Shown piece after piece: positions 1 to 64,000 of a stretch of 64,000 nt of DNA. The DNA comes from an uncultured Tateyamaria sp. (GTDB lineage: Bacteria; Pseudomonadota; Alphaproteobacteria; Rhodobacterales; Rhodobacteraceae): the NCBI RefSeq assembly GCF_947487805.1, contig NZ_CANKXW010000006.1:1-64000 (forward strand), written 5' to 3'. Within the stretch, counting starts at the first letter, position 1. Each line of letters starts with the position of its first letter. Below the pieces are notes generated by a model. It searched no databases, was not told the DNA's origin, and saw only the letters and a list, made by a program, of their open reading frames with translations. Made by a program: the position numbers and the translations under genes.

Positions 1-48
1 AAACGCGGCCTGAGCTCGACTACAGAAGCCCAATCCAGGCTTAACGCC

Positions 49-576
49 CTATTCTGCACTCAGCCGGACTCGACCCCGCTCTGGGCGCTTCAGGGCTTCG
101 GCGTATTTACGGGCATTGTCGTCAATCGTGCCGTGCCAAAGCTTCGAGACGAAGGCGCGGGCGTCTTGGACTGTCATGTCTTTCAGCGAAGAGGAGAGCG
201 CCATGAAAAGCTCATCCTCACTGATCGCGGCGGCATGGTGCATGGCATCCGCGTAAAATGACGGGTCGTTAAGGACCTGCTCGCGCAGTGGCATCCGCGC
301 AAGACTCTCTGCCGGGATCGCCATGAAGATCGTGTCCTGCAGGTCGGTCAGATACGCACGCCGCGAGGTGGACACCGGCTTTCCTGCTGCCTTGGCCTCC
401 AAATATCCCTGCCTGGTCTTGTCGAACTTCGACTTGGCAAATGACATGATGACATCGCGCTTTCGGGCGGGTAGCGCGAATCCGGTGCAGCGCTCGATAT
501 GAGTGAGGAGATCTTCAACCTCTACCTCAACATCAAAGCTCTCGAACCATGGAACCGTCCCTGATCTAGCCGCCAC
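49..576 (-). CDS. Hypothetical protein, 175 aa
   Basis: I do not recognise this protein. It is soluble, rich in charged residues, with no signal peptide or membrane segment. The start is a GTG preceded by a GAGGGCGGGC purine stretch; an ATG a few bases upstream is out of frame. An AT-rich stretch (about 597-625) upstream would suit a promoter. It points the same way as the plasmid-maintenance genes that follow, so a plasmid accessory role is likely, but nothing in the sequence names one. Confidence 0.6.
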   Translation of the reverse strand: MAARSGTVPWFESFDVEVEVEDLLTHIERCTGFALPARKRDVIMSFAKSKFDKTRQGYLEAKAAGKPVSTSRRAYLTDLQDTIFMAIPAESLARMPLREQVLNDPSFYADAMHHAAAISEDELFMALSSSLKDMTVQDARAFVSKLWHGTIDDNARKYAEALKRPERGRVRLSAE

Positions 577-665
577 GCGCCCGCCCTCGACATTACGTTA
601 ATATATTATCGTATCACATTTACACCTGATCGCAAGCGGGTGGCGTCCTTCGCGCCAACGGACAC

Positions 666-700
666 GGAAAAAGGGGAACCGTGATCCCACGGTTCCCCTT
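666..700 (-). terminator. Rho-independent terminator after the DUF736 gene
   Basis: A perfect 13-bp inverted repeat (AAGGGGAACCGTG at 671-683 and its complement at 688-700) has a 4-nt loop. Read on the minus strand it is followed by a run of T, so it fits termination of the gene that stops at 732. Confidence 0.85.
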
Positions 701-731
701 TGGATTCAGATCGTCTCACCTCGCGCGCTGA

Positions 732-1460
732 TCAGGCGACCAAGGAGAGCCCCGCGCCGACGTCCTGCGGCTGCTCACCGCTGTCGATGAACGGGATGAT
801 CGAGAAGGTCTGCCCGCCGCGCTGTTCTTCGTTCTGCACGGCGTTGACGCGCAGATCGCCATCGGGCGTGTTGATCAGCAGCGACAGGTAGTCATTGCCC
901 GTGCGGCTGCTTTTCGCCATCCACGCCGAGCCGACGCGGATCGGTGTGCCCCGGGGCGAGCTGACCTCGATCCGGTAATCGGGGTGGGTCTCCTCGGATT
1001 TATAGCTGTTCTCGATCAGCATGAACTCCAGATCGAACATCATGTTGGCGATGTAGCCCGTGAAGGCGTTGTCAGCGTCCATGGCGGTGAGCTCGCCCGA
1101 GATCGAGCCGGATTTCATCAGGCCGTTCGAGACCAGCGGGATGATCTCGAATTCGCCGCTCTGGGCCGCGCGCGCCTCTTTCGTCTGCACCGCGTTGACC
1201 CGGAACGGACCCAAGCCGACATCGATCTGCATCGAGATGTAGGGGTTGCCGCTGGTATTGCCGGTCTCGTTCCAGGCCGTGCCGATGCGCACCTTGCGGC
1301 CTGATTTGTTGACTGCCGTCACGTCAAAATCCGGGCTGCGTTCGGACATCTTTGCCCGCGCTTCCAACTGGATGGCGATGTCAAAACGCGTCGAGTGGAT
1401 CATGCCGGTGTACTGAGCGGCTGCGGTCTCGACATTGCGGGTGAGGGTTCCTGCGAACAT
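732..1460 (-). CDS. Tandem DUF736 protein
   Basis: DUF736 proteins are small (about 100 aa) and common on alphaproteobacterial plasmids and integrative elements; their function is unknown. This 242-aa protein holds two DUF736-like copies. Each carries a bulky 'D/E-x-V' strand, a 'R-IG-AW' strand (IGTAW, VGSAW), a 'G-NPYIS / GNDYLS' strand and an 'RVNAVQ' strand followed by 'EIIPL' or 'SIIPF'. I chose the ATG at 1460 (MFAGTLTRNV) because AAGGAACC stands in front of it; an upstream in-frame start at 1505 has no such site. It is preceded by a leader motif shared with three neighbouring genes. Confidence 0.85.
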   Translation of the reverse strand: MFAGTLTRNVETAAAQYTGMIHSTRFDIAIQLEARAKMSERSPDFDVTAVNKSGRKVRIGTAWNETGNTSGNPYISMQIDVGLGPFRVNAVQTKEARAAQSGEFEIIPLVSNGLMKSGSISGELTAMDADNAFTGYIANMMFDLEFMLIENSYKSEETHPDYRIEVSSPRGTPIRVGSAWMAKSSRTGNDYLSLLINTPDGDLRVNAVQNEEQRGGQTFSIIPFIDSGEQPQDVGAGLSLVA

Positions 1461-1550
1461 GGGAAGGTTCCTTTTGGATTGGCCGGTGCCTGACGTTCTT
1501 GCCAACGCATCCGGGATTGCTTTCTCGACCCCTCAGGGAGTCACAAATCA

Positions 1551-1571
1551 GAAAGCCTGCTTTCCTTTCAG
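1551..1571 (-). promoter_or_regulatory. Shared leader motif, copy A
   Basis: On the minus strand this reads CTGAAAGGAAAGCAGGCTTT. The core is an A-rich run, then AAAGC-RG-GCYTT. The same arrangement precedes the genes starting at 6168, 10390 and 10938. The core is self-complementary and could form a short hairpin in the 5' leader. Function is not known to me. Confidence 0.5.
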
Positions 1572-1596
1572 CCCCGCCCACGGGTCAGAGTTGCCG

Positions 1597-1887
1597 TCAG
1601 AGTGGGTGCGCAACCGCACCTCCGGGTGCAGTGCTCCTTCCGTGCCCGTCTGGTCTTGATTGGCTGCCCGGATTTTCAACGCTGTCCTCCGACCGCGCGA
1701 TGAAGAACTCCGCCTCTTTTCCGTTCAACCCGTGCCCGCCCCGGTCGGTCAGACCGATGCAGCTACTGTTCGGCTGATAGGTGATGAGGTACTGACCGAG
1801 CCGGTCCTTGTGGACAACGTAGCCGGTATTAGCCCAATGCACGGTATGGCCGGCATCGACGGCGGCCTTGATTTCATCAAGTGTCAT
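1597..1887 (-). CDS. Small hypothetical protein, 96 aa
   Basis: Not assigned to a family. The N-terminal part (TLDEIKAAVDAGHTVHW, then a 'GYVVHKDRLGQYLI' strand) looks like a compact folded domain, while the tail after about residue 65 is low in structure. A strong ribosome site (AGGGAGGGAAAGATC-ATG) supports the start at 1887. It lies 18 bp downstream of the strawberry-notch gene on the same strand and is probably co-transcribed with it. Confidence 0.6.
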   Translation of the reverse strand: MTLDEIKAAVDAGHTVHWANTGYVVHKDRLGQYLITYQPNSSCIGLTDRGGHGLNGKEAEFFIARSEDSVENPGSQSRPDGHGRSTAPGGAVAHPL

Positions 1888-1905
1888 GATCTTTCCCTCC
1901 CTTGC

Positions 1906-4900
1906 CTATTCTGCTGCCACTGAGGGGGCATCTGGTGCCTGCCCCACGATCCGGGCCAGAATGCTTCCCGTGTCGATCCTGTCCCCATGCGGCAGGAACA
2001 CCCGTAGCTGGAAGGCGATGATCTCGGTGAAGCAGCCGAGCGCCTTGAGGCCGTCGATCATGCCCCGATCCGCACCGCCCAACTCGAGGCGCGTCTCGCC
2101 TGCGACGCGGCGGCGGGTCAGCGTCAGACCCCGGCCCAGATCGACAGGTGCGGTGGTGCCGATGGCGGCGGTCAACATCTCTTGCGGCGTTTGCGGATTG
2201 GAGACGAGGAAGCGGGCGCGCAGCGCGGCCGCCCCTTCCTCACTCAGCGTCCGCCCGATCATGGCTGTCGCCCCGTCTGGCGTGACACGGTAGATCCGCT
2301 CATTGGTGGTCGGAATGTCCTTCCAGATCGGCAGCAGCAGCCCGGTCAGCAGGTAGAGCTTGGTCGTGGTGGTTTTTGGCAGGGACGCAGCCTCGGCATC
2401 CCAAATCCGCGCAAACTCGGGCCTGTCGATCTCTTCCCAAGCCGAGGACTCAAACCGTACCTCTTCGAGATAGCTCGACCCGTTTGGCCGCACCGCCTTG
2501 CGCATCAGCGTGACGATGTCCTCGTCATACATCTGCATCGGCCGCGCCGAGATGAGCGCCGCGCGACCGGAGGCGCGATTCACCATTGGCAGCTTGTCCG
2601 GATTGCGCGATATGGCCTCTTCGGCGCCCAGGACATGGACCGGGTCCGTCACCTCAAGCCCGATGATCCGCGTCACGGCGCCGGATTTCGGGCAGGTCCA
2701 GAGATCCTCGGTGGAGACCTGCTCGATCTTTTCGCCACGCAGGGTTTCGACGCCGAGATCGAGGGTGCCTGCCGCGCGCGCTCGTTCGGTCTGATCAGCG
2801 ATCCGGCGCATGAACTCGGCAAAGAGCGCGTTCTGCATGTGGATGGGCAGGGCCAGCACCCGGTTCAGAAACCGCTGGATCGGCGGAAGCTCTTCGAGCA
2901 GTACCCCGTCCTTGTCGATCAGTCGCAGGGCTGTCCAGTCGGTCAAGCTCTCGTAGTTCATCGCCTCGGCGCGCCCGGCGGCAAGATCGGCATAGTAGCC
3001 ACGCAATGCCGCCCGCGCGATCGGGCTTTCAAGATTGTCCTCCTCGCGGAACATGCCTTGCGAGCCGGTCTCGCGCTGACCTTTGGTCAGGGCCCCCAGC
3101 TGGTCGAGGCGTTTGGCTATAGTCGAGGTGAAGCGCTTTTCGCCATGCACATCGGAGGTGCAGACCCGGAAGAAGGGCGCGCTGACCTGGGCCGAGCGAT
3201 GCGTGCGCCCGAGCCCCTGGATGGCCGCATCGGCGCGCCAGCCGGGCTCCAGAAGATAGTGCCGCCGCCGTTTCTGGTTCTTCGCCGTTTGGGCCGCGTG
3301 ATAGGACCGGCCCGTGCCGCCTGCATCGGAGAAGATCAGGATATCCTTTTCGCCGTCCATGAAGGCTTGGGTCTCGGAGGAATTGCTGCTGGCGGCGCGC
3401 TTCTCGATGAAGAGGTGGCCATCGTCCGCCTTCAGAGGTCGGATCGACCTTCCGGTCACTTCGGCCACGGCATCGTCGCCAAAGGCCCAGAGGATCTGAT
3501 CCAGCGCCGAGGGGATCGGGGCGAGCGTCATCAACTCCATCATGGCCGCATCGCGCAGGGCGAGCGCCTCGCGCGAGACAACGAGCGCCCCGGTCTCATC
3601 CCGCAAAGGTTCCGCGACCATGTTGCCGTCAATCTCCACGAGCTTTTGCGCGTGGATCGGGAAGGCCTGTTCGAGGTAGCCCAGTACGTAATCGCGCGGC
3701 GTTAGCGCGCCCTCGACGAGTTCATCCTCGGGGTCCATCGTCTCAAGCCGGCGTTTCAGCAGACTCTCGCCCGTCGAGACCACCTGGATGACGCAAGCCT
3801 TGCCCGCCGCCAGATCGTCCTCGATGGCGCGGATAATGCTTGGAGCCTTCATGCCCATCAGGAGATGGTTGAAGAAGCGCTGTTTCGTGCTTTCGAAGCG
3901 GGACTTGGCCGAGGCGCGTGCGGCCGACGCATTGGTCTCGCCCGAGGCGTCGTTGACGCCGGTCGCCGTCAGCGCGGCTTCGAGATTGTGGTGGATGGTG
4001 CGAAACGCTCCAGCGTAGGCGTCATAGACCTCGATCTGGGCCGGAGTGAGCGCGTGTTCGAGCACGTCATACTCCACCCCATCAAAACTGAGGGCACGCG
4101 CCGTGTAGAGCCCGAGCGTCTTGAGATCGCGCGCGACCACCTCCATGGCAGCGACACCGCCGGCTTCCATCGCAGAAACGAAGCTCTCGCGGCTTGGGAA
4201 GGGGTATTCGGGGCCCTGCCCCCAGAGCCCCAGCCGCGCGGCATAGGCCAGGTTGTGCACGCTCGTGGCACCCGTGGCCGAGATGTAGAAGACGCGAGCG
4301 CGGGGTGCTGCCAGTTGCAGCCGCAGGCCAGCAAGGCCCTGCTGGGAGGGCTTGACCCCCCTGCCCTGCTCGGACCCTGCCGCGTTCTGCATGGCATGGG
4401 CCTCATCAAAAGCGAGGACGCCGTCAAAGTCTTCGCCCATCCAGTCGAGGATCTGGCTCAGTCGCGTGGTGCCGCATTTACCCGCGGACCGCAGCGTGGC
4501 GTAGGTGACGAAGAGGATCCCGTCGCCCATCGGGACGGGCTGGTCCGGTTTCCATTTGGAAAGCGGCTGAATGTCGGCAGGCGAGCCGCCGAGATCGGTC
4601 CAGTCGCGGATCGCGTCCTCGATAAGCGTGGCGGATTTGGAGACCCAGATCGCCTTTCTGCGCCCGGCCAGCCAGTTCACGAGAAAGAGCCCCGCGCATT
4701 CGCGGCCTTTGCCGCAACCGGTGCCGTCGCCGAGGAAATACCCGAGGCGATAGGCCCGTGCGTCCGGGTCATCATCGGCGCGCGTCAGCTTGGTCTGGTC
4801 GTCATCGATCGCGAACCGACCGGGCAGATCGCGCCCATGGGCATCATGCGCCATGATGATGGTCTCGAGCTGCGCCTCGGAGAGATCTCCCTCCTCGATC

Positions 4901-6168
4901 AACCGTGCGGGCAGGCGCAATTCCGCACTGGCCGCGCCTGAGGGCACCGGCGGGGCCACAGAGGCCATGGCGATACTTTCGACAAGCGGCGTGGGATGTT
5001 CCTGCGCGTCTGCGATGTCGATCCGCTGCGGGCGGTAGCGCGCATAGATGTCCGAGATGGGCATGTTGTTGCGCGGGGTCTGAAGGCTCGTGAAGCTGAG
5101 CGGACGGACGGCATTGGCCCTGGCTGTGGGGGCGGTGATAACACCGGCAGCGGTCTTGCGCGGGACAGATGATCGAACGGTCGGCCGAGCATGAGGGATC
5201 GCTTCAACCCGTTGGGCCGGGCTCATCTCGGTCCGTGTTGCGGCCACGGCATCGACAAATGGAAGGGCTTCATCCAGATCCCGCACAGGGACGCGGATCA
5301 TCTCGCCGCCCTCCTGCACCTTGTCGAAGACCATGAGCTGGGTTTCGACAGAGGTGCCGAGCTTGCGGTAGACCTGCCCCGGCATCGTCAGCGCCAATCG
5401 TGGCGTCAGGAGACCGCAGGCGCGGGACCAATGCGCGGCATCGCGTTCGGGCGTGAACCCCGGCGGCATGATCGCCACCAGGCGCCCACCTGGTGCCAGG
5501 CGCTTGGCAGCCGCAATGAGATGTTTGGCAGCGATGTGCTTGTCGCGGGATCGGTCGACCGAGGAGGCGAAGGGCGAATTCATCACCACGACGTCGGGTA
5601 GAACCGGCGTCTGAAGCAGATCGTCGATATGCTCGCCGTCATGGCCCGTCACATCGCCACCAAAGACCGCGCGCAAAAGGCTCTGGCGAAAGGGGTCGAT
5701 CTCGTTGAGCACAAGGGTGGCACCGGCCCGGGCGGCGAAAGCTGCCAGGGCACCGGTGCCAGCCGAGGGCTCCAGCACGGTCTCGCCCTTGCGAACGGCT
5801 GCCGCCCGCAAGGCCAGCGCCGCAAATGGCAGCGGCGTGGAAAACTGCTGCAGCCGGATCTGCTGCTCTGACCGGCGCGTTTCCGTGAGAAGCCGTGAGG
5901 CAAGGAGCTTTGCAGCGGCGATGTCACCTGCCGCGCCGTCCCCACCCAGCAGCACCTGGATGGCCGCAGCCTGCATCATGTCATAGGCTATGCGCCAGTC
6001 CCAGGCGCCCCCGGCATCACTGCCATGAAACGTCTCACGCATAATGCGCGCGAGCGCTGAACTGCGCAGGGGCTGGTTGTCGACCTCCGTGCCGATCTGA
6101 TCGAGGGCAGAGGCGAGGTTAGCGTCGAATTCAACAGGATTGGGGAGCGTTGAGCGGGGCTTGGACAT
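1906..6168 (-). CDS. Methyltransferase / strawberry-notch helicase-like protein
   Basis: A 1,420-aa protein joining two activities. The N-terminal third has a class I SAM methyltransferase with motif I (VLEPSAGTGALAAF, about residue 135) and an NPPF-like catalytic motif (MNSPF, about 195), as in N6-adenine DNA methyltransferases. The middle has a superfamily 2 helicase core of the strawberry-notch type, with Walker A GDGTGCGKGRE (about 480) and DEAH box (AFDEAHAMQN, about 575). A conserved C-terminal domain follows (GGTGRSYHAAQTAKN, then GLGRTHRSAQ, motif VI-like). Such proteins are common beside ParB, DUF736 and ArdC genes on alphaproteobacterial plasmids. Their role is not settled; DNA modification with anti-restriction or entry protection is an inference. 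The ATG at 6168 has AAAGGAAACCCCC upstream and lies behind the shared leader. Confidence 0.9.
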   Translation of the reverse strand: MSKPRSTLPNPVEFDANLASALDQIGTEVDNQPLRSSALARIMRETFHGSDAGGAWDWRIAYDMMQAAAIQVLLGGDGAAGDIAAAKLLASRLLTETRRSEQQIRLQQFSTPLPFAALALRAAAVRKGETVLEPSAGTGALAAFAARAGATLVLNEIDPFRQSLLRAVFGGDVTGHDGEHIDDLLQTPVLPDVVVMNSPFASSVDRSRDKHIAAKHLIAAAKRLAPGGRLVAIMPPGFTPERDAAHWSRACGLLTPRLALTMPGQVYRKLGTSVETQLMVFDKVQEGGEMIRVPVRDLDEALPFVDAVAATRTEMSPAQRVEAIPHARPTVRSSVPRKTAAGVITAPTARANAVRPLSFTSLQTPRNNMPISDIYARYRPQRIDIADAQEHPTPLVESIAMASVAPPVPSGAASAELRLPARLIEEGDLSEAQLETIIMAHDAHGRDLPGRFAIDDDQTKLTRADDDPDARAYRLGYFLGDGTGCGKGRECAGLFLVNWLAGRRKAIWVSKSATLIEDAIRDWTDLGGSPADIQPLSKWKPDQPVPMGDGILFVTYATLRSAGKCGTTRLSQILDWMGEDFDGVLAFDEAHAMQNAAGSEQGRGVKPSQQGLAGLRLQLAAPRARVFYISATGATSVHNLAYAARLGLWGQGPEYPFPSRESFVSAMEAGGVAAMEVVARDLKTLGLYTARALSFDGVEYDVLEHALTPAQIEVYDAYAGAFRTIHHNLEAALTATGVNDASGETNASAARASAKSRFESTKQRFFNHLLMGMKAPSIIRAIEDDLAAGKACVIQVVSTGESLLKRRLETMDPEDELVEGALTPRDYVLGYLEQAFPIHAQKLVEIDGNMVAEPLRDETGALVVSREALALRDAAMMELMTLAPIPSALDQILWAFGDDAVAEVTGRSIRPLKADDGHLFIEKRAASSNSSETQAFMDGEKDILIFSDAGGTGRSYHAAQTAKNQKRRRHYLLEPGWRADAAIQGLGRTHRSAQVSAPFFRVCTSDVHGEKRFTSTIAKRLDQLGALTKGQRETGSQGMFREEDNLESPIARAALRGYYADLAAGRAEAMNYESLTDWTALRLIDKDGVLLEELPPIQRFLNRVLALPIHMQNALFAEFMRRIADQTERARAAGTLDLGVETLRGEKIEQVSTEDLWTCPKSGAVTRIIGLEVTDPVHVLGAEEAISRNPDKLPMVNRASGRAALISARPMQMYDEDIVTLMRKAVRPNGSSYLEEVRFESSAWEEIDRPEFARIWDAEAASLPKTTTTKLYLLTGLLLPIWKDIPTTNERIYRVTPDGATAMIGRTLSEEGAAALRARFLVSNPQTPQEMLTAAIGTTAPVDLGRGLTLTRRRVAGETRLELGGADRGMIDGLKALGCFTEIIAFQLRVFLPHGDRIDTGSILARIVGQAPDAPSVAAE

Positions 6169-6207
6169 GGGGGTTTCCTTTGGATCAGGGTCTGAGTTCC
6201 AAAGGAC

Positions 6208-6233
6208 AAAAAGCCCGCTTTCGCTTTTCGGGA
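6208..6233 (-). promoter_or_regulatory. Shared leader motif, copy B
   Basis: On the minus strand: CCCGAAAAGCGAAAGCGGGC followed by TTTTT. It is 40 bp upstream of the start at 6168. It has the same A-run plus AAAGC-GG-GCTTT core as copies A, C and D. Confidence 0.5.
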
Positions 6234-6313
6234 TGATGAGCTCAGACCAAGAGGCATCCAATCTACGGCCGGCCAATCAAACGGTTTTTCGGAGTTGGAT
6301 TAGAAAACTGAAA

Positions 6314-6345
6314 AACCCGCCGCAATGCGACGGGCTTTTGCTTTC
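6314..6345. terminator. Hairpin between divergent genes
   Basis: CCCGCCGC and GCGACGGG arms with an AAT loop (about 6316-6334), followed on the plus strand by CTTTTGCTTTCTTT. It looks like a rho-independent terminator, yet it lies between two divergent genes, so it may act on a short leader transcript. The flanking 'GGGCTTTTGCTTTC' also resembles the neighbouring leader motif. Confidence 0.5.
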
Positions 6346-6423
6346 TTTGTGCAATGAGGGGAGGCATAGTGCCCGCAATCTCAAAGCTCAAGCTCTATAT
6401 GGCACCGAAAGTCTTTACTGTCA

Positions 6424-7089
6424 ATGTATCCACCGTTCACGGCTGATGAAGAACACCACCTTCCGAACGTCCTATCCGCACCTAGGTTTGCGACCTATCT
6501 GCGCGAAACCGGCAATGATAGGACGCGAGCTCTCCACCTATACCACTGGAATCTTCAAGTATCAGCCGCGTTCATGGTTCCACTCCATGTTTTGGAAGTT
6601 GCGCTGCGAAACGCGATCGTGGAAGCAATCGAAGCTGTCCATGGAGGAACATGGCCTTGGACACAAGGCTTCATCCGTTCGTTACCGAACCCGCGCGGTC
6701 CGGCATACAGCCCCAAACGAGACCTCGAAGGTTGCGCAGCACAGCAACCCACTGCCGGAAAGGTCGTCGCCGAACTGAAGTTCGTGTTTTGGGAGAAGAT
6801 GCTGACAAACAGGCACCAAGGCAGACTGTGGGACGATCATTTCTACGCAGTGTTTCCGGACGCGCCTCGTGGTGTCGCTGCCAGCCAGCGCCGATCTGAA
6901 TTAAGGTCTGACATTGAAGCCGTGAGGAGGCTCCGCAACAGAATCGCACACCATGAGCCTGTTTTTCCGCGCGCCCTTCAGGATGATTTTGATCGGATCA
7001 TCCGCTGCATAAGATGGCGCAACGAAACGACCAGCAACTGGGTGCTGGAAATCGAGACGGTGCGCGCACTACTCGCAGTGCGCCCCTAA
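6424..7089 (+). CDS. Abi-like HEPN-family protein
   Basis: A 221-aa protein resembling the Abi-like family linked to abortive infection. The N-terminal helices (APRFATYLRET, then LHLYHWNLQVSAAF and LHVLEVALRNAI) match the family, and the C-terminal half holds R171-NRIA-H176, an R-x4-H motif typical of HEPN ribonucleases. Established knowledge: many HEPN proteins cut RNA as toxins or defence effectors. It is the only plus-strand gene in a 12-kb minus-strand array, which suggests separate acquisition. No cognate antitoxin is visible next to it. The ribosome site is weak. Family call is by motif recognition. Confidence 0.75.
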   Translation: MYPPFTADEEHHLPNVLSAPRFATYLRETGNDRTRALHLYHWNLQVSAAFMVPLHVLEVALRNAIVEAIEAVHGGTWPWTQGFIRSLPNPRGPAYSPKRDLEGCAAQQPTAGKVVAELKFVFWEKMLTNRHQGRLWDDHFYAVFPDAPRGVAASQRRSELRSDIEAVRRLRNRIAHHEPVFPRALQDDFDRIIRCIRWRNETTSNWVLEIETVRALLAVRP

Positions 7090-7745
7090 GCGTCCCGCCC
7101 CGCCAGGAACTCCGCCAGCACAGGACTGGCCTCGCCTTTTGCGGAGCTGAGCAGCTCCGAGCCCGCAAGCGAGGCCTTCGACAGGCGTACGAGCCCACCG
7201 GTTTCCTCGATGCGGTAGCAGCGGCGTTTTTGCCGCCCCCGCCTGTAGTGCGTCGCGGTGACGATCTGGCATGTACTGCCATCGGTGAGCGTCAGGGGCG
7301 CGGCGAGCCTAATCTTGTCACCTTCCTCGTAGTCCGGAATCGAAGCCCAGTCCCGGCAGCGCTGGCGCCAGGCATGGGCATAGCTCTCTGGGTCCTTCAA
7401 TTCCGAGAGCAGCGCCAGAAGGCTGAGCGGAGCGCGCGACTCGACGGGACCAGCGCTTTCCTCCATGTCCTTGTAGCCCCAGCAGCCTTCGTCGTATCGG
7501 GTGAGGAATACGGCACCGAAGGTGACGGCGCCGTCAGGGTCTGTGACATAGGTCGCATCTTCGACCGGAGATCCGTGGAGGTTTGTGACCCTTGCCGCCG
7601 CATACCAGGTCGAACCCACCTTGCAGGCCTTGACCAGTTCGGTTTTGCGCGTTTCGCCCTCGAAGGTGCACAGCCGAGCAATCTCCGCTTTCTCATCCGC
7701 GTAGGTCTGGACGCGGCCGTCGGTGTAGAAGAGCCAACCCATCAC
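7086..7745 (-). CDS. Hypothetical plasmid protein (DUF6927-like?)
   Basis: About 219 aa, starting with GTG at 7745 or ATG at 7742, overlapping the stop of the upstream gene, so the two are translationally coupled. The start 'GWLFYTDGRVQTYADEKAEI' and the middle 'WYAAARVT' and 'GAVFLTRYDEGCWGYKDMEE' are reminiscent of DUF6927-type plasmid proteins, but I am not sure of that assignment. No membrane segments. It ends convergently with the HEPN gene, overlapping it by 4 nt. Confidence 0.65.
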   Translation of the reverse strand: MMGWLFYTDGRVQTYADEKAEIARLCTFEGETRKTELVKACKVGSTWYAAARVTNLHGSPVEDATYVTDPDGAVTFGAVFLTRYDEGCWGYKDMEESAGPVESRAPLSLLALLSELKDPESYAHAWRQRCRDWASIPDYEEGDKIRLAAPLTLTDGSTCQIVTATHYRRGRQKRRCYRIEETGGLVRLSKASLAGSELLSSAKGEASPVLAEFLAGRDA

Positions 7746-8335
7746 GCCGCCCTCCGGTCATCGATTTCCATCAGCGCATCCAGCGGCACGCGGTAGGGCT
7801 GCATGGCGTCGAAATCCTCGCAATTGCCGCAGTTCTGCACAATCGCGAAGGTGTCGCAGGCATCCTTGAGGAGGACTCGGAAGGTGCCGCCGAGGCCCGA
7901 GGGCACCTCGTAGGTCCCGCCAATGAGATAATCCGAGGCCCGGCGCACGAAGACGCGGATGCTGTGGCCATCGGTGGCGAGCCGGATGGCACCCCGCCCC
8001 CGGTCGATGAGCACCTGCACGTCATCCAGGATGTCGGTGTAGAACTGGCCGGTCAGATCGCGAAACGCCATGCGGCGCTGCGCCATCCAGTCGGTGTCCC
8101 GAAACGGGTTCATGCCATCGGCGAAAGCAAAGGACGGATCGGCCTGCTCGGTGGTGACGATACGGGTGGTCGTGCCATCGATGCCGTTTGAGCGCAGATG
8201 CACGCCATTGCCGACGATGAGGATCAGGGCGGGCCTGTCCACGGGCCCGTTCCAGTTGGGCAGGAAGGTTTTGCAGGCGCGCGCATGGGCGATCTGTGCC
8301 GCAACAGCGGACGCAGAGAACTTGAGAATAGCCAT
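7742..8335 (-). CDS. Hypothetical protein, 197 aa
   Basis: Not recognised. A soluble protein with a repeated beta-strand pattern (LIGGTYEVPSGLGGTFRVLL; AIVQNCGNCEDF). The 'NCGNCEDF' pair of cysteines could bind a metal, but nothing confirms it. It follows the ParB-like gene after a strong hairpin and overlaps the next gene, forming a two-gene unit. Confidence 0.6.
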   Translation of the reverse strand: MAILKFSASAVAAQIAHARACKTFLPNWNGPVDRPALILIVGNGVHLRSNGIDGTTTRIVTTEQADPSFAFADGMNPFRDTDWMAQRRMAFRDLTGQFYTDILDDVQVLIDRGRGAIRLATDGHSIRVFVRRASDYLIGGTYEVPSGLGGTFRVLLKDACDTFAIVQNCGNCEDFDAMQPYRVPLDALMEIDDRRAA

Positions 8336-8366
8336 GAGGATGTCTTTCGGTTGGGTGTGGGAGGGT

Positions 8367-8398
8367 CGACCCGCGCGGGGAATGCCTCGCGCGGGTCG
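8367..8398 (-). terminator. Strong hairpin downstream of the ParB-like gene
   Basis: Perfect 11-bp arms CGACCCGCGCG (8367-8377) and CGCGCGGGTCG (8388-8398) with a 10-nt loop. No clear T-run follows on the minus strand, so it may attenuate or stabilise the transcript rather than end it fully. Confidence 0.6.
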
Positions 8399-8407
8399 CG
8401 TGATGGC

Positions 8408-10390
8408 TCAGGCCGCTTGCGCGACCTCGCTGTCAGGCTGCGGGGCTTCCGCAGTGGGCTCCGCCTCATCACAGGCGGCACCGGCGGTCTGCATCATCGG
8501 CGGGCACCAGGCGGCCACGGCAGCGCGCTGCGCGTCCGTGAGCGTAGCGAAGGGTTCAGCAAAAAGCTTGTCGCAGAAGGCGACGATCTCCTTCTTGCTC
8601 GACGAGGCCAGCGTCACCGCCTCCTGGGTCAGACCCAGATCTTCACCGAGGATCTTGAGGAGCCAGGCCTTTTTAAAGCGATTGAACAGCGCCCCGTTCG
8701 GCGTCCAATGCGCGCGAATCTCGGGCATGACCTCGATCTCGAACGCATGCATCAGGCTGTCGCGCTGCCGGTCCCGCGCGAAACAGGACTGCGTGGTGCT
8801 GGCCGTGGCATAGGCCACGAGCTTGGCCTTCTCCCCTGCCTCAAGGGCACGAAACGCCGCGAACTGATCCGCGGGCGCGCGGGTATCATCGCGCCAGGAC
8901 AGATCAAGCGCATCATGCGCCGCGGCCACCTGCTCGAGCGAGGTCTCGTCGATCTCGTCCATCTTGGCATGGCTGCGGTATTCCTTGCGGGCGTCGACCT
9001 TGATCGCCTGCGTCACGGCCATGCCGCTGGCCAGAACGTCACTGACCAGCTTGAAGAGCGTCAGATCGAGCGTGGCCTCGGGATGCAGCGCCATTGCGGC
9101 GCCAAGGGCCATGGCCCGCTCGGTCTTGAGGTCCTCGGCCAGCGAGGCCGGATAGGTGATTTTTCCGGCATCGGCGGCCTCTTCCCCCGTCTGGTTGCCC
9201 GCGGAGCCGCGCGCGCCCTCCTCTTTGACGGTGTCTTCCGGGCGGACGAGACCAACATGGAGCGTGATCTGCCCACCCTGCCAGGACGCGATCACCCCAG
9301 ACCGCGCGAGGTCCTCGGCGCTGTAGGCTTCCTGCAGATCGCGCGCTTCCTCTTCCAAGGCGTCCACGCGCTCATAAAGGGCATTGTAGGCACCGTCCTC
9401 GAGCCCCTCATCCTCCATCTCGAGCTGCAATTTCTCGAGTTCGGCGGTGATTTCATCCACGCGCTTTTGCGCAGCCTCATCAGGCTCGATCGGGCCGGGA
9501 TAGACGCGGCCATATTCGGCCATGGTCGCGTAATCATAGCGCACTATTGCATCGGCCCAGGCAAAGCCCAGCTTTATGCGAGCCTCTTCGGCGGCGGCAC
9601 CGAGCTTCTCGAGTAGGATGGTTTCGACCAGCGCCGCATCCTCGAGCACCGAATGCTCTTCCAGCAGATCGGCCGCGATCGCTCCGCCGCGGGCCTCATA
9701 GTCCTCGCGCACGAAGGCCCCGATATCGTCGCTGACCTGGACGCCGCGGGATTTGAGAGCCTGGCGGACTGTATAGGCCTGCAGGTAGCCGCCGTCCTTC
9801 GTGAGCGCTTCATAGACCTCACGCTGCGCCTCTTGGCTTGGATGCTCGGCGAAGGCCTTCATCGTGTCGAGCGTGATCACCTTGGCCCGGGCCGCGGCGC
9901 GGATGTCGGGGTGGATCAGGCCATAGCGTAACCGGCCTTTCACGGCCGCCACCGTGGCGCCGAAGGTCTTTGCGATGGTCTCGGGCGTCTGGCCGTCGAC
10001 CTCCATCATCCGGGCGAAGGCCTCAAACTCGTCGATCGCGTTCATCGGTGCCTGGGTGATGTTCTCGGCGAGCGACAGCGCCGTGGTGACGTCGCACTCC
10101 TCAGGGACAAGGCGGCAGTCCACCTTGGTTTTCGCCGTGAACGCCTTGCTGGCCTTGTCGGCGATTAGCTCCTTCAGCGCGGCATGGCGCCGGCCACCGG
10201 CGAGGACAGCGTATTTGCCGTCAAGCTTCTGGACCAGGAGCGGCTGGAGCAGGCCCAGCACAGCGATGCTGGCCTTCAGATGCGCGATGTTCTCGGGGTC
10301 ATAAGTTTCCGGCGCGTTGCTGCGCACATTGGCTGGATGCGGAACCAGATCGCCGATGGCGACGGTGAGAGGGGCAAAGCTTGTGGTCAT
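8408..10390 (-). CDS. Long ParB/KorB-like DNA-binding protein
   Basis: A 660-aa ParB-superfamily protein. The ParB N-terminal (CTPase) domain spans about residues 10-110, with the box AGGRRHAAL and the following ENITQAPMN, where canonical ParB has a GENxxR-like segment. An HTH domain follows (DGQTPETIAKTFGATVAAVKGRL). Around residues 320-370 lies a charged coiled-coil stretch (EITAELEKLQLEMEDE...LEEEARDLQEAY). It is more than twice the length of a usual partition ParB. It is not next to a parA and the replicon has its own repB, so it is likelier a plasmid regulator or nucleoid-type protein of this module than the partition protein. Start ATG 10390 has AAGGATATCCC upstream. Confidence 0.85.
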   Translation of the reverse strand: MTTSFAPLTVAIGDLVPHPANVRSNAPETYDPENIAHLKASIAVLGLLQPLLVQKLDGKYAVLAGGRRHAALKELIADKASKAFTAKTKVDCRLVPEECDVTTALSLAENITQAPMNAIDEFEAFARMMEVDGQTPETIAKTFGATVAAVKGRLRYGLIHPDIRAAARAKVITLDTMKAFAEHPSQEAQREVYEALTKDGGYLQAYTVRQALKSRGVQVSDDIGAFVREDYEARGGAIAADLLEEHSVLEDAALVETILLEKLGAAAEEARIKLGFAWADAIVRYDYATMAEYGRVYPGPIEPDEAAQKRVDEITAELEKLQLEMEDEGLEDGAYNALYERVDALEEEARDLQEAYSAEDLARSGVIASWQGGQITLHVGLVRPEDTVKEEGARGSAGNQTGEEAADAGKITYPASLAEDLKTERAMALGAAMALHPEATLDLTLFKLVSDVLASGMAVTQAIKVDARKEYRSHAKMDEIDETSLEQVAAAHDALDLSWRDDTRAPADQFAAFRALEAGEKAKLVAYATASTTQSCFARDRQRDSLMHAFEIEVMPEIRAHWTPNGALFNRFKKAWLLKILGEDLGLTQEAVTLASSSKKEIVAFCDKLFAEPFATLTDAQRAAVAAWCPPMMQTAGAACDEAEPTAEAPQPDSEVAQAA

Positions 10391-10469
10391 GGGATATCCT
10401 TCCGGGTGGGTGAGATGCGGCCCGCGCGCTTGCGCGTGACCAATCCCCGGCTTCAGGGATCACCACGAC

Positions 10470-10495
10470 AAAAGGCCCGCTTTGCCTTTTTGAGG
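10470..10495 (-). promoter_or_regulatory. Shared leader motif, copy C
   Basis: On the minus strand: CTCAAAAAGGCAAAGCGGGC then CTTTT, 80 bp upstream of the start at 10390. Same core as copies A, B and D. Confidence 0.5.
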
Positions 10496-10548
10496 GGCAG
10501 CGGGCCTTCATCGTCTCAGATGTCAGGGGGGAGGAGTCCCCTGCCCTT

Positions 10549-10938
10549 CTACCAGTCGCGCGCCAGCATGATGGTCAGCACGCGCATGGTTGTGGCAGGA
10601 TTGTCCGGGGTCTCGGCCCCGTAGCGGAAATCCGAGTCTGCTTCATAGAGATCGATCTTCCAGAACACGGTCTCGCCCCGGATCTCGACCGCCCCGAAAT
10701 CGTGCCAGCCCTCGGGATCATTCTCAGGCTCGAACGTGGCAAATTCACCGGTTGCCTTGACCGCCTCGGCCATGAAGCCATCGCCGGCCTCCATAAGCGA
10801 GCGGGTGACATGCATGCGACCCTGGATGGGTTGCGCGGGCGGCACCCCAAGGCATGCAAGTTTGCGAAACGCGTCGTTCTGCGCCGCGATCACGGTCGGA
10901 TCGGGACGGTCTGGCTGGGGTTGAACATTCATGGACAT
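10549..10938 (-). CDS. DUF3768 family protein
   Basis: A 129-aa protein with the DUF3768 pattern: 'GRMHVTRSL', 'F..FEPENDPEGWHDFGAVEI', 'VFWKIDLYEADSDFRYGAETPDNPATTMRVLTIMLARDW'. The family is small, cytoplasmic, common on alphaproteobacterial plasmids and of unknown function. The start at 10938 (MSMNVQ) is fixed by AAAGGAG six bases upstream. The gene is preceded by leader motif copy D and lies between the ParB-like and ArdC genes on the same strand. Confidence 0.88.
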   Translation of the reverse strand: MSMNVQPQPDRPDPTVIAAQNDAFRKLACLGVPPAQPIQGRMHVTRSLMEAGDGFMAEAVKATGEFATFEPENDPEGWHDFGAVEIRGETVFWKIDLYEADSDFRYGAETPDNPATTMRVLTIMLARDW

Positions 10939-10974
10939 AGGGATCTCCTTTGAGAGGTTTGAAACACCCTTCTC

Positions 10975-10997
10975 AAAGCCTGCTTTTTCTTTTCCGC
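10975..10997 (-). promoter_or_regulatory. Shared leader motif, copy D
   Basis: On the minus strand: GCGGAAAAGAAAAAGCAGGC then TTT, 37 bp upstream of the start at 10938. Same A-run plus AAAGC-RG-GCTTT core as copies A-C. Confidence 0.5.
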
Positions 10998-11026
10998 TTG
11001 GCGGATGCATCGAGGCCGAAGGCGCC

Positions 11027-11236
11027 CTACCCGAACAGCCCTTTGGGTCTGTAATTCGGGTTGGGGATGGTTTCGATCCAGCCGCCTTGCTCTTTGATGC
11101 TCTCGAGCGCTGCCGAGAGCGGATAAGCGCCCTCGGCAGCGCTCCACCAATAGGCACCGCGCTTGAAGGTGATGATCTTGCGGCGGCCGTCGTTGAAGCA
11201 GGCCACCCGCAGCGTTTTGGGTTCCTTACGTGACAT
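11027..11236 (-). CDS. Small hypothetical protein, 69 aa
   Basis: A basic 69-aa protein with a clear ribosome site (GGAGACACCC-ATG). The N-terminus is lysine/arginine rich and the middle aromatic (GAYWWSAAEG). It lies 23 bp downstream of ardC on the same strand, so it is probably in the same transcript. Not assigned to a family. Confidence 0.55.
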   Translation of the reverse strand: MSRKEPKTLRVACFNDGRRKIITFKRGAYWWSAAEGAYPLSAALESIKEQGGWIETIPNPNYRPKGLFG

Positions 11237-11259
11237 GGGTGTCTCCGTTCTCCGTGCGG

Positions 11260-12198
11260 TCAGGCCGCTTTGGCGCTGCGCCCTGCCCTGCCCGCCTCCG
11301 ATCTGGCGATCAGGTAGTCGCAGGCGCGCTGCGCGTCCGCGGCGTGCTTGAAGATCGCGCCCTTGTCCGACCGAAGAACGCGCAACCAGTTGTGGAGATA
11401 GGCGGCATTCATCTCGAGCGTATGCGCCGTGAAGCCGAGCGTCTGACCCAGGAACACCGAGGTCAGTTCCGCGACGATCTCCTCGCGCGCATAGGACGTG
11501 TTGCCGAACTTCGAGAACCCGAAATCACGGTTCAGTCGATGGGGGGCTTTCGTGGCATGGGCCAGCTCATGGGCCCAGACCCCGTAGAAATTGCGCGGGT
11601 CCTGGAACCGCGTGATGGATGGCATGTAAACCTTGTCCACGGGGGGCAAATAGTACGCCTCCGTGCCCGTGAAGACGGTTGTGATGTCGATGGCATCGAA
11701 AAACGCCTGCATATGCGGGATGGGCTCGGACGGCGGATGCTCGGGCACGGGCTCCGGGTCGGGGAAGAAACTGTCGGGCAAGCCCTCGATCTGGCAGGCA
11801 TTGAACACGCGGTAGGATTTCTGAAAGCGAAAGATGCGGGCTTCCTCGGAGTGATCATCCCCGTCGCTGCGGTCGTCCTCGCCGCCCGCGTCTTTCCGGC
11901 TTTGGCCGTAATAGACGACGACAGAGGATTTCTCGCCCTTGCGGACCTTTGCGTCCAACGCATTGGCCTGCGGCAACGTCATCCAGAAGGGAGAGCTGTG
12001 GCCCGCCATCACAGTCCGCATCGTCAGCAGGAAGTTGTTCACTCCCTGGTAGGGTTCTCCGCCCACGCGCAGGGGACGAGAGCTGCCCCCTGCGGTCCAG
12101 GGCTTGCGCCACGGCAGGACACCGCGCTCGATGATGCGGATGATTTCGTTTGTGATGACCTCGGAGGCATCGAATTTGGGCGTGCGGGATCGGGCCAT
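11260..12198 (-). CDS. ardC: ArdC-like antirestriction protein
   Basis: A 312-aa protein with the ArdC layout. The N-terminal ssDNA-binding domain (IIERGVLPWRKPW ... YQGVNNFLLTM ... WMTLPQANALDAKVRKGEKSSVVVYYG) is followed by a zincin-like metallopeptidase domain with H220-ELA-H224. Family knowledge: ArdC from conjugative plasmids binds single-stranded DNA and protects incoming plasmid DNA from restriction. An insertion of acidic residues (DAGGEDDRSDGDDHSEE, about 103-119) sits between strands. The start at 12198 is preceded by AAAGGACGCCAGTC. Its presence argues that this replicon moves by conjugation or descends from an element that did. Confidence 0.9.
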   Translation of the reverse strand: MARSRTPKFDASEVITNEIIRIIERGVLPWRKPWTAGGSSRPLRVGGEPYQGVNNFLLTMRTVMAGHSSPFWMTLPQANALDAKVRKGEKSSVVVYYGQSRKDAGGEDDRSDGDDHSEEARIFRFQKSYRVFNACQIEGLPDSFFPDPEPVPEHPPSEPIPHMQAFFDAIDITTVFTGTEAYYLPPVDKVYMPSITRFQDPRNFYGVWAHELAHATKAPHRLNRDFGFSKFGNTSYAREEIVAELTSVFLGQTLGFTAHTLEMNAAYLHNWLRVLRSDKGAIFKHAADAQRACDYLIARSEAGRAGRSAKAA

Positions 12199-12238
12199 GA
12201 CTGGCGTCCTTTCGAGTTTTGGTGAGAGGGAATGGTGA

Positions 12239-12709
12239 TCAGATTGACTGACGGGGGCGTGGATCGTTGGCGATCCTGGCACCGAGGACTTCGACCATGT
12301 CGATGTAGGTGGTCAGCGACACGGACCTGCCGGGACCCCAGGGTTCAGAGTCGTCCGATCCGTCCCGCGTCACCCGCGGCAGGTTCGCGAAGGCAATCAC
12401 ATCGGTGACGGGTCGGATATCGATGAACGGGGTCCCTTGTGCGACCGCAAGAGTGGCCAAGGGAAAGCGCTCGATCGGCGCGAAGGTCGAAACGGTGGTC
12501 CACCCGAGATAGATGAAAGTCCCGCCCTCCCCGCAGATCACATGCGCGTTTGGCAATAACGCCGCCTGCTTCAGATACCCGAGATCACGCAGGACCGTCT
12601 TACGCTCGAGCCGTTGTGCCTGGCCCCTCTGTCCGGTTCGGCGTAGTTCCTTGTGTCGCCACCACGAGGCAGCGGTTGCGCGCAGCACGCGCAAGACACC
12701 TGTTTGCAT
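12239..12709 (-). CDS. Hypothetical protein, 156 aa
   Basis: Not recognised. The basic N-terminal helix region (RATAASWWRHKELRRTGQRGQAQRLERK) precedes a mixed domain with 'GGTFIYLGWTTVSTF'. I placed the start at 12709 (MQTGVL) because GGAGGGCATTCCC stands in front of it; five residues further upstream is a second possible start. It lies 40 bp upstream of ardC and is likely co-transcribed with it. Confidence 0.55.
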   Translation of the reverse strand: MQTGVLRVLRATAASWWRHKELRRTGQRGQAQRLERKTVLRDLGYLKQAALLPNAHVICGEGGTFIYLGWTTVSTFAPIERFPLATLAVAQGTPFIDIRPVTDVIAFANLPRVTRDGSDDSEPWGPGRSVSLTTYIDMVEVLGARIANDPRPRQSI

Positions 12710-12847
12710 GGGAATGCCCTCCATCAGGAAAGACAGACCGGAACCCGGCCCGGACCCATCTGAGGGACCCCAAAGGCCCTCATACGTCAGTCACAAAACC
12801 CGAAGAACACTTTCACTCTAGAGGGGCCTGATGCCGGAAAATGTTAC

Positions 12848-12873
12848 ATCCTACGCTCACGAGAACGTAGGAT
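12848..12873. repeat. Inverted repeat in the 12.7-13.06 kb gap
   Basis: ATCCTACG and CGTAGGAT arms separated by 10 nt. The 334-bp gap between 12725 and 13058 has no other gene. It holds this repeat and the LexA-type box described next, so it is a divergent control region. Confidence 0.5.
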
Positions 12874-13009
12874 CCTGCACCGTCCGACCTCAGACCCCAA
12901 TGTGGAACAGGTTCAGGCCCGGACACCCTCTTTCGGCCACCCTCAGGTCTGACCCTCCCCGGCCCCTCTTTCTCTCAAACCCCATGATTTCCGGAGGTGG
13001 CTTGATTTT

Positions 13010-13035
13010 GTTCCTGTTATGTTCTATTTTAGAAC
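13010..13035 (+). promoter_or_regulatory. LexA (SOS) box-like site
   Basis: GTTC-N7-GTTC at 13010-13024 is an exact match to the direct-repeat LexA box described for Rhodobacter and other alphaproteobacteria. It is followed by an overlapping palindrome GTTC-N7-GAAC (13021-13035). The site is 24-49 bp upstream of the gene starting at 13059, where a repressor would block transcription. Confidence 0.6.
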
Positions 13036-13058
13036 CACGCTAAGAAGGGAGATCTCCG

Positions 13059-13352
13059 ATGGAAAGCATCACTTACGTCCTGCCCGCGACGCCAAAGCAG
13101 ATTGCCTATGCGCGGTCGCTGGCCCTGCGCAACCAGACGCTTTTGCCATGGGAGGTTCAGCAAGATCGGCGCTCCTTGAGCGCCTGGATCGACGCACAAG
13201 CCAAGCTGACCCCGGGCGCGCAGGACAGCCGCCCGACATCAAAGCAGGTCGCCTTTGCCGAGCGTCTCGCCCGGATCAAACGCCGCGCCGTCCCGGATGA
13301 GTGTTTCCGCGACAAGGGGCTGATGTCGAAGTGGATCGACGGGAACAAGTAA
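13059..13352 (+). CDS. Small hypothetical protein, 97 aa, possibly SOS-controlled
   Basis: The protein contains two similar segments, 'TPKQIAYARSLALRNQTLLP' near the N-terminus and 'TSKQVAFAERLARIKRRAVP' in the second half, each followed by a 'LSAWID' or 'MSKWID' segment. It therefore looks like a duplicated helical unit of about 45 residues. A good ribosome site (AAGGGAGATCTCCG) precedes the ATG. The LexA-like box upstream suggests DNA-damage induction. No function assigned. Confidence 0.65.
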   Translation: MESITYVLPATPKQIAYARSLALRNQTLLPWEVQQDRRSLSAWIDAQAKLTPGAQDSRPTSKQVAFAERLARIKRRAVPDECFRDKGLMSKWIDGNK

Positions 13353-13380
13353 AGCTGGGCAGACCCTGCGGTGATCGAGA

Positions 13381-13797
13381 CTACTTCAGCCGATCAACAA
13401 CGGATGCCCCGCCCGACCTGGCAAGCGCGATGAGGCTGGACTGGATCCTGGATGTGAAGACGGAACTGAACGTGCCGATGGGCGTGCGGTCCTCCCAGAC
13501 ATAGGACCGCTCCAGAATATCGGTGTTGATCTCGTCCAGCATGACCCATTTGCGGACATGGGTTTCCAACCCCACGCGCTGCGACTCGATCTGGGGCACC
13601 TCGATGAATTTGCGCGAGGGCAAGGGCGGCTGCGTCGTGATCGGCAGGATGAATACCACGGTCTCGTTATTGGACTTAGCGACAGTGACGGCGATACAAA
13701 CAGGCCGTGTCTTGCGGCCCTCAGTCTCGCCCGCCATCTGTTCGCGTTTCCACAGGAACGGATAGCGGAAAACCGCTCCAGCACTCGGCTTAGTCAT
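13381..13797 (-). CDS. PemK/MazF-like toxin candidate
   Basis: A 138-aa protein with the opening 'GAVFRYPFLWKREQMAGETEGRKTRPVCIAV', resembling the 'G.v....f......g...KxRPvlVl' start of PemK/MazF-type growth inhibitors. A strand 'VVFILPITTQPPLPSRKFIEVP' follows. It overlaps the upstream antitoxin gene by 8 nt, the usual toxin-antitoxin arrangement. MazF-like toxins cut RNA. The match is by pattern, and the rest of the protein is divergent. Confidence 0.65.
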   Translation of the reverse strand: MTKPSAGAVFRYPFLWKREQMAGETEGRKTRPVCIAVTVAKSNNETVVFILPITTQPPLPSRKFIEVPQIESQRVGLETHVRKWVMLDEINTDILERSYVWEDRTPIGTFSSVFTSRIQSSLIALARSGGASVVDRLK

Positions 13798-14044
13798 CCG
13801 CCTGCGTCAAGTCCTGCTCGAGCCCTTCTATCATCAGCGCCCTGAGATCCTCGGGCATCTCGTCGATCATGTAAGCCTGCTGCGTGGCCCCCCGCGCGAG
13901 TTGCTGATACTGATCCATGCTCATCAGCACGAATTTGGGTTTGCGATGCTTGGTGATCGCAATCGGCGACCGAATGGCCGCGTCGAACAGGTCACTTGTG
14001 TGCCGCGTAAGGTCGGCCGCCTTGAACTCGGGAAGCTCATGCAT
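13790..14044 (-). CDS. Phd/YefM-like antitoxin
   Basis: An 84-aa protein with the Phd/YefM N-terminal fold signature: 'FKAADLTRHTSDLFDAAIRSPIAITKHRKPKFVLMSMDQYQQL'. This domain binds DNA; the acidic C-terminal tail (MPEDLRALMIEGLEQDLTQADD) would cap the toxin. The ATG at 14044 has GGAGACCCAGATC upstream; an alternative ATG 15 nt earlier lacks a site. It probably represses its own promoter through the inverted repeat at 14063-14095. Confidence 0.8.
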   Translation of the reverse strand: MHELPEFKAADLTRHTSDLFDAAIRSPIAITKHRKPKFVLMSMDQYQQLARGATQQAYMIDEMPEDLRALMIEGLEQDLTQADD

Positions 14045-14062
14045 GATCTGGGTCTCCATTTG

Positions 14063-14095
14063 TGCAGAATATACATACATTCTGGATATTCTGCA
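14063..14095. promoter_or_regulatory. Inverted-repeat operator of the toxin-antitoxin operon
   Basis: Perfect 10-bp arms TGCAGAATAT (14063-14072) and ATATTCTGCA (14086-14095) separated by 13 nt, 19 bp upstream of the antitoxin start. This is the expected place for an autoregulatory site bound by a Phd-type dimer pair. Confidence 0.7.
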
Positions 14096-14121
14096 AGAGA
14101 TGGGTTGAGCCCTCCCATGTG

Positions 14122-15028
14122 TCATCCGTACCGCCGCACGGTCTCAGTGTAGGTGTACTCATAGGCGGTATTGCCGTTCTCGAAGGACTCGTACGAGGTC
14201 AGGTGGTCGTAGCCGCGAGAGACTGCCAGCGCGCCGTAGCGGTCGAACGTGACGATTGCCCCTGCCCGTCCGATTTCCTCCGCGTCGAAGAACAACGGCC
14301 GAGTCTCGATCTCTTCGGGGATTTCATCCTGACCCGCATATTCTTCCTCGAGCGCCCGATACTCGGCGAGCAGCTTAGCATGGGCCGTAGCTTCGTCATC
14401 CGTCATAGGTGCCGGATCGCCGGACAAGGACCGCCGGCCGTGGCTGTAGCCGTAGGGCAGGTCGAGTGCGACCTCGATCCACTTCCAGCCCTCAACCGCA
14501 ACCGTCTTAGCCTCGGCCTGGAGTTTTTCCGTCACCAGCCGATCGAGCAAGGCAGGGTCCTCGAGCGAACTGTCGCCATCGCCCTGGAAGAGGTCATGCA
14601 GCATTGGTCTGACCCTTGTCAGGCAGGGACACAAACGCGCGGAACTGGTCGAACGGGTGCAGAGCGACGCGCTGCATGTTTTCTGCAAGGGAATCGTCCT
14701 CGGCCAGGATGTCGGACGCAGCATCGCGCACGATGCAAGGAATGGGCGTCGTCTTCGCCAACCGCTTTTGCTTCACCAGTAAGGACAATGCTTGGAACCG
14801 GCGGCCCCCGGCCGGGATTTCGAACTTGCCGGTCTCGGTGCCATCGTCAGCCAAGACGGACGGCACGCTCAGGCTCTGAAAGAGACCGCGGCGGGCAATG
14901 TCTTCGGCCAGTTCCTCGACGGACACGCCAGCCTTGATGCGCCGAACGTTGGACTGGCTCAGCACCAGCTTGTCGAAAGGGATATCCCGCGAAGGGGACA
15001 GGGTGATTTTCTGGACAGCTTTGGTCAT
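14122..15028 (-). pseudogene. Decayed ParB/RepB-like gene
   Basis: Two reading frames together resemble one ParB-family gene with its middle missing. The first part (15028 to 14594) has an intact ParB N-terminal domain: 'IPFDKLVLSQSNVRRIKAGVSVEELAEDIARRGLFQSL', box 'AGGRRFQAL', then 'LAEDDSLAENMQRVALHPFDQFRAF'. It stops at 'DKGQT' just where the HTH domain should begin. The second part (14604 to 14122, shifted frame, starting LHDLFQGDGDSSLEDPALLDRLV) resembles the C-terminal region of long plasmid ParB proteins, including a shortened charged stretch (LEEEYAGQDEIPEEIETR). A deletion plus frameshift explains this. Either half might still be made. Confidence 0.7.
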
Positions 15029-15120
15029 CAGATCTTCTCCATGACGGGCGCCGGAAGCCACTCTCCCTATCTCACTTCCCGTCACCCTCAAACCAACACT
15101 CCTTTCCCTCTCACGGTGGT

Positions 15121-15140
15121 TCTTGACCGCGGTCAAGAAG
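15121..15140. promoter_or_regulatory. parS: parS-like palindrome 1
   Basis: TTCTTGACCGCGGTCAAGAA is a perfect 20-bp palindrome placed directly after the repC stop codon. Its 18-bp core recurs exactly at 16451 and 16493. RepABC plasmids carry palindromic partition sites bound by RepB in just these positions. Confidence 0.85.
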
Positions 15141-15141
15141 T

Positions 15142-16275
15142 TCATGTGGGAGCAAGTTGTGTGCGTAGTACTCTTTCAAAATAGGCGTCAGGGTGTTTGA
15201 TCGTGTCTGCTCTTGCTATCAGGTAGTCGAAGATGAGAAGCAGTTTTCCTGCGCCAGCTTTCTGGATGCCATGCCGCAGTTCGTCTTGGTTTATTCTAAG
15301 CAATCGACCGAGGTCGTATAGAATGTTGGTGAGGGCTTCTCCTGTGCGCGGGGGTTCTGGGAAAAATCCCGCAACGTGGGAGAAGTCTTCCCATGCCATG
15401 CGTGCTGGGTCTCGGTTCATCGTGGGTTTGGTTTGATCGGTTTGTTCACCGCGATTGATCGTAGCGGGAACAATCTTTTTAATATCTTTTTTTATAGACT
15501 CTATGTGCCGGACATTTTGTCCGTTTGTGGCGGGCAGATCGTTGGAATCCGGTGTATGAGGTCGATGTTCGATAGTTTGTAAATTATCTGCGGTACCAGC
15601 TTTTCTTGTGGCATGGTGTTCACCATAACTTGCGTCGGTATCGGCTCCGAGGGCTCTAAGTTCCGAGATAACGCTCAGGACTGCATCAACGGTTAATGTT
15701 GCTCGACGCAGGACATTTCTGATCATGTTGAGGGTTGAGAGCTTTGCTTCATCGAAGCGTGTCTGGTGGAGTATCGAAGCACGTAGGGCCAACGCCTCAG
15801 CTTTCAGTGAGCGCAAGCGCTCGCGTTCTTCGGTGAGCTGCAAGGCTTGTGTCGCGAGCGAGCCGTACCTCTGGATCAAGGGCTTCAGGTCGATACCGAA
15901 GGCATCTCTGATAACGCCTCCATACCGCAGCGGAAAGCGTTTGCCATTTGCTGAATTCTTGCGTTCGATCAGTTCAGCAGCTGAGAGGCGTCCCAGGCTG
16001 CGTCGAAGTGTTCTCTCATCGAGTCCATTGGCGCGCTCTGACAGAGAAGCGTTCGATGGGAACACGACAGTGAGCGTAAGTCGCTGGCTGTCCTGAATCT
16101 CACGTTCTTTGCGGGGTAGGAAGCTAATGAGCGCGGTCAGAACGGCGAGGTCATTGGTTGTGAGACCGAGCTCCTTCCTCAGTACGCGAACTGGGCCCAG
16201 AAGCTCGTAGGGGTTAGGGCAGGGCAGAGATGTCCGTTCCGCCAAGGCGGTTGTTGTTTTATTTACATGTCTCAT
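15142..16275 (-). CDS. repC: Replication initiator RepC
   Basis: A 377-aa RepC, the initiator of RepABC plasmids. It is recognised from 'LLGPVRVLRKELGLTTNDLAVLTALISFLP', 'VFPSNASLSERANGLDERTLRRSLGRLSAAELIERK' (winged-helix DNA binding) and the C-terminal 'MAWEDFSHVAGFF ... DAYFERVL'. It acts at an origin inside its own gene. The start at 16275 (MRHVNK) gives the usual RepC N-terminus; an upstream extension in frame runs into the ctRNA region. Expression is expected to be limited by the antisense RNA in the repB-repC gap. Confidence 0.92.
   Translation of the reverse strand: MRHVNKTTTALAERTSLPCPNPYELLGPVRVLRKELGLTTNDLAVLTALISFLPRKEREIQDSQRLTLTVVFPSNASLSERANGLDERTLRRSLGRLSAAELIERKNSANGKRFPLRYGGVIRDAFGIDLKPLIQRYGSLATQALQLTEERERLRSLKAEALALRASILHQTRFDEAKLSTLNMIRNVLRRATLTVDAVLSVISELRALGADTDASYGEHHATRKAGTADNLQTIEHRPHTPDSNDLPATNGQNVRHIESIKKDIKKIVPATINRGEQTDQTKPTMNRDPARMAWEDFSHVAGFFPEPPRTGEALTNILYDLGRLLRINQDELRHGIQKAGAGKLLLIFDYLIARADTIKHPDAYFERVLRTQLAPT
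15471..15505. other. AT-rich origin (oriV) candidate inside repC
   Basis: A strongly AT-rich block (CAATCTTTTTAATATC and following TTTTTTTATAG) stands out in the otherwise GC-rich repC gene. In studied RepABC plasmids the origin is an AT-rich segment inside repC. Assignment is by that analogy. Confidence 0.55.
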
Positions 16276-16318
16276 GGTGTTTCGGAAGAAAAAGCTTCCC
16301 CGTTCACCGCGAGCGGTG

Positions 16319-16347
16319 TTGAAATCGATTCGTTTTGGGGGTATCAA
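16319..16347 (+). promoter_or_regulatory. Promoter of the antisense RNA
   Basis: TTGAAA (16319-16324), 17-nt spacer, TATCAA (16342-16347) on the plus strand, opposite to the repABC transcript. Transcription would begin near 16354. Confidence 0.6.
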
Positions 16348-16353
16348 TCAGGT

Positions 16354-16408
16354 GTCGAGACTAATTGAGGCCCTTCGGAAGCATCGCTTTCGGGGGGTCT
16401 TTCTTTTT
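16354..16408 (+). ncRNA. ctRNA (incompatibility antisense RNA) of repABC
   Basis: It lies in the repB-repC gap (16276-16479), antisense to the operon. It ends in a strong hairpin: a 14-bp stem with some GU pairs, arms 16369-16382 and 16386-16399, loop ATC, followed by TTTCTTTTT. The predicted length of about 55 nt matches known RepABC ctRNAs, which bind the repC leader and reduce RepC synthesis. The 5' end is inferred from the promoter. Confidence 0.75.
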
Positions 16409-16450
16409 CTAGCCGGTCCTCCTTTCGTTTTCTGCTCGTTGCTTTTGATG

Positions 16451-16468
16451 TCTTGACCGCGGTCAAGA
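16451..16468. promoter_or_regulatory. parS: parS-like palindrome 2
   Basis: TCTTGACCGCGGTCAAGA, a perfect 18-bp palindrome in the repB-repC gap. Confidence 0.85.
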
Positions 16469-16479
16469 CACGGGGGTCG

Positions 16480-17403
16480 TCACTCTGGCCCGTCTTGACC
16501 GCGGTCAAGAAGCTCCGTGACCAGCTTCCGGACTGCCTCCTCAACACGAGGGACAAGATCAGCGTCCACATCGATGGTGATGCGGTTGCCCTTTCGGCCG
16601 ATCTTCACGCGCTCACTGGGGTGTGTCTTCTGCGTCGATGGTTTGGTGGCTGTCAGCAAGGTAACCGCCGCTTCGAGACGGTCGGGGCCCGGTATGTTGC
16701 GAGGGATTTTGCCGGCAACTTCTCGGGCTCTCGCGACGTCTTTCTCACACAGCCTGAAAAGCTTTTCCCAAACCCGTCGACCAACGCCGTGTGCAGGTCC
16801 GATAGCCTGGATCAGTTCTATCGGGATGCCCGTAGCGATACGGTTCATCCGCGAGACGAGCGATTCATCGATCTGAAGTGCCCGATACGCGATCGTTTGA
16901 GCGTTCTTGCGCGTTTCGTCGGTTTTCCCAAGTTCTCGAATGATTCCGGCGACAAACAGAGCCCTTTCGATGAACGATGGATCTTGGCGGGCATTATTCT
17001 CTACGCCTTGGGCAATGAGAGCTTCCTCGTCGGTCATCTCCATGACCGTCGCGCGCACTTTCTGACCAAGTTGGCGACAAGCGAGAAGCCGACGGCGTCC
17101 ATAGACGATCTCAAGCGCACCGTCCTCGGTTCGGCGAACCAGCACTGGAACCTTTTGACCGTGCTCGCGGATCGATGAGACAAGCTCATCCAGACCATCG
17201 CTTGGATCGATGCGGTCCATGACCGCGGACATCCGTATGGCGGTTGGGTCGATCAGCCGCGTAGCGTGTTTATCCTCTTCGAGCACAGATGCTTGAGCGC
17301 GAGCTACAGTCGGGCTCGTCCGTTTCACATCCAGATCCTCGTCCGAAGGCGGCGTTTTGCCCATCGCGTTCTTGAGTGAGTCCCCGAAGACCTTACGCGC
17401 CAT
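16480..17403 (-). CDS. repB: Plasmid partition protein RepB
   Basis: A 307-aa ParB-type protein of the RepABC system. Domains: an N-terminal ParA-interacting tail (MARKVFGDSL), the ParB domain with 'IREHGQKVPVLVRR' and box 'YGRRRLLACRQLG', followed by 'VENNARQDPSFIERALFVAGI', an HTH (YRALQIDESLVSRMNRIATGIP), and a C-terminal dimerisation part. It binds the three parS palindromes and, with RepA, segregates the plasmid. It overlaps repA by 11 nt, indicating translational coupling. Its own 3' end encodes parS site 3 (LLDRGQD). Confidence 0.93.
   Translation of the reverse strand: MARKVFGDSLKNAMGKTPPSDEDLDVKRTSPTVARAQASVLEEDKHATRLIDPTAIRMSAVMDRIDPSDGLDELVSSIREHGQKVPVLVRRTEDGALEIVYGRRRLLACRQLGQKVRATVMEMTDEEALIAQGVENNARQDPSFIERALFVAGIIRELGKTDETRKNAQTIAYRALQIDESLVSRMNRIATGIPIELIQAIGPAHGVGRRVWEKLFRLCEKDVARAREVAGKIPRNIPGPDRLEAAVTLLTATKPSTQKTHPSERVKIGRKGNRITIDVDADLVPRVEEAVRKLVTELLDRGQDGPE
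16493..16510. promoter_or_regulatory. parS: parS-like palindrome 3, inside repB
   Basis: TCTTGACCGCGGTCAAGA again, this time within the last codons of repB (coding for LLDRGQ). Confidence 0.85.
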
Positions 17404-18574
17404 GGCTACGCCCCCATGCTTTCAGGATTTCGCGTTCGACTTCGTCGGTCACGCGCGAGACGGACTCGATCGCGCGCTCGTAAGTTCTGCGGTTCACGTC
17501 GCGAGGTTCGACCTCGAAGATGCTCTGCTGGGTGTTTGCAGCATCACCCACGGCTGTTGATTTCAGGAACTCGGCAGACAGCACGGCATCCCCGAGGACT
17601 GTCCGAAGCAGAGACGAGATCTGCACCTGCGGACCATCCGTATTTTCGTAGCGGGTGATCAGAACTCGCACGAAGTTCAGTCCATGTTCCGGGGCGTGTG
17701 CCTCGACGACGCCCATCAGGTTGCTCGCCATGCCCAGAAAGCTCGCCAGCGACATGACATCGAGCATCGACGCGTTGAGCGGGATCAGGACCCCGGTCGA
17801 TGCAAAGAGGGCAGAGATCACAGAGAAGTTCAGCTGCGGTGGGGTGTCAAATATCACCACATCATATCGGTTGAGGACGGGCTCAAGTGCTTCTCGGATG
17901 CGGCTATGGAACGTGGTGGCGCCGTGTCTGAAGCTCAAGGCAACCTCAAACTCGTACTCCATGATGTCCATGGATGCCGGGATCAGATCCACGGTCGGGA
18001 AGTTCGTTTTGCGAATGATCTCTGCTGCGGGTAATGGATCGTCGGATCGGATAAGATCGTATGAAGTCGGCATATCCGGATCGAGCTCGGGAGTAACCCC
18101 GAACAGGTTTGTCAGACTTGCCTGGCTGTCGAGGTCGATCAACAAGACCCGGTAGCCGCGCAGACCCAGTAGTTGTCCTACATGGGCAACAGATGACGTC
18201 TTTGCCGAACCACCCTTCAGGTTGAAGATCGTCAAGACCTGACAAGCCTCTCCCGGTCTTCTGTGCGGGTGTTCTTCTGGCTTGATCCTTCCAGTCTCGA
18301 GAAGTACGCGTTGTGCCTCGACCATCTCCTCCGCAGAGAAGCTACGGCGGTTGCCGCCCTCCAGAACACCTTCGGGGAAGCCTTCGAGGTTTGACACATG
18401 ATGGCGGAAGGTATTCTGATTAATGCGAAGAAGTTCAGCCGCTTCCCGCATGGCGAAGCGGCGGAGGCCCTTCTGAGCGTCCGGTGGGAAGGTTTCCTGC
18501 GCATGTTCACGCAACCGACTACCAAGCCGCTTGGACATGACTTCAAATCTCTGGGAGGCTCGTATCCCGTTCAT
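17393..18574 (-). CDS. repA: Plasmid partition ATPase RepA
   Basis: A 393-aa ParA-type ATPase. The N-terminal winged-helix region (REAAELLRINQNTFRHHVSNLEGFPEG ... RRSFSAEEMVEAQRVL) binds the promoter. The deviant Walker A is NLKGGSAKTSS (about 118-128), followed by 'LLIDLDSQASLTNLFG' and Walker B-like 'VVIFDTPPQLNFSVISAL'. RepA drives partition with RepB and represses the repABC promoter. The ATG at 18574 has GAGGGCAGTG in front; a TTG ten codons earlier is possible. Confidence 0.93.
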   Translation of the reverse strand: MNGIRASQRFEVMSKRLGSRLREHAQETFPPDAQKGLRRFAMREAAELLRINQNTFRHHVSNLEGFPEGVLEGGNRRSFSAEEMVEAQRVLLETGRIKPEEHPHRRPGEACQVLTIFNLKGGSAKTSSVAHVGQLLGLRGYRVLLIDLDSQASLTNLFGVTPELDPDMPTSYDLIRSDDPLPAAEIIRKTNFPTVDLIPASMDIMEYEFEVALSFRHGATTFHSRIREALEPVLNRYDVVIFDTPPQLNFSVISALFASTGVLIPLNASMLDVMSLASFLGMASNLMGVVEAHAPEHGLNFVRVLITRYENTDGPQVQISSLLRTVLGDAVLSAEFLKSTAVGDAANTQQSIFEVEPRDVNRRTYERAIESVSRVTDEVEREILKAWGRSHGA

Positions 18575-18618
18575 CACTGCCCTCAAGTCTTTATTGTTTT
18601 GCAAAGCTTAACAGATAT

Positions 18619-18627
18619 TGTGGATAA
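18619..18627 (+). promoter_or_regulatory. DnaA box upstream of repA
   Basis: TGTGGATAA (TTATCCACA on the minus strand) is an exact DnaA consensus 45 bp upstream of repA. It may link plasmid control to host DnaA; a single box could also be coincidence. Confidence 0.55.
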
Positions 18628-18831
18628 ATCCAGACCAAACCGTTGAGCGGCCTGGGGGCGTTGAAGGCACCCATTTCTGTCGACGGTAAACTGTTAAAAA
18701 TCAGCGTCTTGGGCGACTGCGCTCTCACTTTACTTCAACACCTCGTTGCCAGCTGCGAAGTGACCACAAGATGTATTGTGAGTGCGTACAGAAATCAGTC
18801 GGCAGAATCGGATGGACGATTCTCCGGGATC

Positions 18832-19716
18832 TCAGTCGAGCAGCCCCAGCCTCTCGGCTCGCTCCAGCAGCATCTTCACCGAAGACGGCTGCCAGCTTGT
18901 CCGCCCGCGAGGTGTGCGCTCGCGCATCGCTTCCAGCCGGGTGCAGATCGCATGGAGCGTGATGTCGGGATCCGCGCCCTTGATGGCAGCGATGATGGCG
19001 GGCAGGCGATCGTCGGTTTCGCGGCGCCCGGCGCGGGCCAGCACCTCGGCAGACAGGAAGCCGTCGCGAACGTAGGCCTTCACAGCGCGTAGCAGGCGGC
19101 TTTGGGTCCAGCGACGCGCCTCGGGCAAGGGGCCGTTGATGATGCGCAACACGTCCTCCCAAGCCAAGTCGGGACGCAACCGGCGTACATGAGGCACCCA
19201 GTCTTGTGCCGTCTCGTTCAGGCGCTCCATGTAGCCGTCCTGTCTTGCCAGCCGTACCTTACGAAGAGCGGCAGGGTCTTTGGCCCGCAGTCCGGGGTTT
19301 CCGCCCACGCGGCCCTTTGTGCGCGCGCTGGCGAGGCCGGCCTTGGTGCGTTCCCGGATCAGCGCCCGCTCGAACTCGGCCGCAGCGCCCAGAACCTGCA
19401 GCGTGAACTTGCCTTGCGGGGATCCGGTGTCGATCGGGTCCTGAATGGAACGAAAGAACGCCCCCTTGGCCTCCAGCCGTTCGATCACCTCCAGCAGATG
19501 CGACAGGGATCGCGCGAGGCGGTCGATCCGCACGACCACCAACGTGTCGCCCTTGCCGATGCGTTCTAACACCCGCGCAAGCACAGGCCGCGCACGATTG
19601 CCGCCCGAGGCCTGTTCTTCATGGATCTCGGCGCAGCCCGCAGATTTCAGGGCCTCAGACTGGGGCAGGGGGGTCTGATCCTCGGTCGAGACCCGGGCAT
19701 AACCTATCAGGGGCAT
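18832..19716 (-). CDS. Serine recombinase (resolvase/invertase family)
   Basis: A 294-aa small-serine-recombinase-type protein. The N-terminal catalytic domain has GYARVSTEDQ (catalytic Ser), 'VVVRIDRLARSLSHLLEVIERL' and 'GKFTLQVLGAAAEFERALIRERTKAGLASARTKGRVGG'. The extended C-terminal part (about 120 residues more than a simple resolvase) contains 'VLRIINGPLPEARRWTQSRLLRAVKAYVRDG' and a final helix. It probably resolves plasmid multimers or inverts or excises DNA. I chose ATG 19716 over the TTG just upstream. Two tandem palindromes 30-55 bp upstream could be its crossover or operator sites. Confidence 0.88.
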   Translation of the reverse strand: MPLIGYARVSTEDQTPLPQSEALKSAGCAEIHEEQASGGNRARPVLARVLERIGKGDTLVVVRIDRLARSLSHLLEVIERLEAKGAFFRSIQDPIDTGSPQGKFTLQVLGAAAEFERALIRERTKAGLASARTKGRVGGNPGLRAKDPAALRKVRLARQDGYMERLNETAQDWVPHVRRLRPDLAWEDVLRIINGPLPEARRWTQSRLLRAVKAYVRDGFLSAEVLARAGRRETDDRLPAIIAAIKGADPDITLHAICTRLEAMRERTPRGRTSWQPSSVKMLLERAERLGLLD

Positions 19717-19745
19717 CAAAATGGCCTTTTTGCATTATCACACAT

Positions 19746-19771
19746 CGTTAATAAACGACCGTTTGTAAACG
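19746..19771. repeat. Two tandem 12-bp palindromes upstream of the recombinase
   Basis: CGTTAATAAACG (19746-19757) and CGTTTGTAAACG (19760-19771) are separated by 2 nt. Both fit CGTT-N4-AACG. They could be a recombinase crossover/res site or an operator. Confidence 0.5.
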
Positions 19772-19914
19772 AATGCAAGCAAGTGCTCTCTCATCGTGTT
19801 CGTCCAAAATCCCTTGGTTTCCTTGCGCAGAGCGCGATCTGAGAGGTTCCACCGGCAATCGCGCGCGCATACCATTAAAAGAGCGTCCGCAACCGCCATA
19901 AAATCACTTGGGTA

Positions 19915-19942
19915 ATGTGCAAAAGATTAGTATTTTGCACAT
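19915..19942. promoter_or_regulatory. Palindromic operator abutting the DUF1612-like gene
   Basis: Perfect 10-bp arms ATGTGCAAAA (19915-19924) and TTTTGCACAT (19933-19942) with an 8-nt spacer. The second arm ends immediately before the ATG at 19943. Confidence 0.6.
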
Positions 19943-21010
19943 ATGAAACTCCAAGCATCAGCATTAACTGATGATTTCGATGACCCCCTCATCACAATCG
20001 AGGAGGATGAAGAGGCTCACGTAGAGGATCTTTGGTTTCTGCCTGGGCCACTCGAGGAAGAACCGGATGATTTGCCTCCCGGGCCACGGGCGGAACCGCC
20101 AGACACTGCTGTCATCGAAGACTGGACAAAGGCAGAAGGCGTTCACGCTGCTCAACTGGCAAGAGTGGCTGGACGCCTGGGTGCTCTGGATGACCGGTTG
20201 CTGCGCGGCCCGGAGGGCTGGCGGCACAGACTGGCTCTAATAGAGGCGGCGGATCTCAGCTGGTTCGCAGGCGATCGTGTGAGCCCCGATCGGCTGGCGC
20301 TTTGGATATCCATGCGTTTGTCTGGAGTGCAGGATGACTCGGAAGCACTGGCCCGGGCCGGATGGGCCGTGCGACGCCTGACAAGTGGTCCGGAGCCAAT
20401 GGTAGATTTGGCGGCCTTCCTGGATCGGCGTGATCCTGAGAAATTCGAGAACAATGCCGAGCGCTTTGACGAGCGTGCAGGGAGCTGGCTGGACGTGATG
20501 ACAGCAGCGGTTGACCTCCACCCGATCACGAGTGCTTGCATGGGGTTTCACCTCTGGAGTCTGGCTGGTCTCGGCCAATATGGAGACCGTATTGAGGCCG
20601 CTGTAACTGCTGGCAGGATCGCGGCCAGCGACGGCAATGGAGCCATCTTTGCGCCGCTGGCCATAGGCGGGGCAGGGGGGCTGCTGGCCTCGGGCGTGCA
20701 ACCCGAACGCTTGGCCTGCTGGTTGGACGGGATGAACAGCGCGATACTAACGGCGATGCGGCATTTGGATTTGGTTGAGACTTGGACGGTTCAGGCAGAG
20801 GGCGAAATGGCGAAACTATCAGGCAAGACGCCTCCTGCTTTGCTAACTCTCTTTGCGGAATGGCCTCTGGTGTCCGCGCCGATGGCTGAGACTCAGATCG
20901 GTGCCAGTCGCGCGGCGGTGCAACGAAACCTCGCGTGGATGGAAAAGAATGGCTTGATCCGCGAGGTTACGGGGCAGGGGCGGTTCCGAATGTGGCGGAT
21001 TTCTATTTAG
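19943..21010 (+). CDS. DUF1612/HTH-like plasmid regulator
   Basis: A 355-aa protein. After an acidic N-terminus (residues 1-55) comes a helical region with 'LARVAGRLGALDDRLLRGPEGWRHRLALIEAADLSWFAGDRV', and at the C-terminus a winged-helix segment 'SAPMAETQIGASRAAVQRNLAWMEKNGLIREVTGQGRFRMWRISI'. The layout recalls the DUF1612 / RHE_PE00001 proteins found on rhizobial and roseobacter plasmids. Function unknown; the HTH and the palindrome touching the start codon suggest an autoregulated DNA-binding protein. There is no ribosome site before the ATG, so the mRNA may be leaderless or the true start lies further in. Confidence 0.65.
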   Translation: MKLQASALTDDFDDPLITIEEDEEAHVEDLWFLPGPLEEEPDDLPPGPRAEPPDTAVIEDWTKAEGVHAAQLARVAGRLGALDDRLLRGPEGWRHRLALIEAADLSWFAGDRVSPDRLALWISMRLSGVQDDSEALARAGWAVRRLTSGPEPMVDLAAFLDRRDPEKFENNAERFDERAGSWLDVMTAAVDLHPITSACMGFHLWSLAGLGQYGDRIEAAVTAGRIAASDGNGAIFAPLAIGGAGGLLASGVQPERLACWLDGMNSAILTAMRHLDLVETWTVQAEGEMAKLSGKTPPALLTLFAEWPLVSAPMAETQIGASRAAVQRNLAWMEKNGLIREVTGQGRFRMWRISI

Positions 21011-21214
21011 TATTTGCCTGAAATGTGGGCTCAAACACGCATAAGCGCGCTTATGTGAACCTTGGGATAGCACCTGCTTTGAGATAGTCTTGTGGCAATT
21101 TAGGCGGCGTGCGACTCAGGCAAAACCAATGTAGCAGCGCGTTGTCGTGCCTTCCTTTACCTTACATCAGACCTTTGGAACAAAATGTCGCTCTGATTTT
21201 TGAGTGCAACAAAA

Positions 21215-21232
21215 CCGTCATGTGACTGTCGC
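21215..21232 (+). promoter_or_regulatory. Pho-box-like site upstream of the phnD-type operon
   Basis: CCGTCAT-GTGA-CTGTCGC: two 7-bp half-sites spaced by 4 bp, close to the PhoB consensus CTGTCAT-N4-CTGTCAT. It lies 58 bp upstream of the operon's first start codon. A second element, ATTCG-AA-CGAAT (21258-21269), sits between it and the gene and resembles a GntR-type operator. Confidence 0.6.
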
Positions 21233-21289
21233 TTAGCCGTTTCATTCTTCCGAAATCATTCGAACGAATTTCAAAATGGGGGAATCACC

Positions 21290-22159
21290 ATGAAACTTCG
21301 TTCTGTTCTTGCTGGCGCAGTGCTGGCAGTCACCGCTGCAGTTGCGGCACAAGCTGAAAACTGGAAACTGGCCGTCACCGATGTTGAGGGCATGGAGCGC
21401 CTGCAGCTTGAGTGGGGCCCTTTCAAGGAAGCTCTTGAGGCCGCCACCGGCGACACGTTTGAATTCTTTGCCGTGAATTCGCGCACCGCAGCCGCCGAAG
21501 CTCTGCGTGGCAAGACCGTAGACTTCGTGGTCTCCGGCCCAGCGGAATATGTGGTCATCAACAAACTGACCAATGCCACGCCCATCATCGGTCTTGGTCG
21601 CCCGGATTACCACTGTGCGATCGTTGTGCGCGCCGACAGCGGCATCAACACCGTTGACGATCTCAAGGGCAAGAAAGTGGCCTTTGGCGATATCGGCTCG
21701 ACATCCAACATGCTGTGCCCAATGCAGGTGCTGGCGGATTACGGTCTGGACCCGGTCAACGACATCGAAAAAACACACACATCGCGCAACATCGCACACG
21801 AAGCGCTGAAGAACGGTGACGTGGACGCGCTGGGTTCGAATGCCAACTCATGGCTGAACGTGCGCGCCAAGGAAACCGACCTGCCCTACGGCTTTTTCAA
21901 GATGATCGCGCGTTCGGGTGACCTGCCAAATGATATGATCATGGTTGGCGCGCATGTCCCTGCGGAAGCGGCAGAGGCCGTTAAATCAGCCATCCTCGAA
22001 AACAAGGACTCCATCATCGCAGGCATTACCGCCCACGAAGAGAACGACAAATATGTCGGCATGGACCTCGTTTCGATCGAAGACAGCGCGTACGACTATG
22101 TGCGTTCGATGTACACAAACGCTGGCTTCCCTCAGTTCGACAACTTCATCGGTGACTAA
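21290..22159 (+). CDS. phnD: PhnD-like periplasmic binding protein
   Basis: A 289-aa solute-binding protein of the phosphate/phosphite/phosphonate family. It has a cleavable signal peptide (MKLRSVLAGAVLAVTAAVAAQA). Family features follow: 'FAVNSRTAAAEALRGKTVDFVVSGPAEYVVI', 'VVRADSGINTVDDLKGKKVAFGDIGSTSNMLCP' and 'THTSRNIAHEALKNGDVDALGSNANSW'. It would deliver a phosphonate-like ligand to the PhnC/PhnE pair encoded next. The ATG at 21290 follows GGGGGAATCACC. It is quite different from the other PhnD at 37064, so the two probably bind different ligands. Confidence 0.88.
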   Translation: MKLRSVLAGAVLAVTAAVAAQAENWKLAVTDVEGMERLQLEWGPFKEALEAATGDTFEFFAVNSRTAAAEALRGKTVDFVVSGPAEYVVINKLTNATPIIGLGRPDYHCAIVVRADSGINTVDDLKGKKVAFGDIGSTSNMLCPMQVLADYGLDPVNDIEKTHTSRNIAHEALKNGDVDALGSNANSWLNVRAKETDLPYGFFKMIARSGDLPNDMIMVGAHVPAEAAEAVKSAILENKDSIIAGITAHEENDKYVGMDLVSIEDSAYDYVRSMYTNAGFPQFDNFIGD

Positions 22160-22970
22160 TTTCGACATCGAAACGCTGGTTGCGCCTGCGCGGCCAGACC
22201 GGACCGGGGCAGATATCTCTGCTCCGGTTCTGCCTGTTGATCTGCGCGTAACCGGGCTGGCCAAGAGCTTTGCCGGAACGCCAATCTTCAAAGATGTGTC
22301 CTTTGGGCTGTCGCGCGGTGAGGCTGTCGCCATTGTCGGCGCGAACGGGACGGGGAAATCAACGTTACTGCGTTGCCTGATGGGTTTGATCCCCGCCGAT
22401 GCCGGATCAATTGACGTGCTGGGCACGGATGTGCGCGGCGCCTCAAACGCCGCTCTGCGGGCTATGCGCGCGCAAATGGGGCTGGTGAGCCAAAAGCACA
22501 ATCTGGTGCCGCGCCTGTCGGTGCTGTCCAATGTGGTGCAGGGGCTGCTCGGGCAAAAGCCGGGACTGCGGCATTGGAGCCAGGCTTTTGCCCCCGCGCC
22601 CTCACGCGAGGCGGCCTTGGCGGCCTTGGAAAAGGTGGGGCTGGCGCATCTTGCTTCACGCCGCGCAGACCGCTTGTCAGGCGGGCAATCGCAGCGTGTG
22701 GCCATAGCGCGGGCGCTCGTCGGGCAGCCCAAGATCCTGATCGCTGATGAACCAACGGCTTCGCTTGATCCGGCGGCGGGCGAAGATGTGATGGACCTGT
22801 TCTTTGCCCTCGCGCGCCAAGAGGGGGTCACAGTGATCTTCATCTCGCATAATATCGATCATGCGCTGCAATACGGCGACCGCGTTCTTGGTCTCGCACA
22901 GGGCGGCATGCCGCTGGATGCGCGTGCTGCGGGTCTGAGCGCCGAAGAGTTGCGAGGGCTATATGACTGA
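22152..22970 (+). CDS. phnC: PhnC-like ABC ATPase
   Basis: A 272-aa ATPase with Walker A GANGTGKST, Q-loop 'MGLVSQKHNLVPRLSVLSNVVQG', signature LSGGQSQRVAIARAL and Walker B 'ILIADEPTASLD', then the H-loop 'VIFISHN'. The 'HNLVPRLSVLSNVVQGLLG' stretch is typical of PhnC. It starts with GTG at 22152, overlapping the phnD stop by 8 nt, so it is translationally coupled. It energises the importer made with PhnE. Confidence 0.87.
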   Translation: MTNFDIETLVAPARPDRTGADISAPVLPVDLRVTGLAKSFAGTPIFKDVSFGLSRGEAVAIVGANGTGKSTLLRCLMGLIPADAGSIDVLGTDVRGASNAALRAMRAQMGLVSQKHNLVPRLSVLSNVVQGLLGQKPGLRHWSQAFAPAPSREAALAALEKVGLAHLASRRADRLSGGQSQRVAIARALVGQPKILIADEPTASLDPAAGEDVMDLFFALARQEGVTVIFISHNIDHALQYGDRVLGLAQGGMPLDARAAGLSAEELRGLYD

Positions 22971-23781
22971 CACGTCCCTGACTGCGGGCCTTCCCACCCG
23001 GTACGAGCGCCCGTCAGCGCTGGCCTTTCTGGGATATGCACTCGGCGTTGTGATCATCCTGTGGTCCTTTGCGGGCGCGGGCTTTTCCATCGACAAGGTG
23101 ATCTCTTCACCGCCCCGTTTTGCCGACTTTCTAGACCGTGCCTTTCCGCCCAACGTTGAGCCCAAGGTGTTGGCGCGGCTTGGCTGGAAGATGCTCGAGA
23201 CCTTGCAGATCGCCCTTGCGGGCGCGGTCATCGGGATCATTCTGTCGGTGCCGGTGGCACTCTTGGCGGCGCGCGGATTGATTGCGCCGACATGGATCAA
23301 TCAGATCGTACGCACGGGGCTCGGGTTCATCCGGGCCGTACCGGATATCGCCTGGGCTTTGGTCTTTGTCGTTGCCGTGGGCCTGGGGCCCTTCGCGGGC
23401 ATGCTCGCCATTGCCATCGACACAATCGGGTTTTGCGGCCGCTTCTTTGCGGATGATATGGAAGCCGCCGACAAAGGGCCGTCCGAAAGCCTGACCGCGA
23501 CAGGTGCGCGTAAGCTGGACGTGGTCGCCTGCGCCACCATCCCGGCTGCAATGCCTGCCTTTATCTCCACCTCGCTTTTTGCGACGGAAAAGGCGGTGCG
23601 CTCGTCCACTATTCTGGGCCTTGTAGGTGCTGGTGGCATAGGGATCGAGTTGAAAGTGGGGTTTGACCTTTTTGACTATCCAACGGCCATGACCGTCATC
23701 CTGATGATTGCTGTTGTGGTCATCTCAATCGAATACCTCTCGGGCTGGGCCCGGACAAAGATCATCGGAGAACAACGTTGA
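22963..23781 (+). CDS. phnE: PhnE-like permease
   Basis: A 272-aa membrane protein with about six transmembrane segments. It carries the PhnE-type coupling region 'DKGPSESLTATGARKLDVVACATIPAAMPAF' and the following 'SSTILGLVGAGGIGIELKVGF', well known in PhnE. It overlaps phnC by 8 nt. Only one permease gene is present here, so it would act as a homodimer, unlike the phnE pair at 35214-37003. Confidence 0.88.
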   Translation: MTDTSLTAGLPTRYERPSALAFLGYALGVVIILWSFAGAGFSIDKVISSPPRFADFLDRAFPPNVEPKVLARLGWKMLETLQIALAGAVIGIILSVPVALLAARGLIAPTWINQIVRTGLGFIRAVPDIAWALVFVVAVGLGPFAGMLAIAIDTIGFCGRFFADDMEAADKGPSESLTATGARKLDVVACATIPAAMPAFISTSLFATEKAVRSSTILGLVGAGGIGIELKVGFDLFDYPTAMTVILMIAVVVISIEYLSGWARTKIIGEQR

Positions 23782-24443
23782 ACGTTATCACCAAGACCGA
23801 CACAGCGGATCAGCATTGGAGCAAGATCTGGGACGAGATCGAAGAAGGCTCGAAGTGGCTGACGCCCGAACGGGACGTCAAACGCTGGGCAGAGGGCTTG
23901 GCAGAAGGCGCCGCTATCCTTGACCTCGGGGCCGGAGTCGGGCGGCATGCCTTGGCTCTGCAAGTTGCTGGATTTGAACTTACGGCGCTTGATGCCGCCC
24001 CCGAGGGCTTGGTCGAGATCGACAAGGCGGGCACCGGAGTAAAGACGCAACTGGGTCGCATGGATGACCTACCGTTCGAGGATGGCGCATTCGATCACGT
24101 GCTGAGCTGGAACGTGATTTATCATGGCGATGAGACGGTGCTGCTCAACACGATCAGCGAGGTGCGCCGGGTGCTCAAGCCGGGCGGAACTTTCATGCTG
24201 ACGATGCTGTCCAAGCGTCGGCTGTGGATCGACCGCGAAAAGCTGAATGGTCCACGCGAAATCTCCCGCAACACCTGGGTGTTCGACGAAGATGGGTCCG
24301 ACAAACGTCATCCGCATTACTATTGCGGCGCGGTCGAGATGCTGGCTCTGTTCCAGGGGTTTGAGGTGATGTGGATGGAGGACCGTGAGCATGAAAAGCC
24401 CGGCTCCTGGCATTGGCACCTCATTCTGGAGCGGCAGGCATGA
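23778..24443 (+). CDS. Class I SAM-dependent methyltransferase
   Basis: A 221-aa methyltransferase with motif I 'ILDLGAGVGRHA' (about residues 47-58), acidic motif II 'LTALDAAPEGLVEI', and 'LSWNVIYHGDETVLLNTISEVRRVLKPGGTFML' (motifs IV-V). It starts with TTG overlapping the phnE stop by 4 nt, with GGAGAAC in front. The position between the transporter and the PhnM-like gene indicates a role in processing the imported compound or an intermediate. The substrate is unknown. Confidence 0.85.
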   Translation: MNVITKTDTADQHWSKIWDEIEEGSKWLTPERDVKRWAEGLAEGAAILDLGAGVGRHALALQVAGFELTALDAAPEGLVEIDKAGTGVKTQLGRMDDLPFEDGAFDHVLSWNVIYHGDETVLLNTISEVRRVLKPGGTFMLTMLSKRRLWIDREKLNGPREISRNTWVFDEDGSDKRHPHYYCGAVEMLALFQGFEVMWMEDREHEKPGSWHWHLILERQA

Positions 24444-25654
24444 TCCAGACTTTCGTGGGGGCGGAGGTCTATCTGCCCGGCGGGATCGAGGACACCACGG
24501 TCACCATCGATGGGAACACCATTGTCGAGATCGGCGGCCCGGTGCAGGGCACAGAGATCGACGCACGTGGCAAAATCCTCGCGCCTGCGCTGATCGATGT
24601 GCATGGCGATGCCTTTGAACGGCAGGTGATGCCGCGCCCGGGTGTGTTTTTTCCAATGGAAACCGCCGTTCTGGAAACGGACCGGCAGCTTGCAGCGAAC
24701 GGGATCGCGACGACGTATCACTCGATTACGCTCAGCTACGAGCCGGGATTGCGGAGCGTCGACCGTGCGCGCGAAATGATGCAAGCAATCTTGGACCTCG
24801 CCCCGCGTTTGACAGTCGAAAACAGGTTCCAACTCCGCTGGGAAACCTTTGCCTTTGAAGCGCTTGAGACGCTTGACTGGGCGATGGACGCGCCGCTGAC
24901 ACCGTCGCTTGCCTTTAACGATCACCTATCGATGGCGATGCGCAGCGCCGATACGGTGATGCAGGAGCGGCCTTTTGAGCATAGCCCGGACTTCAAGGTG
25001 ATGGATCTGGATGATGCGGACTTGTTCGAGAAACGCTATCGCAAGCACACCGAGCGTTCGGGCCTCGACTATGATGACCACAAGAAGCTGATCCACAAGG
25101 TTTGGGATCGGAGACCAGATGTGGTTGAGACGATGAAAATCGTCGCAACGAAGGCCCGCAGCAAGGGTATTCCCATGCTCAGCCATGACGACACGCAAGT
25201 CGAAACGCGGCGGTTCTATCATGGCATTGGCGCGACCACGTCGGAGTTTCCAATGACTATGGGGCCGGTCGAGCAAGCCCGCGCAAAGGGTGATCTGATC
25301 ATCTTTGGTTCGCCCAATGCGGTGCGGGGTGGCAGCCATATCGGATCGCTCGGCGCGGGTGACATGGTTGAGGCAGGCCTTTGCGATGCGCTTGCCTCTG
25401 ACTATTACTATCCTGCGATGCTGGCCGCCATTGACCGTTTGGACCGAGAGAAGCGCGCGGATCGGCTGGCGCTGTGGTCCTTGATCTCTTCTGGACCGGC
25501 CCGTGCCATGGGACTGGACGACCGAGGTGAGATCGCTACCGGCAAACGCGCCGATCTGGTGCTGGTGGATTGGCCAAAGGGCCACACACCCGCCATCCAA
25601 GGCACTTGGGTGGCTGGCCGCTGCGCCTATCGCGGGACACCGCACGGCGCATGA
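24440..25654 (+). CDS. PhnM-like amidohydrolase-superfamily phosphohydrolase
   Basis: A 404-aa member of the PhnM family; PhnM hydrolyses the triphosphate of 5-triphosphoribosyl 1-methylphosphonate to release pyrophosphate. Family marks: 'APALIDVHGDAFERQVMPRPG' (metal-site HGD, residues 55-57), 'MLSHDDTQVETRRF' (about 255), 'FGSPNAVRGGSHIGSLGAGDM' and 'GLCDALASDYYYPAML', ending with 'KRADLVLVDWPKG'. It overlaps the methyltransferase by 4 nt. No C-P lyase subunits are encoded in this operon. It resembles the protein at 29759-30967 more than the canonical PhnM at 38901-40064. Confidence 0.85.
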   Translation: MIQTFVGAEVYLPGGIEDTTVTIDGNTIVEIGGPVQGTEIDARGKILAPALIDVHGDAFERQVMPRPGVFFPMETAVLETDRQLAANGIATTYHSITLSYEPGLRSVDRAREMMQAILDLAPRLTVENRFQLRWETFAFEALETLDWAMDAPLTPSLAFNDHLSMAMRSADTVMQERPFEHSPDFKVMDLDDADLFEKRYRKHTERSGLDYDDHKKLIHKVWDRRPDVVETMKIVATKARSKGIPMLSHDDTQVETRRFYHGIGATTSEFPMTMGPVEQARAKGDLIIFGSPNAVRGGSHIGSLGAGDMVEAGLCDALASDYYYPAMLAAIDRLDREKRADRLALWSLISSGPARAMGLDDRGEIATGKRADLVLVDWPKGHTPAIQGTWVAGRCAYRGTPHGA

Positions 25655-26856
25655 CGTTTAACCGAGACTATCTGCCTGCCATCGGCCTCGGGATCACGCA
25701 GATCATGGGTTATGGCACTTTGATGTATGCCTATGCGGTCTTGCTGCCGCCTATGGCCAAAGACCTTGATCTGAGCTTGAGCCAGGTCTTTGGCGTTCTG
25801 TCAGCCGGGCTGCTCTTTGGCGGTATGGTCTCTCCGCTCTCCGGGCATCTGACGGACCGCTTTGGTGGCCGGTGGGTTATGGTGGGTGGTTCTGTCGTGG
25901 CAGGTCTTGCACTTGTGGCGATGTCTCAAGTGACCACGTGGCAGCAGCTCTTGGTGACAATCCTTGTAGCCGAAGGCGCGGGCATGTTCGTGCTGTATAA
26001 CGTGGCCTTTGCCGCTGTGGCGCGCCTTGATCTGAGCGTTCCTGCCCAAAGGTCAATCTCGATCATCACGCTATTTGGCGGTGTGGCCTCTACCATCTTT
26101 TGGCCGCTCACCCTCGCGCTGTTCAACGCCTATGGATGGCAAAGCACGTGGACGATCCTTGGTATCGCCTATCTGGTCGTGAGCCTGCCCATCCATCTTC
26201 TGGCCCTGCGCGGTGCGGAAAGAGACCCTGATACGCCGCAAAAATCACAAGGCTCAGACTGGCCGGAACTGCAGGGCGAAGCGCGCAAGCGTGGGATGCT
26301 GTGGATGGTCGTCTCGTTCATCTTCTCGGGCTATCTGATGGGCGCGGTGATGACGCTTTGGGTCACCAATGTGCAGGACCTTGGACATACCGCCGCTATG
26401 GCCGCCCTCGCCGGGGCGGTGATCGGACCGTTCAAAACCGTGGGGCGGTTCTTTGAGATGCTGATCACCCGCAACATGCACCCGCTTGGCACGTATCTTC
26501 TTGCGCTATCGCTCCAGTTTGGCGGCTTTGCGGTGCTCTTGTCGGTTGGTTTTACCGTGCCTGGAATCCTGATGGCTGCCGCGATCTATGGCATGGGCGA
26601 TGGGATCAAGACGATAGTGCGCGGCACGCTCCCGCTCGCCCTGTTCGGGCATAAAGGCTTCGGCGCACGGCTTGGTTGGATCGCCTCCGTCTCGATGGCC
26701 GTCAACGCAACAGCACCTTTTGTCTTTGCCTGGCTCACGCAGGTCTATGGCGGCTGGTGGAGTTTTGCCGTCATGGCCATTTGCGTGGCTGTTGCATTCC
26801 TCGCCTATCTTAAGATCGAAGACCCAAGGAGAGAGTCCGCCTATGACCCCGCTTAA
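25651..26856 (+). CDS. MFS transporter
   Basis: A 401-aa inner-membrane protein with about 12 transmembrane segments and the MFS loop motif 'GHLTDRFGGRWVM' between helices 2 and 3. It overlaps the phnM-like gene by 4 nt. Within a phosphonate operon it may export a product or import a related compound; its substrate cannot be read from the sequence. Confidence 0.85.
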   Translation: MTFNRDYLPAIGLGITQIMGYGTLMYAYAVLLPPMAKDLDLSLSQVFGVLSAGLLFGGMVSPLSGHLTDRFGGRWVMVGGSVVAGLALVAMSQVTTWQQLLVTILVAEGAGMFVLYNVAFAAVARLDLSVPAQRSISIITLFGGVASTIFWPLTLALFNAYGWQSTWTILGIAYLVVSLPIHLLALRGAERDPDTPQKSQGSDWPELQGEARKRGMLWMVVSFIFSGYLMGAVMTLWVTNVQDLGHTAAMAALAGAVIGPFKTVGRFFEMLITRNMHPLGTYLLALSLQFGGFAVLLSVGFTVPGILMAAAIYGMGDGIKTIVRGTLPLALFGHKGFGARLGWIASVSMAVNATAPFVFAWLTQVYGGWWSFAVMAICVAVAFLAYLKIEDPRRESAYDPA

Positions 26857-27658
26857 AATCGGCGCTTGCCTCGCACCCCATGAAATCACAGATCATCGCG
26901 ATTGGCTCTTTGACGCCGATCGGGACATAGAGCTGCAGGGTTTTAGCACCCATAAAGACCTGACAACCGAGTTTGAAGATCGGGTGGCTGCCGCCAGAGA
27001 GGGTCTAACCGGGTTCAATGGGCGTCTCGGGATACACGGGCCCTACGAAGGGCTTGATATGGACAGTAAGGATTCCGAGGTCCGGCCCATCATCACCGCC
27101 CGGTTTATCAAGGCGCTCGAAGCTTCTGAGCGCGTCGGCGCGCGACAAATGGTGCTGCATTCCCCCTATACCCGTTGGTACGCGTGGAACCGGCTGAACA
27201 AACCGAACTATTGGGAAAGCAAACTGGCCCGTATCCACGATGTGATGATGCCTGTGGTCAAAGCGGCTGAGACGGCGGGGATCACACTGGTGATCGAGAA
27301 TATCTTTGACGTGGATCCGGCCAGCCGCCGCGCCATGGTCGACAGTTTCGACAGCGACGCGATCGCGCTATCCATCGACACGGGCCACGCCCATCTCGCC
27401 CGCCGCATGTCCGGCGCGCCGCCCGTAGACTACTTTGTCCGGGACGCAGGCGATCAGTTGCAACATGTGCACCTGCAAGATCTTGACGGCCACGCAGACC
27501 GCCACTGGGCCCCGGGTGAGGGCGAAATCCACTGGGCGGAGGTGTTCCGCGCGCTGTCAGACTGCACGTCCGAGCCGCATCTGGTGCTGGAACTGCGCCG
27601 CAAGTCGGACATCCCGACGGGGTTTGCCTACCTGAAGGGCTTGGGGTTGGTGGAATAG
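26843..27658 (+). CDS. TIM-barrel sugar-phosphate isomerase/epimerase-like protein
   Basis: A 271-aa member of the AP-endonuclease-2/xylose-isomerase-like TIM barrel family. The metal-ligand strands are present in order: 'LVIENIFD' (Glu), 'LSIDTGHAHL' (Asp/His), 'LQHVHLQDLDG' (His) and 'LVLELRR' (Glu). An N-terminal 'GIHGPYEGLD' adds a further histidine. The ATG at 26843 (after AAGGAGAGAG) lies inside the MFS gene, overlapping by 14 nt. It probably isomerises or cleaves a sugar or sugar phosphate released by the PhnM-like step; this is inference from context. Confidence 0.82.
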   Translation: MTPLKIGACLAPHEITDHRDWLFDADRDIELQGFSTHKDLTTEFEDRVAAAREGLTGFNGRLGIHGPYEGLDMDSKDSEVRPIITARFIKALEASERVGARQMVLHSPYTRWYAWNRLNKPNYWESKLARIHDVMMPVVKAAETAGITLVIENIFDVDPASRRAMVDSFDSDAIALSIDTGHAHLARRMSGAPPVDYFVRDAGDQLQHVHLQDLDGHADRHWAPGEGEIHWAEVFRALSDCTSEPHLVLELRRKSDIPTGFAYLKGLGLVE

Positions 27659-27661
27659 CCG

Positions 27662-28471
27662 ATGACCGTGCACGAAACACATCCGCCCGCTGACTTGTCC
27701 GGGGCGTCCTTCATGGCTGCAGAAGTGGCAGATCTGTATATCCATCGGCCGCCCTATGCAGCAGAGGCGTTCTCTTTCTTGCTCCAGAACGTGCCGTCTC
27801 GTCACCGGCTCCTCGACCTTGGCTGTGGCGAAGGAAAGATCGCGCGTCCGATGACGCGGTGTTTTGATCAGGTCGTCGCCGTTGATCCCTCTGCGAATAT
27901 GATTGACCTGGGGATGTCATTGGAAAACGGACAAGCCGAAAACCTCCATTGGGTGTGCGCCAAAGCCGAAGATGCGCAATTGGACGGCCGCTTTGATGTT
28001 GTCACCTTTGGATCAAGCATACACTGGATGGATCCAAAAAGCCTGTTTGGCAGGCTAAAGGATCATGTTCTACCTGAACATGTCGTTGCAATTTTTGCAG
28101 GCGATGAACCCTGCGCGCCTGCTTGGAACACAGATTTTCAGAACTTTCTGCGCGAATGGGTGCCAGAGGTGACTGGGCGCCCGCTTGGCTCCAAAGAATG
28201 GCAATCATCGCGCGAGAAACATCTGGGCTACTTGGACATCATCCAAAGCTCTGACTTTGTCTCTGACGTCTTCGAGCAGACGGTTGACAGCTTTGTGCTC
28301 TGTCAACATTCGCGAAACACCTTTGCCCTTTCAAAACTTGGCACACGCGCCGCTGATTTCCAAAGCGACCTGCGAAACATGCTGCGGGATCACGCAGATC
28401 ATCGTGGCATGTTATCTTACCGGGTCAAAACGCAAGTTACTTTGGCAAGACTCATATCAGAAATACGCTAA
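27662..28471 (+). CDS. Second SAM-dependent methyltransferase
   Basis: A 269-aa class I methyltransferase with motif I 'LLDLGCGEGKIA' (about 50-61), 'VVAVDPSANMIDLG' (motif II) and 'FDVVTFGSSIHWMDPKSLFGRL' (motif IV region), a pattern seen in small-molecule methyltransferases. It starts 3 bp after the TIM-barrel stop and ends the operon. It is not closely similar to the methyltransferase at 23778, so two distinct methylations may occur. Confidence 0.8.
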   Translation: MTVHETHPPADLSGASFMAAEVADLYIHRPPYAAEAFSFLLQNVPSRHRLLDLGCGEGKIARPMTRCFDQVVAVDPSANMIDLGMSLENGQAENLHWVCAKAEDAQLDGRFDVVTFGSSIHWMDPKSLFGRLKDHVLPEHVVAIFAGDEPCAPAWNTDFQNFLREWVPEVTGRPLGSKEWQSSREKHLGYLDIIQSSDFVSDVFEQTVDSFVLCQHSRNTFALSKLGTRAADFQSDLRNMLRDHADHRGMLSYRVKTQVTLARLISEIR

Positions 28472-28538
28472 CGTCTTGCCGCACGGGTGTGCCCCAGATT
28501 TGGTTGGGGGGCGCAACAGCGCGCCCCCGCTTGATCGC

Positions 28539-28853
28539 TCAGCCGTTCGGCGCAAAGGCAAAAGGTAAAAGCGCGTCGCCCATGGCCACGATGCACCAAT
28601 TTCCACCAGTATAGGTAATGACGAGCGTCCAGTCGCCCTCCGGGTCTTCCCAAAGCTCCACGACCTCATCGGGGTTGCGCAGGCCGGCCCATGCTCTTTG
28701 CGCCCGGTAGCGGGTTTCGAGGCGATGGCGCATCACGTCACTGGGCGCGCAAAGGATTTGTGCGATGGGTCCGCCATTTGCCGCGGCAGGACCGGTTGGG
28801 CCGAGGAATACCGCGCAGGCGTACAGGGCCATTCTCAGACATGCACGGGTCAT
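28539..28853 (-). CDS. Small secreted protein, about 104 aa
   Basis: The start 'MTRACLRMALYACAVFLGPTGPAAANG' is a signal peptide. The mature part ('GGPIAQILCAPSDVMRHRLETRY', then 'WEDPEGDWTLVITYTGGNWCIVAMG') has two cysteines that could pair. It resembles small periplasmic proteins found in Rhodobacterales, function unknown. An upstream in-frame start near 28902 is possible. It converges with the methyltransferase gene. Confidence 0.55.
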   Translation of the reverse strand: MTRACLRMALYACAVFLGPTGPAAANGGPIAQILCAPSDVMRHRLETRYRAQRAWAGLRNPDEVVELWEDPEGDWTLVITYTGGNWCIVAMGDALLPFAFAPNG

Positions 28854-28985
28854 AACGGCGGTATCCCAGAGGGCGGGCGCAGTGCGCCGCTCAAAGCCCA
28901 TGTCAGTGTTTCGGTGTATTGCGCGGGGCATGCGAAAGGATAAGCGATTTGGGCATGGGGGAAGGGCATGTTTCGTCTCCAGAAC

Positions 28986-29012
28986 AAAAAAAGCCGCCTC
29001 AAAATGGGCGGC
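28986..29012 (-). terminator. Rho-independent terminator after a short ORF
   Basis: GCCGCC and GGCGGC arms (28993-28998 and 29007-29012) with an 8-nt loop. On the minus strand they are followed by seven T residues (28986-28992). It lies between the short ORF at 29041-29136 and the secreted-protein gene. Confidence 0.8.
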
Positions 29013-29040
29013 GGGTTGGCTTCGGGATGGGGTATGTGAC

Positions 29041-29136
29041 TTAAGTCTGATCACCGCTCGAAGATATGCCGCCGCACGCGCCTAGCGCCCAAAAATGGGC
29101 GTAACCGTAGGCAAATAGTGTGCGCGTGATCAGCAT
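29041..29136 (-). CDS. Short ORF (31 aa), possible leader peptide
   Basis: GGAGAGACCC-ATG starts a 31-codon reading frame (MLITRTLFAYGYAHFWALGA...), rich in aromatic residues (F, Y, Y, F, W within ten codons) and followed 28 nt later by a strong terminator. This resembles attenuator leader peptides, but no aromatic-amino-acid gene follows; the next gene encodes the small secreted protein. It could instead be a free-standing small protein. The rest of the 363-bp gap 28854-29216 shows nothing more. Confidence 0.4.
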   Translation of the reverse strand: MLITRTLFAYGYAHFWALGACGGISSSGDQT

Positions 29137-29216
29137 GGGTCTCTCCGATGGCACTGGGATAGGCAGCATGCAATTTTCTGTCAAGGCTGGCACATGAGGT
29201 TTGGGTGCGCAGAGGC

Positions 29217-29747
29217 TTATGTCCTCAGAGCAAAGGTGCGCTCGACGATTGTCACGCGCCTTTCCAAGTCGACGTGTGGCAGTTCAACCACGTCACATTG
29301 AAGTTCGTCTAACGCAAAACGGATGCGATCATACTCTTCCACAGCGTCTTCAAAATGATGCTGCCTGTCTTCGGATTGCGCGAAGCAATCGCGCCAAGGT
29401 GGTGCCAGAACTACGGTTTTCGAATAGGGAAAGGACATGCCGAGGGTTTCACTCAAGGGCACATCGGATTTGTGTCTGAGGCCAACCGCTGCATCCAAGA
29501 GGCCTCGGTCAAAGAAAACAGGATGGGTTTGATCCGCCATGCGCGCCAGGTCAGCTTTTGCCATTTCCACGGCACGCCACAGAAAGGCTGACATGTTGAC
29601 CCACGGCAAAGTCGTTCCGCCGCGGGCCCTTTCATCTTGCACGATGCGCAGACCAGGTTCCGGTACGACCAGGTGACCGGGCTTCGAAAGTGCGTCGATC
29701 AGGGTCGTTTTACCTGCGCCAGAACACCCTGTGATGAGGATATGAAT
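29217..29747 (-). CDS. AAA-type P-loop ATPase/kinase, start codon unclear
   Basis: The frame encodes 'IHILITGCSGAGKTTLIDALSKPGHLVVPEPGLRIVQDERARGG', a clear P-loop (GCSGAGKTT), then 'HPVFFDRGLLDAAVG' (Walker-B-like) and 'TVVLAPPWRDCF ... AVEEYDRIRFAL'. This matches small AAA_28-like ATP-binding proteins of about 175 aa. There is no ATG, GTG or TTG between the in-frame stop inside the preceding phnM-like gene and the P-loop. Initiation may therefore use ATT at 29747, coupled to termination of the upstream gene 12 nt away; a GTG at 29642 would remove the P-loop. It lies directly after the phnM-like gene, suggesting a shared pathway. Confidence 0.65.
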   Translation of the reverse strand: MHILITGCSGAGKTTLIDALSKPGHLVVPEPGLRIVQDERARGGTTLPWVNMSAFLWRAVEMAKADLARMADQTHPVFFDRGLLDAAVGLRHKSDVPLSETLGMSFPYSKTVVLAPPWRDCFAQSEDRQHHFEDAVEEYDRIRFALDELQCDVVELPHVDLERRVTIVERTFALRT

Positions 29748-29758
29748 TGGCCCTGACC

Positions 29759-30967
29759 CTAAAGATGCATGGCGAAAGAACTGTCAGTGAACGCCAGTTG
29801 ACCGCCAACAAAACTGGCGAGCAGATGTGGCCTGCCAAGGTCGTCCTGGCGAACGACGATCAGGTCGCCACGCAGTCCCGGGGAAAGCGCTCCGCGGTCG
29901 TGAAGGTCAACCGCTTTGGCGGGACCGGAAGACACGAGTTGCCATGCCTTGCCGAGGTCGCAGACCCCATCTTGGGCCAGCTTGAACGGCGCGTGCAGCA
30001 ACGAGGGGTAGTAGTAGTCCGAGACAAGCGCATCGCAGAGGCCCGATGCAATCAGCTCCCTGGCGGACACATTGCCCGACGTGCTGATGCCGCGCAGCGC
30101 GTTTGGTGCGCCCATCATGATGGCGTTGCCAAGATCGCGTGCCGTTTGCGCAGCCGTGCGTGTCAGCGGGAATTCTGCGATGTTTGCACCAACCGCGTTA
30201 TAGCTGCGTCTTGTCTCTGGATCCGGGTCATCGTGCGAGCCAAAAGGAACTCCAAGGCGGCGCATTGCGTCAGATAGACGCGCGATAGCGTCGAGAACAC
30301 CCACGCCGTCTTCAACCGTCTCAGCCATCAAGGACCAGAATTCATCTGGTTTCAGGCCAATTGTGGCGGCCCAGCGAGCGACATGCTCGGGTTGGGATCG
30401 CAATTGTTCGAACTGCGGAATGTGGTTGTTGAACACGACGTATTGCACCGTGCCGTCTTCCAGCCATGCAAGCAGTTGTTCAGCGCCATCAAGATAAAAC
30501 GTCTCATAGCGCAGTTGGATACGGATGTCGGCTGTTGGAGCGGGGTGCAAGCGTTGCAACGCGTCAATGACGGCGCGTGCGGCGTCTGCGCCCCGCTTCT
30601 CTCCCTCCCATGAATACGACTGCGCTAGATAGGCTGTGGTGATCCCGTTGGCGATGAGCTCGCGATCTACGTTCCGCAAGCCAACCCACTCAGGAAAATC
30701 CGCCCCCGCGCGCGGCATAAGGTGATGTTCGTGCCCATCTCCATGCGCATCAATGATGCCGGGCAAGATCAGGCAGTTTGACACATCCACGACCCGTGGC
30801 GCGGCAGGGGCGGTATCGGTGATCACCCCTGTCTCCATATGCACGTCCGCGTCGGCAAAGGTGCCGTCTGGCCGGAGCATTCGGCCCCCAGTCAGCGTCA
30901 GGCCGGTGACGGATTGGGCGGGTCGTTCAAGAAGTGTATCCATGGGATTTCGTGTCTTTAGGGACAT
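29759..30967 (-). CDS. Second free-standing PhnM-like protein
   Basis: A 402-aa PhnM-family protein: 'LPGIIDAHGDGHEHHLMPRAGADFP' (HGD metal motif), 'PFGSHDDPDPETRRSYNAVGANIAEFPLT', 'MMGAPNALRGISTSGNVSARELI' and 'GLCDALVSDYYYPSLL'. Family knowledge points to hydrolysis of a 5-triphosphoribosyl 1-phosphonate. The long internal segment ('IRIQLRYETFYLDGAEQLLAWLEDGTVQYVVFNNHIPQF') is shared with the PhnM-like protein at 24440. It starts at 30967 or 30943; neither has a strong ribosome site. A Pho-box-like site lies 78 bp upstream. Confidence 0.85.
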   Translation of the reverse strand: MSLKTRNPMDTLLERPAQSVTGLTLTGGRMLRPDGTFADADVHMETGVITDTAPAAPRVVDVSNCLILPGIIDAHGDGHEHHLMPRAGADFPEWVGLRNVDRELIANGITTAYLAQSYSWEGEKRGADAARAVIDALQRLHPAPTADIRIQLRYETFYLDGAEQLLAWLEDGTVQYVVFNNHIPQFEQLRSQPEHVARWAATIGLKPDEFWSLMAETVEDGVGVLDAIARLSDAMRRLGVPFGSHDDPDPETRRSYNAVGANIAEFPLTRTAAQTARDLGNAIMMGAPNALRGISTSGNVSARELIASGLCDALVSDYYYPSLLHAPFKLAQDGVCDLGKAWQLVSSGPAKAVDLHDRGALSPGLRGDLIVVRQDDLGRPHLLASFVGGQLAFTDSSFAMHL

Positions 30968-31044
30968 AGGGGGCGCCGACCGAGGGCTTATCCGGCAGCA
31001 ATGCGGAAAACCACAGGGCAGATATTGGTGTTTGCAACGGTTCT

Positions 31045-31062
31045 GAAACAGCGGCGTGACAA
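31045..31062 (-). promoter_or_regulatory. Pho-box-like site
   Basis: On the minus strand: TTGTCAC-GCCG-CTGTTTC, two 7-bp half-sites spaced by 4 bp, upstream of the phnM-like gene at 30967. The second half-site is imperfect. Confidence 0.45.
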
Positions 31063-31199
31063 AAACCGCGTTTTAACGAGCGAATTGCCACATTTTGAAG
31101 GAGACGGGACTTTGACCCAGTTGCCACTGCATCCGCACACCATTGGCTCTGTCAGACCCTCGGTACACTTTTCGAAAAACTGTTACAATTTGGCTTTCC

Positions 31200-31472
31200 A
31201 TGACCACCACTCACTATATCGCAGAAATCGACGAGGCTCACCGAATCGCAGCTGTATGGATCAAGCCTGCGGGCCGAATATCGGCCAAGGTTTTCGACCC
31301 CTTAGTCGATGTGTTTGACCCAAATGACGCCGACAAGTTCAACGGCGCTACTGAGGCTGACATAAAGAAGTGGATTGCCGTTCAGAAGGCGATAATTGCC
31401 CATTGGTCTTGGGGATTGCTTGTGTTGGGTTCTGTGCGACGTGTTTTAGCTGCGCTGCTACGTCTCCGTTAG
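31200..31472 (+). CDS. Small hypothetical protein, 90 aa
   Basis: The frame gives 'MTTTHYIAEIDEAHRIAAVWIKPAGRISAKVFDPLVDVFD...', ending in a hydrophobic, possibly membrane-associated segment (HWSWGLLVLGSVRRVLAALL). No good ribosome site is present and it overlaps the end of the NUDIX gene on the other strand, so it may not be real. Confidence 0.3.
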   Translation: MTTTHYIAEIDEAHRIAAVWIKPAGRISAKVFDPLVDVFDPNDADKFNGATEADIKKWIAVQKAIIAHWSWGLLVLGSVRRVLAALLRLR

Positions 31473-32026
31473 GTGAACCCCTTTGCGCCAATCTTTGCGA
31501 GGAAGCGCCCAAGCTCTGGTTCGCATCCCTCATGCGGCACGTGATCACGGTGAAACCAGCGCACCTGCTTGAATTCTGATCGATCGAAATCCAGCGGCTT
31601 GCGACGATCTCCCAAAACCACATACCAAAGCGAGACATCGACGTGGCCGGGCGTGCTTCCGACAGTTGTGGTCGCGGTGATGAACTGCGGATCCGGGGAG
31701 GCGTAGCGCGCCTCTATCCCAAGCTCCTCGACGATTTCACGGTCTACCGTTTCTCTTGGATGTTCGCCTGGCTCGACATGCCCTCCAGAGGGAAGCCACA
31801 GACCCGACTTGATGTGATCGACGAGCAGGACATGATCACCATCCACAAGCAGGAAGTAGGACACCAGATGCTTTGGCGGCGTGGCAGGCTTTTCCAGACG
31901 AAAGATCTCAGCACCGCTGTCCAGCCAGTCGAGCGCATCCGCGATGACATCCTGTTCGGTGGCATCCAAAGGCGAAATGCCTGCAATCTCAGTGCGGACG
32001 CGAGCCCGAAGGGGGGGTGTTTGCAT
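31469..32026 (-). CDS. NUDIX hydrolase
   Basis: A 185-aa protein with a complete Nudix box at residues 82-104 (G-x5-E-x7-RE-x2-EE-x-G; 'GHVEPGEHPRETVDREIVEELG'). These enzymes hydrolyse nucleoside diphosphates linked to another group. The downstream part ('HVDVSLWYVVLGDRRKPLDFDRSEFKQVRWF') is typical. It lies 32 bp after the AbrB gene in the tail of the phn cluster. A role in removing phosphoribosyl or nucleotide side products is possible but not shown by the sequence. Confidence 0.88.
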   Translation of the reverse strand: MQTPPLRARVRTEIAGISPLDATEQDVIADALDWLDSGAEIFRLEKPATPPKHLVSYFLLVDGDHVLLVDHIKSGLWLPSGGHVEPGEHPRETVDREIVEELGIEARYASPDPQFITATTTVGSTPGHVDVSLWYVVLGDRRKPLDFDRSEFKQVRWFHRDHVPHEGCEPELGRFLAKIGAKGFT

Positions 32027-32058
32027 GGGTACGTTTCCGTCAGCTCGTAAAGGCGGCG

Positions 32059-33126
32059 CTATGTCTTTTGCTTGTTCCGACGATTCAGGATTGCGGCAAT
32101 CTTGGCAAGGAGCGTCCCGGCAAGTACCAGCAAGACGATGATGCGCACTAGGTGATGGGTCGCGACAAAGGCCACGTCCGCTTGGATCGCCAGCGACACC
32201 AGGCTCATTTCGTTTAGTCCCCCAGGCGCATAGGCCAAAAGAAGTTGCGCGGCGCTGTATCCTGTCACGAAATGCACGCCCCAGGCGGTGAATGCGGCGA
32301 CTGCCATCATGATCGCAGTGGCCACGACCGCCAGCCGCAGCGCGCGAAACACATCCCTCGGTTGGCTGCCCTTGAACCGGCAGCCGACAATCACGCCCAA
32401 GACGATTTGCGCCGCGATGACAAGGGCCAGAGGCGGACTGCTGTGGGTGATCCCGGCCATATGCGCGGCGGCGCTCAGCGCCATCGGCCCGATGAACGTG
32501 GGCGCCGGCAGTTTCAGACCTAATCCCAAAGCGCTGCCAATGACGGCGCACAGACCGAGTATCAGCAAATCCAACGGCCCGGTCGGCTCCGCAGACATCG
32601 GCATCATCCCGTCAACCTCGTAGCCGAGGACCAGCCGGAACCAAAAAGCGATGGCGGCGATGACCAATATAATGCGCCAGACATGTGCCAGAATGATCGC
32701 CTTTTCATCGCCGCCCGTCGCGCGCCCGATCTCGACCATTTCGACGACACCACCGGGCATCGCACTAAATAGCGCGGTCACGCGCGACTGGCCGCCTATC
32801 CGGTGCAGATACGCTTGAACGATGAAGGCTGACAGGGCAACGCAAAGGACAAGCCCGGCAAGAGAAACGGCCCATTGATCGAGATGGTCAAAAGTGTCTG
32901 GCTTGAAACCTGAGCCGAGCATCACACCGATGATCGCGACGACATAGGGGCGGGCTTTTTCCGGACCTGACAGGTTCCATCTTGCGAGCGTGCCAATCAG
33001 TGTGACTACTATCGCGCCGAGCATCCACGGGAGCGGCAAGTTCAGCGCGTAGAACAGTGCACCGCCACAAGCACCAAGCGCAGTTGCGGCCAGCACAGGC
33101 GCGTGTTTCGCCAACGCGGGCATCAT
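32059..33126 (-). CDS. AbrB-family membrane protein
   Basis: A 355-aa inner-membrane protein with about 10 transmembrane segments and an internal duplication. Both halves contain an 'LP.P.(F/W)(M/I)(L/G)(G/P)' loop (LPLPWMLGAIVVTL; LPAPTFIGPMALSAA) and a 'MPGGVVEMVEIG' / 'APGGLNEMSLVSLA' loop. This is the Gram-negative AbrB duplication family, sometimes labelled ammonia monooxygenase-like. Transport function is presumed, substrate unknown. Its start overlaps the GNAT gene stop by 4 nt. Confidence 0.85.
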   Translation of the reverse strand: MMPALAKHAPVLAATALGACGGALFYALNLPLPWMLGAIVVTLIGTLARWNLSGPEKARPYVVAIIGVMLGSGFKPDTFDHLDQWAVSLAGLVLCVALSAFIVQAYLHRIGGQSRVTALFSAMPGGVVEMVEIGRATGGDEKAIILAHVWRIILVIAAIAFWFRLVLGYEVDGMMPMSAEPTGPLDLLILGLCAVIGSALGLGLKLPAPTFIGPMALSAAAHMAGITHSSPPLALVIAAQIVLGVIVGCRFKGSQPRDVFRALRLAVVATAIMMAVAAFTAWGVHFVTGYSAAQLLLAYAPGGLNEMSLVSLAIQADVAFVATHHLVRIIVLLVLAGTLLAKIAAILNRRNKQKT

Positions 33127-33680
33127 TGCGGCAGTTCGATGCGAAACAGCACCTCTTGCCCACTACCGTGGGCGGGCAACTTATCGCGGCGCGTAACCAA
33201 CTGCCCGCCGTTCTTTTCGATCACGCGGACGGATGCGATATTCTCGGGATCAGCGGTGAGGTCGACCGCTGTCAGGCCGACGCCCTGCGCCTCGGTTAGA
33301 AATGCGCCAAGCGCAAATGTTGCGAGCCCTTTTCGCCTGCGCCAGGGGACAACAGCATAGCCAATATGCCCAAGACATGTCGGGGGGAGTGCATTGGTAC
33401 CGTCCTGCCACCTTAGCTCGATACTGCCACAAAATCCGTCGTCCCAAATCCAGCGTCGGAAGCTGGGAAGGCGCTTCACGAAGCTACCGTCTGGCAGTTG
33501 GATATCATCACCACGCGCGTCCGGGTCATTGAGTGACGCGACAAAGGCATCGGCATCCTTTGCTATTGCGCGCAATTCTTCTGCCGCCGCTTCGGGCCGG
33601 GTCGTGCGCGGCGACCATCCGGTTTCCAGCGCAGCGCGATAAACGTCCAGATGCTCAATGCGTGGCGTGACGAGTTGCAT
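33123..33680 (-). CDS. GNAT-family N-acetyltransferase
   Basis: A 185-aa GNAT protein with acetyl-CoA-binding 'VVPWRRRKGLATFALGAFLTEAQGVGL' (R-x-x-G-x-A type) and 'LTADPENIASVRVIEKNGGQLV'. It starts immediately after the hexapeptide transferase stop and overlaps the AbrB gene, so it is in one transcript. In phn clusters such enzymes may acetylate aminoalkylphosphonates (PhnO role); here that is inference from position. Confidence 0.85.
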   Translation of the reverse strand: MQLVTPRIEHLDVYRAALETGWSPRTTRPEAAAEELRAIAKDADAFVASLNDPDARGDDIQLPDGSFVKRLPSFRRWIWDDGFCGSIELRWQDGTNALPPTCLGHIGYAVVPWRRRKGLATFALGAFLTEAQGVGLTAVDLTADPENIASVRVIEKNGGQLVTRRDKLPAHGSGQEVLFRIELPQ

Positions 33681-34307
33681 TCAACGATATTTTTCGATGA
33701 AAGCGTCAATGTCCAGCTCGCGAATGTCGGGCAGGGCGGCCTTATAGGCGTCATAGCTCCAATCCCAAACGGCGATCTCTTGCAAAGCCTCGGCCTGCCT
33801 TTCGGTAAAGCGGCGCTTGATAAAGCGCGCGGGAACGCCGCCAACGACCGTGTAGGGGGCTACATTTTTGGTCACCACTGCGCCGGCACCAATCACAGCG
33901 CCGGTCCCAATCGTGACACCTGCGGTGACGGTAACCCCGTGGCCGATCCAGACATCATGACCGATGGTCACCCAATCGGCCTTTCGCCATTCAAAGAAGT
34001 CATAGTCGTCCTCGCCCAGCCCATAGGCCTCGGCACGGTAGACGCTGTGATGCTGCACCGCGCGCCATGTCGGGTGATTGCCTGGGTTGATGCGTGTGGA
34101 ATTGGCGATGGAGCACATCTTGCCGATCGTCGTCCAAACCACATGGCAGTCCTTGGTGATGTAGGACCAATCGCCCATCGATCCGGACCGCAGCATCGTG
34201 CCCTTACCGACCTCGGTCCATGCGCCCAGCTCGAAATCCCGGACCATCGCGCCCTCTTGGATCGTCGGGCTCTCACTCAGTGGGGTTTTTGATCCGGCGC
34301 CGCTCAT
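33681..34307 (-). CDS. Phosphonate-cluster hexapeptide-repeat acetyltransferase
   Basis: A 208-aa left-handed beta-helix acyltransferase, recognised by stacked hexapeptide repeats ('[45 protein letters not shown]') and '[29 protein letters not shown]'. This is the chloramphenicol-acetyltransferase-like protein found in many phn operons. Its acceptor has not been settled, to my knowledge. It lies between the phosphotransferase and the GNAT gene. Confidence 0.88.
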
Positions 34308-34399
34308 CCTCAGCTCTCCTTCTAGTCAGTCATGTGACCCGAGCCCCAGCGCGCAGAGGCAGCGCGTGGCGGTGGCATCTCTTGGGCTCTCGCGCGCCA

Positions 34400-35203
34400 C
34401 TAAAGCGCCTTCCAAAGCGCCCCGCCGGCGGCCCTCTCCCAAGTGGCCTCATCAAGGTCCAGCCGGTCGCGGAAGGCTGCGCGCGCGGCGCCCTCAAAGA
34501 TCGTCCAGTAGGGCACCAGATCGCTTGATGGATCGCCCACGCCACAAAGGCCAAAGTCGAGAAGCCCGGCAAATCGGCCTGCTTGCATCAGGATGTTGCC
34601 TTCGGACATATCGCCATGCAACCAAAGCCCCGGCGCGTCCCAGTGACTGGCGCGCGCGCGATCCCAGATCGTTTTAGCGGCCTGGCGCTGTGGCTCGTTA
34701 AGCGTGGCAATCAGGTCCCGCGTCTCCGTGTCGTAGGCGCCCAGATCGCCGCCCCGGTGGAAGTTCTGCGCGCCTGCGGGCGGTGCGCCATCGGTGGGCA
34801 CAGCCTGCAGCGTCAGAAGCGCGGCGGCCAGAGCCTCGGCCAGCACCGCGTCCTGGCGCAGCGTGGGGTCGCCTTCGTCCAGGGTTGCGCCGTCGCGCCA
34901 GGCGAAAACCATCCACTGGAAGGGATAGCCCGCGCCGGGCGTGCCGACGGCAAGTGGCTTGGGCACCGTATAGGGCAACGCCTGTGCCAGTTTCGGCAGC
35001 CATGTTGCTTCTTTCGAGATATTTGCCGCGTAGCGCTCTGCTGATGGCATGCGGATGCCCATCTTGGTGCCGAGCCGGAAGGTCCGGTTATCCCAACCGC
35101 CCGGGCGCACCGGCGTGATCTCGAGGCCCCCCCAATCCGGGAATTGCGACAAGATCAATGCTTTGACCGTCTCGGGTGAGATGTCCAAACGGTCGTCCGT
35201 CAC
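34400..35203 (-). CDS. Aminoglycoside phosphotransferase-like kinase
   Basis: A 267-aa APH/choline-kinase fold protein: 'RPGGWDNRTFRLG' (nucleotide loop), 'WLHGDMSEGNILM' (catalytic HGD-x4-N), 'AGLLDFGLCGVGDPSSDLVPYW' (metal-binding D). It ends at 'GGALWKAL', where APH homologues as I recall them continue a little further, so the C-terminus may be slightly truncated. It lies 10 bp after phnE in the same direction. It may phosphorylate a small molecule of the pathway or be a resistance-type gene; the sequence does not decide. Confidence 0.8.
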   Translation of the reverse strand: MTDDRLDISPETVKALILSQFPDWGGLEITPVRPGGWDNRTFRLGTKMGIRMPSAERYAANISKEATWLPKLAQALPYTVPKPLAVGTPGAGYPFQWMVFAWRDGATLDEGDPTLRQDAVLAEALAAALLTLQAVPTDGAPPAGAQNFHRGGDLGAYDTETRDLIATLNEPQRQAAKTIWDRARASHWDAPGLWLHGDMSEGNILMQAGRFAGLLDFGLCGVGDPSSDLVPYWTIFEGAARAAFRDRLDLDEATWERAAGGALWKAL

Positions 35204-35213
35204 GGCACTTTCC

Positions 35214-36074
35214 TTACTTCGCGAGATCGGCCATCCCGATCAGCCGCGTGCGGATCAGGCCGGAGAAATAGTCGACGACGTAGACCAACGCGATAATGAG
35301 AAAGATGATCGTCCAGACCTGATCCCAAAAGAGGCCCGCAATCCGGTCCGACAGCATGAACCCGATGCCCCCTGCGCCCACGATGCCAAGGATCGTTGAG
35401 GAGCGGACGTTTGATTCAAAATTGTAGAGAATGATCGACAGATGCACCGGCAGGACCTGCGGCATGATCCCATACAGGATCGCCTGCAAGCGTGAGCCGC
35501 CCGAAGCCACGACCCCTTCAACGGGGCGTTTGGATGTGTTTTCGAGGGCTTCGGAGAAGAGTTTTCCGAACGTGCCGATCTCGGACACCGCGATGGCAAG
35601 GACGCCCGCAAGCGGACCAAGGCCAAAGGCGCGGATGAAGATCAGCGCGAGGATCAGTATTTCAAAGGCACGAATGATGTCATAGCCACGCCGTGCGGTA
35701 TGGCGGACCCAGAAAATCCGCGTGATGTTCTTGGCCCCCAGAAACGAGATCGGAAAGGCGATGATCAGTCCGAGGATGGTCCCAAGGAAGGCCATGGCAA
35801 CCGTTTCGCCAAGCGCCTGAAACACTTCGACCCATTCTGGCCAGGTTTCCCACAGGTGAGGGGGAAACATGAAAGACAAAACCGTGCCCAGGCGCTGAAG
35901 CCCGACCCAGATGCGCGCGGGCGCAAAGTTGAAGTCATAAAGGCACCAGGCAAAAAGCCCGACGAACAGCACCCAAAGCCCGATCTTGCGGGCGCGCACG
36001 GCGGGTGCGTCACGAAAGGCGCGGGGGTGTTGATCCATCAGGGTTTTGATGTCGGTATCCGTCGGAAGCGTCAT
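35214..36074 (-). CDS. phnE: PhnE-type permease 2
   Basis: A 286-aa permease with about six transmembrane segments and the PhnE coupling region 'NTSKRPVEGVVASGGSRLQAILYGIMPQVLPVHLS', followed by 'SSTILGIVGAGGIGFMLSDRI'. It overlaps the first permease gene by 4 nt. The two probably form a heterodimer served by PhnC (38015) and PhnD (37064). Confidence 0.9.
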   Translation of the reverse strand: MTLPTDTDIKTLMDQHPRAFRDAPAVRARKIGLWVLFVGLFAWCLYDFNFAPARIWVGLQRLGTVLSFMFPPHLWETWPEWVEVFQALGETVAMAFLGTILGLIIAFPISFLGAKNITRIFWVRHTARRGYDIIRAFEILILALIFIRAFGLGPLAGVLAIAVSEIGTFGKLFSEALENTSKRPVEGVVASGGSRLQAILYGIMPQVLPVHLSIILYNFESNVRSSTILGIVGAGGIGFMLSDRIAGLFWDQVWTIIFLIIALVYVVDYFSGLIRTRLIGMADLAK

Positions 36075-37003
36075 GTCGCAGGCCCCTTCTCAAGTCCGAT
36101 AACGCGATGGCGCAGCTTTTCCGAGCCGTAGTCGATGACAATCACTGTCACGAAGATGATCACAAACAGGGCCGACAGGTCCGTATATTCCTGCAAGGAC
36201 AGCGCCTCGCGGAATTCCTGGCCGAGGCCGCCAGCGCCCACATAGCCGATGATGGACGACGAGCGCACGTTGATCTCGAACCGCAGCAACGTGTAGCTGA
36301 TGATGTTGGGCATCACCTGTGGCACCGCCGCGTACCGGATTTGGTCGAACCATGTGCCGCCCGCGGCTTTGACGCCTTCGAGTGGTCGCATGTCGATGTT
36401 TTCGTTCACTTCAGAGTATAGCTTGCCCAAGGCCCCAGTCGTGTGCAGCCCGATGGCCAGTACGCCAGCCATGGGGCCAACTGAGAAGCAGAAAACAAAG
36501 ATCAGCGCCCAGACCAATTCGGGCACCGTGCGTGCGATCTCAAGATACCGGCGGCACACCCAAAGCACCCACTTCTTGGGCGCCAGATTGCGTGAGGCTG
36601 GGAAGGACATCAAGAAACCGCCGATGACCCCCAATGTGGTGCCCATAAAGGCGATCAGAACCGTCTCAATCAGCAGGTTCAACCAGACTTTCCAGCGCCA
36701 GAACCATTCGGCCAGGTCCGCCCCGAGGCTATCCCAACGCAGGACCGGGAGTGTCTTTTCGATGAACTCGCCAAGGCGCGGCAGGCCCGCCGGAATGATC
36801 CAGCGCCATTCGCGAGAGCCGTCAACGTTTGTTACCTGCGTGACCTTGAAAAAGTCGCCCAGCCAGGCCGAGAAGGCAAAGAAGGCAAAGAAGAGGACAC
36901 TGGCAATCAACCAGCCGATTTTCGCCCGCCGTCTTTGCGTGGCGTAATCCAACTCAAATTGGTCCATCGGACGCAAAGGCGTCACGTCGGCAAGCGCGGT
37001 CAT
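36071..37003 (-). CDS. phnE: PhnE-type permease 1
   Basis: A 310-aa permease with 'NIDMRPLEGVKAAGGTWFDQIRYAAVPQVMPNIISY' and 'SSSIIGYVGAGGLGQEFREAL', both standard PhnE features. A long periplasmic segment (DFFKVTQVTNVDGSREWRWIIPAG) lies between the first two membrane helices. I chose ATG 37003 (after GGGGATC) over an ATG five codons upstream. It follows phnD after an intercistronic hairpin. Confidence 0.9.
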   Translation of the reverse strand: MTALADVTPLRPMDQFELDYATQRRRAKIGWLIASVLFFAFFAFSAWLGDFFKVTQVTNVDGSREWRWIIPAGLPRLGEFIEKTLPVLRWDSLGADLAEWFWRWKVWLNLLIETVLIAFMGTTLGVIGGFLMSFPASRNLAPKKWVLWVCRRYLEIARTVPELVWALIFVFCFSVGPMAGVLAIGLHTTGALGKLYSEVNENIDMRPLEGVKAAGGTWFDQIRYAAVPQVMPNIISYTLLRFEINVRSSSIIGYVGAGGLGQEFREALSLQEYTDLSALFVIIFVTVIVIDYGSEKLRHRVIGLEKGPAT

Positions 37004-37025
37004 GTCAGAGATCCCCAAGAAACGA

Positions 37026-37051
37026 GGACCCCCGCCGCCAGGCGAGGATCC
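37026..37051 (-). terminator. Intercistronic hairpin after phnD
   Basis: An 11-bp stem with GU pairs (37026-37036 with 37041-37051, 4-nt loop) in the phnD-phnE gap, without a T-run. Similar hairpins follow the two Ugp-like binding-protein genes. They likely protect the mRNA so that the binding protein is made in excess. Confidence 0.5.
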
Positions 37052-37063
37052 CTGTTTTAGCTT

Positions 37064-37972
37064 TTAAGAGCGGCGCTGCTTTTTTAGCCAATCGCGCATG
37101 TCCACGATCCACTGATACCGCTCGTGGGTGGCAGGCTGCCAATCAATCTGCGGGTTTGGCGTGCCTTCGACTTCGCCAATCATCATTTTGAAGGCTTCTG
37201 GATCTTTCTCGGCCACGTCCAAAACCAGCTGCTGCATGGTGTCTTTCAGACCCTGTGGCAGGTTCGCACGCGCGGTGAACGGGCCGGAAGTGATCTCGGG
37301 GCTTTCCCAGATTGGGCAGATTTGGCCCTCGGTGATCATCTCTTTCTCGATCATGCGCTGCCAGCGGCCATCGGTGGCGTTGTTCTGCCATGTTGCGGCG
37401 GCGTCAAACGTGCCTTGGGCCACGCCTGCAACACCGGCCTCATGCGAACCAGAGAAGGGGATGGCCGAGAAGAAGGTTTTGGGATCAACTTCCTTGGCGA
37501 TGTTGAAATAGGGCACAGCATAGCCCGAGGTGCTGTCCGGGTCGGCAAAAGCGAGAACCTTGCCTTCCAGATCGGACAGCTTTTCATAGCCGTCTTCGCA
37601 GCGCGTCACGACGACCGAGAAGTAACCTGACGAGCCGTCCTGACGGATCCGCGTCACCAGCGGCTCAACCGCGCCATCGGTGGCGGTGTAGGCTGCGGCA
37701 TAGGAGGAAGAGCCCAGGAAGGCAAATTCGATCTGATCCGCGCCAAGCGCCTGGATCACACCGTCATAGGCACCGGCCGTGAAGATTTCGACTTCGACGC
37801 CCAGTTCGCGCTCAAGATATTCCTCGAACGGGGTGTAGCGCGCGATCCGGTCTTTTTCGTTTTCACCGGACAGAATGCCGAACTTGATGACTTGATAGTC
37901 TTCTTTCCAGTCGTCGGCGACAGCAGACGTGGCAAGCACAGCGGCCACAGCAGTTGTAGTGAGGTATTTCAT
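37064..37972 (-). CDS. phnD: Phosphonate-binding protein PhnD
   Basis: A 302-aa periplasmic protein. Signal peptide MKYLTTTAVAAVLATSAVA. Family features: 'IKFGILSGENEKDRIARYTPFEEYLERELGVEVEIFTAGAYDGVIQALGADQIEFAFLGSSSYAAAY', 'GYFSVVVTRCEDGYEKLSDLEGKVLAFADPDSTSGYAVP' and 'SGSHEAGVAGVAQGTFDAAATW'. It binds phosphonates for PhnC-PhnE. It lies 42 bp after phnC. Confidence 0.93.
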   Translation of the reverse strand: MKYLTTTAVAAVLATSAVADDWKEDYQVIKFGILSGENEKDRIARYTPFEEYLERELGVEVEIFTAGAYDGVIQALGADQIEFAFLGSSSYAAAYTATDGAVEPLVTRIRQDGSSGYFSVVVTRCEDGYEKLSDLEGKVLAFADPDSTSGYAVPYFNIAKEVDPKTFFSAIPFSGSHEAGVAGVAQGTFDAAATWQNNATDGRWQRMIEKEMITEGQICPIWESPEITSGPFTARANLPQGLKDTMQQLVLDVAEKDPEAFKMMIGEVEGTPNPQIDWQPATHERYQWIVDMRDWLKKQRRS

Positions 37973-38014
37973 GGTCAGGTCCCCCTGGGTTGGTTTGGCG
38001 ATTGGATTTCTGTG

Positions 38015-38821
38015 TCAGGCGGGCAGCGCGATCGACTGTGTGGACGTCACCGCCTCATTGAATTCTCTCAGGCCATCGAGGCCATAAATATCACGCACAA
38101 CGTCGTCGGTCAGCTGCGCGGCGGACCCGTCAAAAAAGACCCGGCCATTGCGCATCGCGATGATCCGGTCGCAATAGGCGCGCGCTGTATCCAGCGTGTG
38201 CAGGTTCACCAGAACGGTCAGGCCGTCTTCTTGGTTGATCTGGCGCAGGCCATCCATAACCAGTGTTGCATTTGCGGGATCAAGCGAGGCAATAGGTTCA
38301 TCGGCCAGCATGATCTTTGGCTGCTGCACAAGAGCTTTTGCAATCGCGACGCGCTGTTGTTGGCCGCCCGACAGCGTACCCGCGCGTTGCAGTGCCTGCG
38401 GCACCAGGTCCAACCGGTCCAACGCTTGCAAGGCCATCGCGCGTTCCGCATCCGTGAACTGCATGGCCATGGAGCTGAGGAAACCATGCTCGGCCAGACG
38501 ACCTATCAGCACGTTGGTCAAAACGTCCAGGCGATCCACGAGGTTGAACTGCTGAAAGATCATCGCGCAGTCGCGCCGCCAATTGCGCAGGGCTTTTCCG
38601 CGAAGGCTCGTAATCTCGGCCTCTCCAAACGAAATCGACCCCATGGTGGGGTCGATCAGGCGATTGATGAGGCGGAGCATGGTTGACTTTCCGGCGCCAG
38701 AGCGCCCGATCACGCCGACAAATTGACCAGGCTCGATCTTGAGCGTGACGTCATCGACGGCGCGCGTCTCGTCAAAGAGTTTAGAGACACCGGTGAGGGT
38801 TAGGGCAGCAGCTGCGGTCAT
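38015..38821 (-). CDS. phnC: Phosphonate ABC ATPase PhnC
   Basis: A 268-aa ATPase: Walker [10 protein letters not shown], '[25 protein letters not shown]' (PhnC-type Q-loop region), signature [15 protein letters not shown], Walker B '[12 protein letters not shown]' and H-loop '[10 protein letters not shown]'. It begins the transporter half of the cluster, 79 bp after phnM, and has its own PhnF-type operator 5 bp upstream of the start, so it can be controlled separately from phnF-M. Confidence 0.93.
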
Positions 38822-38825
38822 GATG

Positions 38826-38841
38826 ATTCATCCGGATGAAT
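38826..38841. promoter_or_regulatory. PhnF operator-like palindrome before phnC
   Basis: ATTCATCCGGATGAAT, a perfect 16-bp palindrome. It differs by a single base from the site before phnF at 45262. GntR/HutC-family regulators such as PhnF bind sites of this kind. Confidence 0.75.
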
Positions 38842-38900
38842 TTCTTCTAAACAATGATCGGCTTCTATGACGCCCAAGAGTCCGTTTTGTAAAACTTCTG

Positions 38901-40064
38901 CTACGCTACGGCGGCAACTGCTGAATGTTCGGCAGTTGTTAGCCCAGATCCGTTAGAGAAGATGATTTCTCCGGCCCTAAACGTCTGGACGACACGGTCA
39001 CTGGCATCGACCACAGCCAAATCAGCGCGTTTTCCTATCGCGATTTCTCCCCGGTCTTTAAGGCCGAGCGCCTTGGCCGGGTTCTTCGAGGCGAGGCGCA
39101 CTGCGCCAACCAAGCCATCGGCATCGGTTTTTGACAGGGCACGAATGGCAGGCAACATCGCCGCCGGGTGATAGTCGGCCGCAAGAATGTGCAGCAAATC
39201 TGCTGCATGGGCGTCGCGTGCCGACAGGTTACCCGAGTAGCTTTTTCCACGCATTGCATTGGGCGCGCCCATGGCAATCATCAAACCGCGTTGGTCAGCG
39301 ATCTTTGCTGCCTCCATGGTGACAGGAAATTCAGCTATCACGACGCCGATATCAGCCATCAAGTGCGCTTTCTCGACAGTATCGTCATCATGGCTGGCCA
39401 TCGCGACGTCATGAGAGGTGCAGAGCTTTGAGATCCGTTCAAGGTTTTCAAGAACCTGTTCAGCGGGGACCGCATCCTTGATACGACGTGCAACTTGGGC
39501 GCGTGCCTGTTCCTCGCTCAGACCGCCCTTCATCCGATTGGCGACGAGGGTTTCGACATTGCGATACTGACCTTGGCCGGGTGTGTGATCCATGACGGAC
39601 ACAAGATCGACAGCTCTGGCGGCCAGCAAACCGTCAAGCGCATCAATTGCCGCTGTGTATGTCATGTCAAAACGGGCGTGTATGCGGTGATCAACGCGCA
39701 AGTCTCGGATGTTGTCTTTGAGCGCGCGGATAATTGCGGAGGTATGCTCAAATGAACGCCGTTCCCCATCGACCGCCGTGCGCGAGAATGACACGCCTGC
39801 ATAGGCGGTCGTCACCCCAGCGGCGGCAAGGCGCGCATCAAGATGACCCACGGCGACGTCCATCGGAAAATCAACCTTGGGGCGCGGTTCAAGCTCCAAC
39901 TCGATCATGTCGCCATGCATGTCGATGAGACCCGGGAACACGGTAAAGCCGGAAGGTTGCCCCGCGCTCTCGGTGATCTCGGTGATCACGCCGTTTTCAA
40001 TACGCAGGCTGCCATTGTCGATGATGCGATCTGCCAGGATCAGTTTTACGTCAGAGAGCCACAT
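38901..40064 (-). CDS. phnM: PhnM, triphosphoribosyl-phosphonate diphosphatase
   Basis: A 387-aa amidohydrolase-fold enzyme that removes pyrophosphate from 5-triphosphoribosyl 1-phosphonate in the C-P lyase pathway. Marks: 'FPGLIDMHGDMIELELEPRPKVDFPMD', 'SVMDHTPGQGQYRNVE', 'MASHDDDTVEKAHLM', 'GAPNAMRGKSYSGNLSARDA', 'LAADYHPAAML'. The 'MDHTPGQGQ' segment marks it as the canonical member; the other two PhnM-like proteins lack it. It overlaps phnL by 14 nt. Confidence 0.93.
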   Translation of the reverse strand: MWLSDVKLILADRIIDNGSLRIENGVITEITESAGQPSGFTVFPGLIDMHGDMIELELEPRPKVDFPMDVAVGHLDARLAAAGVTTAYAGVSFSRTAVDGERRSFEHTSAIIRALKDNIRDLRVDHRIHARFDMTYTAAIDALDGLLAARAVDLVSVMDHTPGQGQYRNVETLVANRMKGGLSEEQARAQVARRIKDAVPAEQVLENLERISKLCTSHDVAMASHDDDTVEKAHLMADIGVVIAEFPVTMEAAKIADQRGLMIAMGAPNAMRGKSYSGNLSARDAHAADLLHILAADYHPAAMLPAIRALSKTDADGLVGAVRLASKNPAKALGLKDRGEIAIGKRADLAVVDASDRVVQTFRAGEIIFSNGSGLTTAEHSAVAAVA

Positions 40065-40770
40065 CTTCTCGTTCCTCGATCTCAGTGTGTTCCGGTGTCA
40101 GATCAACCACGCGGTCGATCAGATGCATGACATCGTCGGGGTGGTGAAACACGCCGATCATGGCGGTGCCCTGATCTTTGAGTTCTTGAAGGCGTGCCAC
40201 CAAGGCTCCGCGTGCGTTCACATCAAGTGAAGCCGTTGGCTCGTCCAGCATCAACAGTTTCTGCGGCAGAATTAGCGCACGCGCCAGGTTGACCTTTTGC
40301 TGCTCGCCGCCTGAAAACGTCGTGGGGTAGGCGGCCCAGAGGTCTGGTTTGACCCCAAAGGTCTCCAAAGCACGGCGCGCTTTGTTCAGAGCGGCGTCGC
40401 TGTCCCACCCGGCAAGGCGCAAGGGTTCAGCCACAATCGCTTCGGCACTTACGCGGGGCCGTGCGGTCAGGAACTGCGTGACAAAGCCGATCTCTGTGCG
40501 CCGCAGATGAGCAATGTCCACATCCGCCGCGCACGCGAGATCGATCAAGCCATGGCTGGAATGGAACCGGATCTCTCCGGACAACGGCAAGTAGGACCGG
40601 TAGAGGGTCCTGAGCAATGTAGACTTGCCCGCACCATTTGCGCCTTTCAACAAGACAAACTCGCCCGCAGCGACGTTGAACGAGATATCCTCGAACGCGC
40701 CGATCTCTGTGCCCAGGTGATGCAGGGAGAAGCCTTTGGTCAGACCCTGAATTTCCAAAACCTGTGTCAT
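40051..40770 (-). CDS. phnL: PhnL, ABC-type ATPase of the C-P lyase complex
   Basis: A 239-aa ABC ATPase without membrane partners: Walker A GANGAGKST, 'IGFVTQFLTARPRVSAEAIVAEPL' (PhnL-type Q-loop), signature FSGGEQQKVNLARAL, Walker B 'LLMLDEPTASLD', H-loop 'VFHHPDD'. PhnL binds the PhnGHIJ-PhnK core in E. coli. It overlaps phnK by 4 nt. Confidence 0.92.
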   Translation of the reverse strand: MTQVLEIQGLTKGFSLHHLGTEIGAFEDISFNVAAGEFVLLKGANGAGKSTLLRTLYRSYLPLSGEIRFHSSHGLIDLACAADVDIAHLRRTEIGFVTQFLTARPRVSAEAIVAEPLRLAGWDSDAALNKARRALETFGVKPDLWAAYPTTFSGGEQQKVNLARALILPQKLLMLDEPTASLDVNARGALVARLQELKDQGTAMIGVFHHPDDVMHLIDRVVDLTPEHTEIEEREDVAL

Positions 40771-41564
40771 AGCTTTGCGTGTACCAGTTGTTGCGTGTAG
40801 GGGTGTTGAGGGTCTTGGAAGATTTGGTCAGCCAGACCGGTTTCGACCACCTCTCCCCGCCGCATGACCATAACGCGGTCCGCGAGCGTGCGTATGACAC
40901 CCAGATCGTGGCTGACGATGACCATGGTGATCTGCCGGTCCTGTTGGAGCCGTTTCAATGTATCCAGCACCAGCGCCTGCACACTGACATCAAGGCCCGT
41001 TGTCGGCTCATCCAGCAGCAAAAGCGCGGGTTCCAGTGCGATGGCCTTGGCCAGTTGCACCCTTTGTTGCATGCCGCCGGACAGTTCAATCGGCGGGGCG
41101 TCCAAGCGGTCCAGTGGAAATTCTGACGCATTAAGCGCGTCTGTCGCCGCTTGGCGCAGCGTGGCAAAGCTGCGCTCGCCCGCGACCAGCAGACGTTCCG
41201 CGACATTCCCCGAAGAGGAATGCTTCATCAGCAAACCCAAATGCGGGTTTTGATAGACGATGCCAATCTTGGTGGCGCACAGCATCCGGCGGGCGAAGCG
41301 GTCGAGTTTGAACAAATTGCCGGAGACATCGGGCAGGTCGAGCGTGTAGCTGCCTTCATCCGGGATTTCCTCAAGGTTCATCATCCGCAAAAGCGTTGAT
41401 TTCCCCGATCCGCTTTCACCAACAATTCCAATCACTTCGCCCGGATGGGCATGCGCTGAAACGTTGCGCACGGCCTGCACGTGTCCGTAAGATTTGGACA
41501 CGCCTTTCACGTCCAGCAGGGGCCGCGTTTCGACAATACGCGGGGCTTCAAGCATCAGGGTCAT
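40767..41564 (-). CDS. phnK: PhnK, ABC-type ATPase of the C-P lyase complex
   Basis: A 265-aa ATPase: Walker A GESGSGKST, 'IGIVYQNPHLGLLMKHSSSGNVAERLL', signature LSGGMQQRVQLAKAI, Walker B 'LLLLDEPTTGLD' and H-loop 'IVSHDLG'. In E. coli PhnK docks on PhnJ. It overlaps phnJ by 4 nt. Confidence 0.92.
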   Translation of the reverse strand: MTLMLEAPRIVETRPLLDVKGVSKSYGHVQAVRNVSAHAHPGEVIGIVGESGSGKSTLLRMMNLEEIPDEGSYTLDLPDVSGNLFKLDRFARRMLCATKIGIVYQNPHLGLLMKHSSSGNVAERLLVAGERSFATLRQAATDALNASEFPLDRLDAPPIELSGGMQQRVQLAKAIALEPALLLLDEPTTGLDVSVQALVLDTLKRLQQDRQITMVIVSHDLGVIRTLADRVMVMRRGEVVETGLADQIFQDPQHPYTQQLVHAKL

Positions 41565-42475
41565 TGCGGCATCTCCCCGTCTTTGTACCAGGTTTCGCCG
41601 CGTGTTTCGGCCTCGCGGTCATTTGCGCGAATGGTCTTCACGCCCCATTCGCTGTCCGAGACCTCAAAGGCAGAGCTGCCGTCATCCTGTGGGATTTCGT
41701 TCATGAAAAAGCCTTTGGTTCCCGATCGCGTACAGGTCAGGGCTCCATGCTCTTCGATTTTGTAGGGCACGTCCGAGAACACCAGCGGCTCGACCCGTGT
41801 ATAGGGTGGGACGGCAAAGATGCGTTTTTCGCGCCCCGCCGACAGGATCGTCAGATGCTTGGCCATGTGCAACTTGGGCACATCCCAACGGGGGATGGGC
41901 GAGGGGGTCATCACGTGACGCCCATGCACAAGGCTGGGATAGCTGGCCCCCTGCATGACGCGGCCCGAGCGCACGATCTGCTCATAAAGTTGCAGCCACA
42001 TCCGCCCGTAATCCGCATCGGCATGCATCTGGCGCGCGATAGACATGTTGGGCTGAACCGAGCGCAAGGGTTCGGGGTTCGGCACCTGCAGAACAAGCAC
42101 CTGATCTTCTCGCAAAATCTCTTCGGGGATCCGGTGACGAGACTGGATGAGATCCGCCTCCAGCGTGTCCATCGTCGTGGGCGTGCCCGCCACTCGCGCG
42201 ATGAACCGGCGGATTGAGGCGGCGTTCACGCTGTCGTCGGCACCCTGGTCGATCACCTTTACCCGCGTTTGCGGGTTCACAAGCGTCAGCGAAACTTGCA
42301 AACCCCCTGTGCCCCAGCCGCGCGCCATCGGCACCTCGCGGCTGGCGTAAGGCATCTGGCATCCGGGCACGGCCACGGATTTGAGGATCTTGCGTCTCAG
42401 CTCGCGCTTGGCCGAGCCGTCAAGGAAGCCATAGCTCATCGCTTCCCAAGGTTTTGTCAGGGTTGAAAGGCTCAT
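41561..42475 (-). CDS. phnJ: PhnJ homologue lacking the canonical cluster cysteines
   Basis: A 304-aa PhnJ-family protein. It keeps the N-terminal block with the glycyl site, 'AVPGCQMPYASREVPMARGWGTGG' (Gly38), and 'VKVIDQGADDSVNAASIRRF', 'IQSRHRIPEE', 'LVLQVPNPEPLR' and 'AGREKRIFAVPPYTRVEPL'. Canonical PhnJ then has C-x2-C-x21-C-x5-C, which holds the 4Fe-4S cluster and the catalytic thiyl cysteine. Here the region reads 'LTCTRSGTKGFFMNEI ... FEVSDSEWG': only the first cysteine (C248) remains. The second is Ser251, the third falls on Val272 and the fourth on Gly278. I rechecked the DNA here and saw no frameshift. Radical C-P cleavage by the known mechanism is therefore doubtful. Overlaps phnI and phnK by 4 nt each. 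Confidence 0.9.
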   Translation of the reverse strand: MSLSTLTKPWEAMSYGFLDGSAKRELRRKILKSVAVPGCQMPYASREVPMARGWGTGGLQVSLTLVNPQTRVKVIDQGADDSVNAASIRRFIARVAGTPTTMDTLEADLIQSRHRIPEEILREDQVLVLQVPNPEPLRSVQPNMSIARQMHADADYGRMWLQLYEQIVRSGRVMQGASYPSLVHGRHVMTPSPIPRWDVPKLHMAKHLTILSAGREKRIFAVPPYTRVEPLVFSDVPYKIEEHGALTCTRSGTKGFFMNEIPQDDGSSAFEVSDSEWGVKTIRANDREAETRGETWYKDGEMPQ

Positions 42476-43569
42476 TCCGCCGGTTCGCTTTTTGTCTGCC
42501 CTACCGCTTCGCTGCTTGAGGGCTGTGTGTGTTTCGCTGCCTTTTTCGCCTTAGCGTCGCGAATGGCGTCCAGGGACGACTGGAAGGTCACGTAATGAGG
42601 CAGCTTGAAATGGATGCAGAAGCCGGAACTTTCGACGCCTTCGGTATGGTAGAGGAAGAATTCCTCTTCGGTCGCCGAACCTTTCTCGGCGCCGGGGCTG
42701 TTGAGATCGAGCGTCGCGGCGGCGATGCATTTGACCTCGTTCCAGCCAAAGGTCGCGCCGTAGCCGATCCCCAGTTTTTCGCCCTTCTTGTCGACCACTT
42801 CGGCTTGCGACACTTTCACCCGTCCAGCCGAGAATTGCCGCCCATCGGGATGGGTAACCGCGATCTCGGCCTCGGCCAGTCGCAATTCGTTCACCGTGGG
42901 ATGCGCCTGTCCGTAGCCGCGCATCGCAGCATAGCCAAGCGCCAGAACACCGCCGGTTTCCGCACGCGCAAGGCTTTGCAGCGTATGGGCGCGTTTGGAC
43001 GGAAACAGCAGCGGCTCCCGGGTCAAATCCGGTATTTCGTTGCCTTTGGTCGCATCGTCCGCAGGCGGGTCGAGAAGGTCATTTTCCGCCTGCCACGCGC
43101 TCACGCTGGGCTGGTAGGCGGGTGACGGTTCGGCTGCGGGCTCAACAGGCTCCGGCGCGTAGGTTTCGCCTTGCAAGACGTCTGTCGCCAGAATGCGATG
43201 CGCGTAATCCAGTGTCGGCCCAAGGACCTGCCCGCCGGGAATGTCTTTGAACGCTGCTGAAATGCGGCGATGCGTGAAAAGGGTGTCTTGTTCGATGGGG
43301 GTCGCGACCTGCAATCGAGGCTGCGTCGTGCGCCACGCGCGCAGAAGCAACACAGCTTCATACAGCTCACCACCGGTTTGCGCCAAGGCCAATGCGGCAA
43401 GGTCTTCATCATACAGAGATGCTTCGCCCATGACCCGGTCGATCAGGTAGGGCAGGCTCTGCTTAACCTCGTTCACGCGGTTACGGTCAAAGCCCCCCAT
43501 CTCTTCGCGAAAAAGCCTCTCAGATTGTTCGATGGCCCGTTCGCCACCACGTGTTGCCACGTAAGCCAT
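42472..43569 (-). CDS. phnI: PhnI, C-P lyase nucleosidase subunit, divergent
   Basis: A 365-aa PhnI-family protein. PhnI with PhnG/H/L transfers a phosphonate to the ribose of ATP in place of adenine. Marks: 'VATRGGERAIEQSERLF', 'LIDRVMGEASLYDEDLAALALAQTGGELYEAVLLLRAWRTT', 'RRISAAFKDIPGGQVLGPTLDYAHRIL', 'GVLALGYAAMRGYGQAHPTVNELR', 'FKLPHYVTFQSSLDAIR'. The central region (140-185) and the C-terminal tail (HTQPSSSEAVGQTKSEPAE) are unlike what I recall of typical PhnI, so the operon appears divergent as a whole. It follows phnH after a 34-bp gap carrying a repeat also found in its own 3' end. Confidence 0.88.
   Translation of the reverse strand: MAYVATRGGERAIEQSERLFREEMGGFDRNRVNEVKQSLPYLIDRVMGEASLYDEDLAALALAQTGGELYEAVLLLRAWRTTQPRLQVATPIEQDTLFTHRRISAAFKDIPGGQVLGPTLDYAHRILATDVLQGETYAPEPVEPAAEPSPAYQPSVSAWQAENDLLDPPADDATKGNEIPDLTREPLLFPSKRAHTLQSLARAETGGVLALGYAAMRGYGQAHPTVNELRLAEAEIAVTHPDGRQFSAGRVKVSQAEVVDKKGEKLGIGYGATFGWNEVKCIAAATLDLNSPGAEKGSATEEEFFLYHTEGVESSGFCIHFKLPHYVTFQSSLDAIRDAKAKKAAKHTQPSSSEAVGQTKSEPAE
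42498..42523 (-). repeat. 26-bp hairpin repeat, copy 1 (inside phnI)
   Basis: On the plus strand, arms GCCCT and AGGGC enclose an inner GC-TTC-GC hairpin. It matches copy 2 (43577-43602) at 21 of 26 positions; four of the five differences are paired, compensating changes. It encodes part of the phnI tail (SSSEAVG). Confidence 0.5.
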
Positions 43570-43576
43570 TATACGT

Positions 43577-43602
43577 GTCCTATCGCTTTGCTACTTGAGG
43601 AC
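43577..43602 (-). repeat. 26-bp hairpin repeat, copy 2 (phnH-phnI gap)
   Basis: On the plus strand, arms GTCCT and AGGAC with inner GC-TTT-GC. Located 8-33 bp upstream of the phnI start. See copy 1. Confidence 0.5.
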
Positions 43603-43603
43603 A

Positions 43604-44140
43604 TCACAGAACCTCCACAGTCGTTGAGCGCGGCACGCCGATGACCTGATCCTCATCCAAAAGGAACAGTTCAAAACCCATGGGATACCTCATATGAGAC
43701 ATGCGAGCGGCCCAGAACCCGTCCGGCAGGCCGTCAACTTGAACTGTTACGGATCCATCGACGCCGGGACCGGTCAGGCGCAGTGTCTGACCCGTTCCCA
43801 AACGCGCGCGAATGATGATCGTCGCACCGTCATCGGGGTAAAAGTCACTGCCGGTTGCGATCTGTACCAGCGGTTCAATGCCCGCCATCGTTCCCAAAAA
43901 GACGTGATCGGCGTGTTCGATGTCGGTCAACTCGGCCCCTGTCCGCATGATCTCCGGCATAAGCAGCGGGTCGGCCGAATGCACCCGGCATTCGCGGTCG
44001 AGCAGGGCGGCAATGATGGATGCCTCGCCCGGCTCGGGCAGGCTGCGCGGCAGGCCGGGGCGGCTAAGCGCCCAGAGCAACGCATCAAAGGCTGTGTTGT
44101 CGCGCGTCTCTGACGAGCTGGGGGCTGGGGTGGCCAACAT
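43604..44140 (-). CDS. phnH: PhnH, C-P lyase core subunit
   Basis: A 178-aa PhnH: 'ETRDNTAFDALLWALSRPGLPRSLPEPGE' near the N-terminus, 'ALLDRECRVHS' and 'GTMAGIEPLVQIATGSDFYPDDGATIIIRA', then 'LRLTGPGVDG', 'GFWAARMSHMRYPMGFELFLLDEDQVIGVPRST' at the end, a PhnH hallmark. It forms the PhnGHIJ core. It overlaps phnG by 1 nt. Confidence 0.9.
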   Translation of the reverse strand: MLATPAPSSSETRDNTAFDALLWALSRPGLPRSLPEPGEASIIAALLDRECRVHSADPLLMPEIMRTGAELTDIEHADHVFLGTMAGIEPLVQIATGSDFYPDDGATIIIRARLGTGQTLRLTGPGVDGSVTVQVDGLPDGFWAARMSHMRYPMGFELFLLDEDQVIGVPRSTTVEVL

Positions 44141-44547
44141 CAGAAGGTCTCCATGTTCACACGGGTCGCCTCCACCCGGCGCAGGACATCTTCGTCCGCC
44201 TGTGCAAGTGCTGCGGCCTCGGCGTCGCAGAAAGCCGCGCAGTCGTCCGTGCGCACATTGCTTGTCAGGGCCAGGTCGATCAGCGCCATGGCCATCGACG
44301 CCTCCAGATCGTGCCCGCGTCGCATCCCATAGCCCTGGGCGTCACCTTTGCGAATATGCGCTTCGCTCATCAGCACTTCGCCCAAATGAAAAGCGACGCC
44401 CCCGGCTGTGTCGCGTATCGGCAGCATCACGAGACCGCTGCGCGATTGCAGAACTTCGATTTCGCCGAGATCCGGGATGAGCGTTTCCGCGAAACTCTTG
44501 AGTTTAGCTGCGTCGGCGCGGGCAAGCGTGCCCAAAGCGTCATCCAT
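44140..44547 (-). CDS. phnG: PhnG, C-P lyase core subunit
   Basis: A 135-aa PhnG: 'DLGEIEVLQSRSGLVMLPIRDTAGGVAFHLGEVLMSEAHIRKGDAQGYGMRRGHDLEASMAMALIDLAL'. The 'GEVL..EA.V' and 'G.G...G.D...A...A..D' patterns are those of PhnG. Its start overlaps phnF by 8 nt. Confidence 0.92.
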   Translation of the reverse strand: MDDALGTLARADAAKLKSFAETLIPDLGEIEVLQSRSGLVMLPIRDTAGGVAFHLGEVLMSEAHIRKGDAQGYGMRRGHDLEASMAMALIDLALTSNVRTDDCAAFCDAEAAALAQADEDVLRRVEATRVNMETF

Positions 44548-45256
44548 CGGACTGCTCCATTGTAAAGGTCACGCGCGCGGCTGACCAAATCACCCGGCTG
44601 GTTGAAATCGGGGTCCCATCCGGCGTCGCGTCGATTGCGGTGACGACAAGCACCGGCACATCCACATGTTGTTTGAGGGTCTTGGCCTCATCAGGTTTCG
44701 CGGATCGCGAATAGATCGAGGTGTGTAGCCGCACGTAATCTTCGATCCCGAAAGAGCGATAGGTGTCAGTCGTCGACCCAAGAACGTCACGACGCTCCGC
44801 AAAATCGGGGAAGCGTTCGGCGCAATGATATGCGCTGCCAAACGCAACCGGCACATCGTTGGCCAAGGTTATCCGCTGGGATTCAAGAACCTGCGCGCCA
44901 GAATTGAGAAGCAACGCTTGCGCAATCTCGTCAGGTGCCGCAACACGCACAGCCGAGACAAGCTGGCTGGTCACATCAACCCCTTGCGGGATCAGGTTGC
45001 GCCGCAGCCTCGTGCGTTTGCCGATCTGGTAGGTCAGCCGAGGCGTGTCAGCAACAAAGGTGCCACGCCCTTGCTCAATGCTGATCTTGCCTTCGCGCGC
45101 CAAGGCTTCCAGCGCACGGCGCACGGAATGCCGACCAATCTCAAATCGATCCGCCAGTTGCAATTCCGTCGGCAATTGATCACCCGCGGACAACCGCCCG
45201 GAGCGAATGTCACGTGAGATCTCGTCTCGAATTATGGTCCAGTTTTCGCGCGTCAT
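44540..45256 (-). CDS. phnF: PhnF, GntR/HutC-family repressor
   Basis: A 238-aa regulator with an N-terminal winged helix ('GDQLPTELQLADRFEIGRHSVRRALEALAREGKISIEQGRGTFV') and a C-terminal UTRA ligand domain ('VAFGSAYHCAERFPDFAERRDVLGSTTDTYRSFGIEDY...'). PhnF regulates phn genes in response to phosphonates or intermediates. It is the first gene of the phnFGHIJKLM transcript. A palindrome 6-21 bp upstream is its likely operator and a Pho-box lies just beyond it. Confidence 0.92.
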   Translation of the reverse strand: MTRENWTIIRDEISRDIRSGRLSAGDQLPTELQLADRFEIGRHSVRRALEALAREGKISIEQGRGTFVADTPRLTYQIGKRTRLRRNLIPQGVDVTSQLVSAVRVAAPDEIAQALLLNSGAQVLESQRITLANDVPVAFGSAYHCAERFPDFAERRDVLGSTTDTYRSFGIEDYVRLHTSIYSRSAKPDEAKTLKQHVDVPVLVVTAIDATPDGTPISTSRVIWSAARVTFTMEQSDG

Positions 45257-45261
45257 GTCCG

Positions 45262-45277
45262 ATTCATCCGAATGAAT
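45262..45277. promoter_or_regulatory. PhnF operator-like palindrome before phnF
   Basis: ATTCATCCGAATGAAT, a 16-bp palindrome with one mismatched pair. It is one base different from the site at 38826 before phnC. Confidence 0.75.
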
Positions 45278-45295
45278 TTTTGGTAGTCTCTAAGC

Positions 45296-45313
45296 GTGAC
45301 AGAGACGTGACAA
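45296..45313 (-). promoter_or_regulatory. Pho box upstream of phnFGHIJKLM
   Basis: On the minus strand: TTGTCAC-GTCT-CTGTCAC, matching the two-half-site PhoB consensus almost fully. It lies 40 bp upstream of the phnF start, with the PhnF operator in between. Confidence 0.75.
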
Positions 45314-45400
45314 GTTGGACAAAAATATCGCCCAAACGCAACATTCAGGACGCTATGGCGCAATCAGCGCGCGCAATGGAAAACGCTATTCGGTATCCAG

Positions 45401-46180
45401 TTAAAGGGCGAAACTCTGCGAGGCATCCGCGAAGTCGTGCAAATGAACGGTAACCTGATCGTTGCCGAGCAAAACGACTCCATAGGCCGGCGGTTCGAAA
45501 TTGCCTTGGATGCGATCCGCTGGCGCATCAAGGTCCAAAGCCACCTGATGGTTCAGCCCACGCATGCACGAATAGCTGATACCACACCAATTGCCCCAGA
45601 TCGCCCGGTGCACATGGCCGAAAAACAGATGGCGGATGCGGGCCTTGTGGGGGGCGATTACTTCGTAGAATGGTTCGGCGTCCTGCATCATGATGGCATC
45701 CATCGCCTTGATCCCGACCGCAAAGGGCGGGTGGTGCATGAACACAAAGACCGGGTCGGGCGTCTCTAGTTGCTGCGCCAGCCAAGTAAGGCGCGCAGCG
45801 CAATAGGCGCCTGCATGGGTGCCCCGCGCCTTGGTGTCGAGCAGCAGGAAGCGGCCATGTGGCGTCTCAATTGCGGTTTGGACAAAGCCGTTTTCATCGC
45901 GCGGCACGTCAGGAAAGGTCTGCATCAAAGACGGCGTATCATCATGGTTGCCGATCATCAGATGTACGGGCATCGTCAGTTGCCGTATTTCGTCTGAAAA
46001 ACGCGCATAAGCGTGGCCGTCGCCCCAATGTGTCATGTCACCGGTCACAATGACAAAATCCGCATCGCCATGTTCGGCATTGATCGACGCAACGGCGCGG
46101 GCCAACCGCTCGGCCGGATCCTGACCATAGAGCAGACCCTCACCGATCACATGGGGATCTGTCAGGTGGATGAATTTCAT
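45401..46180 (-). CDS. Calcineurin-like phosphodiesterase 1
   Basis: A 259-aa metallophosphoesterase with all metal motifs: 'HLTDPHV' (D-x-H), 'VIVTGDMTHWG' (GD), 'LMIGNHDD' (GNHD), 'FMHHPPF' (H) and 'LFFGHVHRAIW' (GHxH). It resembles the GpdQ/CpdA group that cleaves phosphodiesters such as glycerophosphodiesters or cyclic nucleotides. No signal peptide, so it acts in the cytoplasm. It overlaps the next phosphodiesterase gene by 4 nt and ends the operon that starts with the ABC ATPase at 51493. Confidence 0.9.
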   Translation of the reverse strand: MKFIHLTDPHVIGEGLLYGQDPAERLARAVASINAEHGDADFVIVTGDMTHWGDGHAYARFSDEIRQLTMPVHLMIGNHDDTPSLMQTFPDVPRDENGFVQTAIETPHGRFLLLDTKARGTHAGAYCAARLTWLAQQLETPDPVFVFMHHPPFAVGIKAMDAIMMQDAEPFYEVIAPHKARIRHLFFGHVHRAIWGNWCGISYSCMRGLNHQVALDLDAPADRIQGNFEPPAYGVVLLGNDQVTVHLHDFADASQSFAL

Positions 46181-47004
46181 TCCGCAGCCACCGGTTTGGC
46201 CCAATCTTCCCATCCGGTCCCCGAAGAGAACACCGGACCGTCCCATGTGAAGGGAATGTCGTGGATGACGGTCATGTCTTCGCGTGCTTCGATGATCGCA
46301 AAAGACGGAGCCATAGGGCCCCCATGGAGCAGTTCGGTCTCCGTAAAGTCTGGCAGGGATTGATTGCCGGTCGACCGGACAGAGGCAAAGGGAATGCCGC
46401 AATAGGTCCCGGTGCAGATCGCATGGATGTGGCCAAAGTGCAGATAGTCGATCTTGGCGGCATGACGTTTCAACAGCGCGGCAAAAGCCGGACGGTCGGC
46501 CTCAACCAGTGCGATCTTATCCTCGGCCGGTTGGCCCAACGTCATAACGTTATGGTGCATAAACAGGCGCGCGCGCGTGCAGCCCTTCAATTGCGCGTCA
46601 AGCCAAGCAATGCGATCCGCACCGAAATGCCCGGCATGGGTGCGCGGCGCAGTGGTATCAAGATAGAGCAGGCGTGTGCCACCTACGTCTTCGGCATAGT
46701 TCACATATCCATTCTCATCGTGCGGTTGATCGGGGAAGGCGCTTAAAAAATTGGCGCGATCATCGTGGTTGCCCATCAGCAAGCGCACGGGGCAGGGGAG
46801 GTCGACAAGCGCCTCTTTCAGTGTCGCATAGGCCTGCGGCTCGCCCCAGTGCGTGAGGTCTCCGGTAATGATGATCCGGTCGGCGTCTTGGTGTCTCAAG
46901 CGCACCTCGTCCAACGCTTGAGCAAACCGTCGATGCGGATCGAGGCCACCCATGCGTTCACCGGGAACTGTCAGGTGAATGTCGGAAATATGCACGAGTT
47001 TCAT
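46177..47004 (-). CDS. Calcineurin-like phosphodiesterase 2
   Basis: A 275-aa paralogue of the neighbouring enzyme: 'HISDIHLT', 'IIITGDLTHWGEPQAYA', 'LLMGNHDDR', 'FMHHNVM' and 'LHFGHIHAICTG'. Both carry 'TRAHAGxxxADRxAWLDAQL'-type middle sections. It follows the binding-protein gene after an intercistronic hairpin. Likely hydrolyses phosphodiesters imported by the adjacent Ugp-like system. Confidence 0.9.
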   Translation of the reverse strand: MKLVHISDIHLTVPGERMGGLDPHRRFAQALDEVRLRHQDADRIIITGDLTHWGEPQAYATLKEALVDLPCPVRLLMGNHDDRANFLSAFPDQPHDENGYVNYAEDVGGTRLLYLDTTAPRTHAGHFGADRIAWLDAQLKGCTRARLFMHHNVMTLGQPAEDKIALVEADRPAFAALLKRHAAKIDYLHFGHIHAICTGTYCGIPFASVRSTGNQSLPDFTETELLHGGPMAPSFAIIEAREDMTVIHDIPFTWDGPVFSSGTGWEDWAKPVAAE

Positions 47005-47029
47005 CGGCTCGGCCTTTCTTGGTCGGTGC

Positions 47030-47056
47030 CCGGTCGCCCCCGAAAGAGGCGACCGG
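47030..47056 (-). terminator. Intercistronic hairpin after the binding-protein gene
   Basis: CCGGTCGCC (47030-47038) and GGCGACCGG (47048-47056), 9-bp perfect stem, 9-nt loop, no strong T-run. Comparable hairpins follow the other two binding-protein genes (37064, 57904). Confidence 0.55.
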
Positions 47057-47064
47057 AGCGTGTC

Positions 47065-48312
47065 TTAGCCGTTTGGCAGCAGGTCAGCGATTTCTTCGAC
47101 CAACTCTTCTTGCAGCTCTTTCATGTCGGTGGCGTCGCCCGTGACGATGCGCTCGATCCCGTCATAGATCACTTGGGTGATCGCCAGACCATTGTCGCCG
47201 GGATAGGCCAGCCAGTCGCGCAGCAGCGGCAACTGGTCCACGGCGGTCTGCTTGTTTGGGTTCTGCTCGTAGAAGTCGGCGAGAATGATCTCGTTAGCCG
47301 CCTTGTTGGGGGGCATGTAGCCGGTTGTCTTGGCCACTTCGGCAGCACCGTCACCGGAGGTGATGTATTTCAGCCAGGTCCAGGCTGCTTCACGCACCTT
47401 CGGATCATCCGAGGTCGAGGTCAGCATCGCCGCGTTGCCGCCAGCGGGAAGACCTTTTGGCGTCTCTCCGAGACCGGGGAACGGGCCGGTCACCAGCTCA
47501 AAGTCACCCTGAGAGCGTTCGACCGCACCCAAAGCAGAGGTGGACCAGAACATCATGCCGACGTCGCCCGCGGAAAAGGATGACAGGGCCGCCTTCCATT
47601 CGAGGTTCTGCATTTCACACTCGGTGAAGATGTCCTGCATCTGCTCAAGTGCGACCAGAGCCTCGGGGCTGTCCATGGTCACGCGGCCGTCTTTGACGAT
47701 GGCGCTGTCCTGGCTCCACAACAAGGCCTGCATGAACCAGTTGCCGGTGATGTTCCAGCCCCAGAAGATCGGGTTGTCGATGCCGTTGGCCTTCATGGTC
47801 TTGCAAGCCGCAATAACCTCGTCCCATGTTGTCGGCAGCTCTTCGATGCCGCCTGCGCGCAGGATGTCCATGTTGTAGTACCCAACCGGCAGCGAGATCG
47901 AGAACGGCAGGCCATAGACTTCGTCGCCGAAGGTCGACAGCGACAGCATCGCCTGATGGTAGCCGTCTTTTCCGAAATCCGCTTCGCCCGCGATGAAGGG
48001 CTCAAGCGATTGTGCGATGCCCTTGTCGATCAGCGGCGCCTGACGGTTCAGACCCTGCATGGAGACGTCGGGCAGGTTGCCCGCAACCGCTTCACGCAGA
48101 ACCGTGTTGGTGGCGTCTTCGTAGGACTCGTAGGTCGCGCGGAACTTCACTTCGATATTTGGGTGCGCTTCTTTGAACCCGGGCATCATTGCCTCGTAGG
48201 TCACATCAAAGAGGTGGCTGTAGGGATAGGCGAACTCGATCGTCACCTTGTCTTCGGCGAAAACGGCGGTGGCAGACAGAGCCAAAGCTATTGCAGTTAG
48301 GGTATGTTTCAT
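47065..48312 (-). CDS. Ugp-like ABC solute-binding protein 1
   Basis: A 415-aa periplasmic protein of the UgpB/carbohydrate family 1. Signal peptide MKHTLTAIALALSATAVFA, then 'VTIEFAYPYSHLFDVTYEAMMPGFKEAHPNIEV'. Later come 'GLPFSISLPVGYYNMDILRAGG', 'LPAGGNAAMLTSTSDD' and 'KTTGYMPPNKAA', characteristic of glycerol-3-phosphate-type binders. The ATG at 48312 gives the signal peptide. Since two phosphodiesterases follow, the ligand may be a glycerophosphodiester or other phosphodiester; that is inference. Confidence 0.88.
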   Translation of the reverse strand: MKHTLTAIALALSATAVFAEDKVTIEFAYPYSHLFDVTYEAMMPGFKEAHPNIEVKFRATYESYEDATNTVLREAVAGNLPDVSMQGLNRQAPLIDKGIAQSLEPFIAGEADFGKDGYHQAMLSLSTFGDEVYGLPFSISLPVGYYNMDILRAGGIEELPTTWDEVIAACKTMKANGIDNPIFWGWNITGNWFMQALLWSQDSAIVKDGRVTMDSPEALVALEQMQDIFTECEMQNLEWKAALSSFSAGDVGMMFWSTSALGAVERSQGDFELVTGPFPGLGETPKGLPAGGNAAMLTSTSDDPKVREAAWTWLKYITSGDGAAEVAKTTGYMPPNKAANEIILADFYEQNPNKQTAVDQLPLLRDWLAYPGDNGLAITQVIYDGIERIVTGDATDMKELQEELVEEIADLLPNG

Positions 48313-48409
48313 TACATCTACTCCAGTTGTTGGGGCTGACGGTTTGGCGATTGGCAGACCCCAGTGATGAGCCCATACGGGCGACGAGTAGGGTGGGAGC
48401 AATCCCACC

Positions 48410-49375
48410 CTATTTCATTCCAGACAGCGTGATCCCCTCGATAAAGCGGCGCTGCGCCAGCAGGAAAGCGACAATGAGCGGTGTGACGATCACAGTGGCC
48501 GTGGCCATCATCGGACCAAAGAACGACCCGTCCCCATCGCCCTTGAACTCGCGCAGACCCAAGGGGGGCGTGAACAGATCCCGGTTTCCGGTCACAACGA
48601 TGCGCGGCCAGAAATAGTCGTTCCAATGGGCCACAATGCTGAAGATCGCAAAGGCCAAAAGCGCGGGGATCGCAGTGGGCAGCATGACCCGCCAGACGAT
48701 GGCGAATTCCGACATCCCGTCCATGCGCGCCGCGTCGATCAGGTCGTCCGGCACGGTCATGAAGAACTGGCGCATCAGGAATATCCCGAAGACCGAGATT
48801 GTCCAGGGAACGACCAATGCGGCGTAGGTGTTGGTCAGCCCCAGCTTGGCCAGCATGATGTAGAGCGGCAGCGCGATGGCATGCACAGGGATCAGCAGGC
48901 AGAACAGCACGAGGCCAAACACCGCCTCACGCCCCCAGAATTTGAGCTTGGCCAATGCATAGGCAGCGGGCAAAGCCACAACGATCTGGATCAGGAAAAT
49001 CGAGACAGTGACGATGACACCGTTCAGCAAGTAGCGTATCAAAGGCGCCTCGGTGAAGGCCTTGGAATAGTTAAACACCGCGGGCCGCATCGAACAGTCC
49101 GCTTCCGTTTCCGCCAACAGTGCCGCCTGAACGCCAGCGTCATCTTGGCCGGGAAACCGCGTGCGTGCCGCTTCGATATCCGCACGGCCTGGTTGGCGCA
49201 GCGCGACACAGCGCGGATCGATCATCATCTCCTGACGCCCGAAAAAACCGCCGATCCCCCGGTCAATTTCGCCAGGACTTTTGAACGAATAACTGACCAT
49301 CATATAAAACGGCGCCAGCACGATGATTGCGCCAAGGATCAGCACCAGATGTTTCCACCAATCCCGCGTCATCAA
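48410..49375 (-). CDS. Ugp-like ABC permease (UgpE type) 1
   Basis: A 321-aa permease with six membrane segments and EAA-type loop 'IDAARMDGMSEFAIVWRVMLPTAIPALLAF'. An unusually long loop (IGGFFGRQEMMIDPRCVALRQPGRADIEAARTRFPG...) lies between helix 1 and 2, where typical family members are shorter. It overlaps the UgpA-type gene by 4 nt. Confidence 0.9.
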   Translation of the reverse strand: MMTRDWWKHLVLILGAIIVLAPFYMMVSYSFKSPGEIDRGIGGFFGRQEMMIDPRCVALRQPGRADIEAARTRFPGQDDAGVQAALLAETEADCSMRPAVFNYSKAFTEAPLIRYLLNGVIVTVSIFLIQIVVALPAAYALAKLKFWGREAVFGLVLFCLLIPVHAIALPLYIMLAKLGLTNTYAALVVPWTISVFGIFLMRQFFMTVPDDLIDAARMDGMSEFAIVWRVMLPTAIPALLAFAIFSIVAHWNDYFWPRIVVTGNRDLFTPPLGLREFKGDGDGSFFGPMMATATVIVTPLIVAFLLAQRRFIEGITLSGMK

Positions 49376-50337
49376 TAATGCACCTTCCGCTCGACCAGCC
49401 AGCGCTGGATCAGGGTCAGGAACATGACAAAAAGCAGGAACAGCATAGTAATGGCTGACCCGATCCCGATTAGGTTTTGCTGAATGCCCTTCTCGAAGAT
49501 CGCGAACATCATGACATAGGCGGATTTGTTCGGGCCACCGCCCTGAGGCCAGAAGGCTTCGATCGTGTCAAACACCTGAAAGGCTCGGATGCAGGAAATC
49601 GTGACGACAAACACCGTTGTCGGCCCAAGCGCGGGCCATGTGACCAGCCGAAACCGCTCCCACGCCGATTTAGCCCCGTCCATTTCAGCGGCGTGATAGA
49701 GTTCACGGTGAACCGATGTCAGACCCGCAAGGTAGAGCACCATGTTGAAGCCGAACCCTTGCCAGATGCCGATAAAGCACACGACCCAGATGGCATAGTC
49801 CCGGTCCCCCAGCCACAAAGGAAACCCGTCGGCGCAGCCGTTTGCCAAGAAGGGGATCACCTCGAACCACGTGCCGCAGGCCATCTCCAGCGTGCGGTTC
49901 ACCATGCCGATGGTAGGATGCAGCATGAATTCCCAAGCAATCGCCATCGCCAGCAGCGTGGCCATCACCGGCAGGAAATAGACGGTCTTGTAGATATCCC
50001 CGATCCGTCCCAGCGAATGCACCAGAAGCGCCGCCCCCAGCCCAAGGCCCACCGAAATCGGCACCGCGGTCACCACATAGGTAAAGGTCGCGATGAACAT
50101 CTTTTCATAGGTGGAGCGGGTGAAGAGCCGCTCATAATTCTGCACACCGACCCAATCAAAGCCCGAATTGCCCAGCGAATAGTTGCTGAACGACAGCACC
50201 CCGGCGACAAGCACAGGCACCAGAAGGATTAGGAACATCAAGGCCAGCGCTGGTCCCGCCAGACCCCAGGCCGTGCGGGCCTGCCTGTTCACCTGCGCTG
50301 GCTTGCGAGGGATCGCCGGGCTGTCAATCACTGCCAT
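49372..50337 (-). CDS. Ugp-like ABC permease (UgpA type) 1
   Basis: A 321-aa permease with six membrane segments and EAA loop 'YHAAEMDGAKSAWERFRLVTWPALGPTTVF'. A periplasmic insertion with two cysteines (LEMACGTWFEVIPFLANGCADGF) is present between helices and is not in the counterpart at 55762. I chose ATG 50337, one base after the stop of the ATPase gene. Confidence 0.9.
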   Translation of the reverse strand: MAVIDSPAIPRKPAQVNRQARTAWGLAGPALALMFLILLVPVLVAGVLSFSNYSLGNSGFDWVGVQNYERLFTRSTYEKMFIATFTYVVTAVPISVGLGLGAALLVHSLGRIGDIYKTVYFLPVMATLLAMAIAWEFMLHPTIGMVNRTLEMACGTWFEVIPFLANGCADGFPLWLGDRDYAIWVVCFIGIWQGFGFNMVLYLAGLTSVHRELYHAAEMDGAKSAWERFRLVTWPALGPTTVFVVTISCIRAFQVFDTIEAFWPQGGGPNKSAYVMMFAIFEKGIQQNLIGIGSAITMLFLLFVMFLTLIQRWLVERKVHY

Positions 50338-50338
50338 G

Positions 50339-51493
50339 TCAGGCCGCCTCAACCGGCTGGGACAGCGAGGCTTCAAAGCGCCGCTGGCGTTTTCCGTCGG
50401 CATCAAAAATCAGGGCATCCCTCAGATCAAAGCTCAGCCCGACGGAGGCACCAAGGCGCACCTTATGACGCTCTGTCGGCGCGGCGCGACACGTCACGCG
50501 CGTGGTCTGATCGGCTAGATCAACTTGCGCAAAAACTTCAGCTCCAAGGTTTTCTACATGCGTGACACTGCCAGTCAGGACAGGGTTCGATTCCGCCAGA
50601 CGCAAGGCTTCGGGCCGCAAACCCAGCTGGAACACATCCGATTGCGCGCCCTCCGCCGCACGGCCCATAGACTGTCCGAATAGCGAAAGCGCGCCGTCCC
50701 GAACTTCGACGGGTAGAATGTTCATTTTGGGCGAGCCAATAAATTCGGCCACGCGAATATCGCTCGGATCCTCGTAGATGACACTTGGCGCATCGCATTG
50801 CAGGATCTCGCCGTCCATCATTACGGCAATCCGGTCGGACATGGTCATCGCCTCGACCTGATCGTGGGTGACATAGATAAAGGTCGCGTTCAGCCGGCGG
50901 TGCAGTTGCGCGATTTCGGCGCGGGTCTGCACCCGCAGCTTGGCATCAAGGTTGGACAGTGGTTCATCCAGCAAAAAGGCTGCGGGCTCTCGGACCAAAG
51001 CGCGCCCTAGCGCCACCCTTTGGCGTTGACCACCCGAAAGCTGGCCCGGCTTGCGATCCAGAAGCGCGCTGATCTCAAGCATCTCGGCGGCGTGTTGCAC
51101 AGCCGAGGCAATGTCTGCGCGCTTGTTCTGGGCGCCGGGCAGAAAAGGCCCAATCACCGGCAACCTTTGGCTGGTCGATAGTGACCGCATGCGCAAGGGC
51201 ACAGCGATATTCTCTGCCACCGTCAGATGGGGGTAAAGTGCGTAAGACTGAAACACCATCGACAAGTTTCGGTCGGCCGCGCGCACCCCTGTGACGGTCT
51301 CGTTGCCGATGGCAATATCTCCACTGGTTGGATCCTCAAGCCCGGCGATGATCCGCAGCAATGTCGACTTGCCGCACCCCGAAGGCCCGACGAGCGACAC
51401 AAACTCCGCATCTTCGATTTCCAGCGTGACACCCTTGAGAACCTCGGTCTCGCCGAAACGCTTTTTCACTGATGTGATCGACAGTCCAGCCAT
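50339..51493 (-). CDS. Ugp/Mal-like ABC ATPase 1
   Basis: A 384-aa ATPase: Walker A GPSGCGKST, 'LSMVFQSYALYPHLTVAENIAVPL', signature LSGGQRQRVALGRAL, Walker B 'AFLLDEPLSNLDAK', H-loop 'YVTHDQVEAM', then the TOBE/OB regulatory domain (about 240-384). It has an extra segment (LSTSQRLPVIGPFLPGAQNK) before the signature, also seen in the other ATPase at 56649, linking the two systems. First gene of the operon; divergent from the LysR gene at 51601. Confidence 0.92.
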   Translation of the reverse strand: MAGLSITSVKKRFGETEVLKGVTLEIEDAEFVSLVGPSGCGKSTLLRIIAGLEDPTSGDIAIGNETVTGVRAADRNLSMVFQSYALYPHLTVAENIAVPLRMRSLSTSQRLPVIGPFLPGAQNKRADIASAVQHAAEMLEISALLDRKPGQLSGGQRQRVALGRALVREPAAFLLDEPLSNLDAKLRVQTRAEIAQLHRRLNATFIYVTHDQVEAMTMSDRIAVMMDGEILQCDAPSVIYEDPSDIRVAEFIGSPKMNILPVEVRDGALSLFGQSMGRAAEGAQSDVFQLGLRPEALRLAESNPVLTGSVTHVENLGAEVFAQVDLADQTTRVTCRAAPTERHKVRLGASVGLSFDLRDALIFDADGKRQRRFEASLSQPVEAA

Positions 51494-51600
51494 GCGATTC
51501 CCCCAACACGTGCCGGAACGCTACGGGTGCAACGCCACGAATTTGTGACGTCATATTAGTGAAACCGATGGGCTGTATGGGTTCCGTGAAAGGAGGCGGC

Positions 51601-52461
51601 ATGCGCCCAAATCACCATCAATTCGTTGCATTTGCCTATGTAGTGCGGGAGGGGAGTTTTTCCGCGGCAGCCCAAAGGATGGGTGTGACGCAGTCCACGA
51701 TTACGCAGCACATCGGGAACCTCGAAAAGGCTGTGGGCACACCTCTTCTTCGTCGCGGTCGCGACGGCGTAGAACTCACGCCGACGGGGCAGCAGTTTTA
51801 TGATTTGGCGGATCGCATGGTCGCTTTGGAAGCGGAAGTTTCCGAACGCCTTGAAGGCTTCAATGCCATGAAAAACGGGCGTCTGAACGTGATTGGCAAC
51901 GCGCCCCAACCCGCGTTAAGGATCATCGCTAAGTTCAGGCAGCGGTTCCCAGATATTCAGGTGAATTTTAGCCTCTATGATTGGTCAACGGCGACAAACA
52001 TGCTGCGCAATCGGCTGGCCGACGTTGGACTGATCACGGATGCGCCGAAATCGGACATGTGGGAACGTATCTTTATCGAAAGCGTCGACTACGTTTTGTA
52101 TTGCCCTGCGGGTCACGCATTTTCCAACTGGGACACAGTGTCCCTAAAAGATCTGTCATCGGAGACGCTAATCGTACCCGAAACAGGCTCATTGACGAGA
52201 AAACTCCTTGAAGAGGCGTGCGAAAAAAACAGCATCAAGCTGGACAGGATCGTCACCATGACCACATTTCCCTTGATGTATGAAGCGGTCCTTCAGGGCA
52301 TCGGCGTCGCGGTGTTCCTGCGCAACAGCAGCCTCATCGAAAAGTCGGTTGCCGAAATACCTATCCGCGAACTGCCGAGAACACACGATACGCACTTGAT
52401 CGCAACCAAGGATCGAGCCCGGTTAAAACTCGTTTCAGAGTTTATTAATTCGATTGGCTAA
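51601..52461 (+). CDS. LysR-family regulator
   Basis: A 286-aa LysR protein. HTH at residues about 5-60 ('FVAFAYVVREGSFSAAAQRMGVTQSTITQHIGNLEKAVGTPLLRRGRDGVELTPTG') and effector domain after about 90. Start at 51601 has AAAGGAGGCGGC in front. It is divergent from the Ugp-like operon 1 with 107 bp between, the usual layout for a LysR regulator of the neighbouring operon. The gap holds TGACGTCA (near 51550), a possible part of its site. Confidence 0.9.
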   Translation: MRPNHHQFVAFAYVVREGSFSAAAQRMGVTQSTITQHIGNLEKAVGTPLLRRGRDGVELTPTGQQFYDLADRMVALEAEVSERLEGFNAMKNGRLNVIGNAPQPALRIIAKFRQRFPDIQVNFSLYDWSTATNMLRNRLADVGLITDAPKSDMWERIFIESVDYVLYCPAGHAFSNWDTVSLKDLSSETLIVPETGSLTRKLLEEACEKNSIKLDRIVTMTTFPLMYEAVLQGIGVAVFLRNSSLIEKSVAEIPIRELPRTHDTHLIATKDRARLKLVSEFINSIG

Positions 52462-52466
52462 CATGC

Positions 52467-52500
52467 GGGGGGGCTCCGCGGAGTGAGCTACCCCCCCCCC
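52467..52500. repeat. Homopolymer hairpin G7...C10
   Basis: Seven G (52467-52473) and ten C (52491-52500) face each other around a short loop, directly after the LysR stop and just before the IS remnant. It may terminate the lysR transcript or mark slippage at an IS junction. Confidence 0.4.
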
Positions 52501-52567
52501 GAGATTCGAACACTGAAGTAAGCTGCGATTTGTTGTCTGGTGATCTTCAACACAAAGGAGATCAGTT

Positions 52568-53689
52568 GTGTCGAAACAGAAGCAACATCATCCAGAATTT
52601 AAAGCTAAGGTAGCGTTGGAGGCACTGAAGAGCGAGGAGACGGTCAGGGAGTTGGCCAGTCGGTTTGGGGTCCATCCGACGATGATCCACCGACGGAAGC
52701 GGGCTCTTCTTGAGGGCGCATCTGCTGTATTTGAGGGGGCGGGCAGGCACCGGAAGTCGATGAAGAGCAGGTCAAAGACCTACACGCCAAGATGGGGGAT
52801 TGGCCGTCACCAATGATTTTCTGGCCAGAAAACTCAAACCCTAGACCGGCAAGTCAGGCGTAATATGTTCGAGCTCGCCAACGCTGACTTGTCCATCGGT
52901 AAGCCATGCAAGCTGCTGTCAATCTCGCGGTCGTCATTTGACTACGAACCCAAGGGCGAGAGTGTGATGAACCTCGATCTGATGCGCGTGATCTACTGCC
53001 CGGCAGTCGAAACGCAGTTTCGATGAGAGGGGACAAGCAGTTCCTGGAGACACCTTTTTATGGCGTACGTCAGATGACGTGGCACGTGCGCAATGAAGAT
53101 CATCTCGTGAACGAGAAGCGCATCCGCCGTCTCATGCGGCTCATGGGTTTGATGCCGATCTATCAGAAGCCCAAAACCAGCAAAGCCACGAAGGGGCATA
53201 ATATTTACCCCTAACTGTTGCGCGGCCTTCGCATCGGTCGGCCCAATCAGGTCCCCCTCTCATCGCCGCAAGCGGCGACTGCCGGGCAGCGGGTGCGCAG
53301 AAATTACCTATCTGCCGAAGCGGCGTGGGTTTTATATTTGGTCGCCATCATGGACTGGCACACGCGCAAGGTACTGGCGTGGCGTATCTAGAACACGCTG
53401 GAAGCCGAGTTCTGTGTGGATGCCTTGAATGAAGCGATCCACAAGTTTGGCCCGCCCGAGATCATGAATACGGATCAGGGCAGCCAGTTCAGTTCATTTG
53501 CGTGGACTGACCGCCTGCGTCGATCAGGCATCCGCATCTCAATGGACGGCAAAGGCCGGTTCCTCCTCTCTCGGGCCATTGCTCCGCAATGCCCTGCCGG
53601 CAATGCATGGCGGCAAACCACCTGCTGTGACTTACTGGCAGCGATTTGAAACAACCAACCCCGATCAGCAGGTGCAAAGAGTAGCTTAA
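52568..53689 (+). pseudogene. Decayed IS3-family transposase (orfA + orfB)
   Basis: OrfA begins intact (52568, 'HHPEFKAKVALEALKSEETVRELASRFGVHPTMIHRRKRALLEGASAVFEG', the IS3-type HTH), then shifts frame near 52755; the missing end ('LAVTNDFLARKLKP') is readable in another frame. OrfB is broken by stops and deletions, with recognisable pieces: 'LSIGKPCKLLSISRSSFDYEPKGES', 'ETPFYGVRQMTWHVRNEDHLVNEKRIRRLMRLMGLMPIYQKPKTS', 'LVAIMDWHTRKVLAWRI', 'DALNEAIHKFGPPEIMNTDQGSQFSSFAWTDRLRRSGIRISMDGKGRF' (rve core) and a final 'TTNPDQQVQRVA'. It cannot encode a working transposase. I could not define the terminal inverted repeats. Confidence 0.85.
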
Positions 53690-54043
53690 ATCACGCCAGA
53701 TCTTGTGCAACTATTGGGGCGTAGCTCAATTCTGCGCTGCAGTTATATTCGTGAGACGGGTCATTCGCAGGCACCATTTCGACCGGAACCTATACTGTAC
53801 TCGCATGGTAGCTGCGTCAAACAAATAGGACGCGGACGAAGCAGCCGTCGGTTTGTGCAGCGTGAATGAACTTTTAATGCGCTTTACGTCGGCGAGGAAG
53901 TCAGCATGGTCAACCTGACCATTGCTACAGTGACAAGTAGCCCAAGATTGGGTTTCTGGGCCGAAATTCAGACGTTCAACGTGTTCACTTTTTCAGCTCA
54001 AAGAACCGGACCTAGGCGCCATTCCTGTCGCCTCCGCAAAGTG
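53690..54043. other. Gene-free gap, probable relict DNA
   Basis: A 354-bp stretch between the IS remnant and the phosphodiesterase gene. I see no credible gene; the only structure is a 7-bp inverted repeat ATGGTCA-ACC-TGACCAT at 53906-53922. Probably debris from the IS event. Confidence 0.5.
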
Positions 54044-54886
54044 TTACGACCAAGCAAAGAGTTCCGGGGCCAGAACAAGGTGGCGATCCAGGAAGTTTTC
54101 CATATGCACGACAACACTGTCGCTATTGCAAAGCACAACCGCGAGCTGGCCTGGCCCTTCTCGGCGCGGGACCGGGCTTACGTATTTGCCGCGCTCAGCG
54201 GGGATTGGGCCCGACCGTGCGATGGACATGGGTTCGATACTGTAATGCGCGCCGGCAAACGTGCAGAACGGGACGCCCCGATAGGTGCCGGATGTGGTCA
54301 TGTGAACATGGCCAGAAATGATCTGTCGTACGTGGGCGTGACCCAGGACGGCATCGGCAAATGCGTCGTTGTCTTGCAAGATGATAAAGTCGGTCTGCAC
54401 GTCAAAGGGCGCAATGTTGTGGTGCAGAACGATAACCACCGGCGTGTCCGGCACCTCGGCAAGACGCGCTTTCAACCAACCTATCTGGCGGGCCTCCAGT
54501 CGGCCCGCGCCGTGCAGTTCAGGATCAGATGTGTCGAGCACGATCACCCGGTGGTCGCCTGCGTCAATTACATGGTCGATACAGCCGCTGTCGGCATTGG
54601 CGTGAGCGGGCCCCATCACGTCCAGAAACGTCGGTCGGTGGTCGTGATTGCCCAGGGTCAGGTAGACAGGCGGGGTCAACGGCGCGATGGCCGTTTTGAA
54701 CCGCGCGTAGGCGGCGGCCTCTCCATGATCGGCGAGGTCCCCGGCAAAGACAACGAAATCGGCGTCCGCGTGTATGTCGTTGACGTAAGCGACGGCCCGG
54801 TTCAGACGGTCCAACGTATCGAGCCCATGGCTCAGCTTGCCTTCGGGAACCAAGTGGATGTCGGCGAGAACGACGAATTTCTGCAT
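54044..54886 (-). CDS. Calcineurin-like phosphodiesterase 3
   Basis: A 280-aa metallophosphoesterase: 'VLADIHLVPEG' (D-x-H), 'VVFAGDLADHGEAAAYA', 'LTLGNHDHR', 'IVLHHNIAPF' and 'QIISGHVHMTTSGTYRG'. It is a paralogue of the two at 45401 and 46177. Its start overlaps the permease stop by 1 nt (TAATG), tying it to the second Ugp-like importer. No signal peptide; a cytoplasmic phosphodiesterase acting after import is the simplest reading. Confidence 0.9.
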   Translation of the reverse strand: MQKFVVLADIHLVPEGKLSHGLDTLDRLNRAVAYVNDIHADADFVVFAGDLADHGEAAAYARFKTAIAPLTPPVYLTLGNHDHRPTFLDVMGPAHANADSGCIDHVIDAGDHRVIVLDTSDPELHGAGRLEARQIGWLKARLAEVPDTPVVIVLHHNIAPFDVQTDFIILQDNDAFADAVLGHAHVRQIISGHVHMTTSGTYRGVPFCTFAGAHYSIEPMSIARSGPIPAERGKYVSPVPRREGPGQLAVVLCNSDSVVVHMENFLDRHLVLAPELFAWS

Positions 54887-55758
54887 TAGCCTTTTACTCC
54901 GGTCATGGTGATGCCCCGGATGAACAGCCTGCGGGCAAAGAGGAACGCAATCACCATCGGTGCCGTGACCACGGTGGCAGAAGCGTAGGTGCGCCCGTAA
55001 TCCGTGTCGAAGGCGGATTGGTATTGCATCATCGACAGCGTGGCCGTCATTTTGTCCTGGCTCTGCACAACGATCAGAGGCCAATAGAGATCATTCCAGT
55101 GGGCCACAAAGCTGAACACACTGAAGGCCGCGATGGCCGGAACAGCGGAGGGCAGGATGAGGCGCAGGATAATCTCGATCTCGGAAAAACCGTCGACTCG
55201 TGCGGCCTGGATGATGCTGTCCGGAAAGCCGCGAAAGAACTGGCGAAACAGGAAGATCGCAAAGACCGAGACGATGAATGGGAACATCATCGCAAAGTAG
55301 GTATCAAGCAGACCAACCCGCACAAGCCCGATGTAAAGCGGGATGGAGGTCACATTGATCGGGATGGTGATCGCGGCAATTACCGTGCCGAACAGGATGG
55401 TGGAGCCGCGAAATTTCAGCTTGGCCAGGGCGTACGCGGCCGGGATGGCTGTGAGCAGTTGAATGATCAGGATGCCAATGCAGACGATCATGCTGTTCAT
55501 CAGGAACACGAGATACGGCTGTTCGAAAATCACGCCATAGTAATTCTCGAATCCTTTGAAGGTCTTGGGAATGATCGAGAAATCAGCGTCATAGACTTCA
55601 TCCGTGGGCTTCATGCTGGATGAGATCATCCAGATGAATGGAAACACCATGACCCATGCGCCAAGGAACAGCAGCACGCTTGTGATCACGCGGCCCAGGG
55701 ATTTGGGTTTGAACCGGTCAAACCAGAGGGCGGTGGGGGTTTGGGATATGTCTGCCAT
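54886..55758 (-). CDS. Ugp-like ABC permease (UgpE type) 2
   Basis: A 290-aa permease with six membrane segments and EAA loop 'IQAARVDGFSEIEIILRLILPSAVPAIAAF'. It lies 3 bp after the UgpA-type gene. No long insertion, unlike the counterpart at 48410. Confidence 0.9.
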   Translation of the reverse strand: MADISQTPTALWFDRFKPKSLGRVITSVLLFLGAWVMVFPFIWMISSSMKPTDEVYDADFSIIPKTFKGFENYYGVIFEQPYLVFLMNSMIVCIGILIIQLLTAIPAAYALAKLKFRGSTILFGTVIAAITIPINVTSIPLYIGLVRVGLLDTYFAMMFPFIVSVFAIFLFRQFFRGFPDSIIQAARVDGFSEIEIILRLILPSAVPAIAAFSVFSFVAHWNDLYWPLIVVQSQDKMTATLSMMQYQSAFDTDYGRTYASATVVTAPMVIAFLFARRLFIRGITMTGVKG

Positions 55759-55761
55759 GGC

Positions 55762-56649
55762 TCAGTAATGCACGTTGCGGTCGGAAAACAGCGCCTGGAC
55801 CAGCGCGAAGAGGAAGATGATTCCGAGGAAAAACAACGACAGCGCCGCCGAATAGCCCATGTTGAAATATTCGAACCCTTCGAGGAACGCGAGATAGAGG
55901 AACACCTCTGACGCCCGGTCGGGTCCGCCTTGGGTCAGGATCGCGACGGTGTCGAACAGCTTGAACGCCGTGATCGAACTGGTCACTGCCACGAACATCG
56001 CAGTGGGCCCCAGCATGGGCCAGGTCACGCGAAAGAACTTGTCGAGCGGATGATCGGCCCCATCAAGTGCTGCCGCCTCATAGAGGTTTTTGGGAATGGA
56101 CGTCAGCCCGGCCAGAAACAGCACCATGTTAAAGCCGATGATCGACCACAGTGAGATGATGGCGAGCGAATAGAGCACGACATCCTCGTTGCCGAACCAA
56201 TTGACCCGCGGCAGTCCGAAAAGCTGGAAGGTGTTGTTGATCACCCCTTGGCCCGAGTCCATCAGCGCGGCCCAGACCAGCGCCATGGCCGCCAAGGTAG
56301 AGGTCACCGGCAGGAAATAGAGCACCTCGAGGATCGAGCGGAATTGCTTTTGCTCTTGGATCGCAATCGCGATGATCAGACTGATGATGAACGCGCCGGG
56401 CAAGAAGAGGACGGCATAGAAGAAGGTGTTGTTCAACGCGTTGGCAAAAACCTTGTCGCCGAACATCTTTTGATAATTCTCGAAACCGACGAATTCGTAG
56501 TAGTCGCTGACCAGCGTGTAATCGGTCAGGCTGCCCAGAAAGACAAACAGGATCGGTATGATGTAGATCACCAGGATCAACAGGGTTGCGGGCAGGACCA
56601 GCAGATAAGCCAGGCGCGTCTGCGCACGCTGGAGCTTGGACGCCGCCAT
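55762..56649 (-). CDS. Ugp-like ABC permease (UgpA type) 2
   Basis: A 295-aa permease with six membrane segments and EAA loop 'YEAAALDGADHPLDKFFRVTWPMLGPTAMF'. Its start overlaps the ATPase stop by one base. It pairs with the permease at 54886. Confidence 0.9.
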   Translation of the reverse strand: MAASKLQRAQTRLAYLLVLPATLLILVIYIIPILFVFLGSLTDYTLVSDYYEFVGFENYQKMFGDKVFANALNNTFFYAVLFLPGAFIISLIIAIAIQEQKQFRSILEVLYFLPVTSTLAAMALVWAALMDSGQGVINNTFQLFGLPRVNWFGNEDVVLYSLAIISLWSIIGFNMVLFLAGLTSIPKNLYEAAALDGADHPLDKFFRVTWPMLGPTAMFVAVTSSITAFKLFDTVAILTQGGPDRASEVFLYLAFLEGFEYFNMGYSAALSLFFLGIIFLFALVQALFSDRNVHY

Positions 56650-57842
56650 TATGCCATCTCCGCGCGTGTTGCCGCGCCCACAACAGGGCGCAGGCGCTGC
56701 CCGTCTGCGCCAAAGAACAGCAATTGATTGGGGTTCAGCATCACCTCCAGCGCCTCGGATTGGGCAAGCATCCCCGCATTGCTGTAGGCGTCGCTTTTCT
56801 GCGCACGAATGCGAATGATGCCGTCCGGCGCATGTGCAAAGGCGCCGTGGATCAGGACTTCGGGTCCCAGATCCTCGATCAGGCGCTTGGTGAACGTGAC
56901 CATGTGTCCCTGTTTCGGGGCATGCGCTGCAACCAGCCCTTTGGCATTGGGCACGGATATCGTCTCTGGTCGAATGCCGATCTGGACGGGGCCGGTGGCC
57001 CCCAAGTCGATTGGCAACTGCGCCTCACCGATTGTGATCTGACCGGCGCGGCTTTCGCCAGCAGTGATGTTGATTTCGGGGCTGCCGATGAACTGGGCGA
57101 CATCAAGGTTTGCCGGATCGGAAAAGAGATCGTTGGGCGTGCCGACCTGCAACAGGTGCCCGGTTTGCAGCAACGCAACACGCCTGGACATCGTCATCGC
57201 CTCGACCTGGTCATGGGTCACATACACAAATGTCAGGCCAGAACTGGCATGGAGTTCCGTAATTTCGGAGCGGACCTGAACACGCAGCTTTGCATCAAGG
57301 TTCGACAGCGGTTCGTCCATCAGGAACACCTGTGGGTCACGCACCAGCGCACGGCCAAGGGCGACGCGTTGCCGCTGCCCGCCCGAAAGCTGGGCAGGCT
57401 TTCGATCAAGCAAATGGTCAATGTGCAATTGTTTAGAGACCTTTTCGACGCCCTCCCGGATGTGGGGCTGCGCCTTGCGTCCTGCGGGCGTGATGGAGCG
57501 CATCATCGGCAAGCGCGCATAAAGCGGCAGGCTTGCCATCACCAAGGGCATTGCCATGTTTTCGCCAACGCTCATGTGGGGATAAAGCGCGTAATCCTGG
57601 AAAACCATCGCGATGTTGCGATCTTTTGGTGCGGCATTGAGCATTGACTGACCATCAATCAATACATCACCGCTGTCGGGCTGTTCGAGACCCGCGATAA
57701 TGCGCAGCAAAGTGGATTTCCCGCAGCCGGACTGACCTACCAGCGAAACAAATTCGCCATCGTTCACATCTAGCGAGATATCATGAAGGACTGGCGTATC
57801 GCCAAAGGACTTCTTGATGTTTTTCAAGGTGAGCTGGGCCAT
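56649..57842 (-). CDS. Ugp/Mal-like ABC ATPase 2
   Basis: A 397-aa ATPase: Walker A GQSGCGKST, 'IAMVFQDYALYPHMSVGENMAMPL', signature LSGGQRQRVALGRAL, Walker B 'VFLMDEPLSNLDAK', H-loop 'YVTHDQVEAM', and a C-terminal TOBE domain. It shares with the ATPase at 50339 an extra segment before the signature (LPLYARLPMMRSITPAGRKAQ). It follows the binding-protein gene after a strong hairpin. Confidence 0.92.
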   Translation of the reverse strand: MAQLTLKNIKKSFGDTPVLHDISLDVNDGEFVSLVGQSGCGKSTLLRIIAGLEQPDSGDVLIDGQSMLNAAPKDRNIAMVFQDYALYPHMSVGENMAMPLVMASLPLYARLPMMRSITPAGRKAQPHIREGVEKVSKQLHIDHLLDRKPAQLSGGQRQRVALGRALVRDPQVFLMDEPLSNLDAKLRVQVRSEITELHASSGLTFVYVTHDQVEAMTMSRRVALLQTGHLLQVGTPNDLFSDPANLDVAQFIGSPEINITAGESRAGQITIGEAQLPIDLGATGPVQIGIRPETISVPNAKGLVAAHAPKQGHMVTFTKRLIEDLGPEVLIHGAFAHAPDGIIRIRAQKSDAYSNAGMLAQSEALEVMLNPNQLLFFGADGQRLRPVVGAATRAEMA

Positions 57843-57865
57843 GTGTCATCCATCAGGCAAGGAAA

Positions 57866-57892
57866 GTCCCGCGCCGATTGTCGGCGCGGGAC
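57866..57892 (-). terminator. Intercistronic hairpin after the binding-protein gene
   Basis: GTCCCGCGCCGA (57866-57877) and TCGGCGCGGGAC (57881-57892), a perfect 12-bp stem with a TTG loop and only a weak T stretch. It probably makes the upstream binding-protein mRNA more abundant than the rest. Confidence 0.65.
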
Positions 57893-57903
57893 AGGGAAAA
57901 CGC

Positions 57904-59178
57904 TTAGCGTTTCATCAAGTCCACAGCGATGTCCTTGAGCTGTGCGGCACCTTCTTCGGGCGTCAGCTCACCTTCCATCACGGCGCGGATCGTTGAGGCC
58001 TGCTCGCGCCAGATCTTTTCCGACTGCGTGCCGGGGTAGCCCGACCATGGGCCGGCGCGGTCATACTGTTTGACCGGTGTCGCGTAGTATGGGTTCGCAG
58101 CATAGAAATCGCCCATATAGTCAGTGCCCAAAACCTTGCGGTTGGTGGGCAGATAACCTGTGATCTCTGCTGTCGCTTGCTGACCACGTGGGCCAGTGAC
58201 GAACTTGATGTATTCCCAAGCTGCAGCGATCTTTTCAGGGTCCTGTGTGGTGATCATGGCCGCGTTGCCGCCTGTCGGCAGCTTACCTTCTGCGTCGTTC
58301 CAGACCGTGAATGGATGTGAACGCAGGTCGAACTGCGCGCCGACACGCTCTTGCATGTTGCGCGCACCAGCAGGGGACAGACCCCACAGACCCATGCGGC
58401 CTTCAGTGAACGCGGCAAACTGGGTTTCCCGGTCCAGGTCGGTGCGCAGACCGCCTTCGTCATGCAAACGCTTGGCCATTTTCATAGCTTCGAGCGCGTG
58501 GTCATTCTCGTCAAAGGCAACAGTCTGACCGTCGGGTGACATCATGCGACCACCCTGCTGCAGGATCAGTGTCTGAAAGCCCCAGTCGTCTCCATTGATG
58601 AGCCACATGAACATGGGCAGGATGTCATCACCCAGTGCGTCGATCTTTTGAGCTGCATCAAACAGTCCGTCCCAATCGGTCGGGAAGTTGTCGGGGTCCA
58701 GGCCCGCTTGGCGAAACAGATCGGCGTTGTAATACCACTGAATCACCGACGCGTTGAATGGCATTCCATACTGTGCGCCGTCCACACGACCCAGATCGAG
58801 CATCGCGTCCGAATAGTTTGCTTCGGTCCAACCTTCGCCCTCGGCTTCCATGAGTGGGGTCATGTCCACGATCTGACCACGTTCGGCCAGTGCGCGTGCC
58901 AAGGAGGGCAGTTGGTTATACGCCTGAAAGGCGCAGTCCGGCAGGGTGTTGGTGGCCGAGCCGCGGAACATCTTGAGGTGTGTGTCGCCATAGTTTTTCG
59001 CAGGGGCCGCGTACTCTACGACGATCTCATCCTGCATGGCATTGAATTCGGCCATCAGGGGTTCGTGCTGCCGTGTCAGGTGGCCTGCATTGGTAAGGCA
59101 GGTGATGGTTATCTTGGCCTCTGCCAAGGTGGAAAACGCCAGCGTCGCCGCTGCCGCCGCAAGAGTAAAGCGTAGCAT
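57904..59178 (-). CDS. Ugp-like ABC solute-binding protein 2
   Basis: A 424-aa periplasmic protein with signal peptide MLRFTLAAAAATLAFSTLAEA. It has the features 'NAGHLTRQHEPLMAEFNAMQDEIVVEYAA', 'GMPFNASVIQWYYNADLFRQAGLDPDNFPTDWDGLFDAAQKI', 'LPTGGNAAMITTQDPEK' and 'EITGYLPTNRKVL', like UgpB. It is the first gene of Ugp-like operon 2, in the same direction as the GntR gene 126 bp upstream. A Pho-box-like site lies in that gap. Confidence 0.88.
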   Translation of the reverse strand: MLRFTLAAAAATLAFSTLAEAKITITCLTNAGHLTRQHEPLMAEFNAMQDEIVVEYAAPAKNYGDTHLKMFRGSATNTLPDCAFQAYNQLPSLARALAERGQIVDMTPLMEAEGEGWTEANYSDAMLDLGRVDGAQYGMPFNASVIQWYYNADLFRQAGLDPDNFPTDWDGLFDAAQKIDALGDDILPMFMWLINGDDWGFQTLILQQGGRMMSPDGQTVAFDENDHALEAMKMAKRLHDEGGLRTDLDRETQFAAFTEGRMGLWGLSPAGARNMQERVGAQFDLRSHPFTVWNDAEGKLPTGGNAAMITTQDPEKIAAAWEYIKFVTGPRGQQATAEITGYLPTNRKVLGTDYMGDFYAANPYYATPVKQYDRAGPWSGYPGTQSEKIWREQASTIRAVMEGELTPEEGAAQLKDIAVDLMKR

Positions 59179-59254
59179 GTCTTTGTCTCCGAATAGGGCT
59201 TCATATGATCAACGCTCTCGGCCGCGGAGCTTGGCCTCACTTGAACAGCAAGGT

Positions 59255-59272
59255 GTTACAGTTGTTTGACGC
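59255..59272 (-). promoter_or_regulatory. Pho-box-like site before Ugp-like operon 2
   Basis: On the minus strand: GCGTCAA-ACAA-CTGTAAC, two degenerate half-sites with 4-bp spacing, 77 bp upstream of the binding-protein start. Confidence 0.4.
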
Positions 59273-59304
59273 TTGAACCGGCAACAGCTTTTGTCGCAAT
59301 TGTT

Positions 59305-60045
59305 TCACGCCAAGTCGCCAACTTGGTGACCCTCGATCCGAAGCTTCACCGTATCGGCGCGCACGATCGCCTCTGTCACTTCAATCGAAGCGCTAGGGTC
59401 GGCCACATTTTGTCCCAAAAGCTCCAGCACGGGTTGCGTGGGCGGAATTTCAAGAATCAACGCTTCGTAGGCCGTTGGTTGACGCACTTCGACGATGGTA
59501 GAGCGCCGGGCATAATCAGAGACACCAATCCGGCGGAACGCATCTGGAACCGACGGTTCTGTTTGGGAAATCTCCTTCAGAATGTCGGGGAATTTATGAG
59601 TGTTGAAATAGTGTCTGCCAAGAGCGGTTGGCACGCCGTTGACATGGTGGATAAGTTCGGCAAATCCGACTTTGTCCCGGGCGTTGAGGTTGAGCATCTT
59701 GGCGACTTGAACGCTGGCGGATTTGGCATCCGAGACCCTCAAGGCTGTAACGCGCACGTCATACCCAGCTTCACGCAAGCGGGACGCAAACCGGGTTCTG
59801 GAATCGATGTGGTATGTGATAGGCAAGCCAACCAACACAGCGGCTTTTCCCTGCCGTGTCGAGATAACGCCTTCGACGCTCAATCGTTCAAGCGCGCGCC
59901 GGATCGCGTGACGGCCAGTTTGATACCGACTTGCCAGATCGGACTGCGAAGGCAGCTTTGCACCCTTGCAAAATTCGCCAGCGGATATATCGCTGGCCAG
60001 TCTGCGGTACACGTTTTTCCAGCATTGCGATTCTTGCATTTTCAA
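59305..60045 (-). CDS. GntR/HutC-family regulator (PhnF-like)
   Basis: A 246-aa regulator with a winged helix ('GAKLPSQSDLASRYQTGRHAIRRALERLSVEGVISTRQGKAAVLV') and UTRA domain ('GRHYFNTHKFPDILKEISQTEPSVPDAFRRIGVSDYARRSTIVEVRQPT'). It is similar in plan to PhnF at 44540, including the 'F..IGV.DY' segment. It probably controls the Ugp-like operon 2 downstream. No clear palindrome like the PhnF site was found near it. Confidence 0.88.
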   Translation of the reverse strand: MKMQESQCWKNVYRRLASDISAGEFCKGAKLPSQSDLASRYQTGRHAIRRALERLSVEGVISTRQGKAAVLVGLPITYHIDSRTRFASRLREAGYDVRVTALRVSDAKSASVQVAKMLNLNARDKVGFAELIHHVNGVPTALGRHYFNTHKFPDILKEISQTEPSVPDAFRRIGVSDYARRSTIVEVRQPTAYEALILEIPPTQPVLELLGQNVADPSASIEVTEAIVRADTVKLRIEGHQVGDLA

Positions 60046-60299
60046 ACGCCCCTTTTGCCAGACCTTTGAGCACGGTTTTGTAACACTCAGCTTGGCGACA
60101 TCTCGAAATCAAATAGGTTTTGCTCGACCCCATTTGATGTCATCTGCCTGCGAGATTGATCTCAAGCGCGCTTGTGTGACCCTGACCAAATAGATCCAGA
60201 GTTACGCGAGTGCGTTGTGAGTTGACCCGTACTTTGTGGAAAGGGCGAACTCTTTGCAGAGTACGTACACAGGCGAAGATCTTGCTCTCGACTGTAAAG

Positions 60300-60430
60300 C
60301 TGTCGGTCCGCCAGCACCAAGGCGGAGGCGCGGTTGTCCACGCCAATTTTTGGGAACACCTGTTCAAGTTGCTTGTTCACCGTGTGTGAATTCATGTTCA
60401 AGATCGTGCTAAAATCCCGGTTTGTTTTTC
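60300..60430 (-). pseudogene. LuxR-type HTH remnant
   Basis: The minus strand encodes 'NRDFSTILNMNSHTVNKQLEQVFPKIGVDNRASALVLAD', a LuxR-family C-terminal HTH (TV-x2-x-L-x2-F-K-GV-NR-A). A stop codon at 60429-60431 lies just upstream in frame and nothing of the N-terminal domain remains nearby, so this is a fragment. Confidence 0.65.
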
Positions 60431-60478
60431 AAAGTGTCAGCTAGAACGATAATTCCGCTTCTCGCGCGATCATGTAAG

Positions 60479-60598
60479 ACGCGCAGGCAAGCCGAGATAG
60501 CCATCTTCGAATACATCAACGGCTTCTACAGTCCGCGACACCGATACTCAGCATTGGGCTGGAAAAGCCCTATCGCTTTCGAGCGCAAGGTGGCCTAA
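60479..60598 (+). pseudogene. IS3-family transposase 3' fragment
   Basis: Forty codons ending in TAA encode 'RRQAEIAIFEYINGFYSPRHRYSALGWKSPIAFERKVA', the C-terminal end of an IS3-family OrfB (Y-N-x-x-R-x-H-x2-L region). It differs from the IS3 remnant at 52568, so it marks a second insertion event. The remainder of the 60046-60708 gap contains only this and the LuxR remnant. Confidence 0.75.
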
Positions 60599-60708
60599 AC
60601 GAACACTTGGGGCGGCACGAAAGCGTGACAGGTCCAGTCACACATCTAGCGGCTTCGAGATTTTGGTTGTGAAAGAAATGCACCGCAACGGAGGCCCAGT
60701 GGTCGCAG

Positions 60709-61383
60709 ATGACATCGACAACAATAAAGCATTCGGCAGCCGATATCGTTTTTGAACAGCTTTCGGATCAGATCATGTCACTAGAGATCTTGCCTGGTCA
60801 AAAGTTGTCTGAAGCTGAAATTGCAGCTAAATTTGGTATATCTCGCCAACCCGTCAGAGAAGCATTTGCGCTGTTGGACAGCATGGCGCTTCTTGAAGTG
60901 CAGCCGCAAAAAGCGACACGTGTACGCCGATTTTCGGTCTCAAAGATTGAAGAGGCGCGATTTGCCCGACTAGCACTGGAAATCGAAATATGCAAAACAG
61001 CCTGCGCGCATTGGTCGGGCATCTACAGGCCCGCATTCCAACGGTGCCTTGATGCGCAGGACAAAGCAGCTTTGCGATCAGATGCGCCAGCCTTCCACGG
61101 ACTTGATGAGGACTTCCACAGCTTGATCGCCGATGCTGCACAATTGCCTTTTGCAACGGCTCAACTGAAGCAATACAAAACACAGGCCGATCGCATTTGC
61201 ATCCTTAGCTTGCAAAGCTGTAATGAAATCAGTGACCTAATCAGCGATCACAAGCTTATTTACGATTGCCTGATGCGGAACGCACCCAATGAGCTCGAAA
61301 CGCACCTTCGAACCCACTTGTCACGGCTCACAAAAACCGTCGCCGAAGTAAGGGCGGCACACCCCGAATTTTTTGAAGAATAA
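60709..61383 (+). CDS. FadR/FCD-type GntR regulator
   Basis: A 224-aa regulator: winged helix ('MSLEILPGQKLSEAEIAAKFGISRQPVREAFALLDSMALLEVQPQKATRVRRFS') and an FCD effector domain ('HGLDEDFHSLIADAAQLP', 'DHKLIYDCLMRNAPNELETHLRTHL') with metal-binding-type histidines. Its target is unknown; no metabolic gene adjoins it, so it may act elsewhere. Confidence 0.88.
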   Translation: MTSTTIKHSAADIVFEQLSDQIMSLEILPGQKLSEAEIAAKFGISRQPVREAFALLDSMALLEVQPQKATRVRRFSVSKIEEARFARLALEIEICKTACAHWSGIYRPAFQRCLDAQDKAALRSDAPAFHGLDEDFHSLIADAAQLPFATAQLKQYKTQADRICILSLQSCNEISDLISDHKLIYDCLMRNAPNELETHLRTHLSRLTKTVAEVRAAHPEFFEE

Positions 61384-61388
61384 AGCAA

Positions 61389-61418
61389 TTGGGGAAAGGA
61401 CAGATGTCCTCTCCCCAA
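61389..61418. terminator. Bidirectional terminator between convergent genes
   Basis: TTGGGGA and TCCCCAA outer arms plus AGGAC/GTCCT inner arms (61389-61418) between the GntR stop (61383) and the CAP-domain gene stop (61424). Confidence 0.7.
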
Positions 61419-61423
61419 CCAGT

Positions 61424-62878
61424 TCAGAACACGAAGTCTTCGAAGAATGTAGCATCGAATTGCGGTGAATTGTTTTCGACCACATTTTCAAAGTTTCCCG
61501 CCGGCAAACTTCCGGTGTCAAGTGGCGCGACAGTGGTGAAAGACAACTCGAATTCCCCAAGCATGGCAAGAATTTCGAGTACTGCATCGCCCGAAACCTC
61601 CGCCGTGGATTGAACCACAGCTCCATTCGTCATCGTTTCGCTGGCCCCTTCGAAACTTGCCAGCATATCAAATACGAAGGTGTCAAAGTTGGCCGAAGGG
61701 TCAAAGGCCGTTTGATCTGCACCGTTGTCCGCTGTTGTATTGGTGCCTTCGTCGAATTCCGCAACCGTCGTCTCTTCGACTGTGGCCAGGCCGCCGCCTG
61801 AAAAGTTGCCCTCGCCATCGACCGTCACCGAAGGCCCGTCCATCATGCTTGCAACGGAACTTACCTCGACACTGCTCGTGCTGGAGCCGGTTGTGACTGT
61901 CGGACCCGCGTTGTCGGTTTCGTCCGTCGCGGGCGCAGTCGGCGCAAAGCCTTGCGAGGCCATGAAAGCGGCGATATCGAAAGAATTGCCGGCAACGATT
62001 TCCGGCGCTTCTTCGGTTTCGACCGGAGCCTCGTTGGTGCCTTCGTCGAATTCCATAGCCGTCGTCTCTTCGACTGTGGCCAGGCCGCCGCCTGAAAAGT
62101 TGCCCTCGCCATCGACCGTCACCGAAGGCCCGTCCATCATGCTTGCAACGGAACTTACCTCGACACTGCTCGTGCTGGAGCCGGTTGTGATTGTCGGACC
62201 CGCGTTGTCGGTTTCGTCCGTCGCGGGCGCAGTCGGCGCAAAGCCTTGCGAGGCCATGAAAGCGGCGATATCGAAAGAATTGCCGGCAACGATTTCCGGC
62301 GCTTCTTCGGTTTCGACCGGAGTCTCATTGCTGTCTTCGTCGAATGTAGCTGTCTCTACGATTGTCGATGGAGGTGTTGGCCCTTGCATTTCGTTCTCCT
62401 CTTGCGAGGGAAGTGTGACAGTTGTGGCGCTGGACGTCCCAAAGTTCTGGGTCACAAAAACAGCTTCGACGGCAGTTCCGTTGTCATCAAATTCTCCGAC
62501 CTCGATGCCAATGCCGATTTCCTCAAAGTCCGGATTCAGGATATTGGCCCGATGTTCCGGACTGTTCATCAGGTTGGTGTGCAACCGAACCACTTCGTCA
62601 GATAGACCGTTGCCGCCATCCTCGTTCACCCACGCGATGTTTTCACCAGTCTTCCAATTGCCTTCCAGCTCATAGCCTGCTGCTTCAATGCGTTCGCGGG
62701 ACGAAGATCCATCGACACCGGCATGGGTGAAACTGTCTGTTTCGATCATCCATGCGCTGTGGTCTTCGCTGGATTCGTTGAGGTCATTGTTGAAAACCAC
62801 CGGGTTGAGGCCGACAGCAGCTCGCTCAGCATTGATGAGGTCGAGCATTTGTTGCTCATATTGATTAGCTTCGGACAT
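61424..62878 (-). CDS. CAP/SCP-domain protein with internal tandem repeat
   Basis: A 484-aa acidic protein. Residues 1-140 form a CAP (SCP/PR1-like) domain: 'QMLDLINAERAAVGLNPVVFNNDLNESSEDHSAWM', 'SFTHAGVDGSSSRERIEAAGY', 'GENIAWV' and 'MNSPEHRANILNPDFEEIGIGI'. There is no Sec signal peptide, and the C-terminal half is acidic, alanine/threonine rich and cysteine free, as in type I-secreted proteins. Two near-identical 98-residue units follow (about 182-377), then a unique tail ending FFEDFVF, with hydrophobic end residues typical of type I secretion signals. The start at 62878 has AAAGGAAATAAA in front. Confidence 0.85.
   Translation of the reverse strand: MSEANQYEQQMLDLINAERAAVGLNPVVFNNDLNESSEDHSAWMIETDSFTHAGVDGSSSRERIEAAGYELEGNWKTGENIAWVNEDGGNGLSDEVVRLHTNLMNSPEHRANILNPDFEEIGIGIEVGEFDDNGTAVEAVFVTQNFGTSSATTVTLPSQEENEMQGPTPPSTIVETATFDEDSNETPVETEEAPEIVAGNSFDIAAFMASQGFAPTAPATDETDNAGPTITTGSSTSSVEVSSVASMMDGPSVTVDGEGNFSGGGLATVEETTAMEFDEGTNEAPVETEEAPEIVAGNSFDIAAFMASQGFAPTAPATDETDNAGPTVTTGSSTSSVEVSSVASMMDGPSVTVDGEGNFSGGGLATVEETTVAEFDEGTNTTADNGADQTAFDPSANFDTFVFDMLASFEGASETMTNGAVVQSTAEVSGDAVLEILAMLGEFELSFTTVAPLDTGSLPAGNFENVVENNSPQFDATFFEDFVF
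61747..62334 (-). repeat. Two 294-bp tandem repeats inside the CAP-protein gene
   Basis: Units 61747-62040 and 62041-62334 repeat with a period of 294 bp (98 codons) and differ at only a few bases; the start of a third partial copy follows at 62335. The low divergence means a recent duplication or ongoing unequal recombination. Confidence 0.9.
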
Positions 62879-63269
62879 TTTATTTCCTTTATCCAAGATC
62901 GTTGGGAGGGCGCGCGATCTTTCCAAGGCGCCAGATATCGTTATGCGTGCATTCGCGGTTTCCAAAATCGCTCATCCCAATATACGAAACAGGTCGATCA
63001 TTTCGCCGACGTTTATTTGAGAAAACGCTTAATATTGCGTGTCAAGTCCCCCAAAGTTTCTGCAACCGGAACGAGTGTGACGGATGAATTCGGCGCGTTT
63101 CATATATTGACACGGTTAAATTGACCAGAGCCACCGAAGTGCCAATTTTCAATTAAATGTTTATATACCAGACGGTTACGATCACAATGGAACGAGTGCG
63201 CTCTTACGGTCACCGCGAACACGCCGCCTTCCATAGCAGATATGGCTAGGCGCTGAAAAAGGCAAAAAA
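62879..63269. other. Divergent control region, no gene seen
   Basis: A 391-bp gap between the CAP-domain gene and the gene at 63270. It contains a TTGACA element near 63105 but no credible reading frame. Base composition is more AT-rich than the phn region. Confidence 0.4.
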
Positions 63270-63857
63270 ATGAACCAGGTAGAAAACTTCTATTTTCCAG
63301 ATCTAAGTAAAAAATCATTTTTAGTCGTCGGGCTTTCTGAAACGGATCTAAACCCCACAATAACTAAATGCAAAGGGTTTACAGATGATGTCGCCGGGTT
63401 TTCCATATCGGATATGGATCAGCTCTTTTGGATAACTGACTATAATGTGGATGTTGTTATTGTTGTTGATAAAAGCGCAAGAAAAAAACTACTCAGGGTT
63501 GTGTATACGGCCATACGGATGGTCTCCCAGCACATCTTACTCATCGCAGAAAGCCAAAGCTTCGTTGATGAACACAACACCTTAAACATTCAAAGCAAAT
63601 ATGACGCGTTTTTGAAGGCGGACACAGACTCTAACGGGGTGATGGATGCCGTCCGCCGCGCAGACTGCAAGCGTCAGTTCAGCATCGCACTGGCGGAAAA
63701 GGAGCTTTCCGAAGCTGACCTTCGCGCCCATCCAGAACGAAGCAGGTGTGGTGGGAGTTTTCCAATCCGCAACGAGGTCAACATCAACGCGCGAATGGGT
63801 ACGATTGTTCTGGCAATCAGTTTCCTGGTGATAGCTGTTGCTTTCTACTCCTACTGA
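63270..63857 (+). CDS. Hypothetical protein with C-terminal membrane anchor
   Basis: A 195-aa protein, not recognised. Residues 1-165 are soluble, with a Rossmann-like beginning ('FLVVGLSETD', 'VDVVIVVDKSARKKLLRVVYTAIRMVSQHILLIAES') suggestive of a small nucleotide-binding or receiver-like fold. The end (GTIVLAISFLVIAVAFYSY) is a single transmembrane helix, so it would be tail-anchored in the inner membrane. AAAAGGCAAAAAA precedes the ATG. After it, to 64000, I see no gene. Confidence 0.6.
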   Translation: MNQVENFYFPDLSKKSFLVVGLSETDLNPTITKCKGFTDDVAGFSISDMDQLFWITDYNVDVVIVVDKSARKKLLRVVYTAIRMVSQHILLIAESQSFVDEHNTLNIQSKYDAFLKADTDSNGVMDAVRRADCKRQFSIALAEKELSEADLRAHPERSRCGGSFPIRNEVNINARMGTIVLAISFLVIAVAFYSY

Positions 63858-64000
63858 GCGATGCCATTTGAGGCCCTTCGCGCTGTGAATTTTTGAAAGG
63901 ACATTAAACCTGTACTATCGGTTCTGCTGTCGATTTCTTTACACAAGTTAACGCCAAGGTTTCGATCAACACGATCATAGTTTCTATTTGAAATACAAAG

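Follow-up and report, generated by a model that had tools for sequence, protein, structure and literature searches.

A cysteine-poor class of PhnJ within complete C-P-lyase-like operons of Alphaproteobacteria, and its possible non-radical chemistry

Cys241, Cys244, Cys266 and Cys272 of Escherichia coli PhnJ are the 4Fe-4S ligands and the thiyl site of the radical mechanism accepted for C-P lyase. In the 64,000-nucleotide stretch of DNA analysed here (the window, of which approximately 32-52 kb was studied), a phnJ gene situated in a full phn operon encodes a protein that has only the first of these cysteines.

The phn operon of the window and its PhnJ

The phnJ ORF of the window is uninterrupted and encodes 304 aa from an ATG start, the stop codon being at positions 41561-41563 of the minus strand. 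The product is a member of the PhnJ family, as it gives 385 bits against Pfam PhnJ PF06007 in a profile search and aligns with E. coli PhnJ (PDB 7z15/4xb6) at an E value of 1e-79 over residues 13-277. In this alignment G38, C39, R113/H114 and Q130 are the equivalents of Gly32, Tyr33, Arg107/His108 and Gln124, respectively. The four cysteine sites (Cys241/244/266/272) read C/S/V/G: C248, equivalent to Cys241, is the sole cysteine left of the set, S251 and V272 stand for Cys244 and Cys266, and G278 is assigned to Cys272 from family alignments, the pairwise E. coli alignment ending one residue short of it. An earlier note on this DNA had reported that C248 is kept and that the others are Ser251, Val272 and Gly278, exactly as the E. 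coli and family alignments confirm. The Tyr to Cys change beside the glycyl residue, the newly conserved C-terminal domain and the normal PhnJ in the same genome had been overlooked there.

The gene order in the window is phnF-G-H-I-J-K-L-M, then phnC-D-E-E, an APH-family kinase gene and a TIGR03308 hexapeptide transferase gene. The full phnFGHIJKLM operon that had been described earlier is thus present, followed by phnC-D-E-E. All core phn genes lie in one operon in the window, and in relatives the same was judged by rough gene calling. The features are as follows.

41561..42475, minus strand: phnJ, cysteine-poor class (C248/S251/V272/G278; C39 beside glycyl G38); Pfam, E. coli and family alignments
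42472..43569, minus strand: phnI, zinc ligands H223, H320 and H325 (E. coli His219, 328 and 333) retained; profile match and alignments
43604..44140, minus strand: phnH; profile match and alignment
44140..44547, minus strand: phnG; profile match
44540..45256, minus strand: phnF-type GntR/UTRA regulator; profile match
40767..41564, minus strand: phnK, non-transport ABC ATPase with motif residues retained; profile match and alignments
40051..40770, minus strand: phnL, ABC ATPase; profile match and operon position
38901..40064, minus strand: phnM, ribosyl-phosphonate triphosphate diphosphatase; NF011988 above cut-off, TIGR02318 slightly under cut-off
38015..38821, minus strand: phnC, transporter ATPase; gene order and annotated relatives with the same order
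37064..37972, minus strand: phnD, substrate-binding protein with phosphonyl-head residues retained and the acidic amine-binding pair missing; alignments
36071..37018, minus strand: phnE1, permease; gene order and annotated relatives
35214..36074, minus strand: phnE2, permease; gene order and annotated relatives
34400..35203, minus strand: APH-family kinase, in a slot that varies among relatives, membership unsure; profile match and locus comparison
33681..34307, minus strand: hexapeptide transferase TIGR03308 (phosphonate-associated); profile match, in 60 of 80 named loci
45401..46177, minus strand: calcineurin-like phosphodiesterase (pdeA), a neighbour and not core; profile match
46177..47004, minus strand: SpdA-like phosphodiesterase (pdeB), under the family cut-off, a neighbour and not core; profile match
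47065..51493, minus strand: ugp-type (CUT1) ABC transporter of four genes, a neighbour and not core; binding protein tested, permeases and ATPase assigned by eye

Distribution and evolution of the cysteine-poor class

Among 394 sampled genomes of the family, 203 have PhnJ by Pfam and 24, including the genome of the window, have the cysteine-poor form. These 24 genes are 75-100% identical to the window PhnJ, the next best match being 53%, and all of them display the cysteine-poor pattern. The order sample (292 genomes) added six further loci and a partial match in G433, and the class (385) and phylum (398) samples two more, G1013 and G1121, both from a different family within that class; the other class and phylum matches, of which the fetched loci were read, score far below these two. 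A scan of named genomes with the variant-specific C-terminal alignment gave 532 related stretches, and the best 80 of the 532 come from Rhodobacterales and Hyphomicrobiales (e.g., Celeribacter, Marivita, Shimia, Pannonibacter, Rhizobium, Devosia, Maritalea and Paenochrobactrum), the 79 readable loci among them being cysteine-poor without exception. As these 80 named loci were chosen for likeness to the variant and partly overlap the genome samples, the count of 24 in 394 is less open to bias. Of 215 matching plasmid records, 13 show 60-80% identity and come from Alphaproteobacteria (eight) and Thermus thermophilus (five, including pVV8 of HB8); three more Thermus plasmid records reach 59.7% identity. 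Both of the distinct Thermus PhnJ sequences read are also cysteine-poor, the four sites being C, T, V or I, and M. All four cysteines are retained in Haloarcula, in Mesobacillus and in a third PhnJ type (L057, L059, L116 and L120), which is 47-53% identical to the window PhnJ and differs from it in this respect while sharing the likeness of a GFGTGG loop.

The order phnF-G-H-I-J-K-L-M-C-D-E-E-hexapeptide recurs across the 80 named loci. In their gene clusters phnJ was called in 79, phnI in 76, phnH in 73, phnG and phnF in 67, phnD in 66 and the hexapeptide gene in 60, the gaps stemming from rough gene calling and contig ends; where GC content is low, as in L144, L166 and L198, some genes escape the GC-frame rule used for the relatives. 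A pde cluster with a ugp-type transporter, as in the window, was found in seven of the 80. The earlier suggestion that this phosphodiesterase and transporter module supplies the substrates stands as regards the presence of the module, but the module is not core and cannot alone define the substrate. A TIM-barrel gene is close by in 32 of the 80 loci, often accompanied by a phosphonate-type transporter and another phnM. This TIM/phnM2 module also adjoins canonical clusters (L214, L222 and L232) and, consequently, is not specific to the variant. In the neighbouring phnD2-C2-E2-methyltransferase-phnM2-TIM module, phnD2 is nearer to PtxB (6e-15) than to structure 9lf9 (1.9e-7), which we take to be GpxB. 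This does not support an identification of the module with GpxBCD, given as a glycerol-1-phosphate transporter in the accessible part of the source (PMC12718374).

Of the rows in the PhnJ alignment, 113 are cysteine-poor (99 distinct sequences) and 68 have all four cysteines (66 distinct); intermediates are absent, which rules out sequencing error as the source of the cysteine loss. The four sites read C-S-(V/L/I/A)-G in 112 of the 113 rows and C-T-L-A in one, so that the first cysteine (C248) is retained in every row. The glycyl residue G38 is present in all 99 distinct variants, and the Tyr to Cys change next to it (C39) in 97, the exceptions being L115 and L202; tyrosine is found at position 39 also in L237 and the Thermus sequences. 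The idea of C39 as an essential replacement thiol is weakened, since these proteins do without it.

Twelve residues of the C-terminal part are invariant in the 99 distinct alphaproteobacterial variants: H243, C248, R250, M258, N259, E260, P262, E271, S273, D274, S275 and K280. H243, M258, N259, P262 and E271 occur in none of the 66 distinct canonical rows, R250 and K280 in five and three of them, respectively, and S275 in 15, while C248, E260, S273 and D274 are common to canonical PhnJ as well. Judged from these alignments, the C-terminal part of the cysteine-poor PhnJ is a remade domain and not a decayed one. Such a domain could house another metal or redox site in place of the Fe-S cluster (e.g., a mononuclear one using H243, C248, E260, E271 or D274, all invariant in the alphaproteobacterial class) for oxidative C-P cleavage. 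We consider this rather improbable: H243 and E260 are not retained in Thermus, only one cysteine is left, and canonical PhnJ has E260, S273 and D274 as well.

The two checks proposed in the earlier note, on dN/dS and on clade formation, both point to a maintained gene. With the pairwise Nei-Gojobori method and pairs of dS below 1.5, the median dN/dS of the whole gene, well below 1, is 0.119 for the variant (312 of 435 pairs) versus 0.150 for canonical phnJ (330 of 465 pairs), and that of the C-terminal domain 0.145 (286 pairs) versus 0.237 (320 pairs). In an unrooted tree of 40 PhnJ sequences, the alphaproteobacterial and Thermus cysteine-poor proteins form one clade on one side of a branch with 100/98 support, and 99% of bootstrap trees contain it. 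In one PhnJ tree L115 and L202 are the first to branch off; in the 40-sequence tree they form a group with L237, and the alphaproteobacterial clade is not resolved at its base. An early position of L115 and L202, which have Tyr39, would fit a loss of the Fe-S ligands preceding the change at position 39. The loss of the catalytic cysteines might in itself indicate a decaying or pseudogenised copy. This is hardly credible in view of the median dN/dS of 0.12, the recurrent whole operons, the single clade across phyla and the new invariant residues, and the earlier judgement that decay is unlikely is borne out by the same evidence and the intact ORF. The existence of a cysteine-poor PhnJ class, and selection on it, can be regarded as nearly certain.

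Coexistence with canonical PhnJ and the end of the pathway

The PF06007 search found two PhnJ genes in the genome of the window, a normal one (G000:C10) with four cysteines and 476 bits and the variant with 385 bits. The variant is therefore a paralogue beside a normal C-P lyase. Similarly, 37 of 38 named variant genomes hold a further PhnJ scoring 467-500 bits, which by score alone is the canonical range; the exception is Paenochrobactrum gallinarii (G1322), without a second PhnJ match. In the family sample, 20 of the 24 variant genomes have one further match, G390 has three PhnJ matches in total with the variant included, and G074, G297 (both 99% complete) and G335 (79% complete, the variant on a short contig) are variant-only.

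The second, higher-scoring PhnJ in 37 of 38 hosts would suit a radical C-P lyase that is activated differently, in which the canonical PhnJ or some other SAM enzyme would act in trans on G38 and the thiyl would be on C39 or C248. The invariance of G38 and C248 and the presence of C39 in 97 of 99 variants agree with this, but G074, G297 and P. gallinarii have no other PhnJ match, position 39 is tyrosine in L115, L202, L237 and Thermus, and no radical-SAM-like gene was seen in the clusters common to at least four of the 80 loci, which were in part profile-scanned. Activation in trans is thus improbable.

The last enzyme of the C-P lyase pathway is the kinase PhnN. It scored over the cut-off in 23 of the 24 variant genomes, the exception being G335, versus one of 20 genomes picked from those listed as lacking phnJ. 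Where the canonical cluster was inspected, in 20 variant genomes, phnN was called in 19, and in the other, L224, where gene calls are poor, it is in the same stretch. In the variant-only G074, G297 and P. gallinarii, phnN is close to the variant operon, some 3 to 8 kb away from phnJ: in G074 at about 8 kb and past the transporter genes, in G297 at about 3 kb and adjoining phnF, and in P. gallinarii likewise adjoining phnF. None was found in the stretch read of the other 79 named loci, nor near the variant operon in any of 37 named two-PhnJ genomes (stretch of 20 kb in 32 and of 16.8-19.5 kb in five). The difference between three of three and none of 37 gives a Fisher p of 0.0001, a value which ignores kinship and leaves out G335 as incomplete. 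Neither PhnN over the cut-off nor DUF1045 was found in G335, no annotated phnN in the stretch read of Thermus pVV8, and PhnP over the cut-off in none of the 24 variant genomes.

A DUF1045 gene, of the RcsF type, is near the variant operon in G074 and G297 and elsewhere in the genome of P. gallinarii. DUF1045 is present in G000, G074, G297 and G1322. As nine of 20 control genomes without phnJ have it too, it was rejected as a phnJ-specific marker and only its position near the operon is informative. The RcsF type is connected with PRcP in an excerpt of a review (PMC10574752).

To judge from these gene contents, ribose 1,5-bisphosphate is probably still the end product of the variant pathway. 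The phnN genes near the variant operon in variant-only genomes suggest that a P-X bond is probably cut, without an Fe-S radical. A phnN gene at this site might instead belong to some other route, and a set of three genomes is small.

Retained sites, candidate substrates and relation to known systems

Residue counts cover PhnJ, PhnI, PhnK and PhnD. In variant PhnK, K55, E186 and H219, presumably the Walker A, Walker B and H-loop residues of the ABC motifs, are found in 100 of 100 rows, and PhnM passes the NCBIfam equivalog cut-off. The accessible part of a structural study places a zinc ion between His328 and His333 of E. coli PhnI, with His219 joining in the open state, and the PRcP ligand on PhnJ Arg107, His108 and Gln124; the Fe-S site and the glycyl residue are about 30 A apart, and the PRcP-like ligand is found at a zinc site distinct from the Fe-S site (PMC9947105). 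The variants keep both the zinc histidines and the PRcP contacts to which these excerpts assign roles: R113, H114 and Q130 of PhnJ are present in 99 of 99 distinct variants, and of the 100 PhnI rows (the window gene counted twice) all have H223 and 99 have H320 and H325, the remaining one being a gap, compared with 66 of 66 canonical rows for the zinc histidines.

Since the equivalents of Cys244, 266 and 272 are missing, neither the 4Fe-4S cluster nor the thiyl radical of the accepted mechanism is to be expected. C-P cleavage had been doubted in the earlier note, and with the cysteine ligands gone the classic Fe-S/SAM radical step is very likely absent. Its further idea that only the PhnGHI nucleosidase step is used fares less well, in view of the retained PRcP, zinc and PhnK residues, the presence of phnL and phnM and the phnN genes near variant-only operons. 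A related reading is that of a ribosylating complex only, in which PhnGHI and PhnM are active, PhnJ serves as a scaffold for PhnK/PhnL and the ribosyl organophosphate is made for detoxification, storage or signalling. It would accommodate the loss of the radical ligands along with the retention of the PhnI and PhnK residues, but all 99 distinct variants share the PRcP-contact residues and the new C-terminal ones, and phnN is near the operon in three variant-only genomes, which makes it unlikely.

As regards the substrate, the variant PhnD set has 82 rows, 68 of them distinct. Tyr47, Tyr93, Ser127, Thr128, Ser129 and His157, which bind the phosphonyl head, are retained in 67 or 68 of the 68. 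Position 177 is Asn, Thr or Ser in 54 of 68 and Asp in 14, and position 205 is never acidic (Gly in 67 of 68), whereas among 15 canonical PhnD from this group position 177 is Asp in all and position 204 is Glu in 14. Glu177 and Asp205 of E. coli PhnD bind the amine of 2-aminoethylphosphonate, according to an excerpt of PMC12718374. Loss of this acidic pair at most suggests a ligand without a cationic tail, and Asp177 in 14 of the 68 distinct PhnD would speak against an uncharged-tail substrate. A true phosphonate may be the substrate of the variant, given that the retained phnCDE and hexapeptide transferase genes are commonly met with in operons for phosphonates.

The explanation that we favour, at about even chances, is that of a distinct functional PhnJ class with a complete C-P-lyase-like system of its own, which is related to C-P lyase but would work at a zinc site and without a radical. 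PhnCDE would import an organophosphorus compound with an uncharged tail, PhnGHI would join it to the ribose C1 of ATP and PhnM would remove pyrophosphate. ATP hydrolysis by PhnK/PhnL would open and close the complex, and the PhnI/PhnJ zinc site together with PhnJ His114 would promote attack of the ribose 2'-OH on phosphorus. The organic group would be expelled without a radical to yield the 1,2-cyclic phosphate (PRcP), which would be converted to PRPP via a phosphodiesterase and PhnN. A leaving group better than an alkyl carbanion would be needed, namely an alkoxide or an activated carbon. We infer all three of these elements, i.e., the cut of a P-X bond, the ionic step and a phosphate ester or activated phosphonate as substrate. 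On paper, the retained parts would suffice for an ionic reaction. Simple phosphate esters would hardly require such costly machinery, which counts against this explanation, as does the loss of H243, M258 and E260 from the Thermus sequences. More tentatively, the system might be a general P-X transesterase, in which ribosylation and an ATP-driven zinc site would, with no radical, cut P-O (or activated P-C or P-N) bonds of uncharged-tail organophosphates and bring the phosphorus into PRPP.

With canonical E. coli PhnGHIJKLM (PDB 4XB6, 7Z15-7Z19) the variant shares all core subunits, the Gly32 equivalent, the PRcP and zinc residues, the ABC ATPases, PhnM and a phosphonate-type transporter. It differs in the replacement of Cys244, Cys266 and Cys272 by Ser, Val/Leu/Ile and Gly, of Tyr33 by Cys in most members, in the new conserved C-terminal domain and in an identity of about 50% to the canonical proteins of its own family. 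T. thermophilus pVV8 (NC_017767, PhnJ WP_014677597) has a 61% identical, cysteine-poor PhnJ (C, T, V, M) and phnCDE-GHIJKLM with a hexapeptide gene, and a phosphoesterase, a TIM barrel and a CUT1 transporter are in the same region. Unlike most of the variants it retains Tyr33, and its C-terminal tail is unlike theirs. The window phosphoesterase finds no support as a counterpart of the Thermus one, a metallophosphoesterase which belongs to the YmdB family and has no significant similarity to it; the CUT1 binding proteins of the window and Thermus are 26% identical, and the TIM barrel of pVV8 is 29-31% identical to the alphaproteobacterial ones. The htx C-P lyase of Pseudomonas stutzeri is likewise a second C-P-lyase operon in one genome (excerpt of PMC3463581).

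No description of cysteine-poor PhnJ was found in the open-access PMC literature, among the excerpts of the matches listed. In one of these, genes were verified by catalytically essential residues, and cysteine-poor PhnJ genes may have been dropped there by this filter (PMC9381506); in another, the four cysteines were checked in that study's own PhnJ (PMC11978286). The listed plasmid records, where annotated, label the variant gene as PhnJ C-P-lyase. The phnJ gene serves as a marker of methane release from methylphosphonate. Surveys could thus wrongly count cysteine-poor phnJ genes as methane producers. For the division of labour in C-P lyase, a natural system with the zinc site and ATPase motor and without the Fe-S cysteines would separate these parts. 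Sequence comparisons give good support to the cysteine-poor system as a widespread functional C-P lyase variant that breaks the central rule of its family. If this is true, the carbon-phosphorus machine would, in this form, probably cleave organophosphorus compounds by a different, non-radical chemistry.

Genes at the end of the variant operon

Between phnE2 and the terminal hexapeptide transferase gene (TIGR03308) of the operon that carries the cysteine-poor PhnJ variant, the window has one further gene:

34400-35203, minus strand: APH-family small-molecule kinase

Some relatives carry an AAA kinase gene or a transglutaminase-like gene there instead. In some of the loci read, the hexapeptide gene is followed by two small permease-like genes (L147:17630-18193; L187:17919-18401), of which one is weakly similar to ArsP, and the clusters of these genes were found in 8 and 7 of the 80 loci picked, for likeness to the variant, as the best of 532 variant-like stretches in named genomes.

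The phnD2-phnC2-phnE2 module

A recurrent module in the order phnD2-phnC2-phnE2-methyltransferase-phnM2-(MFS)-TIM barrel, with no C-P lyase genes of its own, adjoins the variant operon. Examples, among others, are:

L080:917-6057, module
L077:13883-19432, module
L072:1-2918, module

Part of the module also adjoins the canonical operon in three loci (L214, L222, L232). Among solved structures, the nearest to the only binding protein compared, that of L077, is the phosphite-type PtxB.

Other PhnJ forms and incomplete gene sets

A third PhnJ type combines the GFGTGG loop with four cysteines (L057, L059, L116, L120); its operons (L087, L088) have their own PhnI, and it occurs in a small number of genomes within the family and within the phylum. 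On a Haloarcula plasmid (L234:13672-15142), phnM of a phn operon with a four-cysteine PhnJ is followed by genes for a TIM-barrel protein and for a HAD hydrolase, which might substitute for PhnP and PhnN. Partial or fragmentary PhnJ matches in three sampled genomes (G433:C2:4688-5347, G157 and G390) may be disrupted copies, or copies cut off at the end of a contig. In genome G007, which has no PhnJ match, phnN adjoins a DUF1045 gene (G007:C6:72084-73105); the pair may be a remnant, or PhnJ may have been lost to an assembly gap.

Several phnJ copies in one genome

Three PhnJ matches each were observed in G1013 and G1121, and in the latter approximately 15 kb separate the variant phnJ from another PhnJ. 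At most approximately 19-25 kb separate variant and canonical phnJ in six genomes (G230 C10, G250 C3, G080 C14, G305 C28, G317 C21 and G489 C1), where the two make up a phosphonate island.
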